A stretch of 44,986 bases of DNA from Clostridiaceae bacterium (GTDB lineage: Bacteria; Bacillota; Clostridia; DSM-8532). The notes below the pieces were generated by a model. It did no database searches. It worked only from the letters and a program-made list of their open reading frames with translations, and was not told where the DNA came from. The stretch lies in assembly GCA_012522505.1 (NCBI GenBank), contig JAAYKJ010000219.1, positions 1 through 44,986 on the forward strand, in the 5' to 3' direction. Below, one piece after another: positions 1-44,986 of the stretch (position 1 is its first letter; each line of letters opens with the position of its first letter). The position numbers and the translations under genes were made by a program.

Positions 1-50
1 TAGAAAAAATTTTTCAGGGGCACTTCCCATACAACATTCTTGAAAAGCAT

Positions 51-92
51 AAAAAGAGGCGTAAACCTTGAAATTTCAATGTTTATCGCCTC
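51..92 (-). terminator. Rho-independent terminator read on the minus strand
   Basis: A long hairpin is formed by GAGGCG (56-61) with CGCCTC (87-92), then TAAAC with GTTTA, and an inner TTGAAA/TTTCAA palindrome (68-79), with one bulge and one mismatch. Read on the minus strand it is followed by a T-run (complement of A 51-55). It lies 4 nt beyond the stop codon at 97-99 of the minus-strand remnant described next, which suggests that remnant was once a real gene end. Confidence 0.6.
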
Positions 93-96
93 TCTA

Positions 97-516
97 TTAT
101 TCTTCAACTGTCAAACTCGGGATTGTACCAGATGGTTGCATATGTGTCAATAAAAACCGTTCCGTTTGAAATGCAAAATTATTTTTGGTCAATTGACAAA
201 AAACTGCAACTACTTGATAGAAAACTAGTTTCGATAAGTCTTTCCTGTCATTTTTGCTGACTGAGGCACAGAGTTCTCTAACCAAATTACATAGGAGTCT
301 GATAGCATTATTAGCTTTTCGTGGCTTGATTTACCAGACTTACTGCTACTCCAATGCAATTTCTCTTATAATCAATTGCCATATTGGACGATTTATCCTG
401 ACTTGGAGTGTCATGGTACCCTGACAAGCATAGCCCTGAATGTTTCAAGATTGTACGTATAGTACCCCCGTCTTCGAAAAGGAGAGTATTCTCATTTCAC
501 CATGGCATTTTGGACA
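97..516 (-). pseudogene. Decayed transposase-like gene remnant
   Basis: On the minus strand, reading from 516 downwards, broken frames give a CPKCHGEMRILSF zinc-knuckle segment (516-478), then after a frame change EDGGTIRTILKHSGL and further residues to a stop at 311-313, then in a third frame RKANNAIRLLCNLVREL and about 55 more residues to a stop at 97-99. CPxCxGxMRIxxF followed by I-x-x-I-L-K-H-x-G-L is typical of the C-terminal end of IS91-like and related transposases; this assignment is from memory of the motif. The frames are interrupted and have no usable start, so it is a remnant. The last segment may belong to a different protein. A terminator hairpin follows directly. Confidence 0.4.
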
Positions 517-678
517 CAAAAGCAAAGCTCATCGGACAAAGGCCTGTCAATGAACTGATGCCTGCAATGGCGCTGACGATTGATCTTGAAACCTCGCATC
601 GGTATGGATACAATGGTATGGGACAAAGGCAGATTCATTCGAGCACTAAAAGCACATTTATCCACGGAGGAACAGAGG
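517..678. other. Intergenic stretch upstream of the threonine aldolase
   Basis: Open frames run through this stretch on the plus strand but none has a ribosome-binding site or recognisable product. No convincing promoter was found. The GGAGG at 666-670 belongs to the threonine aldolase gene. Confidence 0.4.
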
Positions 679-1707
679 ATGTACAGCTTTAAAAATGATT
701 ACAGCGAAGGAGCTCATCCTGAGGTATTGAAGCTGCTTCAGGAAACCAACATGGAACAGACTGAAGGTTATGGGCTTGATCCCTATTCACAGCAAGCCTG
801 TCATATCTTGAAATCGCTCATTCAGAGGGAGAACGTGGACATTCACCTGATTCCTGGCGGAACACAGACGAATCTCATCGCCATTTCAGCCTTCCTTAGG
901 CCACATGAAGCGGTTATATCGGCACAGTCCGGGCATATCCTGGTACATGAAACCGGCGCTATCGAAGCGACGGGGCACAAGGTGATCCCTGTGGAAACGG
1001 CGGATGGTAAGCTTCGTCCTGAAGAAATACTGCAGGTTGTCCGCTTTCATACCGACGAGCATATGGTCAAGCCAAGGCTGGTGTATATCTCCAATTCCAC
1101 CGAGATTGGTTCGGTTTATACAAGGAACGAGTTGGAACAGTTGGCCGCCTGCTGCAGAGAAAATTCCCTGCTGTTCTATATGGACGGCGCAAGGCTGGGT
1201 TCGGCATTATGCTCGGAAGGAAATGATGTGAACATGACCGACCTGGGACGCCTGATGGACGCCTTTTACATTGGTGGAACCAAGAATGGCGCTTTGATTG
1301 GAGAAGCCCTTGTGATCTGTAGCGAAAGCCTGAAAAAAGAGTTCCGCTTCATGATCAAACAAAGGGGTGCGATGCTGGCGAAGGGAAGGTTGATCGGAAT
1401 ACAGTTTCTTGCACTTTTTAAAAACAACCTGTACTTCACCCTGGCAAAGCATGCCAATGATATGGCCGCTCTGCTTCGCCGGGGTATTCAGTCGGCAGGC
1501 TATACCTTCTTTTCAGAATCACCGTCCAATCAGATTTTTCCGATCCTGCCCAATAAATTGATTGAGCAGCTTTTGGGAAACTACGATTTTTATGTCTGGA
1601 AAGAGATCGACAACCAATACTCTGCCGTCCGTCTGGTAACCTCATGGGCCGTAAGAGAAGAAACCATACGTAGCTTTATCGAGCAGGTGAAAGGCTTTCA
1701 GCCCTGA
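679..1707 (+). CDS. Low-specificity L-threonine aldolase (beta-eliminating lyase family)
   Basis: PLP-dependent enzyme of fold type I that cleaves L-threonine or L-allo-threonine to glycine and acetaldehyde in the cytosol. The start at 679 (MYSFKNDYSEGAHPEVL) is chosen because GGAGG at 666-670 lies 8 nt upstream and the resulting 342 residues fit the family; an in-frame ATG at 580 would add 33 residues not typical of the family and has no such site. Visible family features are the N-terminal N-D-Y-S-E-G-A-H-P segment, G-G-T-Q-T-N in the substrate/cofactor region, Y-M-D-G-A-R-L-G, and the PLP lysine in F-Y-I-G-G-T-K-N-G (Lys about 202). No clear operon partner upstream; the CYTH gene follows after about 50 nt and may be co-transcribed. 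Confidence 0.9.
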   Translation: MYSFKNDYSEGAHPEVLKLLQETNMEQTEGYGLDPYSQQACHILKSLIQRENVDIHLIPGGTQTNLIAISAFLRPHEAVISAQSGHILVHETGAIEATGHKVIPVETADGKLRPEEILQVVRFHTDEHMVKPRLVYISNSTEIGSVYTRNELEQLAACCRENSLLFYMDGARLGSALCSEGNDVNMTDLGRLMDAFYIGGTKNGALIGEALVICSESLKKEFRFMIKQRGAMLAKGRLIGIQFLALFKNNLYFTLAKHANDMAALLRRGIQSAGYTFFSESPSNQIFPILPNKLIEQLLGNYDFYVWKEIDNQYSAVRLVTSWAVREETIRSFIEQVKGFQP

Positions 1708-1756
1708 TGATGGCAGTTCTATGGCCTTTTATAGGGGCTGAAGGCGGAGGATGTAT

Positions 1757-2221
1757 ATGGCTAAAGAGATTGAACGAAAATTTCTGGTATTGGATCAAAC
1801 CTACAAGCAGCATGCAAAAGGGGTTTATTATCAGCAGGGGTACCTTTCCTCCCGGCCATCGGTCAGGGTCAGAATTATCGACAAGGAGGCATTCCTGACG
1901 ATAAAAGGCGTTGCTACAGGTTTTTCACGCTCTGAATATGAATACCAGATCCCTTACAAGGATGGCATTGAAATGCTTCAGGAGCTCTGCAAAAGACCGA
2001 TCATTGAAAAGTACCGGTATAAGATGGAGTACGCCGGCTTCATCTGGGAGATTGACGAATTTTTAAAGGATATTGAAGGTCTGGTCGTGGCCGAAATCGA
2101 ACTGGAGGCTGAGGATCAGGAGTTTCACAAGCCTCCTTTTATCGGAGAGGAAGTGACCTTCGACATAAGGTACCGCAATTCAAGCCTGGTATCGAACCCC
2201 TATAAAAACTGGCTGAAGTGA
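1757..2221 (+). CDS. CYTH domain protein (triphosphate tunnel metalloenzyme)
   Basis: A 154-residue protein of the CYTH/TTM superfamily. The N-terminal M-A-K-E-I-E-R-K-F contains the E-x-E-x-K signature (Glu4, Glu6, Lys8) that binds divalent metal and the triphosphate of the substrate, and the C-terminal half keeps alternating acidic/basic strands (W-E-I-D-E-F; A-E-I-E-L-E). Members hydrolyse inorganic triphosphate or nucleoside triphosphates; some act as class IV adenylate cyclases. The exact substrate cannot be told from sequence. The start at 1757 is preferred over ATG 1751 because GGAGG at 1746-1750 abuts 1751 but lies 6 nt before 1757. It probably shares a transcript with the threonine aldolase. 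Confidence 0.85.
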   Translation: MAKEIERKFLVLDQTYKQHAKGVYYQQGYLSSRPSVRVRIIDKEAFLTIKGVATGFSRSEYEYQIPYKDGIEMLQELCKRPIIEKYRYKMEYAGFIWEIDEFLKDIEGLVVAEIELEAEDQEFHKPPFIGEEVTFDIRYRNSSLVSNPYKNWLK

Positions 2222-2663
2222 GCTTCGAAGCATACACAGGGTTGAAACGGGTTGGCTGTATCACTTGCAGGTGCACGTACCAGGCCTTTGCAAGCCTTGC
2301 TCGTAAATTAGGAAATTGACTTGGCTTTCGCTAACAGAATCTTATCTTTGATCAGGATTATTTTCTATGTGCTACTGACAAATGCAGGCGGCTATATGGG
2401 CTTCACAATACTCATTAGCCGATGATTTGCATCGTATTTACAATAATTTAAATGAGTTAATTGATTTTAGGGTCAGCTAGTTTTTTCTTTAAATTCAGAA
2501 CCTATATCGTGCATTTCTAAATATTATTTGATATAATACTACTTGCTGTATTGGATAAATATGGCGGGTGCAGTTTTTTACGCCGATCATTTAAAATAAA
2601 CTTTGGAATCAATAATTTCTTTTGCTTATATCAGGAAGTGCGGGGATTTGAGCAGGGGGATAT
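2222..2663. other. Intergenic region before the ABC exporter
   Basis: 442 nt with no supported gene. It becomes AT-rich toward the ABC operon. The only signal I can support is an extended -10-like element at 2529-2537. No terminator hairpin with a T-run was found after the CYTH gene. Confidence 0.4.
2529..2537 (+). promoter_or_regulatory. Candidate extended -10 promoter of the ABC operon
   Basis: TGATATAAT (TGn plus TATAAT at 2532-2537) lies about 125 nt before the ABC ATPase start. No good -35 hexamer is visible at 16-18 nt, consistent with an extended -10 promoter but leaving the call weak. Confidence 0.4.
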
Positions 2664-3638
2664 ATGATTACTCTTTCCAATATCAATAAGACTTTCAGAG
2701 TTGCCAGGCGTCAGGCTGGATTTGGCCGTGCCGTGAAAGCTTTGTTTTCGCGTGAATATGAGCTTATTCATGCATTAAACGATGTCAGTTTTTCAATCAA
2801 AGATGGCGAAATGGTTGGATATATCGGGCCAAATGGCGCAGGAAAAAGCACTACAATAAAAATAATGTGCGGAATCTTAACACCGGATAGCGGCGAATGT
2901 AACATTGATGGACGCGTGCCATGGCGTGAGCGTATAGCCCATGTCTGCGAAATCGGTGTTGTATTCGGCCAGCGAAGCCAACTTTGGTGGGATGTTCCCA
3001 TTATCGACAGCTTTGAATTGATACGTGATATTTATAAAACGGACGAAAAGACTTATAAAAATAGTCTTGATGAATTAACCATGCTTCTTGATTTGGGCGA
3101 ACTGCTTAAAACACCGGCCCGAAGCCTGAGTCTCGGTCAGCGTATGCGCTGCGAAATTGCCGCGTCACTCCTGCATAAACCAAAAATTTTATTTCTCGAT
3201 GAACCGACTATCGGTCTTGATGCGGTATCAAAAATCGCCGTACGCCAGTTTATTAAAAAATTGAACACTGAGCACGGCACAACTGTTATTCTGACAACCC
3301 ACGATATGCAGGACATTGAAGCGCTGACCGAACGGATATTACTGATAGGTAAAGGCAGGATATTGCTTGACGGCAGCCTTGATGAACTTAAAAAGCATTC
3401 GTCCAGTCGAAAAACCCTTGTTGTTGAGTATACCGGAGTTATGCCAACAACTTCAGAGGGTATGACTCTAAAAGAGATGAAAGACGGGCGGCTTATAATC
3501 ACCCTTGATCCGGAGATATTACCGGTATCAGACGCGATAACACATCTTGCCGCGGAAGCGGATCTGACTGATGTATCAGTGTCCGGTATAACGGCAGAGG
3601 AGATGGTAGCCGAGTTATACAGGGAGTATCATATATGA
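2664..3638 (+). CDS. ABC-2 exporter ATP-binding protein (COG4586-like)
   Basis: A 324-residue cytosolic ATPase that should power the two membrane subunits encoded next. Walker A GPNGAGKS is at about residues 55-62, the signature LSLGQ at 155-159, Walker B ILFLDE at 175-180 and the switch histidine in TTHD at about 213. An insertion before Walker A (roughly residues 14-35) and the segment G-V-V-F-G-Q-R-S-Q-L-W-W-D are typical of the COG4586 group. The substrate is unknown in this family. A purine-rich site (GCAGGGGGA) precedes the ATG. The stop overlaps the next start by 4 nt (ATGA), indicating translational coupling. Confidence 0.9.
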   Translation: MITLSNINKTFRVARRQAGFGRAVKALFSREYELIHALNDVSFSIKDGEMVGYIGPNGAGKSTTIKIMCGILTPDSGECNIDGRVPWRERIAHVCEIGVVFGQRSQLWWDVPIIDSFELIRDIYKTDEKTYKNSLDELTMLLDLGELLKTPARSLSLGQRMRCEIAASLLHKPKILFLDEPTIGLDAVSKIAVRQFIKKLNTEHGTTVILTTHDMQDIEALTERILLIGKGRILLDGSLDELKKHSSSRKTLVVEYTGVMPTTSEGMTLKEMKDGRLIITLDPEILPVSDAITHLAAEADLTDVSVSGITAEEMVAELYREYHI

Positions 3639-4432
3639 AAAAATATATTGCGCTGTTTCGAATACGATTTATTAACGGTTTGCAGTATCGTGCAGCGGCG
3701 TTGGCGGGATTGACCACGCAGTTCGCCTGGGGGTTTATGGAGATTTTGTCTTTTTCGGCGTTTTACCGTGCGAATCCTGCTGCTTTTCCAATGGAGTTTT
3801 CACATCTTGTGTCTTATGTATGGATACAGCAGGCTTTTTTGGCTCTTTTTATGCCCTGGGGTGTCGGAGGAAACGCTGTAGAAACAATCGTCAGCGGAAA
3901 TATATCCTATGATTTGGCGCGGCCTATGGACATATACAACCGCTGGTTTTTTGAAACAATTGCAGACAGAGTATCAAGGGCAACGCTGAGGTGCGCTCCC
4001 ATACTGATTTTGGCGTCTATTTTACCTCTCCCGTTCAGAATGAAATTACCTTCAGATTTGTTTCAGTTTTCAATGTTTTTAATATCTGTGCCGATTGCGA
4101 TGTTTGCGGTTACAGCATATTGCCTTATAGATTATATGTCCGCGTTTTATACCATGAGCCGCTATAATGCGATTTTTGTAATTGTTGCGGACTTTTTTGC
4201 AGGAGGCTATATACCTATTCCATTTTTCCCGGAGCCTGTGAGGAAAATTGCCGAACTATTGCCGTTTGCGGCTATGCAGAATATGCCACTGAGGATTTAC
4301 AGCGGTGATATAGCCGGCATGGACGCAGTTTATGGAATCGGTTTACAGTTGTTTTGGGTTACGGTTATGATAGCCTTTGGGAAACTGCTTATGAGACGCT
4401 CGCTAAAGCGGATTGTAACACAGGGAGGCTGA
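3635..4432 (+). CDS. ABC-2 family permease (COG4587-like)
   Basis: A 265-residue polytopic membrane protein with about six hydrophobic segments and a short cytosolic N-terminus, of the ABC-2 permease type always found beside a COG4586 ATPase and a second permease. It overlaps the ATPase gene by 4 nt and is followed after 3 nt by the second permease, so the three form one operon. Probably a subunit of a heteromeric exporter; no substrate can be inferred from the sequence. Confidence 0.85.
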   Translation: MKKYIALFRIRFINGLQYRAAALAGLTTQFAWGFMEILSFSAFYRANPAAFPMEFSHLVSYVWIQQAFLALFMPWGVGGNAVETIVSGNISYDLARPMDIYNRWFFETIADRVSRATLRCAPILILASILPLPFRMKLPSDLFQFSMFLISVPIAMFAVTAYCLIDYMSAFYTMSRYNAIFVIVADFFAGGYIPIPFFPEPVRKIAELLPFAAMQNMPLRIYSGDIAGMDAVYGIGLQLFWVTVMIAFGKLLMRRSLKRIVTQGG

Positions 4433-4435
4433 TGT

Positions 4436-5212
4436 ATGAAATTATATTTTAAGTATTTTTCCATACACCTTAAAAGCCAGATGCAGTATAAAGCTACGTT
4501 TTTCCTGAATTTTTTCGGCAGGATCGTAATGTCATTCGCTACCGTTGCCAGTGTATTATTTATGTTTACGCGTTTTAACCAAGTTGATGGATTTACGGTC
4601 AGCCAAATATTATTATGTACGTCAGTCGTGTCAATGGCTTATTCTTTAGCTGAGGTATTCGCCCGGGGATTTGATATATTTCCGCGTCTGCTTGGCAATG
4701 GTGAATTCGACCGCATCCTTGTAAGACCCCGAGGAATAATCTTTCAGGTTCTGGCATCACACATTGAGTTTTTACGTCTCGGGATATTTATTCAAGCCGT
4801 GGCTGTTTTGTTGTATGCTATACCTAACAGCGGTGTCATATGGACCGGGGACAAAATCGTAACTCTGCTCTTAATGATTTTCTGCGGTGCAGCAGTATTT
4901 TTTGGTTTATATATCATATACACCTCCTTTGCGTTTTTTACAACTGAAGGATTGGAATTTATGAATATACTGACACACGGGGGACGTGAGTTCGGACGCT
5001 ATCCATATGTAATCTATGGCGATGGGATACTTAAGTTTCTGACTTATATCATTCCACTGGCTTTAATTCAGTATTACCCGCTTCTCTATTTACTTGACAG
5101 GGCACAAAGTAAATTATATATGTTTATGCCAATAATCAGCTTATTGTTTTTAATACCAAGTTACTCCTTCTTCCTTATAGGGTTGCGACGATACAAATCG
5201 ACAGGATCATAA
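4436..5212 (+). CDS. ABC-2 family permease (COG3694-like)
   Basis: A 258-residue membrane protein with about six transmembrane segments, the second membrane subunit of the exporter. Family features include the R-I-L-V-R-P-R-G segment after the second hydrophobic span and the Y-P-Y-V-I-Y-G stretch before the last pair of spans. GGGAGG precedes the ATG. No gene follows for about 225 nt, where the next operon has its own candidate promoter, so the exporter appears to be a separate transcription unit. Confidence 0.85.
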   Translation: MKLYFKYFSIHLKSQMQYKATFFLNFFGRIVMSFATVASVLFMFTRFNQVDGFTVSQILLCTSVVSMAYSLAEVFARGFDIFPRLLGNGEFDRILVRPRGIIFQVLASHIEFLRLGIFIQAVAVLLYAIPNSGVIWTGDKIVTLLLMIFCGAAVFFGLYIIYTSFAFFTTEGLEFMNILTHGGREFGRYPYVIYGDGILKFLTYIIPLALIQYYPLLYLLDRAQSKLYMFMPIISLLFLIPSYSFFLIGLRRYKSTGS

Positions 5213-5390
5213 TCACCATATTATGTTACAACCGAGTGCTTTCAGCAACCCCAAAAACGCTTTACAGAAAATGAAACCGAAATTTACTAAATATCTTATA
5301 GTTTATCCATGCATCAGGTCACTTTTCATCAGCACGATATAATCGATTTCATAGAAGATAGACGGTCTTATTTATGTTGTTAATTTTCAT

Positions 5391-5418
5391 TTTCAATTTT
5401 GGAAAATACTGCTATAAT
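5391..5418 (+). promoter_or_regulatory. Promoter of the STM4015-4011-type operon
   Basis: An extended -10 TGCTATAAT (TATAAT at 5413-5418) with a weak -35 TTTCAA (5391-5396) 16 nt upstream. It sits only about 20 nt before the ATG at 5438, which excludes the in-frame TTG at 5399 as the start. Confidence 0.55.
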
Positions 5419-5437
5419 ATTTCCGGAGGTGTATCAA

Positions 5438-6289
5438 ATGGATAAAACAAAAAAGTATTATTACGACTACGAGGACTATGAGGATGGCGGAAAAGACGCC
5501 GGCAGTCTCGCTGAAGAAATCCTGAATGACCCGGAGCTGAGCTCCATTAAGAACATCATCGTCGGATGCTGGGGAGAATCCTATAATAACAATTGTCAGC
5601 CGATTTTGGACAAGTTTGCCGAAAACAGTGAAAAGCTCTCTCACATTGAAGGCTTGTTTATCGGAGACATGGACTCGGAAGAGTGTGAGGTTTCCTGGAT
5701 AGAGCAGGGTAATTACAGTGAACTGCTAAAGTCGTTACGAAACCTGAAGCACCTGACGATTAAAGGAAGCACTAACCTTAGTTTAGGGGAACTGAACCAT
5801 TCTGAATTGGAATCCCTCGAAATTATCTGTGGCGGGCTTCCGAAATCAGTGATTCAGGAAATAGCCAACTCAAACCTGCCAAAGCTGAAGAAGCTCAATT
5901 TATACATTGGGGTAGAAGAATATGGGTTTGACGGAAGTATTGATGACATTAAAAAACTGACTCAAAACAGGAATGTCAAAAACCTGGAGTATCTTGGGTT
6001 ATGTGACAGCGATATTCAGGATGAGATTGTGGAATCTGTTTTTAGCGACTTTGATTTCCCGAACCTGAAGATTTTGGACTTTTCCTACGGAACCCTTTCC
6101 GACAAAGGCGCACAGCTAATATTAGACAATGCAGACAAGCTGAATAAACTTGAATTGTTAGATTTACACTATCATTTCATCACAGACGATTTTGTGGATA
6201 AGCTAAAAAAACTTCCTATCCGAATCAATCTTGATGAACAGCAGGAAAATGACGATGAGTATGGGAATTATCCCATGTTGACGGAGTAG
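5438..6289 (+). CDS. Leucine-rich-repeat protein, STM4015 family
   Basis: A 283-residue protein. GGAGGT at 5425-5430 lies 7 nt before ATG 5438. It starts with a Tyr/Asp/Glu-rich stretch (KKYYYDYEDYEDGG), then a globular part, then at least four leucine-rich repeats of the L-x-x-L-x-x-L type (for example NLKHLTI, ELESLEII, KLKKLNLY, NLEYLGL, NLKILDF, KLELLDL), and ends in an acidic tail (ENDDEYGNYPMLTE). This architecture and the gene order match the STM4015 family, whose function is unknown. No signal peptide is visible, so it is probably cytosolic. As the only non-enzymatic member of the operon it could be a scaffold or the substrate of the downstream enzymes; that is inference. Confidence 0.75.
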   Translation: MDKTKKYYYDYEDYEDGGKDAGSLAEEILNDPELSSIKNIIVGCWGESYNNNCQPILDKFAENSEKLSHIEGLFIGDMDSEECEVSWIEQGNYSELLKSLRNLKHLTIKGSTNLSLGELNHSELESLEIICGGLPKSVIQEIANSNLPKLKKLNLYIGVEEYGFDGSIDDIKKLTQNRNVKNLEYLGLCDSDIQDEIVESVFSDFDFPNLKILDFSYGTLSDKGAQLILDNADKLNKLELLDLHYHFITDDFVDKLKKLPIRINLDEQQENDDEYGNYPMLTE

Positions 6290-6300
6290 TGACTGAGTGA

Positions 6301-7290
6301 ATGAACATTATCCTGATAGGACAATCAGAATCCAAAAGAACGGAATATTTCAAGAGAGCAGCAGACTCACTGAGGGCTGACATTCACTTTTATGAAATTG
6401 GAGCATTTCCTTTTGATGCACCACAGGGGGGCATTGTAAAAATCGATCCTCCCAGGTATAAGGATTCTGATTTGTCCAACCTCAATATGCTGATAGGTGA
6501 GTATATCAGCTATTTGAAGACAGTTGCACAGAATATGAAGTTGGTTTTCTTAAACCACCCGAATAGTATCATCGATACATTGGATAAACGAAGGTGTAAA
6601 GACATACTGGTTCACAATGGAATAGCGGTAACACCTCCTGTTGACGAAGAATTTCGGGATATCTATTCTCTGAGACAGTATGTGAAGGAAAACAGAACCT
6701 GCAGCTTATTTATTAAACCAAGGTATGGATCTGGCGCAGCTGGAATTCTGGCTTACCGATATAACCCGGCGACGGACTCCGAAGTGATTCATACCTCTGT
6801 TCACGAAGCGAACGGCAGGTTTGTGAACACCAAAAGAATCAGTAAAATAAACCGGCGTGAGAGAATAGAATTACTTGTTAATTTTATTCTCTCCCAGCCG
6901 CATTTGATTGAAAAATGGGTGCCAAAACCCAAATACCAGAACCTTTGTTATGATCTGAGGGTGGTTTATCAGTTTGGAAAGATAGACTTTATCGTGGCAA
7001 GGTGTTCCGACTCACCGATTACGAACCTGCATTTAGCCAATAATGCACTGGATGTGGATTTATTAAAACTGCCTCAGCCAGTACTCTGTAAAATTGAGTC
7101 TTTATGCAGCAAAGCTGTGAGTTGTTTTAAAGGGCTCAGTTATGCAGGAATTGATATCCTTTTAAGCGGGAAAAGCCTGGAGCCTATGATAATTGAGATA
7201 AATGCTCAGGGGGATCTGATCTACCATGACATTTTCAGAGAAAACAAAATCTACAAAAACCAAATAATAAGGATGTCGAACAATGGATAA
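6301..7290 (+). CDS. ATP-grasp-like protein, STM4014 family
   Basis: A 329-residue cytosolic protein with an N-terminal Rossmann-like part (MNIILIGQSESKRTEYFKRA) and an ATP-grasp-like C-terminal two thirds: L-F-I-K-P-R-Y-G-S-G-A-A-G carries the nucleotide-binding lysine and glycine-rich loop, and P-M-I-I-E-I-N-A-Q-G-D resembles the Mg-binding E-x-N end of the fold. ATP-grasp enzymes activate a carboxylate as acyl-phosphate and join it to an amine or thiol. The partner here is unknown. It lies 11 nt after the LRR gene and overlaps the next gene by 8 nt. Assignment to the STM4014 family rests on this domain plus gene order. Confidence 0.75.
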   Translation: MNIILIGQSESKRTEYFKRAADSLRADIHFYEIGAFPFDAPQGGIVKIDPPRYKDSDLSNLNMLIGEYISYLKTVAQNMKLVFLNHPNSIIDTLDKRRCKDILVHNGIAVTPPVDEEFRDIYSLRQYVKENRTCSLFIKPRYGSGAAGILAYRYNPATDSEVIHTSVHEANGRFVNTKRISKINRRERIELLVNFILSQPHLIEKWVPKPKYQNLCYDLRVVYQFGKIDFIVARCSDSPITNLHLANNALDVDLLKLPQPVLCKIESLCSKAVSCFKGLSYAGIDILLSGKSLEPMIIEINAQGDLIYHDIFRENKIYKNQIIRMSNNG

Positions 7291-8152
7291 ACGGATCAGG
7301 GGAATTTCAACAGAGATAGAAGGGCATGTTGTAAATGCCCGATATTCAGTAAACATGAATGAAATCGTGGGGACCCATAATATTTTGTTTGTGTGTTTGG
7401 ATACGTTAAGGTATGATGTGGCTTTTGAAGAGCAAGAAAAGAACAATACTCCCAATCTGAACAAATATGGCAAATGGGAAAAACGTCATGCACCCGGTAA
7501 CTTCACCTTTCCGTCCCACATGGCAATGTTTGCAGGTTTTTTGCCTACTCCTGAACAGCCAACACCAAAGCTGGAAGTAGAAAGACTTTTTATTCCCAAA
7601 GACAATGTCGCTAACAGGCCAACCCCAAAGGAAGCTTATTTATTTGAAGGCGCCAACTTTGTAGAAGGGCTTGAGAGAACAGGGTACGAAACAATCTGCG
7701 TGGGCGGTGTGAACTTTTTCAATAAAAGAACCGAATTGGGCCGAGTGCTTCCAGGGCTGTTTAAGCGCAGTTACTGGCATCCATCCTTTAGCTGTCACAT
7801 CAAAAACAGCTTTGAAAATCAGCTAAGCTTTATCGAAAGAAAGCTCGGGAGATACGACAAGGATAAAAGGGTTTTTTTGTACCTAAACATCGACAGCATC
7901 CATTACCCGAATTATTTCTATGTTGACGGAGCAAAGGAAGACTCTATACATACCCATGCCGCAGCATTGCGTTATGTAGATTCCCATATTGAAAGGCTGT
8001 TTCACTTGTTCAGAGAAAAGGGAAAAACATTTGTCATTATATGCTCTGATCATGGAAGCTGTTACGGAGAAGATGGCTATCATTTTCACCGACTGTCACA
8101 TGAAATGGTTTATACTGTTCCATATAAGCACTTTGTACTGCAGGAAGGCTAA
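7283..8152 (+). CDS. Sulfatase/alkaline-phosphatase-fold hydrolase, STM4013/SEN3800 family
   Basis: A 289-residue protein of the alkaline phosphatase superfamily. The metal-binding C-L-D-T-L-R-Y-D (Asp40) lies near the N-terminus, the probable nucleophile Thr75 is in F-T-F-P-S-H, and C-terminal metal ligands are in S-D-H-G (Asp256, His257) and Y-H-F-H-R-L-S-H. It lacks the C-x-P-x-R formylglycine motif of true sulfatases, so a phospho-ester substrate or phospho-transfer role is more likely. It overlaps the ATP-grasp gene by 8 nt. AAGGA stands 9 nt before the ATG. An in-frame Met25 would be an alternative start. The 3-prime end lies in an unusual short direct repeat (see findings). Confidence 0.75.
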   Translation: MDKRIRGISTEIEGHVVNARYSVNMNEIVGTHNILFVCLDTLRYDVAFEEQEKNNTPNLNKYGKWEKRHAPGNFTFPSHMAMFAGFLPTPEQPTPKLEVERLFIPKDNVANRPTPKEAYLFEGANFVEGLERTGYETICVGGVNFFNKRTELGRVLPGLFKRSYWHPSFSCHIKNSFENQLSFIERKLGRYDKDKRVFLYLNIDSIHYPNYFYVDGAKEDSIHTHAAALRYVDSHIERLFHLFREKGKTFVIICSDHGSCYGEDGYHFHRLSHEMVYTVPYKHFVLQEG

Positions 8153-8294
8153 AGCTTGTTTGTACCAAAGGGCAGATAAATTACTTTCGAAATTCAATGG
8201 GCGCTGGCGCGAATTGTGTGCTGAAACGCCACTTGCGGAGGAGTCTTAAGGCGTTTGAATCAAGACTATGTATTCAGGAAGGTGAAAGCTTGTT
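8141..8294 (+). repeat. 22-bp imperfect direct repeat flanking the hydrolase/radical SAM junction
   Basis: CAGGAAGG-CT-AAAGCTTGTTTG at 8141-8162 recurs as CAGGAAGG-TG-AAAGCTTGTTTG at 8273-adjacent positions 8275-8294 (allowing the two central mismatches). The copies are 134 bp apart. The first contains the stop codon of the STM4013-type gene, the second the ribosome-binding site and TTG start of the STM4012-type gene. The sequence between them has no recognisable gene. Confidence 0.6.
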
Positions 8295-9570
8295 TGATCC
8301 ATATAAACAATATATGTACAGCTACCCACACAAAACTGCTTATCAGCATATTCAGCATTTAAAGCTGGAGCAATATCAACAGGAGTTGACCGAAAGCTCA
8401 ACAACGCTGTATTTTCATATTCCCTTCTGCGAAAGCAAATGTGGTTATTGTAATCTGTTCTCTATCCCCTGCAAAAACTCTGAAAAAATAAACGGGTATA
8501 TTGAGGCTGTCAAACGGCATGCAAAACACTACAGGGATGTATTGAGCTTTGAAGGGGTCCGATTCGAATCCCTTATTTTTGGGGGCGGTACACCGCTTAT
8601 TCTTTCCATTGATCAACTGGGGGAACTGTTTGATATCGCTGAGAACAGTCTTGGTATAGACCTGGAAAGGGTGAATACCTGTATAGAAACCTCACCTAAT
8701 CAGACTTCACGGGAAAAGCTGGTATTCCTAAGATCTAAAAAAGTAAACAGGGTAAGTATTGGGGTCCAATCCTTTGTTCAAGCAGAGTTGGACAAGCTGA
8801 AAAGGCTTCACAGTGCGCACAGAGCTAAAATAGCTCTTGAAGACATTCAAAATGTGGGCTTTGACAATGTGAACATCGACTTAATCTATGGTGTACCTTC
8901 ACAAACCATGGAAAGCTTGAGATATTCATTGGAAACAGCCCTTTCATATCAACCGGATGAGATTTTTGCCTATCCCCTCTATCAAAGACCCAATACAGGG
9001 ATATACAAGCAGTTCGACACAGACAAGGATCTGCAATACAGAATGTATTTTATGATCTGTGATGTTTTAGCTGGCAAGGGATATTTTCAAACATCCATGA
9101 GAAGGTTTGTTAAGGATAGACCTTCAAAACAGAGCAGCTGCGGGTTCGAAAATATGATATCGCTCGGTTGCGGCGGCAGGAGTTATATCGGCAACCTGCA
9201 TTTTTGTGAGAGGTATACCTCCAGACAAGTCGGGTGCAGGGATATCATCAATGCGTATATCAACCGGGAGACCTTTTTCGATGGAATCAGTTTCTATAAG
9301 CTGGATATGGATGAAATGGAACGAAGGTTCACTATAAAAAATCTCTTTTACTATAGTGGGGTAACTTTTTCCGAGTATAAGGCTGTCTTCGGTACAGATC
9401 TGTATGGAGACTTTCCTGTCCTACAGAAATTTCTTCAGGAGAATTGGGCGATGGAAAATGGCGGAGCGATAAAGCTGACACCCCTTGGACTTTCTCTGTC
9501 TGATTATATAGGGACAATGCTCATCTCTGACGCTGTGTCCCGGAAGATGGAGTGTTACCGAGATGCTTGA
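8290..9570 (+). CDS. Radical SAM protein, STM4012 family (HemN-like)
   Basis: A 426-residue radical SAM enzyme. Y-F-H-I-P-F-C-E-S-K-C-G-Y-C gives the C-x3-C-x2-C cluster ligands (Cys47, Cys51, Cys54 from the chosen start), followed by F-G-G-G-T-P and the HemN-like I-E-T-S-P, S-I-G-V-Q-S-F and D-L-I-Y-G-V-P segments. Despite the similarity to oxygen-independent coproporphyrinogen oxidase, the context indicates the STM4012 group. The TTG at 8290 is preferred: GGAAGGTGA lies just upstream and L-F-D-P-Y-K-Q-Y-M-Y-S-Y-P-H-K resembles the family N-terminus; the ATG at 8197 would add 31 unrelated residues. It overlaps the next gene by 8 nt. Chemistry and substrate are unknown. Confidence 0.8.
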   Translation: MFDPYKQYMYSYPHKTAYQHIQHLKLEQYQQELTESSTTLYFHIPFCESKCGYCNLFSIPCKNSEKINGYIEAVKRHAKHYRDVLSFEGVRFESLIFGGGTPLILSIDQLGELFDIAENSLGIDLERVNTCIETSPNQTSREKLVFLRSKKVNRVSIGVQSFVQAELDKLKRLHSAHRAKIALEDIQNVGFDNVNIDLIYGVPSQTMESLRYSLETALSYQPDEIFAYPLYQRPNTGIYKQFDTDKDLQYRMYFMICDVLAGKGYFQTSMRRFVKDRPSKQSSCGFENMISLGCGGRSYIGNLHFCERYTSRQVGCRDIINAYINRETFFDGISFYKLDMDEMERRFTIKNLFYYSGVTFSEYKAVFGTDLYGDFPVLQKFLQENWAMENGGAIKLTPLGLSLSDYIGTMLISDAVSRKMECYRDA

Positions 9571-11068
9571 GGGTGTTAAAAACATCTGCTTCAGAGGCTC
9601 CCTGTCGTCGTGTAATTATTCATGCTCCTATTGCAGCTTTGCAAAAAGAGGCCCTCGCAAAACGGAGCTAATGAAAGACAAGGCATGCCTGAGCAGGGTC
9701 TGCGATTTTATTGATACTACCAGCTTCACAAACCAAATTTCAATTTTTCTAACGCCCCATGGGGAGGGCCTTATCCATCCCCATTATGTTGAAGCTATCG
9801 CAAGACTCGCTTTAAGCCCAAAGTGCAGGTACATATCCTGTCAGACCAATTTAAGCTTCGATTCAGATGCATTCATAAAAAGCTTAATTGCAGCTAAAGT
9901 CGACTTATCAAAGGTCAAATTATGGGCGACCTGTCATCCCGGGATGATTTCGATTGATGAATTTGTGAGCAAGGTCAATCAACTTAAAGCAAGTATCGAT
10001 TTATGCGTTGGGATCGTTGCAATCCCTGAAGAATTGCACAATGTCTTTGAGCTTCGCAAACGGTTGCCAAAAGATATATACATGTGGATTAACGCAATGA
10101 AAAGAGCGAAGACGAAGTATACTGACTCGCAGATTAAGACATTGATACAGGCCGATCCGCTTTTCCCCAATGAGCTGCAAAAATTCAGGGTTCAACCCGG
10201 TTGCTGTCATGCAGGAACCGATAGTGTCTATATCAATGCAAATGGTGATGTGTTCCCCTGTCATATCAATAAAAACAGGTTATTCAATATCTACAGAAAT
10301 TCAAGCCCGGTGTTGCCGTTTCAGTGTGATAAGCGGTTTTGTGACTGTTATCTGGCCTATTCCCACAGAACCGACTCAAACCTTGAAAGGATCTTTGGCG
10401 ATTATACGCCTGTAAGGATTCCCAATAAAAAAGAGATAGAAGCGCTGTTTTTGGATGTCGATGGTACAATCACTGATGAATCCGGTGCAGTCAGCGAAAA
10501 AGCCATAGAGCAGATAAGGTTTCTAAAAGATAAGATACGGATTTATCTTGTTACTGCTCTTCCATTGCATATCGCAATGAAAAAATGCAATCGCATAAAA
10601 AGCTTCATCAGCGGTGGTGTATTTGCAAATGGCGGGCAGATCGTTGACTTCGGTTTACATTATCGGCAGATAGTAAGTCTGGAGAAAGAAGTTCTGGAAG
10701 CAGTGTCCGATATCCCGCAAATCAAGGTCTATAAAGAAAATGATTCGGTGTATAAGCTATCGGCTTTCAGCAAGCATATTCCACCCTATATCAAATCAGA
10801 TTCCAGATTGAAGCTGACCTATGAAAGGAACCTTGTCAGCATAAACTCCAATAGTGCAAGCAAGCTTGAGGGCATACGCAAAATATGTATGAAGAATGGA
10901 TTTTGTGAAGATAAGGTTTTTGTGATGGGAAACAGTATGAACGATTTGGAAATGATCTGCCATTTTGAAAACTCTGCTGCTACAATCGATTCGAAATGCA
11001 GAGCTTTGAAGGAGCAAGCGGGATACATATTAAACAGTGAGCACCTTGCAATATTTGTTAAGACATAA
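9563..11068 (+). CDS. STM4011-family radical SAM protein fused to a HAD phosphatase domain
   Basis: A 501-residue two-domain protein. Residues 1 to about 285 form a radical SAM domain with Cys17, Cys21 and Cys24 (C-N-Y-S-C-S-Y-C) and later cysteines (Q-P-G-C-C-H; V-F-P-C-H; Q-C-D-K-R-F-C-D-C) that could bind a second cluster. Residues from about 290 to 501 form a HAD-superfamily (Cof-like, IIB) phosphatase with D-V-D-G-T (Asp298 and Asp300), a lysine near 434 and G-N-S-M-N-D (456-461). The junction is continuous without frameshift. As far as I recall STM4011 proteins are near 290 residues, so the fusion is unusual. It closes the operon; no T-run terminator is visible after it. Confidence 0.75.
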   Translation: MLEGVKNICFRGSLSSCNYSCSYCSFAKRGPRKTELMKDKACLSRVCDFIDTTSFTNQISIFLTPHGEGLIHPHYVEAIARLALSPKCRYISCQTNLSFDSDAFIKSLIAAKVDLSKVKLWATCHPGMISIDEFVSKVNQLKASIDLCVGIVAIPEELHNVFELRKRLPKDIYMWINAMKRAKTKYTDSQIKTLIQADPLFPNELQKFRVQPGCCHAGTDSVYINANGDVFPCHINKNRLFNIYRNSSPVLPFQCDKRFCDCYLAYSHRTDSNLERIFGDYTPVRIPNKKEIEALFLDVDGTITDESGAVSEKAIEQIRFLKDKIRIYLVTALPLHIAMKKCNRIKSFISGGVFANGGQIVDFGLHYRQIVSLEKEVLEAVSDIPQIKVYKENDSVYKLSAFSKHIPPYIKSDSRLKLTYERNLVSINSNSASKLEGIRKICMKNGFCEDKVFVMGNSMNDLEMICHFENSAATIDSKCRALKEQAGYILNSEHLAIFVKT

Positions 11069-11196
11069 CCCTATTCGCACCCGTTTGCCTGCCCTCTGGC
11101 AATCTGTATCCGAATAACCGGGATCATTTTCAGGATTATCGTTCTGTGAAACTGAACCACCATCTGTAAGGTCTGTATCCGAGCCATATCCTTCGT

Positions 11197-11886
11197 CTAC
11201 ATAAACTTCCGCAGTATTGCTTCTGCTATTATAAAGTCCAATTCATCATCGATATCAATTGATCTTTCCTTTGGCATTATAAAGGCATATGCTTTCTCTC
11301 TGTAAATATCGCTGTTTGCAAGAAAATAATCAGTTCTTACGATATACAATGAACCATTAATGGTGTAGTATTTTGAAAGGCTTTGCCTGGGTAGCCGGAC
11401 GATGTTTTCAGGAAGGAACCCTTTGAGGGACAGGTCATCGGGGAGAGTGTTACACCACAGTGGTGAGTGTGTTGCTTCGCAAACACCAACAATTGCGTTT
11501 GCTCCCCTTTCAACAAACATGTCATAGGCTTTTTGCAGGTCTTGACATTTGCGTAAAGGAGATGTGGGTTGTAAAAGTGCGAAGGTATCAAAGGAACTGC
11601 CGAAATCTCTGAGTTTTGTCAGTACTTCTGTGACCACATCCCATGAAGAAGCAAGATCTGTTGAAGCCTCTGCACTCCTTGGAAAAGGAACACTGGCGCC
11701 ATATGTAATTGCAATGCGGGCATAATCCATCGAATCAGTGGATACAAGAATCTCGTCAAACAGCCCCGATTCTTTAGCAGCGATGATAGAATAAGCCATC
11801 AGCGGAAGATTATTAAGAAGACGGATATTTTTATGACGGAGCCCTTTAGAGCCGCTTCGGGCTGGGATTATTGCAATATTTGACAT
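11197..11886 (-). CDS. neuA: CMP-nonulosonate cytidylyltransferase (NeuA/LegF type)
   Basis: A 229-residue nucleotidyltransferase that activates a nonulosonic acid with CTP to the CMP-sugar used by sialyltransferase-like enzymes. The N-terminus I-I-P-A-R-S-G-S-K-G-L-R-H-K-N-I is the CTP-binding signature; L-L-Q-P-T-S-P-L-R and the C-terminal S-I-D-I-D-D-E-L-D (metal-binding aspartates) are also family hallmarks. Because LegB, LegC and a PtmE-like enzyme are in the same locus, the sugar is more likely legionaminate than N-acetylneuraminate. GGAGG stands 9 nt before the ATG. It is the last gene of the minus-strand locus, convergent with the radical SAM operon. Confidence 0.9.
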   Translation of the reverse strand: MSNIAIIPARSGSKGLRHKNIRLLNNLPLMAYSIIAAKESGLFDEILVSTDSMDYARIAITYGASVPFPRSAEASTDLASSWDVVTEVLTKLRDFGSSFDTFALLQPTSPLRKCQDLQKAYDMFVERGANAIVGVCEATHSPLWCNTLPDDLSLKGFLPENIVRLPRQSLSKYYTINGSLYIVRTDYFLANSDIYREKAYAFIMPKERSIDIDDELDFIIAEAILRKFM

Positions 11887-11911
11887 TTTTGTTTTCCTCC
11901 AATCACATCAC

Positions 11912-12445
11912 TTATTCCATAGCTTTAAGAGGGTATATATACTCACGCATTTCTACCATTTGTTGCAGATTAGCTATCCATACCTCTTTTACCTTATCTG
12001 TCATTTCAAAGCCAGCTCGCGAAAAGGCGGTCTGACTTGCGATATTGTCGTGGCGAATATATGCATAAATTTTATTAAACCTCAGATTTTTGCAGAGTAT
12101 AGCTGCTTCTTTAATGGCTGTTACAGCAATTCCGCGACCTCTTTTTGTACTTAATATACCTATTCCGATTTCACAGCATTTTTCGTGCTCTTTTGTCGGA
12201 TATAAGGATAAATATCCTGCTCTTTCCCAGAATCCGTTAACCATCGTGCTGATGATATACAATCTGTACCAGTATGCCTTATCCCGGGAGTAAATACTTT
12301 GGGTAAACCAAATCTGGAGTTTGTCTTTATCAGGGGCATTGGTGTAGCCTGACCAGTAAATGCTGTCCGGCTCACATTTTAAAGTGTAGTAAAAGTCAAA
12401 ATCGGTTGTTTTTGCAGGTGAAAGCAATATATTTTCAGTACCCAT
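11912..12445 (-). CDS. GNAT N-acetyltransferase, candidate LegH
   Basis: A 177-residue GNAT-fold acetyltransferase. The acetyl-CoA loop is recognisable in T-K-R-G-R-G-I-A and the C-terminal helix in I-R-H-D-N-I-A-S-Q-T-A-F-S-R-A-G-F. Located between the cytidylyltransferase and NeuC genes, it could N-acetylate the 4-amino sugar made by LegC (LegH role); a second GNAT in this locus is a competing candidate. The ATG at 12445 is chosen: GAGGA is correctly spaced, whereas the GTG at 12457 lies inside that site. The start is 8 nt after the NeuC stop. Confidence 0.75.
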   Translation of the reverse strand: MGTENILLSPAKTTDFDFYYTLKCEPDSIYWSGYTNAPDKDKLQIWFTQSIYSRDKAYWYRLYIISTMVNGFWERAGYLSLYPTKEHEKCCEIGIGILSTKRGRGIAVTAIKEAAILCKNLRFNKIYAYIRHDNIASQTAFSRAGFEMTDKVKEVWIANLQQMVEMREYIYPLKAME

Positions 12446-12453
12446 GGATTTCC

Positions 12454-13611
12454 TCACAAATCGTAGAATTTTTTACGCATGCTTGAATAATCTTTTATTG
12501 CCCTTTTAATTTCTTCCAGGATTATTTTTGATGTGTTGTTCGATTCATATGGGTTTATTGTTTTTTTAAGTCTGTTCCTGTATTCACGCGTACTGACTTT
12601 CTCCAGTGCTTCAAGGATTTCTTTTTTATCAGCCTTGCAATGGATGACTGAATCGGCACAGATTCTTCCTTTTTGACGAGTGCCAATATTAATAGTGCCC
12701 ACCCCGAGGCTTGGAATTTCAACAATTCCACTTGAAGAGTTTCCAACCACGGCTGTGGAATAAGCTGCAAGGCTTAGAAATCTTTTATGGCCCAAAGAGG
12801 GAAAAACATGCCTGTTAAGTCTATCTTCCAGAACAAAGTCATCAATGAGCCTGTTTAGCTCGGAACCACCGGTGTCAGCATTTGAGCGGGTGAAAATAAT
12901 TAAGAACTCATGTTTTTCCTCCAGGGATTTCAAAAGCTCTACAAGCTGTTCGGTTGAATTACTTTCAAGGGTTGTGGGGTGGAAGGTCACTAAAAGCAGT
13001 TTTTCACGAAGCGTAATTCCAAGCTCTGATTCCAACTGCTCTTTTGACAATCTCTCCAGGCGGTTGATGTTCTCAATCCCCAGATCACCTACGCAAAAAA
13101 CCCTTTCGGGTGACTCTCCCAGTTGAATGACTCTGCGTCTGTAATCCTGCGTAGATGTGAAGTGAAGATAGGACAGTTTTGTTATTGCGTGCCTGAAATA
13201 CTCATCATAAGCTCCTTCGGAAATTTCGCCCCCGGAGATGTGCGCAACGGGGATTTTCAACGCAACACATGCTCCAGCTATGGGTAGTAGCTCATAACGA
13301 TCCCCCAGTATAACAACCATTTGTGGTTTGATTTCATACAATATGCTTCCAACCCTGAGAAGGGCATTTGACATGGTTTCGAGGATCTGCAATGTATTAC
13401 TTCCCTGAAAAATTCTCACCTTATGAATGATGCCAAATCCGTCGCTATCAATATCTCTGGCTGTAAGTCCAAATTCCTCCTCAAGGTGAGCCCCTGTTAC
13501 TATTAACCGAAGCTCACACGCATCATCTTCATGTATACGTTTTATAATGGGATACAACAACCCATATTCGGATCTTGATGCGGTTATCACACAAATCTTA
13601 TAGGGTCTCAT
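12454..13611 (-). CDS. neuC: UDP-N-acetylglucosamine 2-epimerase, hydrolysing (NeuC/LegG)
   Basis: A 385-residue enzyme of the hydrolysing epimerase family with a GT-B fold. It releases the nucleotide and inverts C2 to give the free ManNAc-like sugar, the substrate of the following synthase step. Hallmarks are V-I-T-A-S-R-S-E-Y-G-L-L near the N-terminus, V-I-L-G-D-R-Y-E, H-I-S-G-G-E-I-S-E-G-A-Y-D-E and G-N-S-S-S-G-I-V-E-I-P. In a legionaminate locus the substrate would be the 2,4-diacetamido sugar nucleotide (LegG). AAGGAGG precedes the ATG. It is 19 nt after the NeuB gene and clearly in the same operon. Confidence 0.93.
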   Translation of the reverse strand: MRPYKICVITASRSEYGLLYPIIKRIHEDDACELRLIVTGAHLEEEFGLTARDIDSDGFGIIHKVRIFQGSNTLQILETMSNALLRVGSILYEIKPQMVVILGDRYELLPIAGACVALKIPVAHISGGEISEGAYDEYFRHAITKLSYLHFTSTQDYRRRVIQLGESPERVFCVGDLGIENINRLERLSKEQLESELGITLREKLLLVTFHPTTLESNSTEQLVELLKSLEEKHEFLIIFTRSNADTGGSELNRLIDDFVLEDRLNRHVFPSLGHKRFLSLAAYSTAVVGNSSSGIVEIPSLGVGTINIGTRQKGRICADSVIHCKADKKEILEALEKVSTREYRNRLKKTINPYESNNTSKIILEEIKRAIKDYSSMRKKFYDL

Positions 13612-13630
13612 TTATGCCTCCTTAAAGCTC

Positions 13631-14629
13631 CTATAACTCTATCAGCTCATCCTCAGCAAAATTCCTTTTTGCCTTTTGTCCTAAAACCTGGTGCCAGAGC
13701 ATTGGAGAAATACCTGTACCTGGTCTTTTTACAGCTAAATTTTCATGGTTAAAGGGCTCTCCCTTCGAAATTCTTCTTGCTGCCACCAAGCTTTTCCTGG
13801 CAACGAGTCTATTTTCTCTTTCAGAATCGGTAACCTTTTTGATTCCGTTTCCCATTGCCATTTCTATATTTCGTATGGCATGGATCATCGATCTAAGGGT
13901 ATCAGGTTCCAGACTTGCTCTGTGATCAGGGCCATCCAATGAACGGCTTAGGGTAAAATGCTTTTCTATCACAACTGCTCCAAGTGCGATGGCTGCCAGG
14001 GACGCTTCAATCCCATCGGTGTGGTCAGATAGACCAACAGGTAATTTGAAATGCTCCTGAAGTGTTTTCATGGCGAGAAGATTTACATCCTGCATTGGAG
14101 TAGGATATTGGCTGTTACAGTGCAGCAGGATAATATCTTTTTTTTCTCCCCTTTGCAATATCTGTAATGCATTTTCAATCTCAACGATTTCACTCATGCC
14201 TGTAGAAAGGATTAAGGGACATGATAATTCCGATATAGTTTCCAGTAAAGGAAGGTTGGTAATCTCACCCGATGGAATTTTGATATGGTCAACACCGATT
14301 GAACACAAAAACTTAGCGCTTTCACAGTCAAATGGTGAGGACATAAAGCCTATTCCACAGGTTTTGCAGTAATCCTTCAGATGAATAAAATAGCTATAAG
14401 GAAATTCCAGCTTTTCTTCCATTTCCAGCATGGTTTCATTATCTTGAGCTGTTTTTCGTTGGTAAAGTGCTTTGGGAGCAAAGCGTGAAATAATATTCCG
14501 GCTTTTCCAGGTCTGAAATTTAATATAATCTGCTCCGACTTTTGCAGCAGCTTCTACCATCCTTAAGGCTGTTTCCATACTACCGTTATGATTAACTCCT
14601 GCTTCGGCAATAATTAAGGTTTTTGCCAT
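13631..14629 (-). CDS. neuB: N-acetylneuraminate/legionaminate synthase (NeuB/LegI)
   Basis: A 332-residue synthase that condenses phosphoenolpyruvate with a ManNAc-like hexosamine to give a nine-carbon nonulosonic acid. An (alpha/beta)8 barrel occupies about residues 1-265 (E-A-G-V-N-H-N-G; I-K-F-Q-T-W-K; I-K-I-P-S-G-E; S-T-G-M-S; G-L-S-D-H-T; E-K-H-F-T-L) and a C-terminal SAF/antifreeze-like domain closes the active site (R-K-S-L-V-A-A-R-R-I-S-K-G-E; K-R-P-G-T-G-I-S-P). GGGAGA precedes the ATG. It lies between the FemAB-like gene and NeuC with short gaps. Confidence 0.93.
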   Translation of the reverse strand: MAKTLIIAEAGVNHNGSMETALRMVEAAAKVGADYIKFQTWKSRNIISRFAPKALYQRKTAQDNETMLEMEEKLEFPYSYFIHLKDYCKTCGIGFMSSPFDCESAKFLCSIGVDHIKIPSGEITNLPLLETISELSCPLILSTGMSEIVEIENALQILQRGEKKDIILLHCNSQYPTPMQDVNLLAMKTLQEHFKLPVGLSDHTDGIEASLAAIALGAVVIEKHFTLSRSLDGPDHRASLEPDTLRSMIHAIRNIEMAMGNGIKKVTDSERENRLVARKSLVAARRISKGEPFNHENLAVKRPGTGISPMLWHQVLGQKAKRNFAEDELIEL

Positions 14630-14646
14630 GACAATTCTCCCTTCAG

Positions 14647-15708
14647 TTATGTCCGATATTGAATTAGACGATGGTTCGAAACAATAAAATCAGATTCATT
14701 GGATAAACTGATTTGCAACAGTTTTTGATAGGTATCATTGCAAAATATGGTCCTGCCAATATAGAAATCCTTGAGCCCGGCTCTGTGAAAGGATCTTTTA
14801 AAGGCAAAAAGACTATCCTGTGGTTCTATGCCTCCGCCAAGGTGGAAGGTAGTATATCCATTATCTGCACCCTGGCATGCAGCGGTATATAATAGAAGAT
14901 TATTGGGAGCAAGGTGTTTGAAATCCGGATTGGAGGCTGATAGATGGTAATGCATCCTGCCATTGCAATAAAGAATGATGGCTGAACTGATAATCTCGTT
15001 TTTATAGCACGCACTGAAGAGGGAAAAGTGATCATTGAGGTTTTGGAATATATACTCAAAATATTTATTGTTAAAGAAATAAAAATCTGAGGCATGCTTT
15101 CGTTCCATTGTGCTTTTGTAAAGAGAATAGAAAGCTGTTTGAAACTGTTTATTGGTATCTGTTTTTATTTCAATGCCATTTTTTATAGCTTTGCGTACCA
15201 TATTCCGATTCTTTGGATCCATATTTTTAAATATGGTTTGAGAATCAACGGTATCTATGTAAACTGTTTTCTTTAAGCTGACAATATCCGAGCAGCCTGA
15301 AAAAAAACGGTGATTATCCAAAAGAGGATGGAAACGGATGAACTGGCATGCAATTTTATTTGAGCTGCAATAATCGGATATTTGCTGCATAAATTCATTC
15401 ATTTCAGGTATAGAAAAGTTTTCAACAAGAGGACCGCCATACCCGTATGGTGTTGACCAGTCAAAACAGGTATCGGGTTCAAGAATACCATTGAATTTCT
15501 CAAACTGGGAAATGTCGCTTTGCTGTATGGTATAGCACAGGCGCATTATATTTCCGCAAAAGTATATAAGGAAAAAAGAATCATTGCATGCTTTCTGGCA
15601 TGCGGATACATATTCATTTAAAAAATATACGTCATGGGAGTGAAAAGATTTCACAATTTGGTTCCACTTTTCTTTTTCGCTTAAGGGTATGATTTTTAGG
15701 CTGTTCAA
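14647..15708 (-). CDS. FemAB-like GNAT-fold acyltransferase
   Basis: A 353-residue protein with the twin GNAT arrangement of FemABX and peptidoglycan-bridge enzymes. P-Y-G-Y-G-G-P in the first half, N-M-V-R-K-A-I-K-N-G-I in the middle and the C-terminal A-P-N-N-L-L-L-Y-T-A and F-H-L-G-G-G segments are typical of the group. Relatives in polysaccharide loci transfer aminoacyl or other acyl groups; the donor is unknown here. A TTG start at 15708 overlaps the upstream stop as TTGA, with AAAGGAGG 9 nt before it; the TTG at 15717 abuts that site and is less likely. Coupled to the aminotransferase-like gene. Confidence 0.7.
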   Translation of the reverse strand: MNSLKIIPLSEKEKWNQIVKSFHSHDVYFLNEYVSACQKACNDSFFLIYFCGNIMRLCYTIQQSDISQFEKFNGILEPDTCFDWSTPYGYGGPLVENFSIPEMNEFMQQISDYCSSNKIACQFIRFHPLLDNHRFFSGCSDIVSLKKTVYIDTVDSQTIFKNMDPKNRNMVRKAIKNGIEIKTDTNKQFQTAFYSLYKSTMERKHASDFYFFNNKYFEYIFQNLNDHFSLFSACYKNEIISSAIILYCNGRMHYHLSASNPDFKHLAPNNLLLYTAACQGADNGYTTFHLGGGIEPQDSLFAFKRSFHRAGLKDFYIGRTIFCNDTYQKLLQISLSNESDFIVSNHRLIQYRT

Positions 15709-16781
15709 AGAAAGCAACCTCCTTTATAGTCGTTAATTATATTGCAAATATATTCCATATGGCGCTGGTCGTAGCGTTGGTCAACGGGAATGGAAAGGAT
15801 GGATTGAGAAATATTCTTGACTGTGTCAAAAGCAAGAACCCTTTTGTCTGCTATCGGCCAGTGTACAGGACAGTAAATTCCGTTTTGTTCCAGGTGTTTT
15901 CGGAATATATCTCTGTTTTTTACATATATGGGATAGAAAAAAAGGCAATCATCCCCTATATCATAGAAAACCGGTTTAACAAAGGATGAGTGAATGTTTT
16001 TGTGTAGAAACCCGGAGTTTTCTTTTCTTTTATAAGCTGCTTTTGCAATATCAAAATATATTATCTGTTGTTCTGAAAATTCAGATATGGAATGAAGCTC
16101 CTGGGCGTGATCCAATATTTTTTCGGCATGGGAAAACAATTCTCTGTATAAATCCCTGTAATCTCCCAGACCTCGCAGATGAAGGTCCTTTAAGAGTAAT
16201 CCGGCGGTCCTGACATTGGTAAAGGCTTTGTTTACATTTCTTTGCGTCCACTGCGTAAGTGGATTTATTGAGTAAGAGACTCCGCCGTCAGGTAGGCCAA
16301 ACCACTTGCGAAGGCTTGCAACACAGTAATCGCCAATGGTTTTTACTTTTGCTGGCAGGCTGTGGGTTGTATCCTCAATAATGGTTAGATTATGAGCCTT
16401 GCAGAAATCTTGAATCCTTTCAAGCACTGCTTTATTCTGAAGTCGCCCAAAGTAGTTAATGAAAAAGAAAACATCGGTTGTTGGAGTATATTTGTGCACA
16501 ATACTCTCAATATCCAATGACAGGTCGGGGGTGATATCATAAAAATCAATAGAGCAGTTTTCTCGCTCAAAGGCATCAATTACAGATTGGCAGATATAGG
16601 AGGGCAATAAAGCTCTCGTACCATTAATCTGCAGCAAAACTGAGCGAATGGCGCTTCGGCCGCTACAATAATAGACTTTGTTGTAGTCCTTCAGTAAATG
16701 CTGTAAATTTACCTTTGGAACTGTATTTGGATATTGATTCAGAGTATATTCACTTCCAATTTCGTAAGGGGTATTTGTCAA
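15705..16781 (-). CDS. DegT/DnrJ-like aminotransferase-fold protein
   Basis: A 358-residue PLP-enzyme-fold protein distantly related to sugar aminotransferases of the DegT/DnrJ/EryC1/StrS group. S-G-R-S-A-I-R-S-V-L, L-L-P-S-Y-I-C, I-E-D-T-T-H-S-L and S-L-R-K-W-F-G-L-P-D-G-G correspond to the cofactor-binding segments, and the lysine of R-K-W occupies the PLP-lysine position, so activity is possible. The start TTG 16781 is chosen because GGGTGGTGA precedes it and it begins 1 nt after the neighbour's stop; an upstream ATG in the neighbour's coding region is less likely. Tightly paired with the FemAB-like gene, suggesting joint decoration of an amino sugar. Confidence 0.7.
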   Translation of the reverse strand: MTNTPYEIGSEYTLNQYPNTVPKVNLQHLLKDYNKVYYCSGRSAIRSVLLQINGTRALLPSYICQSVIDAFERENCSIDFYDITPDLSLDIESIVHKYTPTTDVFFFINYFGRLQNKAVLERIQDFCKAHNLTIIEDTTHSLPAKVKTIGDYCVASLRKWFGLPDGGVSYSINPLTQWTQRNVNKAFTNVRTAGLLLKDLHLRGLGDYRDLYRELFSHAEKILDHAQELHSISEFSEQQIIYFDIAKAAYKRKENSGFLHKNIHSSFVKPVFYDIGDDCLFFYPIYVKNRDIFRKHLEQNGIYCPVHWPIADKRVLAFDTVKNISQSILSIPVDQRYDQRHMEYICNIINDYKGGCFL

Positions 16782-16782
16782 G

Positions 16783-17880
16783 CTATTCACCACCCAGAGA
16801 AGGTTTTTCTGCATTATTTGAGCAGGAAAGAATATCATAGTCAGAGTTCAGTCTCTTTTTCATTTGCTCCAATCCATCCAATTGCCCCATATCCATCCAG
16901 GCATATTCACTGATAGGATAAACGCCTACCTTTTCCTGTTTGTTTCTAAGGTTTTCGATAATATCCGGAAAATCAATTTTGCACGTATCCTCCATGGCCT
17001 CAATAATTTTGGGTTCAACAAGATAGCATCCGGTGTTTGCCAAAAAAGACACTCCTGGCTTTTCCCGTATGCTCCTGATTTCACCATTGTTTCCCATTTC
17101 AATTACACCATATGGGATTTTATAATTTTTCATAGAACAGATCATTGTGATGCTATTTTTTTGCTCAAGGTGGTAATCGTAAACTTCACGAAAATCCGCA
17201 TCAATTAAAATATCGCAATTGGTCAGAATAAAGGGGGTGTGAATCTGCCCTTTCAGCAAAGATAAACCTCCACCTGTTCCCAGAAACTCTTTTTCTTCAA
17301 TAAAAGTAAGCCTATAATCTTTTTTTAGCTCGTTGAAATAAGCCTTTATCATGTTTTTCATGTGGTTTATAATCATATAAAAGCAAGTACAACCTTCTTT
17401 TTGGAACTTCTCAATAATTATCTGTGCAATGGGGATTTCGCCAACTGGAATTAATGGTTTAGGAAGGATTTTGGTATAGGGGTAAAGCCTTGTGCCCAGT
17501 CCACCGGCCATAATGACTACAGGTATATTCAGTGTGTTTTTTAATTTTGTATTCTCTTCATTCCACATAGCTATAGAGACAATGGCCATTCTTTCATCTA
17601 CAATAGGTATTGCATTGATGCCATATTGCCTCATGTATTCATTCGCTTTGTGTTTTTCTTCTATGTACAGAAATTTTGGATTGTAATTTGCAACATTTTT
17701 AACAAGGGTATCCAGATTCTGTGTTTTTAGAATCCATCTTCGGATATCACCGTCTGAAACTGCTGCTGACAACCTGCCCTTCTTCTCAATGAAGAGTACT
17801 TTGCTGCCCGTTCTGTTCATTTGTTCCATTGCTTCCAGTATTGATTGCTCTTCGCTGATTTTAATTACCTTTATGCCCAT
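16783..17880 (-). CDS. CBS-domain nucleotidyltransferase, PtmE/LegX-like (glucosamine-1-phosphate guanylyltransferase type)
   Basis: A 365-residue protein with two CBS domains (about residues 1-110) followed by a GlmU/RfbA-type nucleotidyltransferase (about 118-350) whose signature A-G-G-L-G-T-R-L-Y-P-Y-T-K-I-L-P-K-P begins at about residue 125. This CBS-plus-nucleotidyltransferase layout is that of PtmE, which in Campylobacter makes GDP-glucosamine for the legionaminate pathway. It therefore likely feeds LegB, although guanylyl specificity is inference. The CBS pair may sense a nucleotide. The ATG at 17880 follows AGGTGA; the GTG at 17889 lies inside the MurJ gene end. Confidence 0.8.
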   Translation of the reverse strand: MGIKVIKISEEQSILEAMEQMNRTGSKVLFIEKKGRLSAAVSDGDIRRWILKTQNLDTLVKNVANYNPKFLYIEEKHKANEYMRQYGINAIPIVDERMAIVSIAMWNEENTKLKNTLNIPVVIMAGGLGTRLYPYTKILPKPLIPVGEIPIAQIIIEKFQKEGCTCFYMIINHMKNMIKAYFNELKKDYRLTFIEEKEFLGTGGGLSLLKGQIHTPFILTNCDILIDADFREVYDYHLEQKNSITMICSMKNYKIPYGVIEMGNNGEIRSIREKPGVSFLANTGCYLVEPKIIEAMEDTCKIDFPDIIENLRNKQEKVGVYPISEYAWMDMGQLDGLEQMKKRLNSDYDILSCSNNAEKPSLGGE

Positions 17881-17885
17881 TAAAT

Positions 17886-19466
17886 TCACCTGCCATGTTG
17901 TTTTTTTTCTTCCCTGGAGGCTTCTTTTTTTGTTGAATAGAAGCTTGGTTTTAAAATAGCCTTTATTTCAGGAATACTCAGTAAATAACAAACTGCAATA
18001 TAAATCACCGTACTCGTGATAACAGTTATCAAAAAACAGATCACCCCGGCGACTGTACCCAATCCCATTCTTACTATTGTGAATTTGTGAATGTAAAAGG
18101 CAGATATGCCCATTATCAGAGAGGCTGTAATTACTTTTATTCCATATACCACTGTGGGTTTCAATTGTAAAGCCGGAAACTTCCTGCAAAGTGGAACTAC
18201 CATTAGAAAAGCCGCCACAGCGGCAGCTATACTGGTAGCCAGTGCCAGACCGTTCAGGGACATCACACGAACCAGTACAAGATTGAGTATCACATTAGTA
18301 ACTACAGAAATGCCCCCATAAACCAGGGGAGATTTTGTGTCCTGCAGTGCGTAATATGCTTTGTTCAAAAACATTCGCATAGCCATAGGTACCAGTCCCA
18401 AAGCATAAAAAACCAATACTCCTGAAGCCATTGATGCATCATGCTCATCAAAGCTGCCACGCATAAAAACAAGCTTAATAACCGGTTCAGAAAGGATGAG
18501 TAAGCCCGTTGTTGCGGGAATGGTTATCAGAAGAATAATATGAATTCCGCGTTGCAGATGATTTAGAAAGCTTCCGGTATTATTCCGGCTCCAATCTCGG
18601 GACAAAAGAGGAAATACTACAGTAACAATAGCACCAATAAAAACACTTAATACCAAACTAATAATTTTTTCAGAATAATTCAACGCGGAGATGCTTCCTG
18701 TATCCAATGATGAAGCCAGGGTACGATCAATCACAGTATTTATATCATAAATCGCAACGCTGATAAAGACCGGAGCGCTAAGCCACAATGCCTTATGGAT
18801 ATATGGGTCATGTAGCTGAATCATGGGTTGATATGTGAAATTCAGTTTTTTTACCGCGGCAAACTGAATGATTCCCTGGCAGCCAACTGAAATTATTCCG
18901 GAAACCATAAGCCCCTGTATTCCATAGCGGTTTGACAGAATGAGTAGATATAAAATTATTATCAGATTAGAGGGGATACCTAAGGCCGCGGTAGTGATAT
19001 GCCGCTGTTCACTCTGTAAATAAGCCGTAAGGGCGCCCAGACAAATAAATAACAGTTTTGGCAGTCCTGTTCGTGTTAATGAAACAGCCATTGCATATTG
19101 CTCGGGTTGGAAGCCTTTTGCAAGAAGCTTCATGGCCAAAGGTGCAAGGAACCAGCCAGCAATGGTCAGAATGACAGAAATCAGCAGAAGCAGGTTAATC
19201 ATATTATTTATATGCTTGTTCTTGGCGGCATTGCCTTCTTTAATTTTTATTTCACATAGCACCGGTACAAAGGTAGTTGCAACAGCTGTACTAATCAGGC
19301 TTGAAATTAATGCTGTTAAAGTAATTGAAACAAAGTATGCATCACTTTCCGGGCTGGCGCCAAAGCTTGATGCAATAAAGACTTCCCTGAAAAAACCGAA
19401 AGCTTTGCTTCCCAGGGTGAGCGCAGTTATTAGAATGATGGATTTTGCTGAATTTCTATGCGTCAT
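17886..19466 (-). CDS. MurJ/MviN-type lipid flippase (Wzx role)
   Basis: A 526-residue membrane protein with about 14 hydrophobic segments of the MOP superfamily, MurJ branch. Family-like features are the N-terminal L-T-L-G-S-K-A-F-G-F-F-R-E-V-F-I-A-S-S-F-G and the central R-G-x-F-D segment (M-R-G-S-F-D-E-H-D-A). In a polysaccharide locus with a Wzy-like polymerase and no other Wzx, it most likely flips the lipid-linked repeat across the cytoplasmic membrane. It shares 1 nt with the upstream gene (TAATG) and ends within the next gene's ribosome-binding site, so it is translationally linked to both. Confidence 0.88.
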   Translation of the reverse strand: MTHRNSAKSIILITALTLGSKAFGFFREVFIASSFGASPESDAYFVSITLTALISSLISTAVATTFVPVLCEIKIKEGNAAKNKHINNMINLLLLISVILTIAGWFLAPLAMKLLAKGFQPEQYAMAVSLTRTGLPKLLFICLGALTAYLQSEQRHITTAALGIPSNLIIILYLLILSNRYGIQGLMVSGIISVGCQGIIQFAAVKKLNFTYQPMIQLHDPYIHKALWLSAPVFISVAIYDINTVIDRTLASSLDTGSISALNYSEKIISLVLSVFIGAIVTVVFPLLSRDWSRNNTGSFLNHLQRGIHIILLITIPATTGLLILSEPVIKLVFMRGSFDEHDASMASGVLVFYALGLVPMAMRMFLNKAYYALQDTKSPLVYGGISVVTNVILNLVLVRVMSLNGLALATSIAAAVAAFLMVVPLCRKFPALQLKPTVVYGIKVITASLIMGISAFYIHKFTIVRMGLGTVAGVICFLITVITSTVIYIAVCYLLSIPEIKAILKPSFYSTKKEASREEKKQHGR

Positions 19467-20665
19467 TATTGGTTCTCATAAAGTATTCTATTTAATTCAG
19501 GATACAGATCTTTTATAGGCTCGTTGGTTTTCATTGAGCCATGGATGATACCGGATTTCGAGGATATTGCCACGGGTATCAGACTTGGTGAATCGACTGC
19601 AAGGTATTTCTCGCCATCATACCAATCTATAAGCATTCGTACCTGGGTAGGCAGAGGATAATGATATAGCTCAAATAAATAGAAAGTAAAAACATCGGGA
19701 TTAATCATCCGAATATTTATTGATGCGGATGACCAGGGTGTAATAACAATCGGTGTGTTAAGTAAACAATACAAAACTTCAACAGGTATATTCATAAGCC
19801 GCAAATCAATCATACTGGCCTGGGGGCACATTTTTAGAGCGCTGTCATACTTGGTCCTGTTCTCCAGATGGTGTGGCTTTATAAGAATTTTGTAATCACC
19901 CAGGCATTTAAATAGTGATTGAAGTACATTTTGCTCAAGCTCACTGGATACCTTGCCCTGGTCACTCACCGGCTGACCGATGAATAGAATGTCGATATTT
20001 GAAAAAAGTTTTAACGCCTGGTTTACCTCTGTGCCATAAAAGGTTTGAATATATGAAAAAGCATCGCAAGAAGAAAAAAGCTTCTCTGACTGAACCACAA
20101 GCTGTTTGCCCCTCTTTTTACGTTCGGGCAGTAAGTGCTCTTTTTTTAGCAGGATGGTATGTACGTTATTGTTTAACCCTTGAGTATTATGGTGCGGAGG
20201 AGGGAGTAGAAGCAACGAACCAATGGTGCTTCTTAAAAAATGGATGGCTTTTTTCTTATTTTCCATATCACTGTAAAGAGCGAAGCCCTCTTCAATGAGA
20301 ATAATTTTTGAGCCAAACTTCTGATTAAGCAGGCGGATAATTTCCCGGTTTATCAAGCCTGTATCCTTAAAGGTAAATAAAAATTCAGTGTCATTGAATT
20401 TAAGTTTACTATGAATTCTACATTTCTCTATATAAAAATGGATCAGGGTTTTAAGCCGCTGAAAGATATTTTTGCCGGCAAACTTAATATAACGGTGAAT
20501 ATATACACAATCCCAAAAGTTGTTTAAATCCTGCATGTTCGCTTGAAGGTAGCTGCTGGTAATTAAATTGATCTTTACATCCTTCATGTTGCTGCGAATG
20601 TTACGGGAATAAATAAATGATAGAAACAGGCTATAATAGTTATGACATAAAAATGTAATTTCCAC
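19466..20665 (-). CDS. Polysialyltransferase-like glycosyltransferase (GT52/PolyST group)
   Basis: A 399-residue protein that I place in the bacterial sialyltransferase/polysialyltransferase group from short motifs: I-E-E-G (Glu125-Gly127) for the D/E-D/E-G element, I-K-P-H-H (Lys263-His266) for the H-P-like element, and W-S-S-A-S (Ser312, Ser313) for the serine element that contacts CMP in such enzymes. With a CMP-nonulosonate synthetase in the same operon it is the best candidate for transfer of legionaminate to the glycan. Overall similarity is likely low, so the call is inferred. GTG start with AAAGGAA. No signal peptide or membrane span. Confidence 0.6.
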   Translation of the reverse strand: MEITFLCHNYYSLFLSFIYSRNIRSNMKDVKINLITSSYLQANMQDLNNFWDCVYIHRYIKFAGKNIFQRLKTLIHFYIEKCRIHSKLKFNDTEFLFTFKDTGLINREIIRLLNQKFGSKIILIEEGFALYSDMENKKKAIHFLRSTIGSLLLLPPPHHNTQGLNNNVHTILLKKEHLLPERKKRGKQLVVQSEKLFSSCDAFSYIQTFYGTEVNQALKLFSNIDILFIGQPVSDQGKVSSELEQNVLQSLFKCLGDYKILIKPHHLENRTKYDSALKMCPQASMIDLRLMNIPVEVLYCLLNTPIVITPWSSASINIRMINPDVFTFYLFELYHYPLPTQVRMLIDWYDGEKYLAVDSPSLIPVAISSKSGIIHGSMKTNEPIKDLYPELNRILYENQ

Positions 20666-20682
20666 AGGTTTCCTTTCTCATG

Positions 20683-21834
20683 TTATTTTTTCAGAGCTTC
20701 AATAACCTTTTCAATGTCTTCTTTCTTTAAGTTTGTACTACAAGGGATATTCAAAATTTTGTCAACACAGGAATAGGCTTTTTCTATTTTGTATGCCTGG
20801 TTGCATTGATAGGGGTGTTGCAGATGATTCAATCGCCACACAGGTCTTGATTGTATTTGGTGTCTGTAAAGCCTGTTAAGCACTCCATCACGGTCTTCTC
20901 CATATTTATCCTCATCAATCACCAGTGAATAAAACCAATAGTTGGGCCTTGTTCCTGAGTTAAAAGGCAATAATGTTAATCCTTCGATTTCCTGAAGAAG
21001 CTTTGTATACAGAAGGTAGTTTTTTCTTTTTATCAATATAAAATTATCCAGTTGTTCCAACTGTGCTACTCCCAATGCGCCTTGCAGGTTTGTCATACGG
21101 TAATTGTAGCCTATATCATTATGGATATAGTAAACACTGTCATCCTTTGCCTGTGTTGAAAGATAACGGGCCTTTTCGGCCAAGGCCGGGTCTTTTGCAA
21201 CAAGCATTCCACCACCACCGGTGGTAATAATTTTATTGCCATTAAAGGAATATACTCCGAAGTCTCCTACAGTACCTGCAAATTTGCCCATATGGGTTCC
21301 TTTTGTTCTAAAGGTGCCAAGGGCCTCCGTAGCGTCCTCTATAACCTTTAAATTAAATTTTGCAGCCATTTCCATTAATCTTTCAACATCAGCCATATTT
21401 CCAAACACATGGACTATCACCACAGCGGCAATTTTCTTATTTGTTTTTCTGTTGATCAGAGAATTTCCCAATTGATCGCATTCGTTGCATAGAAAGTCCT
21501 TAAGCTTTTCCAGATCCATGTTAAGGGTGTCGTCACAATCCATGAAAACGGGTTCTGCGTGTATATATTTTATAGGGTTTATGGATGCTATAAAGGTTAG
21601 TGCCGGAACTATAACCTCGTCGCCCGGCTTTACTCCTGCAAGAAGCAGAGCAAGGTGCAACCCTGCTGTTCCGCTCTGGCATGCCACAGCGCTGTCGATA
21701 CCCAGGTACTGTGCTATCTTTTTCTCCAGTAACTGGACATACTCGCCACCGGTAGAAACCCATTCGGCTTCAATTGCCTTGAGGACATATTCTCTTTCAC
21801 TTCCTGAAAAATTGGGAACAGATAAAGGAATCAT
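20683..21834 (-). CDS. legC: LegC-type PLP-dependent sugar aminotransferase
   Basis: A 383-residue DegT/DnrJ/EryC1/StrS aminotransferase. Hallmarks are S-G-T-A-G-L-H-L-A-L, the V-P-A-L-T-F-I-A-S motif, E-D-A-T-E-A-L-G and F-N-G-N-K-I-I-T-T-G-G-G-G with the PLP lysine; the I-P-L-S-V-P-N start and W-V-S-T-G-G-E segment are typical of LegC. It would convert the 4-keto intermediate from LegB to the 4-amino sugar. The start ATG 21834 (MIPLSVP) matches the family; ATG 21846 sits directly against GGAGGT. Eight to twenty nt separate it from LegB. Confidence 0.88.
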   Translation of the reverse strand: MIPLSVPNFSGSEREYVLKAIEAEWVSTGGEYVQLLEKKIAQYLGIDSAVACQSGTAGLHLALLLAGVKPGDEVIVPALTFIASINPIKYIHAEPVFMDCDDTLNMDLEKLKDFLCNECDQLGNSLINRKTNKKIAAVVIVHVFGNMADVERLMEMAAKFNLKVIEDATEALGTFRTKGTHMGKFAGTVGDFGVYSFNGNKIITTGGGGMLVAKDPALAEKARYLSTQAKDDSVYYIHNDIGYNYRMTNLQGALGVAQLEQLDNFILIKRKNYLLYTKLLQEIEGLTLLPFNSGTRPNYWFYSLVIDEDKYGEDRDGVLNRLYRHQIQSRPVWRLNHLQHPYQCNQAYKIEKAYSCVDKILNIPCSTNLKKEDIEKVIEALKK

Positions 21835-21854
21835 AATGCTCTGCATACCTCCGG

Positions 21855-22835
21855 TTATAAAGTATAGATGTCAGCTTTATAGCGATGGAGATTGTTTTCA
21901 AACCATGCAATTGTTTCTCTTAGTCCCTCTTTTAAAGTAAATTGAGGTTTCCATCCGGTTAGATTTAAGATTTTTTCATTGGAACCTAAAAGCCTGTTTA
22001 CCTCACTGTTTTCAGGCCGAAGCCTTTCTTTTTCGCAAATGACAACAGCATGGGGATTGATTTGGCGAATCAACTCACAAGCCAGTTCGCCTATAGATAT
22101 TTCCTGCTGTGTGGCTATATTTATTTCCTCGCCGATTGTTTTATCTGATTCAGCAATTGCAATAAAGCCACAGACTGTGTCCTTAACATAATTAAAATCA
22201 CGGGTGAGGGATAGAGCACCCAAGCGTATCTCTTTTTTCCCCGATATCAGTTGAGTAATTATTGATGGAATTACCGCTCGGGTTGACTGCCTTGGTCCAT
22301 AGGTATTAAAGGGTCTGACTATGGAAACAGGAAGGTTAAAACTTCTATAAAAGGCTTCTGCGAGCTTATCAGCTCCGATTTTTGTCGCGGAGTAGGGTGA
22401 TTGCCCCTGCAGAGGATGATTTTCATCCATGGGAACATATCGTGCTGTTCCATAAACCTCAGAGGTTGAGGTTATCAGGATTCTCTCTGTGCCAAGCTCT
22501 CTTGCTGCCTGCAATACATTTAATGTGCCGTTAATGTTCGTTGCAACATAGGAGTCGGGCGCCTGATAGCTGAAGGGTATGGCAATCAATGCAGCAAGAT
22601 GGTATACCACATCCACACCCGTCATGGCTTTCCTGACCGCGTTGGGATCCCGTATGTCCCCTGGTATTATTTGAATTTCACGCAGAATATCCCCGGAGAA
22701 AGTATCCAACCATCCCCATGAATTAAATGAGTTATAACATACAAAGGCTTTAACGTTAAGGCCTTTTTCCACTAAATGCTCTACCAAATGGCTTCCAATA
22801 AAACCATCGGCTCCAGTAACCAGTATAGTCGGCAT
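21855..22835 (-). CDS. legB: LegB-type nucleotide-sugar 4,6-dehydratase
   Basis: A 326-residue extended short-chain dehydrogenase. G-A-D-G-F-I-G (about 8-14) binds NAD(P), S-T-S-E-V-Y-G carries the Thr/Ser-Glu catalytic elements and Y-S-A-T-K gives the Y-x3-K pair; N-S-W-G-W-L-D near residue 40 and R-P-F-N-T-Y-G-P-R-Q-S fit the LegB group. It makes the 4-keto-6-deoxy intermediate from GDP- or UDP-GlcNAc, the first committed step of the legionaminate route. GGAGGTGA precedes the ATG by 7 nt. Together with LegC directly downstream it defines the pathway. Confidence 0.9.
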   Translation of the reverse strand: MPTILVTGADGFIGSHLVEHLVEKGLNVKAFVCYNSFNSWGWLDTFSGDILREIQIIPGDIRDPNAVRKAMTGVDVVYHLAALIAIPFSYQAPDSYVATNINGTLNVLQAARELGTERILITSTSEVYGTARYVPMDENHPLQGQSPYSATKIGADKLAEAFYRSFNLPVSIVRPFNTYGPRQSTRAVIPSIITQLISGKKEIRLGALSLTRDFNYVKDTVCGFIAIAESDKTIGEEINIATQQEISIGELACELIRQINPHAVVICEKERLRPENSEVNRLLGSNEKILNLTGWKPQFTLKEGLRETIAWFENNLHRYKADIYTL

Positions 22836-22837
22836 AA

Positions 22838-24016
22838 TTATTCACCTCCCAAAGCATCTGCCGTTATGGGTAGCTTACTCGGCTCATCAGATCTACAAAT
22901 GCTGTCAGCATAAACAAGACCTAACAGCATCCAAAGAAATGGATTGCGTATACCGTTATGTGTCAAACCATAAAGGAGAATGCACAAAAAAAGGTAAAGC
23001 TCTTGATAATTGTTTTTTTTAAGCACTATATACAGCATCATCAAAAAACAACCCAGTCCAATTATTCCATAAGAGAGCAGCAGATTTCCAAGTGTTGAAT
23101 GAAATTCTCCCGGTGGTTCAAACCGGTAATATGCTCCTTCACCAATTCCTACCGGCAAATAGGCAAGATAATCCAATAACCGGGTGTAACCCCGACCTGC
23201 AAGAGAATCATCCGTATCGGTTCCGATCAGGGAAATTCTGTGATTTACTGAATACAACAGGGTGCCTTGCTTAAGAATGTAGAGATCCGGTAAAAGAAGC
23301 AGCGAGAGAAGGAAGAATGCAACAACAATAAAAAACATGATCCGGACAATACACCTGTTTTTCTTCTTATAAATCAGGATATAGTATAGCAGCATAACAA
23401 AATAAGGGATAATGGCTGCTTTGGATAATGAAGCCATTACCAAAATTCCCGTGAAGAACAAGCCCAATATGAGTGTGATTTTTCTTACAGCAGTTCTTTG
23501 GCTTAAAAAAAGCATTAACGCCGTGCATAGTAAGCTATGATATCCAAGTTGGTTTGGATTATTAAAATAAGCAACACTTCGATGACCTGTAAATCCGCCC
23601 TGTAATATAAAGGTTGCCATTTGAAGAATTACAGACAAAAAGACAGCATTATAAACCAAATGAAACAACCGTTTATTGTACTTATGATGCAGCATCATGG
23701 CAAATAGGCATACCAAAAAGTTATAGATATAGTATGCTGAAATACGCAAAACCGATAACCCGCCATTCAGTATAAGTTCCCAGCATAGATTGGCCAGAAG
23801 AATGTAGCAGATAAATATTATCTGTATATTAATTAGCTTGTTCATCTGTGGATGAGTTTTTAAACCAAAAGTGATATAAAATAAAATAAATGAAAACATG
23901 AGTAGAATGTCAGCTATCTGGGGGATTCCACTTTTCCATAAATATACGGGCTTAAGAATTATGGAAAGGCTAAGCAGGAATATGATCAATTTATCGGGTA
24001 ATGTTCTATTTTTCAT
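22838..24016 (-). CDS. O-antigen polymerase/ligase-like membrane protein (Wzy)
   Basis: A 392-residue integral membrane protein with about ten to twelve hydrophobic spans and a larger outer loop near residues 230-290. The [13 protein letters not shown] segment is the conserved motif of the Wzy_C/O-antigen ligase family. It most likely polymerises undecaprenyl-linked repeats outside the membrane. ATG 24016 is chosen because AGGGGG precedes it and it overlaps the epimerase stop as ATGA; the TTG at 24034 is unsupported. Confidence 0.85.
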
Positions 24017-25077
24017 ACATCCCCCTGCATACAATCCGTTACACCGTAATAATCCTTATACCACCTTATAAAGTTTGAGACCCCGGTTTGAATTGAGGTT
24101 TGAGGCTTAAAACCAGTATCCTGGATCAAATCATCTATGTCTGCATATGTAGCTGAAACATCCCCTTTTTGGATAGGCAGAAATTCTTTAATAGCCTTTT
24201 TTTCAAGACATTGCTCGATAGTTTCAATAAACTCACTTAATTCCACAGGCTGATTGTTTCCGATGTTATATATCCGATACCGGGCACTACTGGTTGCAGG
24301 ATCTGCCAATTTTGTATCCCATTGAGGGTCTTCCCTTGGCGGTTTGTTTAGTAGCTGCACGATTCCTTCCACAATGTCATCGATATAGGTAAAATCCCTC
24401 ATCATTTTGCCATTATTAAATACATGAATTGGCCTGTTTTTGAGGATAGCGTCTGTAAACAGGAACAGAGCCATATCCGGCCTCCCCCAGGGACCGTAAA
24501 CGGTGAAAAAGCGCAGCCCGGTGGTTGGAAGACCGAATAAGTGACTGTAGCAATGAGCCATCAATTCATTGGCTCTTTTTGTTGCTCCGTAAAGGCTTAC
24601 CGGATGATCCGCAGGCTCATGCACCGAGAAGGGCATCTGTGTATTTAAGCCGTATACCGAACTTGAGGATGCATAAATCAGGTGCTCCACTTGATTGTGC
24701 CTGCAGGCCTCCAAAATATTAAGAAACCCTGCTATGTTAGAATCTATGTAAGGCTCCGGATATATCAGGCTAAACCTTACACCCGCCTGAGCGGCCAGGT
24801 TTACCACAATATCAGGCCGGCTTTCACTAAATATACCTTTAAGCAATCCCTTATCTCCAATATCTCCCTGTACAAATTTAAACAGGCTATACCCCTCAAG
24901 CTGCTTCAAACGGTTCTTTTTAAGTTGAACATCATAATATGCGTTCAAATTATCCAGCCCTATTACGTGACAGCCTTCTTTTAGCAGTCTTCTGCAAAGG
25001 TGGAAACCAATAAACCCGGCAGCTCCGGTAATAAAATACTTCTTCTCCCTGTCAGGATGTTTTATTTTGCTTTCCAT
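24013..25077 (-). CDS. NAD-dependent epimerase, UDP-glucuronate 4-epimerase-like
   Basis: A 354-residue extended SDR with G-A-A-G-F-I-G for NAD binding, A-S-S-S-S-V-Y-G, and Y-G-A-T-K for the catalytic Tyr/Lys. Y-Y-D-V-x-L-K-x-x-R, V-R-x-[15 protein letters not shown] and R-D-F-T-Y-I-D-D-I are characteristic of the UDP-glucuronate C4-epimerase (LpsL/Cap1J) group, which supplies UDP-galacturonate. GGAGG precedes the ATG at 25077 by about 8 nt; the TTG at 25092 falls inside that site. Translationally coupled to the Wzy gene. Confidence 0.88.
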
Positions 25078-25117
25078 ATGAGCTCCTCCCAATACAAATA
25101 CATTGGATCATTAATTG

Positions 25118-26224
25118 TTATAGTTTCATCGTGTCAAGAATTGTTTTGTTTACTTTGTGGACATCGTATTTTTCCCTGCATATTCTCAGGCTTTTCCGCC
25201 CCATTTTTTCAGCTTCGCAGCGGTTTTCAATCATCCAAATCATTTTTTCTGCCAGAAGCTCCACATCTCTTACAGGTACAAGAAATCCGTTGATTCCGTT
25301 TATGACTGTAGCTCTGCACCCAGGGGCATCCGTTGTGATAATGGGTCTTCCCGAGGCCATGGCCTCCAATACTGTCCGCGGTGTTCCTTCATGATACGAA
25401 GGCAGTACAAAAGTGTAGCAGGCCTCCAAATAATCAGCGATTCTGTCAGACCATTCAATATGCTCAACTATTTTCTGATTTATAAAGGATTCAATTATTT
25501 CTTTTGGAATAGCGGTAGTATTTTCGTCGTATGCTCCTACAAGAACAAATCTGGCGCCAGGGTGTACTTTCTTTACTATTTTTGCTGCCGACAGAAATTC
25601 GTTCACACCTTTATCCCGCAACAAACGGCCAACAAAAAGAAACATATGCTTTTTTGGTAACGGCTTTGGCTTATACTTTTCCAGGTTTACACCTGAACCA
25701 TTGACAATGCAGGTTTTTTTTCTGTTAACAAGTCCCATGCGAAGTAACCTTCCGCGATCATCCTCATTTTGAAAAAAGACACATTTGCACATATGAAGAC
25801 CTGTGAGCAGGAGGGGATAGGAAATAAACCTTGCAAGGCTGCCCTTAATTCCTGGCATATGAAACAGGGTTCCCGTTCCGTTGATCACCGCATAGATTCT
25901 TCTGATTCCTGCCAGATACGCGGCTACGGATATACCTGGCGCCAACCTTATACCATAAATCAGCAATGCATCGATTTGAAGGGATTTAAAAATATTAACC
26001 GCTTTGAGAATAAATCCAAACTCCGTGATAGGATTAATATTATAACGGGGAAAAGGAAGCTCTATGTACTGAACTGAATGGGGAGAAAGTACCGGATGGC
26101 ATTCCTCCGCAGGTTCACAGCCTAAAACGGTTAAATTATGGTTTCTTTCTAAAATCGTGGAAACAAGCTCACTGCGATATTGAAGTAGTTTATTCGAAAG
26201 GGATGTTACTATGCCAACCTTCAT
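25118..26224 (-). CDS. Glycosyltransferase family 4
   Basis: A 368-residue GT-B retaining glycosyltransferase. The donor-binding half holds F-V-G-R-L-L-R-D-K-G-V-N-E-F (about 195-208) and the E-G-x-P-R-T-V-L-E-A-M-A-S-G-R-P-I-I-T-T-D catalytic/donor segment near residue 280. Layout resembles PglA/CapM-type enzymes acting on undecaprenyl-diphospho sugars at the inner membrane face. AAAGGT precedes the ATG. Donor and acceptor cannot be read from the sequence. Confidence 0.9.
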   Translation of the reverse strand: MKVGIVTSLSNKLLQYRSELVSTILERNHNLTVLGCEPAEECHPVLSPHSVQYIELPFPRYNINPITEFGFILKAVNIFKSLQIDALLIYGIRLAPGISVAAYLAGIRRIYAVINGTGTLFHMPGIKGSLARFISYPLLLTGLHMCKCVFFQNEDDRGRLLRMGLVNRKKTCIVNGSGVNLEKYKPKPLPKKHMFLFVGRLLRDKGVNEFLSAAKIVKKVHPGARFVLVGAYDENTTAIPKEIIESFINQKIVEHIEWSDRIADYLEACYTFVLPSYHEGTPRTVLEAMASGRPIITTDAPGCRATVINGINGFLVPVRDVELLAEKMIWMIENRCEAEKMGRKSLRICREKYDVHKVNKTILDTMKL

Positions 26225-26259
26225 TTTTATACCTTTCTATACCATGCCCTTATGCATTA

Positions 26260-27447
26260 CTACAAAATACTAATATTGGTGGAGTGAATTGCATTTTCAC
26301 AGTTTAAAATTGCCTGAGAGGGTGTTTCACCATTAGCGATGACATATCCAATTCTGTCATTGCTGCTTTTAACCGGGTTTACAATATCTCCAATTTTTTT
26401 TGTGAAAACAATTTCCTGTATATTGGGATTCAGTTCCCGATCAGGAAGACAAATTGAGTGTAATCTCCCGGGTTTTGAAGGAAAGTAACGAATAGCCGCC
26501 CCACCGGACTTTTTCACAGGCAATTTAATTTTTTCGCCAAGAGCAATTTTAATGCAACATTCAACCATATCTATTCCGGTGGCCAATGGAACAAGGTGAG
26601 TGGTAATATTATCTCCGCCAAGTCTTGCACCTATTTCAACAATTTTGGGTCCATTTTTGGTTAAAATAATTTCAGTATGTGCAGGACCCAGCTTAATTCC
26701 AACTGCATTAACTGCCGAGCGGGCAGCAACTGCGATCGCGTCACAGGATGCCGTCGAAAGTGTGGAAGGAATGGAATGCCCCATTTCAACAAAGTAGGGC
26801 ATACCAGTTGTTAGCTTGTCGGTGATTGCAACAATCTCGGTTTTACCGTCAACTGTAATGGTTTCAACACTTACCTCGGTACCCTCCATATATTCTTCTA
26901 TCAGTACAGAACCTGATCCCGAAAAAGATCTACTGTATTGATATATATCCTGTAAATCCATATCTCTGCTTACCAGAACAACCCCTCTGCTTCCGGAACT
27001 GTCAGCGGGTTTTACAATGAAGTATCCTTGAAAGCTTTCGCATGCATCCATAAACTCATTAAAGCTGTGAATAATATGGTATTTTGGTATGGGCGTATTG
27101 TTCCGGCTTAAAGCATCACGCATTTTTCCCTTGTCAGTAGCGTTTAACGCTGTCTTTATGGAATTTGCCGTCAAACCCAGCTCATGTCCGATTGCCGCTA
27201 CGGTACGTACAGGCATGTCGCTGGCAAGAGTCATTACACCATCAGGCTTTATTTGCCGTGCTGCTTCAAGAGCTCCTTCAATATCGTTTGTACTAACGGT
27301 CACACATTCATCAGCAAACCTAAACCCCAAGGCAGCGGGATCCATATCCAGAGCAGCAACATATAAACCCATTTCCTTGGCTTTTTGTATAGCAGGCACC
27401 TGTAAAACTCCTGCACCAATAATCATAATTTTTTTTGTGTTTTTCAT
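26260..27447 (-). CDS. ATP-grasp carboxylate-amine ligase
   Basis: A 395-residue ATP-grasp protein: N-terminal Rossmann-like part (I-M-I-I-G-A-G-V-L-Q), central ATP-binding lobe (F-I-V-K-P-A-D-S-S-G-S-R-G-V) and the metal-binding end (T-E-I-I-L-T; I-V-E-I-G-A-R-L-G-G-D-N-I). The family joins a carboxylate, often an amino acid, to an amine. Between a GT4 and a GNAT gene, and close to an aminotransferase, a role in acylating an amino sugar with an amino acid is plausible but inferred. GGGGGA precedes the ATG. Confidence 0.85.
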   Translation of the reverse strand: MKNTKKIMIIGAGVLQVPAIQKAKEMGLYVAALDMDPAALGFRFADECVTVSTNDIEGALEAARQIKPDGVMTLASDMPVRTVAAIGHELGLTANSIKTALNATDKGKMRDALSRNNTPIPKYHIIHSFNEFMDACESFQGYFIVKPADSSGSRGVVLVSRDMDLQDIYQYSRSFSGSGSVLIEEYMEGTEVSVETITVDGKTEIVAITDKLTTGMPYFVEMGHSIPSTLSTASCDAIAVAARSAVNAVGIKLGPAHTEIILTKNGPKIVEIGARLGGDNITTHLVPLATGIDMVECCIKIALGEKIKLPVKKSGGAAIRYFPSKPGRLHSICLPDRELNPNIQEIVFTKKIGDIVNPVKSSNDRIGYVIANGETPSQAILNCENAIHSTNISIL

Positions 27448-27486
27448 AATTCCCCCTGAATTTCCCCTAACTGTCAGACAGTAAGG

Positions 27487-28017
27487 TTAGTCCACGAAAT
27501 AATGATTTGTATGAAGAATAGCCATAAGTATTTTGTCATGATATTTTCCTTTTTTGTATAAGCTTTCCCGCAATATACCCTCCTGGATAAAACCAACCTT
27601 TTCATAGCACTTTATGGCTTGGGTATTATAAGAGAAAACCTCCACTGATATACGGTGCAGATTAAGCTCTTCAAATGCAAAAAACAGCATTGTTTTTAGC
27701 GCATCAGCTCCTAAACCTTTTCCGCGGTTGTTTTTATCCCCGATATAAAGAAAAAGCTCTGCGTTGCGATTTACATAATCAGTATTTTTCAGCCCAATAA
27801 TACCTATCAGCTTACCGCTGCTTTTTTCTTCAATTCCAAATACTTTATTTAGCTTTTCAGTTAGCTTATTTTCAAACCAAACCTCATGCTCAGCATCGGA
27901 AACAGGAAAGACAGTTCCTGTCATTGCCCTGAGATTTGGCTGGTTTACCCATTGTAAAATCAGGGATGAATCCTTACGGTTTAATGCCCGTAAACATGTT
28001 TTTTCACCGATAATCAG
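27487..28017 (-). CDS. GNAT N-acetyltransferase (RimJ/RimL-like) with probable CTG start
   Basis: The frame stays open upstream of the first ATG (27924) to a stop at 28024-28026, and that extra part encodes a normal RimL-type N-terminus (L-I-I-G-E-K-T-C-L-R-A-L-N-R-K-D-S-S-L-I). The extension has no ATG, GTG or TTG at its beginning; CTG at 28017-28015 follows AGGTGAG with 6 nt spacing, giving 176 residues, the usual length for the family. The acetyl-CoA loop is N-N-R-G-K-G-L-G-A-D-A, followed by Y-N-T-Q-A-I-K-C-Y-E-K-V-G-F. It may acetylate the 4-amino sugar of the repeat unit, or be the LegH step. Confidence 0.75.
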   Translation of the reverse strand: MIIGEKTCLRALNRKDSSLILQWVNQPNLRAMTGTVFPVSDAEHEVWFENKLTEKLNKVFGIEEKSSGKLIGIIGLKNTDYVNRNAELFLYIGDKNNRGKGLGADALKTMLFFAFEELNLHRISVEVFSYNTQAIKCYEKVGFIQEGILRESLYKKGKYHDKILMAILHTNHYFVD

Positions 28018-28076
28018 ATAAACTCACCTGCTCTCCTGTAAAATTCTAAATGAAAGGCATAGTTTGTAGTTTTTAT

Positions 28077-28664
28077 TCAGTCCTTATAAATATCTGTTTG
28101 CCCAAAAACTCGAAGCAGGGTGGCAACAAATATCCGGACATCCATTTTGAAAGTGATATGTTCTGTATAATATAGATCCAATTCAAATTTTTGCTTTTGA
28201 GATATAGAATTCCGATATAACACTTGGCTCAGACCGCTGATCCCAGGTCTGACACGAAGTTTACCAAGCTCCTCGGCAGTATAACAATTCAAAGCCTCGG
28301 GAAGATCGGGTCTGGGTCCTATAAAACTCATCTCTCCAGCAAGAACATTAAAAATCTGGGGCAATTCATCGATGCTTGTTCTGCGTAAAAATTCCCCGGT
28401 TTTTGTCAGTCTTTTGTCGTTAGCGGAACATATGGCTGAACAATCTTCACGCCTAAGGTCAGCGGCGTTTATTTTCATTGAACGAAGCTTTCTCATATAA
28501 AAAATTTTCTGGTTTCTGCCCAATCTTTCGCTACAATAGAAGATAGATCCATGATCTTCCAACCATATAAAGAATCCGCATATAGCTATGATAAACAGAA
28601 CCAGGGGGAGAAGCAGCAGTGCGAATAACACATCAAGAGCTCTCTTGCAATATTTCTGATACAT
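28077..28664 (-). CDS. Phosphoglycosyl transferase (bacterial sugar transferase, PglC-like)
   Basis: A 195-residue monotopic enzyme with one N-terminal membrane helix (about residues 11-34) and the conserved cytosolic core: G-S-I-F-Y-C-S-E-R-L-G-R, R-K-L-R-S-M, the catalytic Asp99-Glu100 pair in T-S-I-D-E-L-P-Q, and G-P-R-P-D-L. It transfers a sugar phosphate from a UDP-sugar to undecaprenyl phosphate, starting repeat-unit assembly. Size matches PglC-type small enzymes that often use diacetamido-bacillosamine-like sugars. AGGAGGAG precedes the ATG. This is the intact initiating enzyme of the region. Confidence 0.9.
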   Translation of the reverse strand: MYQKYCKRALDVLFALLLLPLVLFIIAICGFFIWLEDHGSIFYCSERLGRNQKIFYMRKLRSMKINAADLRREDCSAICSANDKRLTKTGEFLRRTSIDELPQIFNVLAGEMSFIGPRPDLPEALNCYTAEELGKLRVRPGISGLSQVLYRNSISQKQKFELDLYYTEHITFKMDVRIFVATLLRVFGQTDIYKD

Positions 28665-28727
28665 TAACTCCTCCTAAGAGAAAATTAGCATCACTGTTCA
28701 GAGCTATCTCTCAAGAACAGTAACAAA

Positions 28728-29924
28728 TTAACCATAAAGTATATCCTTCAGTGATTCAGCTACATAAACTATGTCATCGTCCGTGAGCAGTGTATGTAAT
28801 GGGAGTGTTATTTCGTTTTTGTACATATCAAAGGCGTTTGGAAAGTTTTTTATTTCGAATCCTAAATTTTGATATGCTGTAAACATTGGGAGAGGTTTAT
28901 AATGAACATTTAATGATATACCTTTTTTAGCCATCTCAATTATGACATTATTACGGAAATGTTCATCCTTTCCCTCCAATCTGGTCAAATACAGGTGACC
29001 ACTGGAGCTAAAATCGCTGCCAAAGTGTTTTAAACTGATAACATCACTGTCCTTAAGCAGAGCATCATAGCTTTCAATGATCCTTTTTCTTCTGTCAATA
29101 ATTTCTGAATACCGCTGGAGTTGCTTAATTCCAATCGAAGCAGCAATATCAGTCATGTTACATTTGTAGGCAGGAGTTACTATATCATACTCCCAGGAAC
29201 CCAGTCGGTTTTTGTCCAGCGCATCCTTTGTTTGACCATGCAGTGAAAGAAAAGTATATTTTTTGTACAGGTCTATATCATCAACTCCCGGAATCTGTCT
29301 CCAGGTAACTGCACCACCTTCCGCAGTGGTTAAATTTTTTACTGCATGGAAAGAAAAGCATGTAAAATCCGCAGCTTGCCCGCTTATTATGTTTTTATGC
29401 AAAGCCCCAAAGGAATGGGCTGCATCAGCCAATACCGCTACTCTCCCCAGTGAATGCTGCAGCAGGTTTGTTGGTGTAAAAAGGTTTTTCTTCCTATCCA
29501 AGATCTCGAAAATTTTATTATAATCACACATGACTCCTGCTATATCAACAGGAATAATTGCTTTAGTTTTGCAAGTGATTGCCTTTTCCAGTTGATCATA
29601 GCCAATATGAAAGGAATCCTTTGCCGTATCAACCAAAACAATTCTGGCCCCTACATGATGAATCACGCTGGCTGAAGCTGAATAGGTATATGCAGTTGTA
29701 ATAACTTCATCTCCTTCGCCTATACCCAGAATTCTTAACGTAAGCTCCATAGCCGATGTTGCAGAATTCAGGCATACAACCTGTGGGTTACCTATATATG
29801 CTGCCAGTTCTTTTTCAAATTGTTTTGTCTTGGGCCCCGTTGTTATCCATCCTGATTTCAAAGTATCAATAACTTCATCAATTTCAAGCGAAGTGATATC
29901 TGGTGGTGAAAAAGGTATTTTCAT
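28728..29924 (-). CDS. DegT/DnrJ/EryC1/StrS sugar aminotransferase
   Basis: A 398-residue PLP-dependent aminotransferase. N-S-A-T-S-A-M-E-L-T-L, T-A-Y-T-Y-S-A-S-A-S-V, A-D-A-A-H-S-F-G and F-S-F-H-A-V-K-N-L-T-T-A-E-G-G (PLP lysine) are the family motifs. It would aminate a 4-keto nucleotide sugar (PglE/ArnB/PseC type). The dehydratase feeding it may be the CapE-like enzyme across the divergent promoter region. ATG 29924 follows AAAGGAG; the TTG at 29939 is inside that site. First gene of the minus-strand locus. Confidence 0.9.
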   Translation of the reverse strand: MKIPFSPPDITSLEIDEVIDTLKSGWITTGPKTKQFEKELAAYIGNPQVVCLNSATSAMELTLRILGIGEGDEVITTAYTYSASASVIHHVGARIVLVDTAKDSFHIGYDQLEKAITCKTKAIIPVDIAGVMCDYNKIFEILDRKKNLFTPTNLLQHSLGRVAVLADAAHSFGALHKNIISGQAADFTCFSFHAVKNLTTAEGGAVTWRQIPGVDDIDLYKKYTFLSLHGQTKDALDKNRLGSWEYDIVTPAYKCNMTDIAASIGIKQLQRYSEIIDRRKRIIESYDALLKDSDVISLKHFGSDFSSSGHLYLTRLEGKDEHFRNNVIIEMAKKGISLNVHYKPLPMFTAYQNLGFEIKNFPNAFDMYKNEITLPLHTLLTDDDIVYVAESLKDILYG

Positions 29925-30014
29925 AGCTGCTCCTTTCAAAACTCATTTTATGCATGCCCCTGATTCCCCTGCTTTAGAGCGTGTATTCCATGAGGAAAAT
30001 CGCATATCGGAGGA

Positions 30015-30032
30015 TAAGCATATTTATGCTTA
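30015..30032. promoter_or_regulatory. Perfect palindrome, candidate operator
   Basis: TAAGCATATTTATGCTTA has 8-bp arms around TT. It lies about 90 nt upstream of the minus-strand aminotransferase start, a suitable place for a dimeric regulator. No regulator gene is in this region. Confidence 0.4.
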
Positions 30033-30158
30033 AGAGGCGGTTCAATACCACATTACAGTGGTTCGCGTCCACATCAATGAAGTAGCTTACAGATGAAAAA
30101 CATAAATATTTTTATATATTTCTGTTTTGTATCAGTAAATTACTTAAGTGCGATAACA

Positions 30159-30210
30159 GCCTGCTCTGCCAGCCGGGCCGAAACACCGGCAAACAGGTAG
30201 GGCCTTTTTT
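30159..30210 (+). ncRNA. Candidate structured leader or attenuator of the cps operon
   Basis: GCCGG (30172-30176) pairs with CCGGC (30186-30190). CCTG (30160-30163) can pair with CAGG (30194-30197), while CTCT (30164-30167) can pair with AGGG (30199-30202); these two pairings cross, so they form a pseudoknot or exclude each other. A run of six T follows at 30205-30210. This resembles a switching leader or attenuator about 130 nt ahead of the first plus-strand gene. It matches no riboswitch consensus I recall. Confidence 0.4.
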
Positions 30211-30342
30211 ATGGTTCATTATATGTTGAGAGGTTAAATAATGACTCATGCAACGTAAAAGGAAAATAAGGAAACATAATATATTACTTTTCATAAATTA
30301 AATGAGGACAATGAAATCTTTATTACATCGGAGGATTTGGGA

Positions 30343-31044
30343 ATGGAATGGATGGAACTAAAAAACCTGCTGCAAATTGTAAGGGAGAGAATCAGGATTT
30401 TAATTATTATACCTGCTGCTTTTGTGCTTACTGCTGCTTTGGTTACGGTATATGGGATACCACAGTTGTTCGAAGCCAACACCACTATTTATGTAATCTC
30501 CAAAAGTAATGTGGGGATGGTCGAATATGATGACATTATCATAAACCAGCAACTAGTAAAGGATTATCAGGAGTTTATTAAAAGCAGGGCGGTTATCGAA
30601 AATGTGCTTGAGGAAATGGAGCTTACAGAGATGACATACGAATCACTTTCCTCCAGCATTTCTGTAAAAGCACGAAATGATACACGGATACTGGAGATTG
30701 CAGTGCAAAGTGTTGATCCGGTCAAGGCCAGGGATATTGCCGACAAGGTGACAATAACATTCAGAGATAAGGTAGCTGAATTAATGAACATGGCAAATAT
30801 CAATATTATTGATTTGGCAAGAATTCCAACAAGGCCGGTTAGTCCCAATGTGGGATACAATATTTTTCTGTCCTTTATCATTGGGCTTCTTGTAGCTCTG
30901 GCAGTTATATTTATTGTAGATTTTCTGGATGACACTGTTAAAACATCTGAAGATGTTGAGAAGTACTTAAATTTGAAGGTTTTAGGTATTATACCGGTTT
31001 TTCAACAGAAGGAGCAGATGGTTGAGGACGAGGAAATGGTATAA
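30343..31044 (+). CDS. Polysaccharide co-polymerase, CpsC/Wzz/YveK-like
   Basis: A 233-residue membrane protein with a span at about residues 18-38, an extracellular domain (about 40-165) and a second span at about 172-192 followed by D-F-L-D-D-T-V-K-T-S-E-D-V-E and G-I-I-P-V. This is the Wzz fold of Gram-positive systems, where it sets chain length and activates the separate tyrosine kinase. GGAGG at 30330-30334 is 8 nt before ATG 30343; the TTG at 30337 is too close. First gene of the plus-strand module. Confidence 0.9.
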   Translation: MEWMELKNLLQIVRERIRILIIIPAAFVLTAALVTVYGIPQLFEANTTIYVISKSNVGMVEYDDIIINQQLVKDYQEFIKSRAVIENVLEEMELTEMTYESLSSSISVKARNDTRILEIAVQSVDPVKARDIADKVTITFRDKVAELMNMANINIIDLARIPTRPVSPNVGYNIFLSFIIGLLVALAVIFIVDFLDDTVKTSEDVEKYLNLKVLGIIPVFQQKEQMVEDEEMV

Positions 31045-31078
31045 GAACAAGCTTTATTAATGAAAGAGGGGAATTGAG

Positions 31079-32134
31079 ATGTTTAAGGATAAATGCCTGC
31101 TTATAACAGGGGGAACCGGATCTTTTGGAAATGAAGTGCTTAAGCGGATTCTTAAAATGGATGCAGGTGAAATCCGTATTTTTTCAAGGGATGAAAAAAA
31201 GCAGGACGAAATGAGAAAAAAGTTTAACAACAATAAAATAAAATTCTATATTGGGGATGTACGTGATGAAAAGAGCATTGTTCGGGTTATGAAGGGGGTT
31301 GATTATGTATTTCATGCTGCTGCGCTAAAACAAGTGCCTTCATGTGAGTTTTTTCCTATGGAAGCCTTTAAAACGAATGTATTGGGTACTGAGAATGTAT
31401 TGGATTGTGCTATAGCTGAAAAGGTGAAAAAGGTAATATGCCTATCCACCGATAAAGCAGTGTATCCAATTAACTCCATGGGCATTTCAAAAGCAATGAT
31501 GGAAAAGATAATGCTTTCGAAATCCCGGATGCTCACATCCAAATCTACAATCTTATGTGCTACACGATACGGGAATTTAATTTGTTCAAGAGGATCAGTT
31601 TTACCAACGCTTATCAGACAGATCCTAAACCATAAACCCTTAACGGTGACTCAGCCAGATATGACAAGGTATTTTATGACTTTGGATGAAGCCATTGAGC
31701 TGGTACTATTTGCCTTTAAGCATGCGACCCAGGGAGATATTTTTGTTCAGAAATCACCCGCAGCAAGGATAGGGGATCTGGTTATTGCATTGAAAGAGGT
31801 GTTTCAATGTAATAATCCGGTTCAGGAAATTGGAATTCGACACGGTGAAAAAATGTATGAGACTCTGCTAACCAATCAGGAGCTGCTGTATGCTGAAGAC
31901 CTCGGTCTATACTACAAAATTCCGGTGGACACCAGAAGTCTCAATTATATGACATATAACATTGGTGTAGAAGAAAGTATTAACAATAATAGCGAGTATA
32001 ATTCACATAATGCTAAAAGGTTGAATATTAGTGAACTAAAGGAGCTGTTATTGAAGCAGGATGAGGTCAGAAAAGCCATTGAGTATATGAGAGCCAATAC
32101 AATAATAAATTCCTCCGATGGAAAGCAGATATGA
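31079..32134 (+). CDS. UDP-GlcNAc 4,6-dehydratase/5-epimerase, CapE/FnlA/WbjB-like
   Basis: A 351-residue extended SDR. G-G-T-G-S-F-G binds NADP, S-T-D-K-A-V-Y-P-I-N-S-M-G-I-S-K-A gives the catalytic segment, and the C-terminal part has S-L-N-Y, E-Y-N-S-H-N-A-K-R-L-N and E-L-L-L-K, typical of the CapE C-terminal domain. CapE/FnlA makes the first intermediate of UDP-N-acetyl-L-fucosamine. The partner enzymes CapF/FnlB and CapG/FnlC are not in this window. AGAGGGGAA precedes the ATG. Located unusually between the Wzz and kinase genes. Confidence 0.85.
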   Translation: MFKDKCLLITGGTGSFGNEVLKRILKMDAGEIRIFSRDEKKQDEMRKKFNNNKIKFYIGDVRDEKSIVRVMKGVDYVFHAAALKQVPSCEFFPMEAFKTNVLGTENVLDCAIAEKVKKVICLSTDKAVYPINSMGISKAMMEKIMLSKSRMLTSKSTILCATRYGNLICSRGSVLPTLIRQILNHKPLTVTQPDMTRYFMTLDEAIELVLFAFKHATQGDIFVQKSPAARIGDLVIALKEVFQCNNPVQEIGIRHGEKMYETLLTNQELLYAEDLGLYYKIPVDTRSLNYMTYNIGVEESINNNSEYNSHNAKRLNISELKELLLKQDEVRKAIEYMRANTIINSSDGKQI

Positions 32135-32148
32135 AAGGGGATAAATGA

Positions 32149-32895
32149 ATGGATAGCATACAATTATCAGAAAAATCCTGGGATTTGGATTCTCAGGAGG
32201 CCTTTAAAGCACTCCGAACCAATATAGAATTTTCTTACATTGATAAGAAACTAACCACACTGACTATAACAAGCTGTTCTCCCAACGAGGGAAAATCAAC
32301 GGTTTCATATTACCTGGGTGCAACAATCGCCCAGAATGGCTCACGGGTGCTTCTGGTAGATGCAGATTTAAGAAAACCAATGCTTATGAAAAAAATCAAT
32401 GTGGATAATCCAAAAGGCCTGTCCAATTTTATATTGAACCGTGTAAAGCTTGAGCAAGTGATTCATCAGTCTCCATATGAAAATCTGTTTTATATTTCTT
32501 GCGGTGTTAAGCCACCCAATCCAACAGAATTGCTTGGTTCAATCCGGTTTAATGAGTTTCTGGAAACCGTTTCTCAGCAATTTGATACGGTTATTCTGGA
32601 TACTCCACCGTTGGGTAATGTAATTGACGCTGCGATTATTGCATCCAAAACTGATGCAACAATTATGGTGATACAGCCCGAGAAAATTAATTTCAAGCTT
32701 GCACGGGCAGTAAAGGAACAGCTTGAAAATGCAGACACAAAAATCCTGGGTGTAATATTAAACAAGATGAACTACAAGTATATGAATAAACGTTACTACA
32801 ATTATTATCATCAGTATTACGGACATGACGGAAAAACCTACAGGAACTGGCTTAGAGAACGAAAACAAACAAAAAGGAAGAATCATTATGATTGA
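32149..32895 (+). CDS. BY-kinase, CpsD/CapB/YwqD-like tyrosine kinase
   Basis: A 248-residue cytosolic autokinase. Walker A S-C-S-P-N-E-G-K-S-T (about 42-51), Walker A-prime V-L-L-V-D-A-D-L-R (67-75) and Walker B V-I-L-D-T-P-P (148-154) are intact. The C-terminus holds a tyrosine cluster (residues 209-231, with eleven Tyr) that serves as the autophosphorylation site. It works with the Wzz-like protein and is reset by the phosphatase encoded next. AAAGGGG precedes the ATG. The 3-prime end overlaps the phosphatase start by 8 nt. Confidence 0.92.
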   Translation: MDSIQLSEKSWDLDSQEAFKALRTNIEFSYIDKKLTTLTITSCSPNEGKSTVSYYLGATIAQNGSRVLLVDADLRKPMLMKKINVDNPKGLSNFILNRVKLEQVIHQSPYENLFYISCGVKPPNPTELLGSIRFNEFLETVSQQFDTVILDTPPLGNVIDAAIIASKTDATIMVIQPEKINFKLARAVKEQLENADTKILGVILNKMNYKYMNKRYYNYYHQYYGHDGKTYRNWLRERKQTKRKNHYD

Positions 32896-33580
32896 TATTC
32901 ATTGCCACGTCGTTCATGGGGTAGACGATGGACCATCAAGTATACAGCAATCTATAAGAATGGTGATGGAAGCTGAAAAGCTGGGAATTAAGAAAATAAT
33001 TGCTACACCACATTTCCATGAAGGTATTTTTGGATCAAAACAGGTTCAGAGCAAATTTGATGATTTGAAAAAAAGAATGGACGGATGTGGTATAGATTTA
33101 TTTCTGGGACATGAAGTCTTTTTGCAGCCCAATATTCCTGAGCTGATTCAATCCGGTAAGCATTTGACCCTGGGTAACTCGGGTTATATTTTGCTGGAGC
33201 TGCCATACGACACCATACCGATTTATGCGTATGATGTTATTTACAAGCTGCACCTGGAAAATATTATGCCTATAATCGCACATCCCGAAAGAAATATACC
33301 ATTTGTAAAAAATATTCATTCCTTTATCCATTTTATCGAGAAAGGCTGCCTGATCCAGATTGATGCAGGAAGCGTAGTTGGAGCTTATGGAAAGAAAAGC
33401 AAGGCATTTGCAAAAAAAATCCTGCAACTTCAGCTGGTCGACTTTGTTGCCTCCGATTCGCATTGTGCAGAGGACTACAACCATAGATATCCACAGGCTT
33501 ACCAAAAGATTATGGGCTGGGTGGGGGAAAAGTATTCAAAGAAGCTCTTTTATGAGAATCCGGAGATGATATTAAAATGA
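32888..33580 (+). CDS. PHP-type tyrosine-protein phosphatase, CpsB/YwqE-like
   Basis: A 230-residue metal-dependent phosphatase of the PHP family that dephosphorylates the CpsD-type kinase. Metal ligands are visible in I-D-I-H-C-H-V-V-H-G-V-D-D-G-P (His5, His7), T-P-H-F-H, G-H-E, I-A-H-P-E-R and S-D-S-H. The ATG at 32888 (MIDIHCH) follows AAGGAAG; the ATG at 32825 lies in the kinase gene and lacks support. It overlaps the following start by 4 nt (ATGA). Confidence 0.92.
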   Translation: MIDIHCHVVHGVDDGPSSIQQSIRMVMEAEKLGIKKIIATPHFHEGIFGSKQVQSKFDDLKKRMDGCGIDLFLGHEVFLQPNIPELIQSGKHLTLGNSGYILLELPYDTIPIYAYDVIYKLHLENIMPIIAHPERNIPFVKNIHSFIHFIEKGCLIQIDAGSVVGAYGKKSKAFAKKILQLQLVDFVASDSHCAEDYNHRYPQAYQKIMGWVGEKYSKKLFYENPEMILK

Positions 33581-34206
33581 TTCATACAAAGTATCAGAAA
33601 ACAAAGAAAATAATCAGACAGAGGAAGATTTATTTAAGCCATTCCAAAATGCAGATGTTTATAAAAAGAGCCTTTGATATTGGGTGCTCTTTTTTATGCT
33701 TGATTTTGTTATTGCCAGTATATGGCCTTTATACCCCAACCTGCCTCTTATTGCGAAAAGGCCGCATGGTAAGAGAACAAATTATCGGGCGATATGCTGT
33801 GGTTTTTGCTCTTAGCTATTTTGAACCCGTCATAAAGGGAAAAAACAAAAAGAAACCTTCAGAGGTACATGTAAAGACGAGAAGAAACCAGGTTTTTGTT
33901 GAGCGAATGCAAAGATTTCTTCGTTCGTTATTCAATGTTATAAATATTTATCCGGTTTTTTATAAAATATTAATTGGAAATATGAGTTTTGTTGGACCAA
34001 AACCGATTAAAACGGCGGATTATGACAAGCTTATGCGTTGGCATCATCTCAGGTTTTCAGTAAGGCCCGGATTGACCGGACCCTGGTTTTTCAGACAATC
34101 TGACTTAAATGAAATACAGGAGATATGGATGGACTTGAAATATATCCGGGAATGCAGCTTCTGTAAGGATTTGCGTTTATTAAGAAACACACTTTCAGAG
34201 CTGTAA
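33577..34206 (+). CDS. Degenerate sugar transferase (phosphoglycosyl transferase homologue lacking the Asp-Glu dyad)
   Basis: A 209-residue protein with a basic N-terminus, one membrane helix (about residues 34-58) and a C-terminal half that follows the bacterial sugar transferase family: G-N-M-S-F-V-G-P-K-P (134-143), W-H-H-L-R-F-S-V-R-P-G-L-T-G-P-W and L-D-L-K-Y-I. The middle of the family core is altered: aligned on G-N-M-S and the conserved proline 126, the catalytic Asp-Glu of S-L-D-E-L-P-Q is replaced by Asn123-Ile124, and the Q-E-R-x-G and K-F-R-T-M blocks are not recognisable. It probably cannot perform phosphoglycosyl transfer. A structural or regulatory role is possible. ATGA overlap with the phosphatase gene. 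Confidence 0.8.
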   Translation: MIHTKYQKTKKIIRQRKIYLSHSKMQMFIKRAFDIGCSFLCLILLLPVYGLYTPTCLLLRKGRMVREQIIGRYAVVFALSYFEPVIKGKNKKKPSEVHVKTRRNQVFVERMQRFLRSLFNVINIYPVFYKILIGNMSFVGPKPIKTADYDKLMRWHHLRFSVRPGLTGPWFFRQSDLNEIQEIWMDLKYIRECSFCKDLRLLRNTLSEL

Positions 34207-34246
34207 AAGCCAAGAGATATATATTTTTTATGAATAATCATGAAAA

Positions 34247-34304
34247 ATTATGTAGATTAAGAAAAATAATATGCCAGTCACATTCAACAGCAAGTCTACA
34301 TAAT
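34247..34304. repeat. Inverted repeat after the cps operon
   Basis: ATTATGTAGA (34247-34256) and TCTACATAAT (34295-34304) are perfect inverted copies separated by 38 nt. No T-run follows, so it is not a standard terminator. It lies between the sugar-transferase gene and the small membrane protein. Confidence 0.35.
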
Positions 34305-34342
34305 ATGTTAACAGAGATATTAATACCGAAAGGAGGTATATT

Positions 34343-34687
34343 ATGTTAGATGCTTTAGCATTCTGGATACTGCTTCTTGTACTTTATGTTCCAGGGATAA
34401 TATCGACATTTATTTATGAGCTTGTATGTGGCAGGCAAATCAGAGGAAGATTCAGGTTTGCTGGGACAGCACTTATCTTTGCTCTGGTTATTCTTGCTGC
34501 AAATTTGGCTGGTTTGTACCTGTTTAAGAATATTCCTTCCATGGAGGTACTTGCGACTTACTTTAACTGCCTTAGCTTTACTACAAAATATATACTTTTA
34601 AGCATAGTTGTAGGCGCAATCATTGCTCTGTTTGTATGCCTGATAACGCAGCTGTTCAGGATTTCTACGAGAGCAAATACTGAATAG
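34343..34687 (+). CDS. Small membrane protein of unknown function
   Basis: A 114-residue protein with three hydrophobic segments (about residues 5-26, 40-62 and 82-106) and short basic connecting loops (C-G-R-Q-I-R-G-R-F-R). A strong AAAGGAGG stands 8 nt before the ATG, and the codon pattern looks coding. I recognise no family. It stands alone between the cps module and a spacer; whether it is linked to the polysaccharide genes cannot be told. Confidence 0.65.
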   Translation: MLDALAFWILLLVLYVPGIISTFIYELVCGRQIRGRFRFAGTALIFALVILAANLAGLYLFKNIPSMEVLATYFNCLSFTTKYILLSIVVGAIIALFVCLITQLFRISTRANTE

Positions 34688-35119
34688 TTTTTAGATAATA
34701 CAAAGAACTATGAAGTAACCCGTGTGACACTAAGGCTTCAGCATCTCCATAGACAGCGAAGGACAAATATTTTTCCAAATCAATGATGTACCAGCCTTGG
34801 GGCCAGGCCTCAATGCTGGTATATCAACCAGCATTTGCGCTGTGTCTGTGAAGTCTGACAGTGATTTACTGTGATCGGGCTCGTCACAATTATTTGCCTT
34901 GGGTAACTGTTTTATCACTATTAATGTGTTGTACAGCAGAGTGAACATTTCCTGGCGCCAGATAGCAGTTCAAGAGCTATTACAATAAAAAAAGGATTAT
35001 CAAGCATGTCGAACTTGGGTATTAGTAACAGGGAAACGTTTAATTACTCAGTATCAATCTTGATGCGGAAGAGAGGTAGCGCCTGATAAACACAAGAGGA
35101 GATTATGGCAAATAAGCTG
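34688..35119. other. Intergenic region with hairpins and a possible gene fragment
   Basis: About 430 nt with no complete gene. A perfect hairpin AATGCTGGT/ACCAGCATT is at 34812-34835. A plus-strand frame from 34731 to about 34876 reads GFSISIDSEGQIFFQIND and continues to a stop, with stops just upstream and no start; it could be a gene fragment. No promoter or T-run terminator was found. Confidence 0.35.
34812..34835. repeat. Perfect 9-bp hairpin
   Basis: AATGCTGGT (34812-34820) and ACCAGCATT (34827-34835) with a 6-nt loop; no T-run on either side. Confidence 0.45.
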
Positions 35120-36193
35120 TTACCTGCTCCCTTCTTCCAATATCCATTGGGCGATAAGACAGCTGCTGTCGCTCCTTGCCGTCGTCGCTTGGTGGATGGA
35201 GTGATAATCCTGCCAGAAGTTGATGATTTCTGGTTTTTCCATGAAAGAATGATAAGGAATGGCAGCGTTGTGTTTAACCAAATATTTCAGGTTTTTTTCT
35301 TCAGCGCCTGGTAGTGGTTTTAAAAGGATTAACGGCTTTTTCAGAATCATCGCTTCGGTTACAGTCAGACCACCCGGCTTTGTTAGTACCGCCAGAGCGT
35401 TTTTCATCGTATTGAAAAGATGCGGGATTGTACCCATAACCTTCAGCCTGCCTGGGTTTTTTTCTTCCAACGCCTTCAGGCGGAGATACAAAGAACGGTT
35501 CTCTCCTGTTACAACCAACAGGTTGCAGTGTTTATGCTTCTTCAGAAGACACCGGGTGGTGGCCTCAAGATTGCCAAGCCCCCAACCACCGCCAGATAGA
35601 AGCCAGAATGGGGCGGTTGTTGCTTCCTCTCCAGCCGACGACAAGTCCAATGGACAGGGAACACCTGTAACCCTTACCTTATCATGATGCCAGCCAAGAA
35701 TCATAAGCTCTTCTTTCATCTCTTTATTGGGAACACAGTATAGATCGATGTATGGATATAACCAAAACCTGTGAATCTGATAATCGGTTATAATCCCCAT
35801 GGTTACCGGACAGCTTTCCTTCATTTCCCTGTTCAGCCTGGACGCGAACAATAACGCCAGCGGATGGGTACAGACAAGAACCTGCACCTTTTCCGCAACA
35901 CATCTTTCCTTCAGCAATTGAATGCTTCCAGAAAAAAATATCGCAGCCACCCGGTTGAACCAGGCATTGTTTTCGGTCAGACGGTACAAAAAACGGTAAA
36001 CCGAAGGACATTTGGAGATTAACTGCTTAAACCGGTTAAGAATAAAGGATTTAACGGGAAAATCGCACAGGTTCAGTACATCGGCCATACTGACGATTGT
36101 TTCCCTGTTTTGTTTCAGCAAAGCGTCCCGTACATAACCGGCAGCCTTAAAATGCCCCGATCCTGTCGAGGCGAAAAGGAACATGACATGCAT
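35120..36193 (-). CDS. MGDG-synthase/UgtP-like glycosyltransferase (GT28)
   Basis: A 357-residue GT-B enzyme related to monogalactosyl- and diglucosyl-diacylglycerol synthases and MurG. The N-terminal part begins V-M-F-L-F-A-S-T-G-S-G-H-F-K-A-A (lipid-acceptor side), T-H-P-L-A is in the middle, and the donor site shows W-L-L-S-G-G-G-W-G-L-G-N, V-L-T-K-P-G-G-L-T-V-T-E-A and P-L-P-G-A-E-E-K-N. It may glycosylate diacylglycerol for glycolipids or lipoteichoic-acid anchors; the sugar is not defined. Its ribosome-binding site is weak. Next to germination genes, so a spore-membrane role is conceivable but speculative. Confidence 0.82.
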   Translation of the reverse strand: MHVMFLFASTGSGHFKAAGYVRDALLKQNRETIVSMADVLNLCDFPVKSFILNRFKQLISKCPSVYRFLYRLTENNAWFNRVAAIFFSGSIQLLKERCVAEKVQVLVCTHPLALLFASRLNREMKESCPVTMGIITDYQIHRFWLYPYIDLYCVPNKEMKEELMILGWHHDKVRVTGVPCPLDLSSAGEEATTAPFWLLSGGGWGLGNLEATTRCLLKKHKHCNLLVVTGENRSLYLRLKALEEKNPGRLKVMGTIPHLFNTMKNALAVLTKPGGLTVTEAMILKKPLILLKPLPGAEEKNLKYLVKHNAAIPYHSFMEKPEIINFWQDYHSIHQATTARSDSSCLIAQWILEEGSR

Positions 36194-36297
36194 ATCTGCT
36201 TTTGCCTGCTTTCTTCAGTACTCTGTTATCATCTACAATTCCATTATGAACGGATGTCGGTATAAATATGCCGGGATTAGAAAAACTAACAATGTTC

Positions 36298-36326
36298 AGC
36301 ATTCCTTTGCCCTTCATTGGAATGCT
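36298..36326. repeat. Inverted repeat upstream of sleB
   Basis: AGCATTCC (36298-36305) and GGAATGCT (36319-36326) are perfect inverted copies with a 13-nt loop, about 50 nt before the sleB start, in the divergent spacer. Could be an operator or the base of a leader hairpin. Confidence 0.35.
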
Positions 36327-36377
36327 TGATATAAATACTTTCGGTAAAAATGTAATTACTCAGGGAGGTATTTCATC

Positions 36378-36848
36378 ATGAAGAGAACACGGAAAAACAA
36401 GTCTGTTCTTTTGATATCCATATTATCCGTTCTATTATGTTTTTGTATTCCTGTGCTGTTTGAAACAATTTCAATAGCGCAGGCTTCCAGGGTTTCGGAT
36501 GAGCAGTTGATAGCCAGAGCCATTAATGGAGAGGCTCGTGGTGAGCCTTATGAGGGACAGGTGGCGGTAGGTGCCGTCATCCTAAACCGAGTGCAATCAC
36601 CGGATTTCCCAAATACGGTAGCAGGAGTTATCTACCAGCCAGGCGCATTTACTGCGGTCAGCGACGGGCAGATCAATGTACCAATCGATCCCGATTCTAC
36701 GGTAGTAAAAGCCACCCGTGATGCGATGAACGGCTGGGATCCTACCGGAGGCTCGCTGTATTACTGGAACCCGGCAACTGCAACAAGCAAATGGATCTGG
36801 AGCAGACAGATTATAAAGACAATTGGGAAACACAATTTTGGAAAGTAG
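36378..36848 (+). CDS. sleB: Spore cortex-lytic enzyme SleB (hydrolase domain only)
   Basis: A 156-residue secreted protein: basic start and hydrophobic signal segment (about residues 9-37, ending S-I-A-Q-A-S), followed by a Hydrolase_2 domain with L-I-A-R-A-I-N-G-E-A-R-G-E-P-Y-E-G-Q-V-A-V-G-A-V-I-L shown in part here (catalytic Glu about 52) and Y-Y-W-N-P-A-T-A. It cleaves muramic-delta-lactam cortex peptidoglycan during germination. The usual N-terminal peptidoglycan-binding domain of Bacillus SleB is absent. GGGAGGT precedes the ATG. The ypeB gene follows after 24 nt, the standard pairing. Confidence 0.9.
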   Translation: MKRTRKNKSVLLISILSVLLCFCIPVLFETISIAQASRVSDEQLIARAINGEARGEPYEGQVAVGAVILNRVQSPDFPNTVAGVIYQPGAFTAVSDGQINVPIDPDSTVVKATRDAMNGWDPTGGSLYYWNPATATSKWIWSRQIIKTIGKHNFGK

Positions 36849-36872
36849 CGCTCACACAGGAGGTGATATTGA

Positions 36873-38267
36873 ATGGGAAAATTCAGAGAGAAGCTCCAGG
36901 ACTGGAAAAAGAGGCTTTCAGACAGGCATATGTACAGTGTGGTTATTGTTCTTCTTGCTGCTGTAGCAGCCTGGGGTATTTATCAATATAAGCGTGCTGC
37001 AGATTTAAGGCAGGAACTGGATAATCAATACAACCGGGCTTTTTATGAAATGATAGGATATGTTCAAAATGTAGAAGTGCTGTTGATGAAAAGCATGGTT
37101 TCATCTACACCCGAGATGGCAGCTGAAACTCTACAAGCCGCATGGCATCAAGCGAATCTGGCACAGACAAACCTGGGCCAGCTGCCCATCACTCAAGAAG
37201 TGCTTGCGAATACCTCCAAATTTCTATCCCAGGTGGGGGATTTTGCTTATGCGTTGGACAGACAAAATATCAATGGCAAAGGAATCGATGAGAAGCAATA
37301 TGAAACTTTGGAGAATCTGCATCAGTATTCCGTATCCCTCCAGGATGGTTTAAACAATCTGCAATCGTCTATTTCTGGCGGAAGGATACGCTGGAATGAA
37401 CCGGCTGATAAAGGCACACCGTTGTTTCAGAAGCAATCCCAAAACTTGACTGGTCAGCTTTTTTCAGATATTGACGAAACCTTCACCGAGTTTCCAACAT
37501 TGATTTATGACGGACCATTTTCAGACCACATGACAAGCCAAAAGCCGAAGGGGCTTACAGGAGACGAGCTTAGCATGGAACAGGCCCGGGATAGACTGAT
37601 GAAGTTTATTGGAGAGGAGAAAGTCGCATCGATTGAACATGCCGGGGACATCCAGACCGACACCCTTCCTGCCTACAGTTTTAAGATTATGTTTAAGGAC
37701 AGACCTGAGGATGAGTTTGCCAGCGCGGATGTTACAAAGAAAGGCGGGCATGTTATCTGGATGCTCTATTCACGTGACATTGGGCAGGAAAGCCTGAATG
37801 TGGACAGCGCAAAGGAAGCTGGGCTTAAGTTTCTGGAAAGCCGCGGTTACAAAAACATGAAAGATACTTATTATATAAAAGAAGACAGTACGGCTACGAT
37901 TAACTATGCCAGTACACAGAATGGGGTAGTGGCATATCCCGATCTGATTAAAGTCAAGATCGCATTGGATACCGGAGAGGTTGTTGGTTTTGAATCGAAA
38001 GGCTATATCATGAATCATACAACACGGGATATTCCGGCTCCATCCCTGACAGAGGAGCAGGCTATCGCAAAGGTTGTTGCCAGATCTGAAATCAGTTCAG
38101 CCGGTCTTGCCCTTATCCCAACAACTTTTGGAACCGAGCTGTTTTGTTATGAGTTGAAAGGGAAGCTAAATGACCGGGATTTTATTGTATACATCAATGC
38201 GGTTACCGGCAAGGAAGAGCAGGTCATTATCATCATCGATACACCCAACGGGATTCTGACCATGTAA
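36873..38267 (+). CDS. ypeB: Germination protein YpeB
   Basis: A 464-residue protein required for SleB placement or stability in the spore. An N-terminal membrane anchor is at about residues 19-36, then an alpha-helical region (about 45-190), followed by PepSY-like domains in the C-terminal half (M-E-Q-A-R-D-R-L-M-K-F-I; T-E-E-Q-A-I-A-K-V; C-Y-E-L-K-G). AGGAGGTG precedes the ATG. Operon with sleB; the pair is strong evidence for an endospore former. A long hairpin-like element follows at 38306. Confidence 0.92.
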   Translation: MGKFREKLQDWKKRLSDRHMYSVVIVLLAAVAAWGIYQYKRAADLRQELDNQYNRAFYEMIGYVQNVEVLLMKSMVSSTPEMAAETLQAAWHQANLAQTNLGQLPITQEVLANTSKFLSQVGDFAYALDRQNINGKGIDEKQYETLENLHQYSVSLQDGLNNLQSSISGGRIRWNEPADKGTPLFQKQSQNLTGQLFSDIDETFTEFPTLIYDGPFSDHMTSQKPKGLTGDELSMEQARDRLMKFIGEEKVASIEHAGDIQTDTLPAYSFKIMFKDRPEDEFASADVTKKGGHVIWMLYSRDIGQESLNVDSAKEAGLKFLESRGYKNMKDTYYIKEDSTATINYASTQNGVVAYPDLIKVKIALDTGEVVGFESKGYIMNHTTRDIPAPSLTEEQAIAKVVARSEISSAGLALIPTTFGTELFCYELKGKLNDRDFIVYINAVTGKEEQVIIIIDTPNGILTM

Positions 38268-38305
38268 AGCGAATCGGTTTTACAGAGAAAAAGCTGAGTT
38301 TACCA

Positions 38306-38381
38306 AAATGCCCCTAAGATCCCCTGTTTCAAAGGCGTTTGTCCGATTGGACCAGATCGTGTTCTTTGCTTAGGGGCATTT
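38306..38381. ncRNA. 76-nt extended hairpin element after ypeB
   Basis: AAATGCCCCTAAG (38306-38318) pairs perfectly with CTTAGGGGCATTT (38369-38381). Inside, CAAAG (38330-38334) pairs with CTTTG (38364-38368) directly stacked on one side, and GTCC/GGAC (38341-38352) forms a terminal hairpin. Only three T follow, so it is a poor intrinsic terminator. Could be a transcript-end structure, a small RNA or a small repeated element. Confidence 0.4.
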
Positions 38382-38547
38382 GATAAAATGTTAAGCCTGT
38401 TTATTTCGACATAGAAATCACCCGAGCCAAACTATACTGCTCTCGCAAATGAAGCGTAGTTTCAGTTATGCACAACTATCTCCCAGGTACATATGATGTG
38501 AACAGTAACAACTTATCACGGCGGATTACATAATGTTTTGTATAGCC

Positions 38548-38576
38548 TTGTCGAATGTATTTTTTTGCTATATAAT
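38548..38576 (+). promoter_or_regulatory. Sigma-A-type promoter of hisI-hisE
   Basis: TTGTCG (38548-38553), 17-nt spacer, TATAAT (38571-38576). It predicts a leader of about 160 nt before the hisI start. Confidence 0.65.
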
Positions 38577-38639
38577 AATAAAAGATTAAAAAGCTCGCGT
38601 TTGATGGGTCAAGGCACGGCTTGTTCCAGTATTGGGTGA

Positions 38640-38719
38640 GTTCCAGCGGATATGTACCTGTGGAACTCTTGTGATACGCTCCAGCAGTGGCGTACGCATT
38701 GCGTAAGTGACCATTGCTG
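38640..38719 (+). ncRNA. Structured leader of hisI-hisE
   Basis: Within the predicted transcript, GTTCCA pairs with TGGAAC (about 38639-38666), and a compound stem is made by CAGCAGTGG (38682-38690) with CCATTGCTG (38711-38719, one G-U) enclosing TACGC/GCGTA (38693-38705). It ends about 26 nt before the start codon. I see no T-box sequence and no histidine-rich leader peptide, so it is not a standard his attenuator. Confidence 0.4.
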
Positions 38720-38745
38720 CGCTTAACGCTACAGAGGGTTTTGGA

Positions 38746-39096
38746 ATGATATTAAAAGATTTAAGGTTTAATGAACAGGGCCTTATTCCGGTAATTGTGC
38801 AGGACATGCATACAAAAGATGTGCTGATGATGGCTTGGATGAACCAGGAAGCTCTGGAGCAGACACTACGAACGGGAATGGCAACCTACTGGAGCAGAAG
38901 CCGCGGTAAACTGTGGGTAAAAGGTGAGACCTCCGGACATTTTCAAACGGTACACAAAATCTGGTACGATTGTGATGGGGATACGCTTCTTCTATCTGTA
39001 GTGCAGCGTGGTGTTGCCTGCCACACAGGCTCGATAAGCTGCTTTTATCGGGAAATCCCGTTTATGGAGGTAAGTAAGGATGCAGAATACATTTGA
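38746..39096 (+). CDS. hisI: Phosphoribosyl-AMP cyclohydrolase HisI
   Basis: A 116-residue enzyme that opens the adenine ring of phosphoribosyl-AMP in histidine biosynthesis. The family motifs are [19 protein letters not shown]-x-K-G-E-T-S-G-H, D-C-D-G-D-T-L-L and G-V-A-C-H-T-G, with zinc-binding cysteines and aspartates. GAGGG stands about 9 nt before ATG 38746; the in-frame ORF start at 38707 adds 13 unrelated residues. It overlaps hisE by 17 nt. The remaining his genes are not next to it here. Confidence 0.93.
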
Positions 39097-39376
39097 TATA
39101 TTTCAGGAAGTATATGATGTCATCGTTAACAGAAAAGAAAACCCGAAGGAAGGTTCCTATACCAATTATCTTTTTAGCAAAGGTCTGGACAAGATACTAA
39201 AAAAGGTTGGAGAGGAAGCTTCGGAGGTCATCATTGGCGCAAAAAATGAAAACAAAGATGAGATTCAATATGAAATCGCTGATCTGGTGTATCACTTAAT
39301 GGTTTTAATGGTTCATCAGGGGTTGACTTGGGAAGACATATCTAAAGAGTTGGAAAAAAGGAGCAGCCCGAAATAA
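39080..39376 (+). CDS. hisE: Phosphoribosyl-ATP pyrophosphatase HisE
   Basis: A 98-residue all-alpha NTP-pyrophosphatase of the MazG-like fold that hydrolyses phosphoribosyl-ATP. [24 protein letters not shown] and [11 protein letters not shown] give the metal-binding E-E-x-x-E and E-x-x-D motifs. In many bacteria HisI and HisE are fused; here they are separate overlapping genes. GGAGG lies about 9 nt before the ATG. Confidence 0.93.
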
Positions 39377-39402
39377 GATTTCAGTAAAGTCTGCGAATTT
39401 TT

Positions 39403-39419
39403 CCATTCCATCGGAATGG
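39403..39419. repeat. Perfect 7-bp hairpin before the zinc-ribbon gene
   Basis: CCATTCC and GGAATGG with a 3-nt loop, directly upstream of the AAAGGAGG of the next gene and preceded by a T-run. It is placed to affect translation start of that gene; not a terminator on either strand. Confidence 0.35.
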
Positions 39420-39438
39420 TCTAAAGGAGGATAAAAAT

Positions 39439-40017
39439 ATGTTCTGTCCAAAGTGCGGTACAGACGTACCGGAAGGGTCAAAGTTCTGTGAAACATGTGG
39501 AAATAATATGCAACTGGCAGAGCCTGAAGTGAATCAGGCGCAATACGATCAACCTGCTCAATCAAGCCAGGAACCAGAACCCGCTGCTCCACAGCCGGTT
39601 CAAGAGCCCCAGCCTGTCAGTTCGCCCCAACCTCAGCCTACCAATTATCAACAGCCTCAGGCGCAATCTTATCAACAAGGGTCTTATAATTCGGGCTATC
39701 AACAGGCTCCACAGCCTGCTCCTGCGTACCAGAATAATTACAATCCTACATACCAGAACAGCTACAACAATGTCGACCCTCTCGATAAGCCCTACAGTGT
39801 GGGTGGTTGGTTGCTGACATATCTTATCTTGCTTATTCCGATTGTCAATATTGTTATGCCATTTGTATGGGCTTTTGGCAGCAATACGAACAAAAGCAAG
39901 AAGAATTTCTTCATCGCATATCTGATTATGGCGGCGATAGGGATTGTGTTGCTTATCGCATTCTATGGAATTCTGGCTGCAATGATCAATGGGATACTGT
40001 CTGAGATGAACTTTTAA
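39439..40017 (+). CDS. Zinc-ribbon membrane protein with Gln/Pro-rich linker
   Basis: A 192-residue protein: N-terminal zinc ribbon M-F-C-P-K-C-G-T-D-V-P-E-G-S-K-F-C-E-T-C-G (Cys3, 6, 17, 20), a Gln/Pro/Tyr/Asn-rich low-complexity linker (about 25-112), and two hydrophobic segments at about 119-145 and 153-182. Many Firmicutes have such zinc-ribbon plus membrane proteins of unknown role. AAAGGAGG precedes the ATG. A bidirectional terminator follows. Confidence 0.75.
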   Translation: MFCPKCGTDVPEGSKFCETCGNNMQLAEPEVNQAQYDQPAQSSQEPEPAAPQPVQEPQPVSSPQPQPTNYQQPQAQSYQQGSYNSGYQQAPQPAPAYQNNYNPTYQNSYNNVDPLDKPYSVGGWLLTYLILLIPIVNIVMPFVWAFGSNTNKSKKNFFIAYLIMAAIGIVLLIAFYGILAAMINGILSEMNF

Positions 40018-40073
40018 GGACAGTTGATGATTTTGCTTTCTTAAGCAAATCTGTCTGCTGGAAGTGAATCCAA

Positions 40074-40100
40074 AAATCCAGGGGGCTTCCCCTGGATTTT
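40074..40100. terminator. Bidirectional Rho-independent terminator
   Basis: AAATCCAGGGG (40074-40084) pairs with CCCCTGGATTT (40089-40099), loop GCTT. T-runs follow on both strands (TTTTTA on plus; the complement of the A-run at 40072-40076 on minus). It serves the convergent zinc-ribbon and argD genes. Confidence 0.85.
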
Positions 40101-40186
40101 TACTTGAATAAGCAAAAAGTATCCACCTTATTTTGTTATAGTTTGAGAGGTGCTAACCTGAAAAAGAAGATCACCGTACGTATTTT

Positions 40187-41383
40187 TTAGAATTCACACA
40201 GCAATTCTTCCAGCACAGAAATAAACCCATCGATATCTTTTCTTGTAATAATAAGCGGAGGTAAAACCCGAAGAATATTATCACCCACCGTGCCCAAGAG
40301 GTACTTTCTGGCAAATAACATTTGGTTCAATTCCTTCGCTATAGGTTTATTGAACTGGATTCCAATCATCAGACCTTTTCCGCGGACCTCCTCCAAAACA
40401 GGAATCTTTTCCTTCAACGCATTGATTCTTTCAAAAAAATACTCTCCCAGCGTGGCGGCATTTTCACAAAGCCCGTCGTTAATGATGGTAGACAAGACAG
40501 CATAACCGGTGTTGCAAGCCAGTGGATTGCCGCCAAAGGTAGAACCATGGTCGCCTGGTGAAAAAGCAGACGCAACATATTCTTTTGCACACAGTGCTCC
40601 GATTGGGAATCCTCCACCCAGGGCTTTCGCCAAAGTAAAGATATCGGGTTCGACCCCATAATGCTGATACCCGAAGAGTTTACCGGTCCTTCCAAGTCCG
40701 CACTGTACCTCATCGAAAATCAACAGTATTTCATTTTTATCGCATAATTCACGGACGCCCCTCAGATACTCAATGGTAGTTGGATTCACACCGCTTTCTC
40801 CCTGTATGGGTTCAAGCAAAATGGCACAGGTTTCGTCGCATATTGTATTTTCAAGTGCTTCAAGGTTGTTGATGGGCACTTTCAGAAACTTCGGTGTTAA
40901 CGGAGAGTAGTCCTTTTGATATTTTTCCTGCCCTGTTGCGGCTATCGTGGCAAGGGTTCGTCCATGAAAGGATTTATCAAGGGTAATGATTTCAAACCGA
41001 TTTGGGAACCCTTTTTTCTTGTAATACAGCCTTGCCAGCTTTATTGCGCCTTCATTGGCCTCTGCTCCACTGTTTGCGAAAAATACCCTGTCCGCACAGG
41101 AGTTCCTCACGATCAGCTCTGCAAGGTTTGCCTGCTGCTCAATATAGTATAAGCTTGAACAATGGATTATTTTTTGTGCCTGCTCGCAGATAGCCTTTAC
41201 AACTGCAGGAAGTGAATGCCCCAATGCGCTGACGGCAATGCCTGAGAAAAAATCCTGATACTCGTTTCCCTCTGTATCCCATAAAGACATTCCCTTACCA
41301 TGGGTAAAGCACACTGGAACACGCTTTCCAAAGGTATTCATATAATATTGTTGATCCTTTTGCATGATTTCCTGTAAATCCAT
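40187..41383 (-). CDS. argD: Acetylornithine aminotransferase ArgD
   Basis: A 398-residue class III PLP aminotransferase that converts N-acetylglutamate semialdehyde to N-acetylornithine in arginine synthesis. F-A-N-S-G-A-E-A-N-E-G-A, F-H-G-R-T, E-P-I-Q-G-E-S-G-V, I-F-D-E-V-Q-C-G-L-G-R-T-G and T-L-A-K-A-L-G-G-G-F-P (PLP lysine) are all present. The ATG at 41383 follows GGAGGTG at 6 nt; the longer in-frame extension to 41485 runs through the promoter and is rejected. The gene is alone on its strand, with an ARG-box-like site in its promoter. Confidence 0.92.
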   Translation of the reverse strand: MDLQEIMQKDQQYYMNTFGKRVPVCFTHGKGMSLWDTEGNEYQDFFSGIAVSALGHSLPAVVKAICEQAQKIIHCSSLYYIEQQANLAELIVRNSCADRVFFANSGAEANEGAIKLARLYYKKKGFPNRFEIITLDKSFHGRTLATIAATGQEKYQKDYSPLTPKFLKVPINNLEALENTICDETCAILLEPIQGESGVNPTTIEYLRGVRELCDKNEILLIFDEVQCGLGRTGKLFGYQHYGVEPDIFTLAKALGGGFPIGALCAKEYVASAFSPGDHGSTFGGNPLACNTGYAVLSTIINDGLCENAATLGEYFFERINALKEKIPVLEEVRGKGLMIGIQFNKPIAKELNQMLFARKYLLGTVGDNILRVLPPLIITRKDIDGFISVLEELLCEF

Positions 41384-41423
41384 ATTTACACCTCCAAGAA
41401 CACGATGTTCGCGCATTAGCATA

Positions 41424-41453
41424 ATTATACATTCAAATGTATAAAAATACAAT
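41424..41453 (-). promoter_or_regulatory. argD promoter with overlapping ARG-box-like operator
   Basis: On the minus strand TTGTAT (complement of 41447-41452), a 17-nt spacer and TATAAT (complement of 41424-41429) form a promoter about 40 nt before the start. AATGTATAAAAATACAAT (plus strand 41436-41453) matches 15 of 18 positions of the Bacillus ARG box as I recall it (CATGAATAAAAATKCAAK) and covers the -35 and part of the spacer, fitting repression by ArgR. Confidence 0.55.
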
Positions 41454-41532
41454 AGTAAAAAGCAAAGTTGTGAATTCCATAACATGTTTATAACTTTTCA
41501 TTTTACGAACTTGTTTTTTTTATTTGTCATTA

Positions 41533-41560
41533 TTGCAAAACGGAATCAGAATGCTATAAT
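41533..41560 (+). promoter_or_regulatory. Promoter of the V-type ATPase operon
   Basis: TTGCAA (41533-41538), 16-nt spacer ending in TGC, TATAAT (41555-41560): a -35/extended -10 pair 47 nt before the first gene. Confidence 0.65.
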
Positions 41561-41607
41561 ACAATAGTTACAAGGTGGTAAATCAGAGAGTTAAAGGAGA
41601 ATGCATC

Positions 41608-41919
41608 ATGGATAAAGTTTTCGAAAAGATCCTTGAAATAGAAAACAGGGCGAAGGAAGTTTATGCAGAAGCTGTTCAGAAAAAAGAACAAATAGAAGAC
41701 AGGCTACATGATGATATTAAGATTCGAAAGGCAGAAATTACAGAGATGACCGATGCAAAAATCCGGCAGTTGGTTTTGTCGGGCGAAAAAGAGCTCCAAG
41801 AGGGAATTGAGCGGATAAATCGAAAACTTCAGGAGAAACTGATGCAACTTGACGAACAAGTTTCGAAATGTGCAACAAAATGGGAGGATATAATCTTTTC
41901 CAATGTGATCGGTGATTGA
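41608..41919 (+). CDS. V-type ATPase peripheral-stalk subunit H/G-like (AtpH/NtpF)
   Basis: A 103-residue, highly charged protein almost entirely predicted as a long helix/coiled coil (E-I-E-N-R-A-K-E-V-Y-A-E-A-V-Q-K-K-E-Q and onward), as in the G/H peripheral-stalk subunit of prokaryotic V/A-type ATPases. Position as the first gene before subunits C and I supports this. AAAGGAG is 8 nt upstream of ATG 41608; the in-frame ATG/GTG-type start at 41575 lacks it. Its stop lies 1 nt before the next start. Confidence 0.75.
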   Translation: MDKVFEKILEIENRAKEVYAEAVQKKEQIEDRLHDDIKIRKAEITEMTDAKIRQLVLSGEKELQEGIERINRKLQEKLMQLDEQVSKCATKWEDIIFSNVIGD

Positions 41920-41920
41920 T

Positions 41921-42979
41921 ATGGCATTGGCTGCAGCAGAGTATAGTGCACTTGCTGGAAAAACCCGTGCAATGTATGGAAAATTATTAACATCAGAAGA
42001 TTACAGCGAGCTGATGCAACAAAGGAGTGTTGGCGACGTTGCTGCGATCCTGAAATATCACACGCATTACCGGGGTGTTCTCTCAGGCATCAATGAGTGT
42101 GATATTCATCGGATACAGCTTGAGAATATTCTTAAAAAAAGCCTTTTGGATGACTTTAGAAAGCTGTTCTGTTTTTCCAGGGGAAAAAGAAAAGCGTTTT
42201 TGAAGATCGCCTATATGAAACACGAGGTGGAGAGCATTAAGCGCTTGTTCAGGGTACTGGAAATGGAAGGGACAACAACCTTGGCAAAAGAAGCACTGCT
42301 GTTTTTGTCAAAGTATGACACTCTGAATATTACGAGGCTTTCAAAGGTACACAGTTCACAGGAATTTATTGCGAATCTGAAGGGGACAGGGTATTATCAC
42401 ATTTTAAGGCCTTTCCTGGCAGAGGATAAGAGCCATAATCTGTTTCATATCGAAATGTCTTTGGACAGGTATTACATGAATTTGGTTATTTCAAAGAAGA
42501 AGAGCTTGCTTCAGGGAATGGACGCAAAAGTTGTCGATTATTCGGTCGGAACCGAAATTGATGTAATGAACCTTTTATGGATTTACAGGGGAAGGGCAAT
42601 CTATAATCTGGATCGAAGTGTCATTCTTGGGTATCTTGTGCCTCACGGCTACAGCCTTTCAATTGATTTGATCTACGAGCTGGTTGACGCCCGGGGCAGT
42701 GAAGCGTTCAAACAAATTGTTGCAAAGACAAAATATGCAGAGCTGTTTTCATCGGATAAACATATGTTTTTCGAACTTAATTATTCGGAATACATGTATA
42801 CCATGCACAAACGTTTTCTGAGAAAGTACGGGTTTACCATATCCAGCGCCTTGTCCTATTTACATCTGAAGGAGTTTGAGCTTTCCAACATTATCTCCAT
42901 CATTGAGGGAATACGGTATCAGCTCCCAGAAGATGAGATCCGGCGGTATATTGTTGGTTTTCAGGACATTCATCGTTAG
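41921..42979 (+). CDS. V-type ATPase subunit C (AtpC/NtpC)
   Basis: A 352-residue, mainly helical subunit that links the central stalk to the membrane rotor in V/A-type ATPases. A-A-E-Y-S-A-L-A-G-K-T-R-A-M at the N-terminus, the Y-x-x-L-M-Q-Q-R-S-V-G-D-V-A segment, F-F-E-L-N-Y-S-E-Y-like region and the C-terminal Y-L-H-L-K-E-F-E-L-S-N-I-I-S-I-I-E-G-I-R are characteristic of subunit C. ATG 41921 follows GGTGAT; the GTG at 41912 would overlap the previous gene by 8 nt and is possible. Confidence 0.85.
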   Translation: MALAAAEYSALAGKTRAMYGKLLTSEDYSELMQQRSVGDVAAILKYHTHYRGVLSGINECDIHRIQLENILKKSLLDDFRKLFCFSRGKRKAFLKIAYMKHEVESIKRLFRVLEMEGTTTLAKEALLFLSKYDTLNITRLSKVHSSQEFIANLKGTGYYHILRPFLAEDKSHNLFHIEMSLDRYYMNLVISKKKSLLQGMDAKVVDYSVGTEIDVMNLLWIYRGRAIYNLDRSVILGYLVPHGYSLSIDLIYELVDARGSEAFKQIVAKTKYAELFSSDKHMFFELNYSEYMYTMHKRFLRKYGFTISSALSYLHLKEFELSNIISIIEGIRYQLPEDEIRRYIVGFQDIHR

Positions 42980-43034
42980 ATGGGGAACAGTCAAATAGAG
43001 TTGATTCAAAGCAATTGGAAGGAAGTGGAAAGGA

Positions 43035-44957
43035 TTGTCGGTTGAACGTATGAAATATGTGAATATTGCAGGGCCTGTCGATCAATTGGATGGGTTTGTG
43101 CTGCGCCATATTATTGACTGTGATATACAGCTTGAACATGCTTTCAACCAGGTGCCGAAACTAAAGGGGCTAAAACCCTTTATTGAAGAGAATCCATATG
43201 ATCGGTTAGTAAAGGCACTGGAGAACGTAAACAGGATCATGAAAGCACGGATAGTCTCTTGTTGTCCTGAGGAAAGGTGTTTTTATGCAAAAGAGCAGAT
43301 TGAACCTGCCAAAACGATGGAATATCTATCAGCGTTAGAAGAAAAAATGGGTAACTTTGAAAAAGAGATTGAGAAGGTCCAGACCGAAATTGATAGAAAC
43401 AGGCAAATCCTAAAACAGCTTGTGCCCATACGAAATCTGCAGTTTAGGTTGGAAGAGCTTTTTCAACTGGAGTACATGAAAATCCGTTTTGGAAAACTTC
43501 CAAAGGAAAACTTCAAGAAATTGGATATGGTTCTGAACGGGAGGGACGTGATCGTTGTTCCCTTCTCCAGTGACGACAGGGAAGCTTGGATCTGTTATTC
43601 CATGCCCGCCGTGGTATCAGAAAAAATAGACCATATCCTTTCTTCGCTATATTTTGAGCGGATATGGATTTCTGAAAAAGCCCGTGGATTCCCTTCCGAT
43701 GAAATTGTTTCCATGAAAGAGGAGATCCGTGATCTGGAAGATAAGCTGGCTCAATTGAATGAACAGTTTCAGGCTGCAATTCAGGAAGAAAGAATCGCGT
43801 TCCAGAATCTTTACAGCAGAGTGGTTTATATGCAGCAGGCGTTTGCTGTAAGAAAATATGCTGCCCATACACAGGAAACCTTTTATCTTGCCGGGTGGAT
43901 GCCAGAAAGAGCTTTTTTAGAATTATCGGGGCAACTGAAGGGGCTTGACGATATTGCTCTGACGGTAGAGGAGCCCGAAGAAGTAAGGGGCTTAAAACCG
44001 CCGACAATATTAAGAAACAGCAAGTTTTTCAAACCCTTTGAATCAATTGTAACGATGTACGGAATACCTGCGCATAATGAAGTTGATCCCACCGTCTTAA
44101 TCGCGCTTACCTATATACTGATGTTTGGTGCAATGTTTGGAGATGTAGGGCAGGGGGCTGTTATTGCACTGGCAGGTCTGTATATGTTTTTCAGCAAAAA
44201 ACAGAGCCTGGGCTGGGTGCTTGCCTGTGTTGGGGTTTCCTCCATCGGATTTGGCTTTTTATACGGCAGTTTTTTTGGAAATGAACATCTCCTAAAACCG
44301 GTTTGGAGAGCACCGATGGAAAATATCAATCAGTTATTGATCATATCCATCAGTTATGGTGCGATTATCATCCTCCTTTCCATTATCATCAATGTCTTCA
44401 ACAGTGTGAAGGCAAAAGATTACGGGAGGCTGTTGTTTGACAAGAATGGACTTGTGGGCCTGGCCTTTTATGGAGGAACGCTTGCGACAATCCTGATCAT
44501 CCTGGTAAAAGGGCCGGCTTCGGTGTCTATAGGGCTGTGTGCAGTGATCGTAATAATTCCTCTTATTCTCATCCTGTTCAAAGAGAAGCTTGAAAGGACC
44601 TTTTTTAAGCATCGCCATTCCAATAACGGTGGAAGCTTTGTGGAAGGCTTTTTTGAAGTGTTTGAGGCTGTTCTTGGTTTTTTAAGCAATACGATTTCTT
44701 TTGTTAGGGTATCCGCTTTCGCACTAAGCCATGCGGGGCTTGCATTGGCCATATGGACCCTGTATGGGATGGTTAATGGCGCAGGTAAAGTTGTGGTGCT
44801 TATCGTTGGAAATCTGTTGATTATCGGGCTGGAAGGGTTAATCGTCGGGATACAGTGCCTAAGGTTGCAGTATTATGAGATGTTCAGCCGTTTTTTCTCA
44901 GGAGATGGCAGGCGGTTCCATCCCAATCGTGTTTGCGGAGACAATGAGCTGAAATGA
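43035..44957 (+). CDS. V-type ATPase membrane subunit I (AtpI/NtpI)
   Basis: A 640-residue, full-length subunit: a cytosolic N-terminal half with coiled coils (about residues 90-130 and 225-265) and a C-terminal half with about seven to eight membrane spans from residue 340, including G-A-M-F-G-D-V-G-Q-G (about 370) and S-F-V-R-V-S-A-F-A-L-S-H-A-G-L with the arginine needed for proton or sodium translocation. TTG start at 43035 with purine-rich GGAAGTGGAAAGGA upstream; the ATG at 43050 is the alternative. Subunit K and the catalytic genes should lie just past the window. Confidence 0.9.
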   Translation: MSVERMKYVNIAGPVDQLDGFVLRHIIDCDIQLEHAFNQVPKLKGLKPFIEENPYDRLVKALENVNRIMKARIVSCCPEERCFYAKEQIEPAKTMEYLSALEEKMGNFEKEIEKVQTEIDRNRQILKQLVPIRNLQFRLEELFQLEYMKIRFGKLPKENFKKLDMVLNGRDVIVVPFSSDDREAWICYSMPAVVSEKIDHILSSLYFERIWISEKARGFPSDEIVSMKEEIRDLEDKLAQLNEQFQAAIQEERIAFQNLYSRVVYMQQAFAVRKYAAHTQETFYLAGWMPERAFLELSGQLKGLDDIALTVEEPEEVRGLKPPTILRNSKFFKPFESIVTMYGIPAHNEVDPTVLIALTYILMFGAMFGDVGQGAVIALAGLYMFFSKKQSLGWVLACVGVSSIGFGFLYGSFFGNEHLLKPVWRAPMENINQLLIISISYGAIIILLSIIINVFNSVKAKDYGRLLFDKNGLVGLAFYGGTLATILIILVKGPASVSIGLCAVIVIIPLILILFKEKLERTFFKHRHSNNGGSFVEGFFEVFEAVLGFLSNTISFVRVSAFALSHAGLALAIWTLYGMVNGAGKVVVLIVGNLLIIGLEGLIVGIQCLRLQYYEMFSRFFSGDGRRFHPNRVCGDNELK

Positions 44958-44986
44958 TATAGATGTATTTTCATTGAAGAATTCTA

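Follow-up and report, generated by a model that had tools for sequence, protein, structure and literature searches.

The closest described systems in which a protein C-terminus is loaded by an ATP-grasp ligase are those of the amino-group carrier proteins. In the LysW systems, a ligase joins an amine to the gamma-carboxyl group of the C-terminal Glu of the sequence EDWGE (PMC10433800, PMC9303977), and the haloarchaeal ArgW E54A mutant is an arginine auxotroph (PMC10433800). Here we compare with these systems the STM4015-STM4014-STM4013-STM4012-STM4011 operon of a Clostridiaceae bacterium, in which an ATP-grasp protein is encoded next to a leucine-rich-repeat (LRR) protein with an invariant terminal Glu. 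We found no functional study of the operon or its families in the literature searched, yet about half of the Streptomycetaceae species sampled carry these families, which also occur in several phyla, with Salmonella and gut Firmicutes among their hosts.

Layout and linkage of the operon

The window, by which we mean the whole 44,986-nucleotide stretch of DNA that was analysed, contains five ORFs on the forward strand between positions 5438 and 11068. Profile searches placed all five over the curated NCBIfam cut-offs of the families to which the preliminary description had assigned them, in the order STM4015 to STM4011. STM4015, an LRR protein of 283 aa, starts with the ATG at 5438 and extends to 6289 (NF038076, 310 bits, cut-off 275). 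It is followed by the predicted ATP-grasp ligase STM4014 of 329 aa (6301-7290; NF038074, 291 bits, cut-off 175), the alkaline-phosphatase-superfamily hydrolase STM4013 of 289 aa (7283-8152; NF038075, 405 bits, cut-off 250; Pfam Sulfatase, 8.9e-15), the HemN-like radical SAM enzyme STM4012, which has a TTG start (8290-9570; NF006067, 498 bits, cut-off 380), and the product of the STM4011 gene, of 501 aa (9563-11068; NF038073, 281 bits, cut-off 200). The tight packing that had been claimed agreed with the ORF coordinates: a gap of 11 nt separates STM4015 from STM4014, one of 137 nt separates STM4013 from STM4012, and the genes overlap by 8 nt at each of the two other junctions. The NCBIfam models are without a stated function, three of them being labelled "hypothetical equivalog", and their names omit both the HAD domain and the tail described below.

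A GGAGG ribosome-binding site (5425-5429, forward strand) lies ahead of STM4015, and upstream of it is a promoter-like site on the same strand, TTTTCA-17-TATAAT with an extended TG (5390-5418). The latter is a consensus match only, and 18 such sites were found in the region against 14.4 expected; this one was among the best scoring and is correctly placed. Rfam identified no RNA families in the window, and PADLOC gave nothing convincing for a defence role, with a weak 31-bit match of STM4012 alone. A link to the ABC exporter upstream (2664-5212) was rejected because the exporter is not kept beside the operon in relatives.

When STM4013 was used to scan 84,980 species genomes, more than 550 relatives were obtained and the best 80 loci were read. 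The order 15-14-13-12-11 was found in 66 of these 80 loci from named genomes, contig ends having cut most of the others, and it was also seen in annotated plasmids of Salmonella, Paenibacillus, Deinococcus, Streptomyces and Methylobacterium; the linkage is therefore not due to chance. A loss of linkage in other genomes, which the preliminary description had named as grounds for giving up the operon, was not seen in this survey.

The loci came from Firmicutes, Bacteroidota, Actinomycetota and one cyanobacterium, and STM4015 was present in 104 of 200 Streptomycetaceae species. Among the sampled genomes of the source organism's family, the operon was confined to the source's own genus, which suggests horizontal spread. 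It was rare in Bacteroidales (1/247), and a deletion between STM4013 and STM4012 has disrupted the copy on a B. finegoldii plasmid. A near-identity search of 5426 E. coli genomes with the Salmonella operon did not find it.

Predicted radical SAM enzymes, hydrolase and HAD domain

The cysteines of the CxxxCxxC motif of STM4012 (C47, C51 and C54; 8428-8451, forward strand) were invariant in 29 sequences. The possibility that the genes belong to separate characterised families, with STM4012 as a true HemN, had been raised as an objection to the operon; STM4012 scored under the cut-offs of both HemW (170.9 of 205.4 bits) and HemN (129 of 325 bits), and we rejected these assignments. On rhizobial and Cupriavidus plasmids, STM4012 also occurs next to a methyltransferase, with the other four genes absent. 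In STM4013, the residues D40, T75, H207, D256, H257 and H269, at positions of the alkaline phosphatase superfamily, were all invariant, and the conserved Thr, where sulfatases have Cys or Ser, presumably argues for phosphate rather than sulfate chemistry. The neighbours of a relative on a Streptomyces plasmid are a radical SAM protein, a thymidylate kinase-like protein and a NUDIX hydrolase.

The last gene proved to be a fusion, and the preliminary description, which had counted five parts, overlooked the sixth. Residues ~7-287 are STM4011, a predicted radical SAM domain (9563-10423, forward strand; NF038073), and residues ~291-495 are a HAD-IIB (Cof-type) phosphatase domain with an intact DVDGT motif (10433-11047, forward strand; TIGR01487/TIGR00099, Pfam Hydrolase_3 and PDB HAD phosphatases). 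In Salmonella the HAD protein is encoded by a separate downstream gene that overlaps the end of STM4011, and the fusion was found in 47 of the 74 STM4011 genes in loci of named genomes. The first catalytic motif of the HAD domain is degenerate in many gut relatives, DxDG[TV] being kept in 28 of 52. In the STM4011 part, C17, C21 and C24 (CxxxCxxC) as well as C215, C233, C255, C260 and C262 were invariant in 43 sequences. The five extra cysteines are SPASM-like and typical of auxiliary clusters, and the protein is weakly similar to SPASM-type peptide maturases and weakly resembles PapB and SkfB.

The C-terminal Glu of STM4015 and its candidate ligase

STM4015 ends with the conserved tail YGNYPMLTE (6260-6286, forward strand), in which the codon of the last residue, Glu283 (6284-6286), is directly followed by the stop. 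The terminal Glu was present in 97 of 97 distinct STM4015 proteins of a first set (11 clusters at 50% identity) and in 212 of 213 distinct STM4014-linked proteins of an enlarged set, where the only protein to deviate comes from a broken copy interrupted by an internal stop. The background for a terminal Glu in other ORFs of the same loci was 5.2%, and the last residue is variable in STM4014, STM4013, STM4012 and STM4011, with none fixed. The invariance of this residue is a new finding. Ahead of it are an acidic linker, which varies, then an aromatic residue and a step consisting of a hydrophobic residue and one of T, S, G or A. An aromatic residue was found at −10 to −5 in 212 of the 213 tails, the conserved one shifting between −6 and −9. 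We rejected the idea that the Glu is forced by coupling through an ATGA overlap, because it is present without gene overlap, as here, and in unlinked copies.

The rule was kept whatever preceded the tail. It applied to tandem copies, of which up to six lie beside one operon, to paralogs on other contigs of operon-bearing genomes, to a 776-aa protein that ends with the LRR, and to the Bacteroides proteins of WGR-LRR type, one of which is the solved structure PDB 2ra8. STM4015 of this operon matched 2ra8 in sequence (1.7e-69) and in fold (TM 0.91). This entry (Bacteroides fragilis Q64V53) is a solved STM4015 member that ends likewise, in YPMITE; it differs from STM4015 here in its longer N-terminus, and a close B. 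finegoldii relative carries a WGR domain. No paper linking 2ra8 to the operon was found in the literature searched.

The model of the tail is of fair confidence (pLDDT 84-87), which means that structural constraint could account for some of its conservation, and 351 of 362 residues of 2ra8 are resolved in the crystal. It is nevertheless improbable that the tail serves as no more than a structural cap or docking peptide and that the product of the operon is unrelated to it: the linker ahead of the tail varies in length and sequence whereas the final residue is invariant and stands at the very end in every case, and losses of the Glu were seen where STM4014 is gone. Every STM4014 genome has STM4015, namely 97 of 97 and 52 of 52 among the 200 Streptomycetaceae and 375 Actinomycetes sampled, two samples that share some genomes, and the pair stays together where the remaining operon genes lie elsewhere. 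Six genomes have STM4015 without STM4014; they are also without STM4011 and contain at most a stray or broken STM4013. The terminal Glu was lost in two of the six (one Asp, one truncated tail) against 1 of 213, a difference with p = 0.002 that comes from few genomes and ignores their kinship, and the other four proteins still end in Glu. The genome G1056, which has STM4011 and whose STM4015 gene lies at a contig end, was left out of this set.

The combination of an aromatic residue and a terminal Glu in almost all tails, together with the SPASM-like cysteines of STM4011 and its weak likeness to PapB and SkfB, would also be expected if the tail underwent RiPP- or PQQ-like chemistry, in which a radical SAM enzyme either joins the aromatic residue to the Glu or removes a carboxyl group from the terminus, and the ligase has its target elsewhere. 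We consider this unlikely. The aromatic residue shifts and the Thr or Ser at −2 may be replaced by Gly or Ala, so a fixed crosslink or graspetide esters fit poorly, and a LysX-like ligase would be left unexplained. Graspetide-like crosslinks were rejected because the STM4015 tail has no invariant Thr, Ser or Lys donor.

STM4014 itself has the residues that an active ATP-grasp enzyme would be expected to have: K96, K139, E204, D285 and N301 are invariant, and position 299 is Glu or Asp. With a model of high confidence (pLDDT 92), the best Foldseek matches were ArgX:LysW and LysX/ArgX-LysW-gamma-AAA (3vpb, 5k2m), followed by graspetide ligases and RimK:RpsF. Because the tail had been noticed before the fold search, the two lines of evidence are independent. 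By sequence, the STM4014 profile gave weak matches to D-Ala-D-Ala ligases, RimK and LysX; among family models, the weak matches were to MptN and RimK-like models, with no LysX model among them. LysX and ArgX act on EDWGE by the motif GSWGR, which was found in none of 88 STM4014 proteins, and STM4014 is only 14-15% identical to these enzymes. The RimK:RpsF fold match and the MptN and RimK-like sequence matches would suit a RimK-type glutamylation, in which STM4014 marks the LRR protein for regulation by adding Glu residues to its C-terminus, and the radical SAM enzymes have some other substrate. Such a role seems to us rather improbable, since it would leave unexplained why STM4014 is linked, in 66 of 80 loci, to a hydrolase and two radical SAM enzymes.

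We favour, with moderate confidence, the reading that the operon encodes a modification system of the carrier-protein type. STM4014, with its LysX/ArgX/RimK fold, would activate a carboxylate of the invariant C-terminal Glu of STM4015 and join an amine, probably an amino acid, to it. We infer this ligation from sequence and model, and it is well supported because the invariance of the Glu, the predicted fold of the ligase, the co-occurrence of the two proteins and the Glu losses without STM4014 all point to it. We further infer that the tethered group would then be remodelled by STM4012, STM4011 and STM4013, joined in this genome by the HAD domain, and likewise the order of these enzymes. The reading is weakened by the absent GSWGR motif, the low identity to LysX and ArgX, the four STM4014-less proteins that keep their Glu and the absence from the operon of a peptidase for release. 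The preliminary description had proposed a modified LRR protein or a novel modified product; its hunch of a modified LRR protein is supported, but it gave no site or mechanism and had seen neither the Glu nor the HAD domain.

What finally becomes of the load can be read in two ways. In the first, STM4015 would be a reusable scaffold like LysW, from which a small amino-acid-derived metabolite is cut off last. The closest fold relatives act in this manner (PMC9303977), and phosphatase-type enzymes suit the tailoring of a small molecule; however, the operon lacks a LysK-type peptidase or hydrolase, and a mere carrier would not need to be a 31-kDa LRR protein with many divergent copies. We regard release as a tentative possibility. 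In the second, nothing is released and the modified LRR protein is the product, which is plausible because several divergent copies occur per ligase and because N-terminal fusions exist. Up to eight STM4015 copies were found per genome against a single STM4014, the bodies of tandem copies in actinomycetes and in Deinococcus are only 48-70% identical while their tails are kept, and the WGR and 776-aa fusions and the missing release peptidase point the same way. On the other hand, all copies have in common a belt of conserved polar residues that follows the LRR strands, as expected of a carrier recognised by one enzyme set; that the family consists of C-terminally armed sensors or effectors is a tentative suggestion. 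More tentatively still, these proteins might form a new class of armed LRR and WGR-LRR proteins. The two radical SAM enzymes and the phosphatases would make the load on the Glu a lasting group, either reactive or used in signalling, which the LRR bodies would direct against targets in the cell or of foreign origin. For the favoured carrier-type system, the last Glu of STM4015 is a single testable residue, through which a nameless operon becomes a definite problem for biochemistry.

Comparison with known modification systems

Graspetide ligases (MdnC, PsnB and CdnC) resemble STM4014 in their ATP-grasp fold and in having a C-terminal target region, but the STM4015 tail is without conserved donor and acceptor side chains and the partner here is a folded LRR protein. 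In pearlins (TglA with 3-thiaglutamate, and the tmo cluster), an amino acid is likewise built on the C-terminus of a carrier, and tmo includes a radical SAM step; in contrast to this operon, loading is carried out by a tRNA-dependent PEARL rather than an ATP-grasp enzyme, and the carrier is a short peptide.

The amino-group carrier systems (LysW with LysX/ArgX, and Vzb22 in vazabitide A) are similar in two respects. Their ATP-grasp ligase has the same fold, and the partner ends with an acidic stretch, an aromatic residue, a small residue and Glu (EDWGE as compared with, for example, DEWRYVALGE). As in the LysW systems, the proposed carrier has an invariant C-terminal Glu (212/213 for STM4015). 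The differences are that LysW is a small zinc-ribbon protein whereas STM4015 is an LRR protein, that both EDWGE and GSWGR are absent here, and that the partners of the known systems are a kinase, a reductase and an aminotransferase, in place of which this operon has radical SAM and phosphatase-type enzymes. The operon would work like an amino-group carrier system, but it is not a member of that family, because the proposed carrier is of the LRR type and the motif specific to LysX is missing. If this is correct, LRR proteins would join small zinc-ribbons and peptides in carrier-protein chemistry.

Genes flanking the operon in the window

Directly upstream of the STM4015-4011 operon, on the plus strand at window positions 2664-5212, lies an ABC-2 type exporter composed of an ATPase and two permeases; when the loci of relatives were compared, this exporter had no conserved place beside the operon. 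On the minus strand, at positions 11197-20665, this Clostridia genome has what looks like a locus for a surface polysaccharide with sialic or nonulosonic acid. We read NeuA-, NeuC- and NeuB-like genes there, and the region also encodes a flippase of the MurJ type and a protein resembling polysialyltransferases. The names NeuA and NeuC are putative, as they were given from sequence alone.

Neighbours and copies of the operon elsewhere

Next to the operon in Deinococcus, Streptomyces and Methylobacterium are genes for two further proteins, one a DUF6745 protein and the other small and uncharacterised (local positions 8216-9525 in comparison locus L030, 763-2385 in L031, 1653-2978 in L033 and 8260-9557 in L036). 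In Deinococcus and Methylobacterium the DUF6745 protein seems rich in repeats, and it finishes with a tail of the Y-x-P type. A copy of the operon with a WGR-LRR STM4015 was found on a Bacteroides finegoldii plasmid (L153, 8716-12733), where most of STM4013 and STM4012 has been lost by deletion. A Salmonella-like STM4015 is also present in four records filed as phages (AFYI01000005, OR851113, OR845944 and MW715619); the sequence bearing it is probably host DNA.

Relatives of STM4012 and STM4013 in other gene settings

On plasmids of Rhizobium tropici and Cupriavidus taiwanensis, the only partner of an STM4012-like radical SAM protein is a class I SAM methyltransferase (L032, 7040-9357; L034, 6893-9228), and in Rhizobium this pair is adjoined by pseudoazurin and cbb3 oxidase genes. 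A relative of STM4013 belongs to a different cluster on a Streptomyces plasmid (L035, 4911-8360), its partners there being a radical SAM protein, a thymidylate kinase-like protein and a NUDIX hydrolase.
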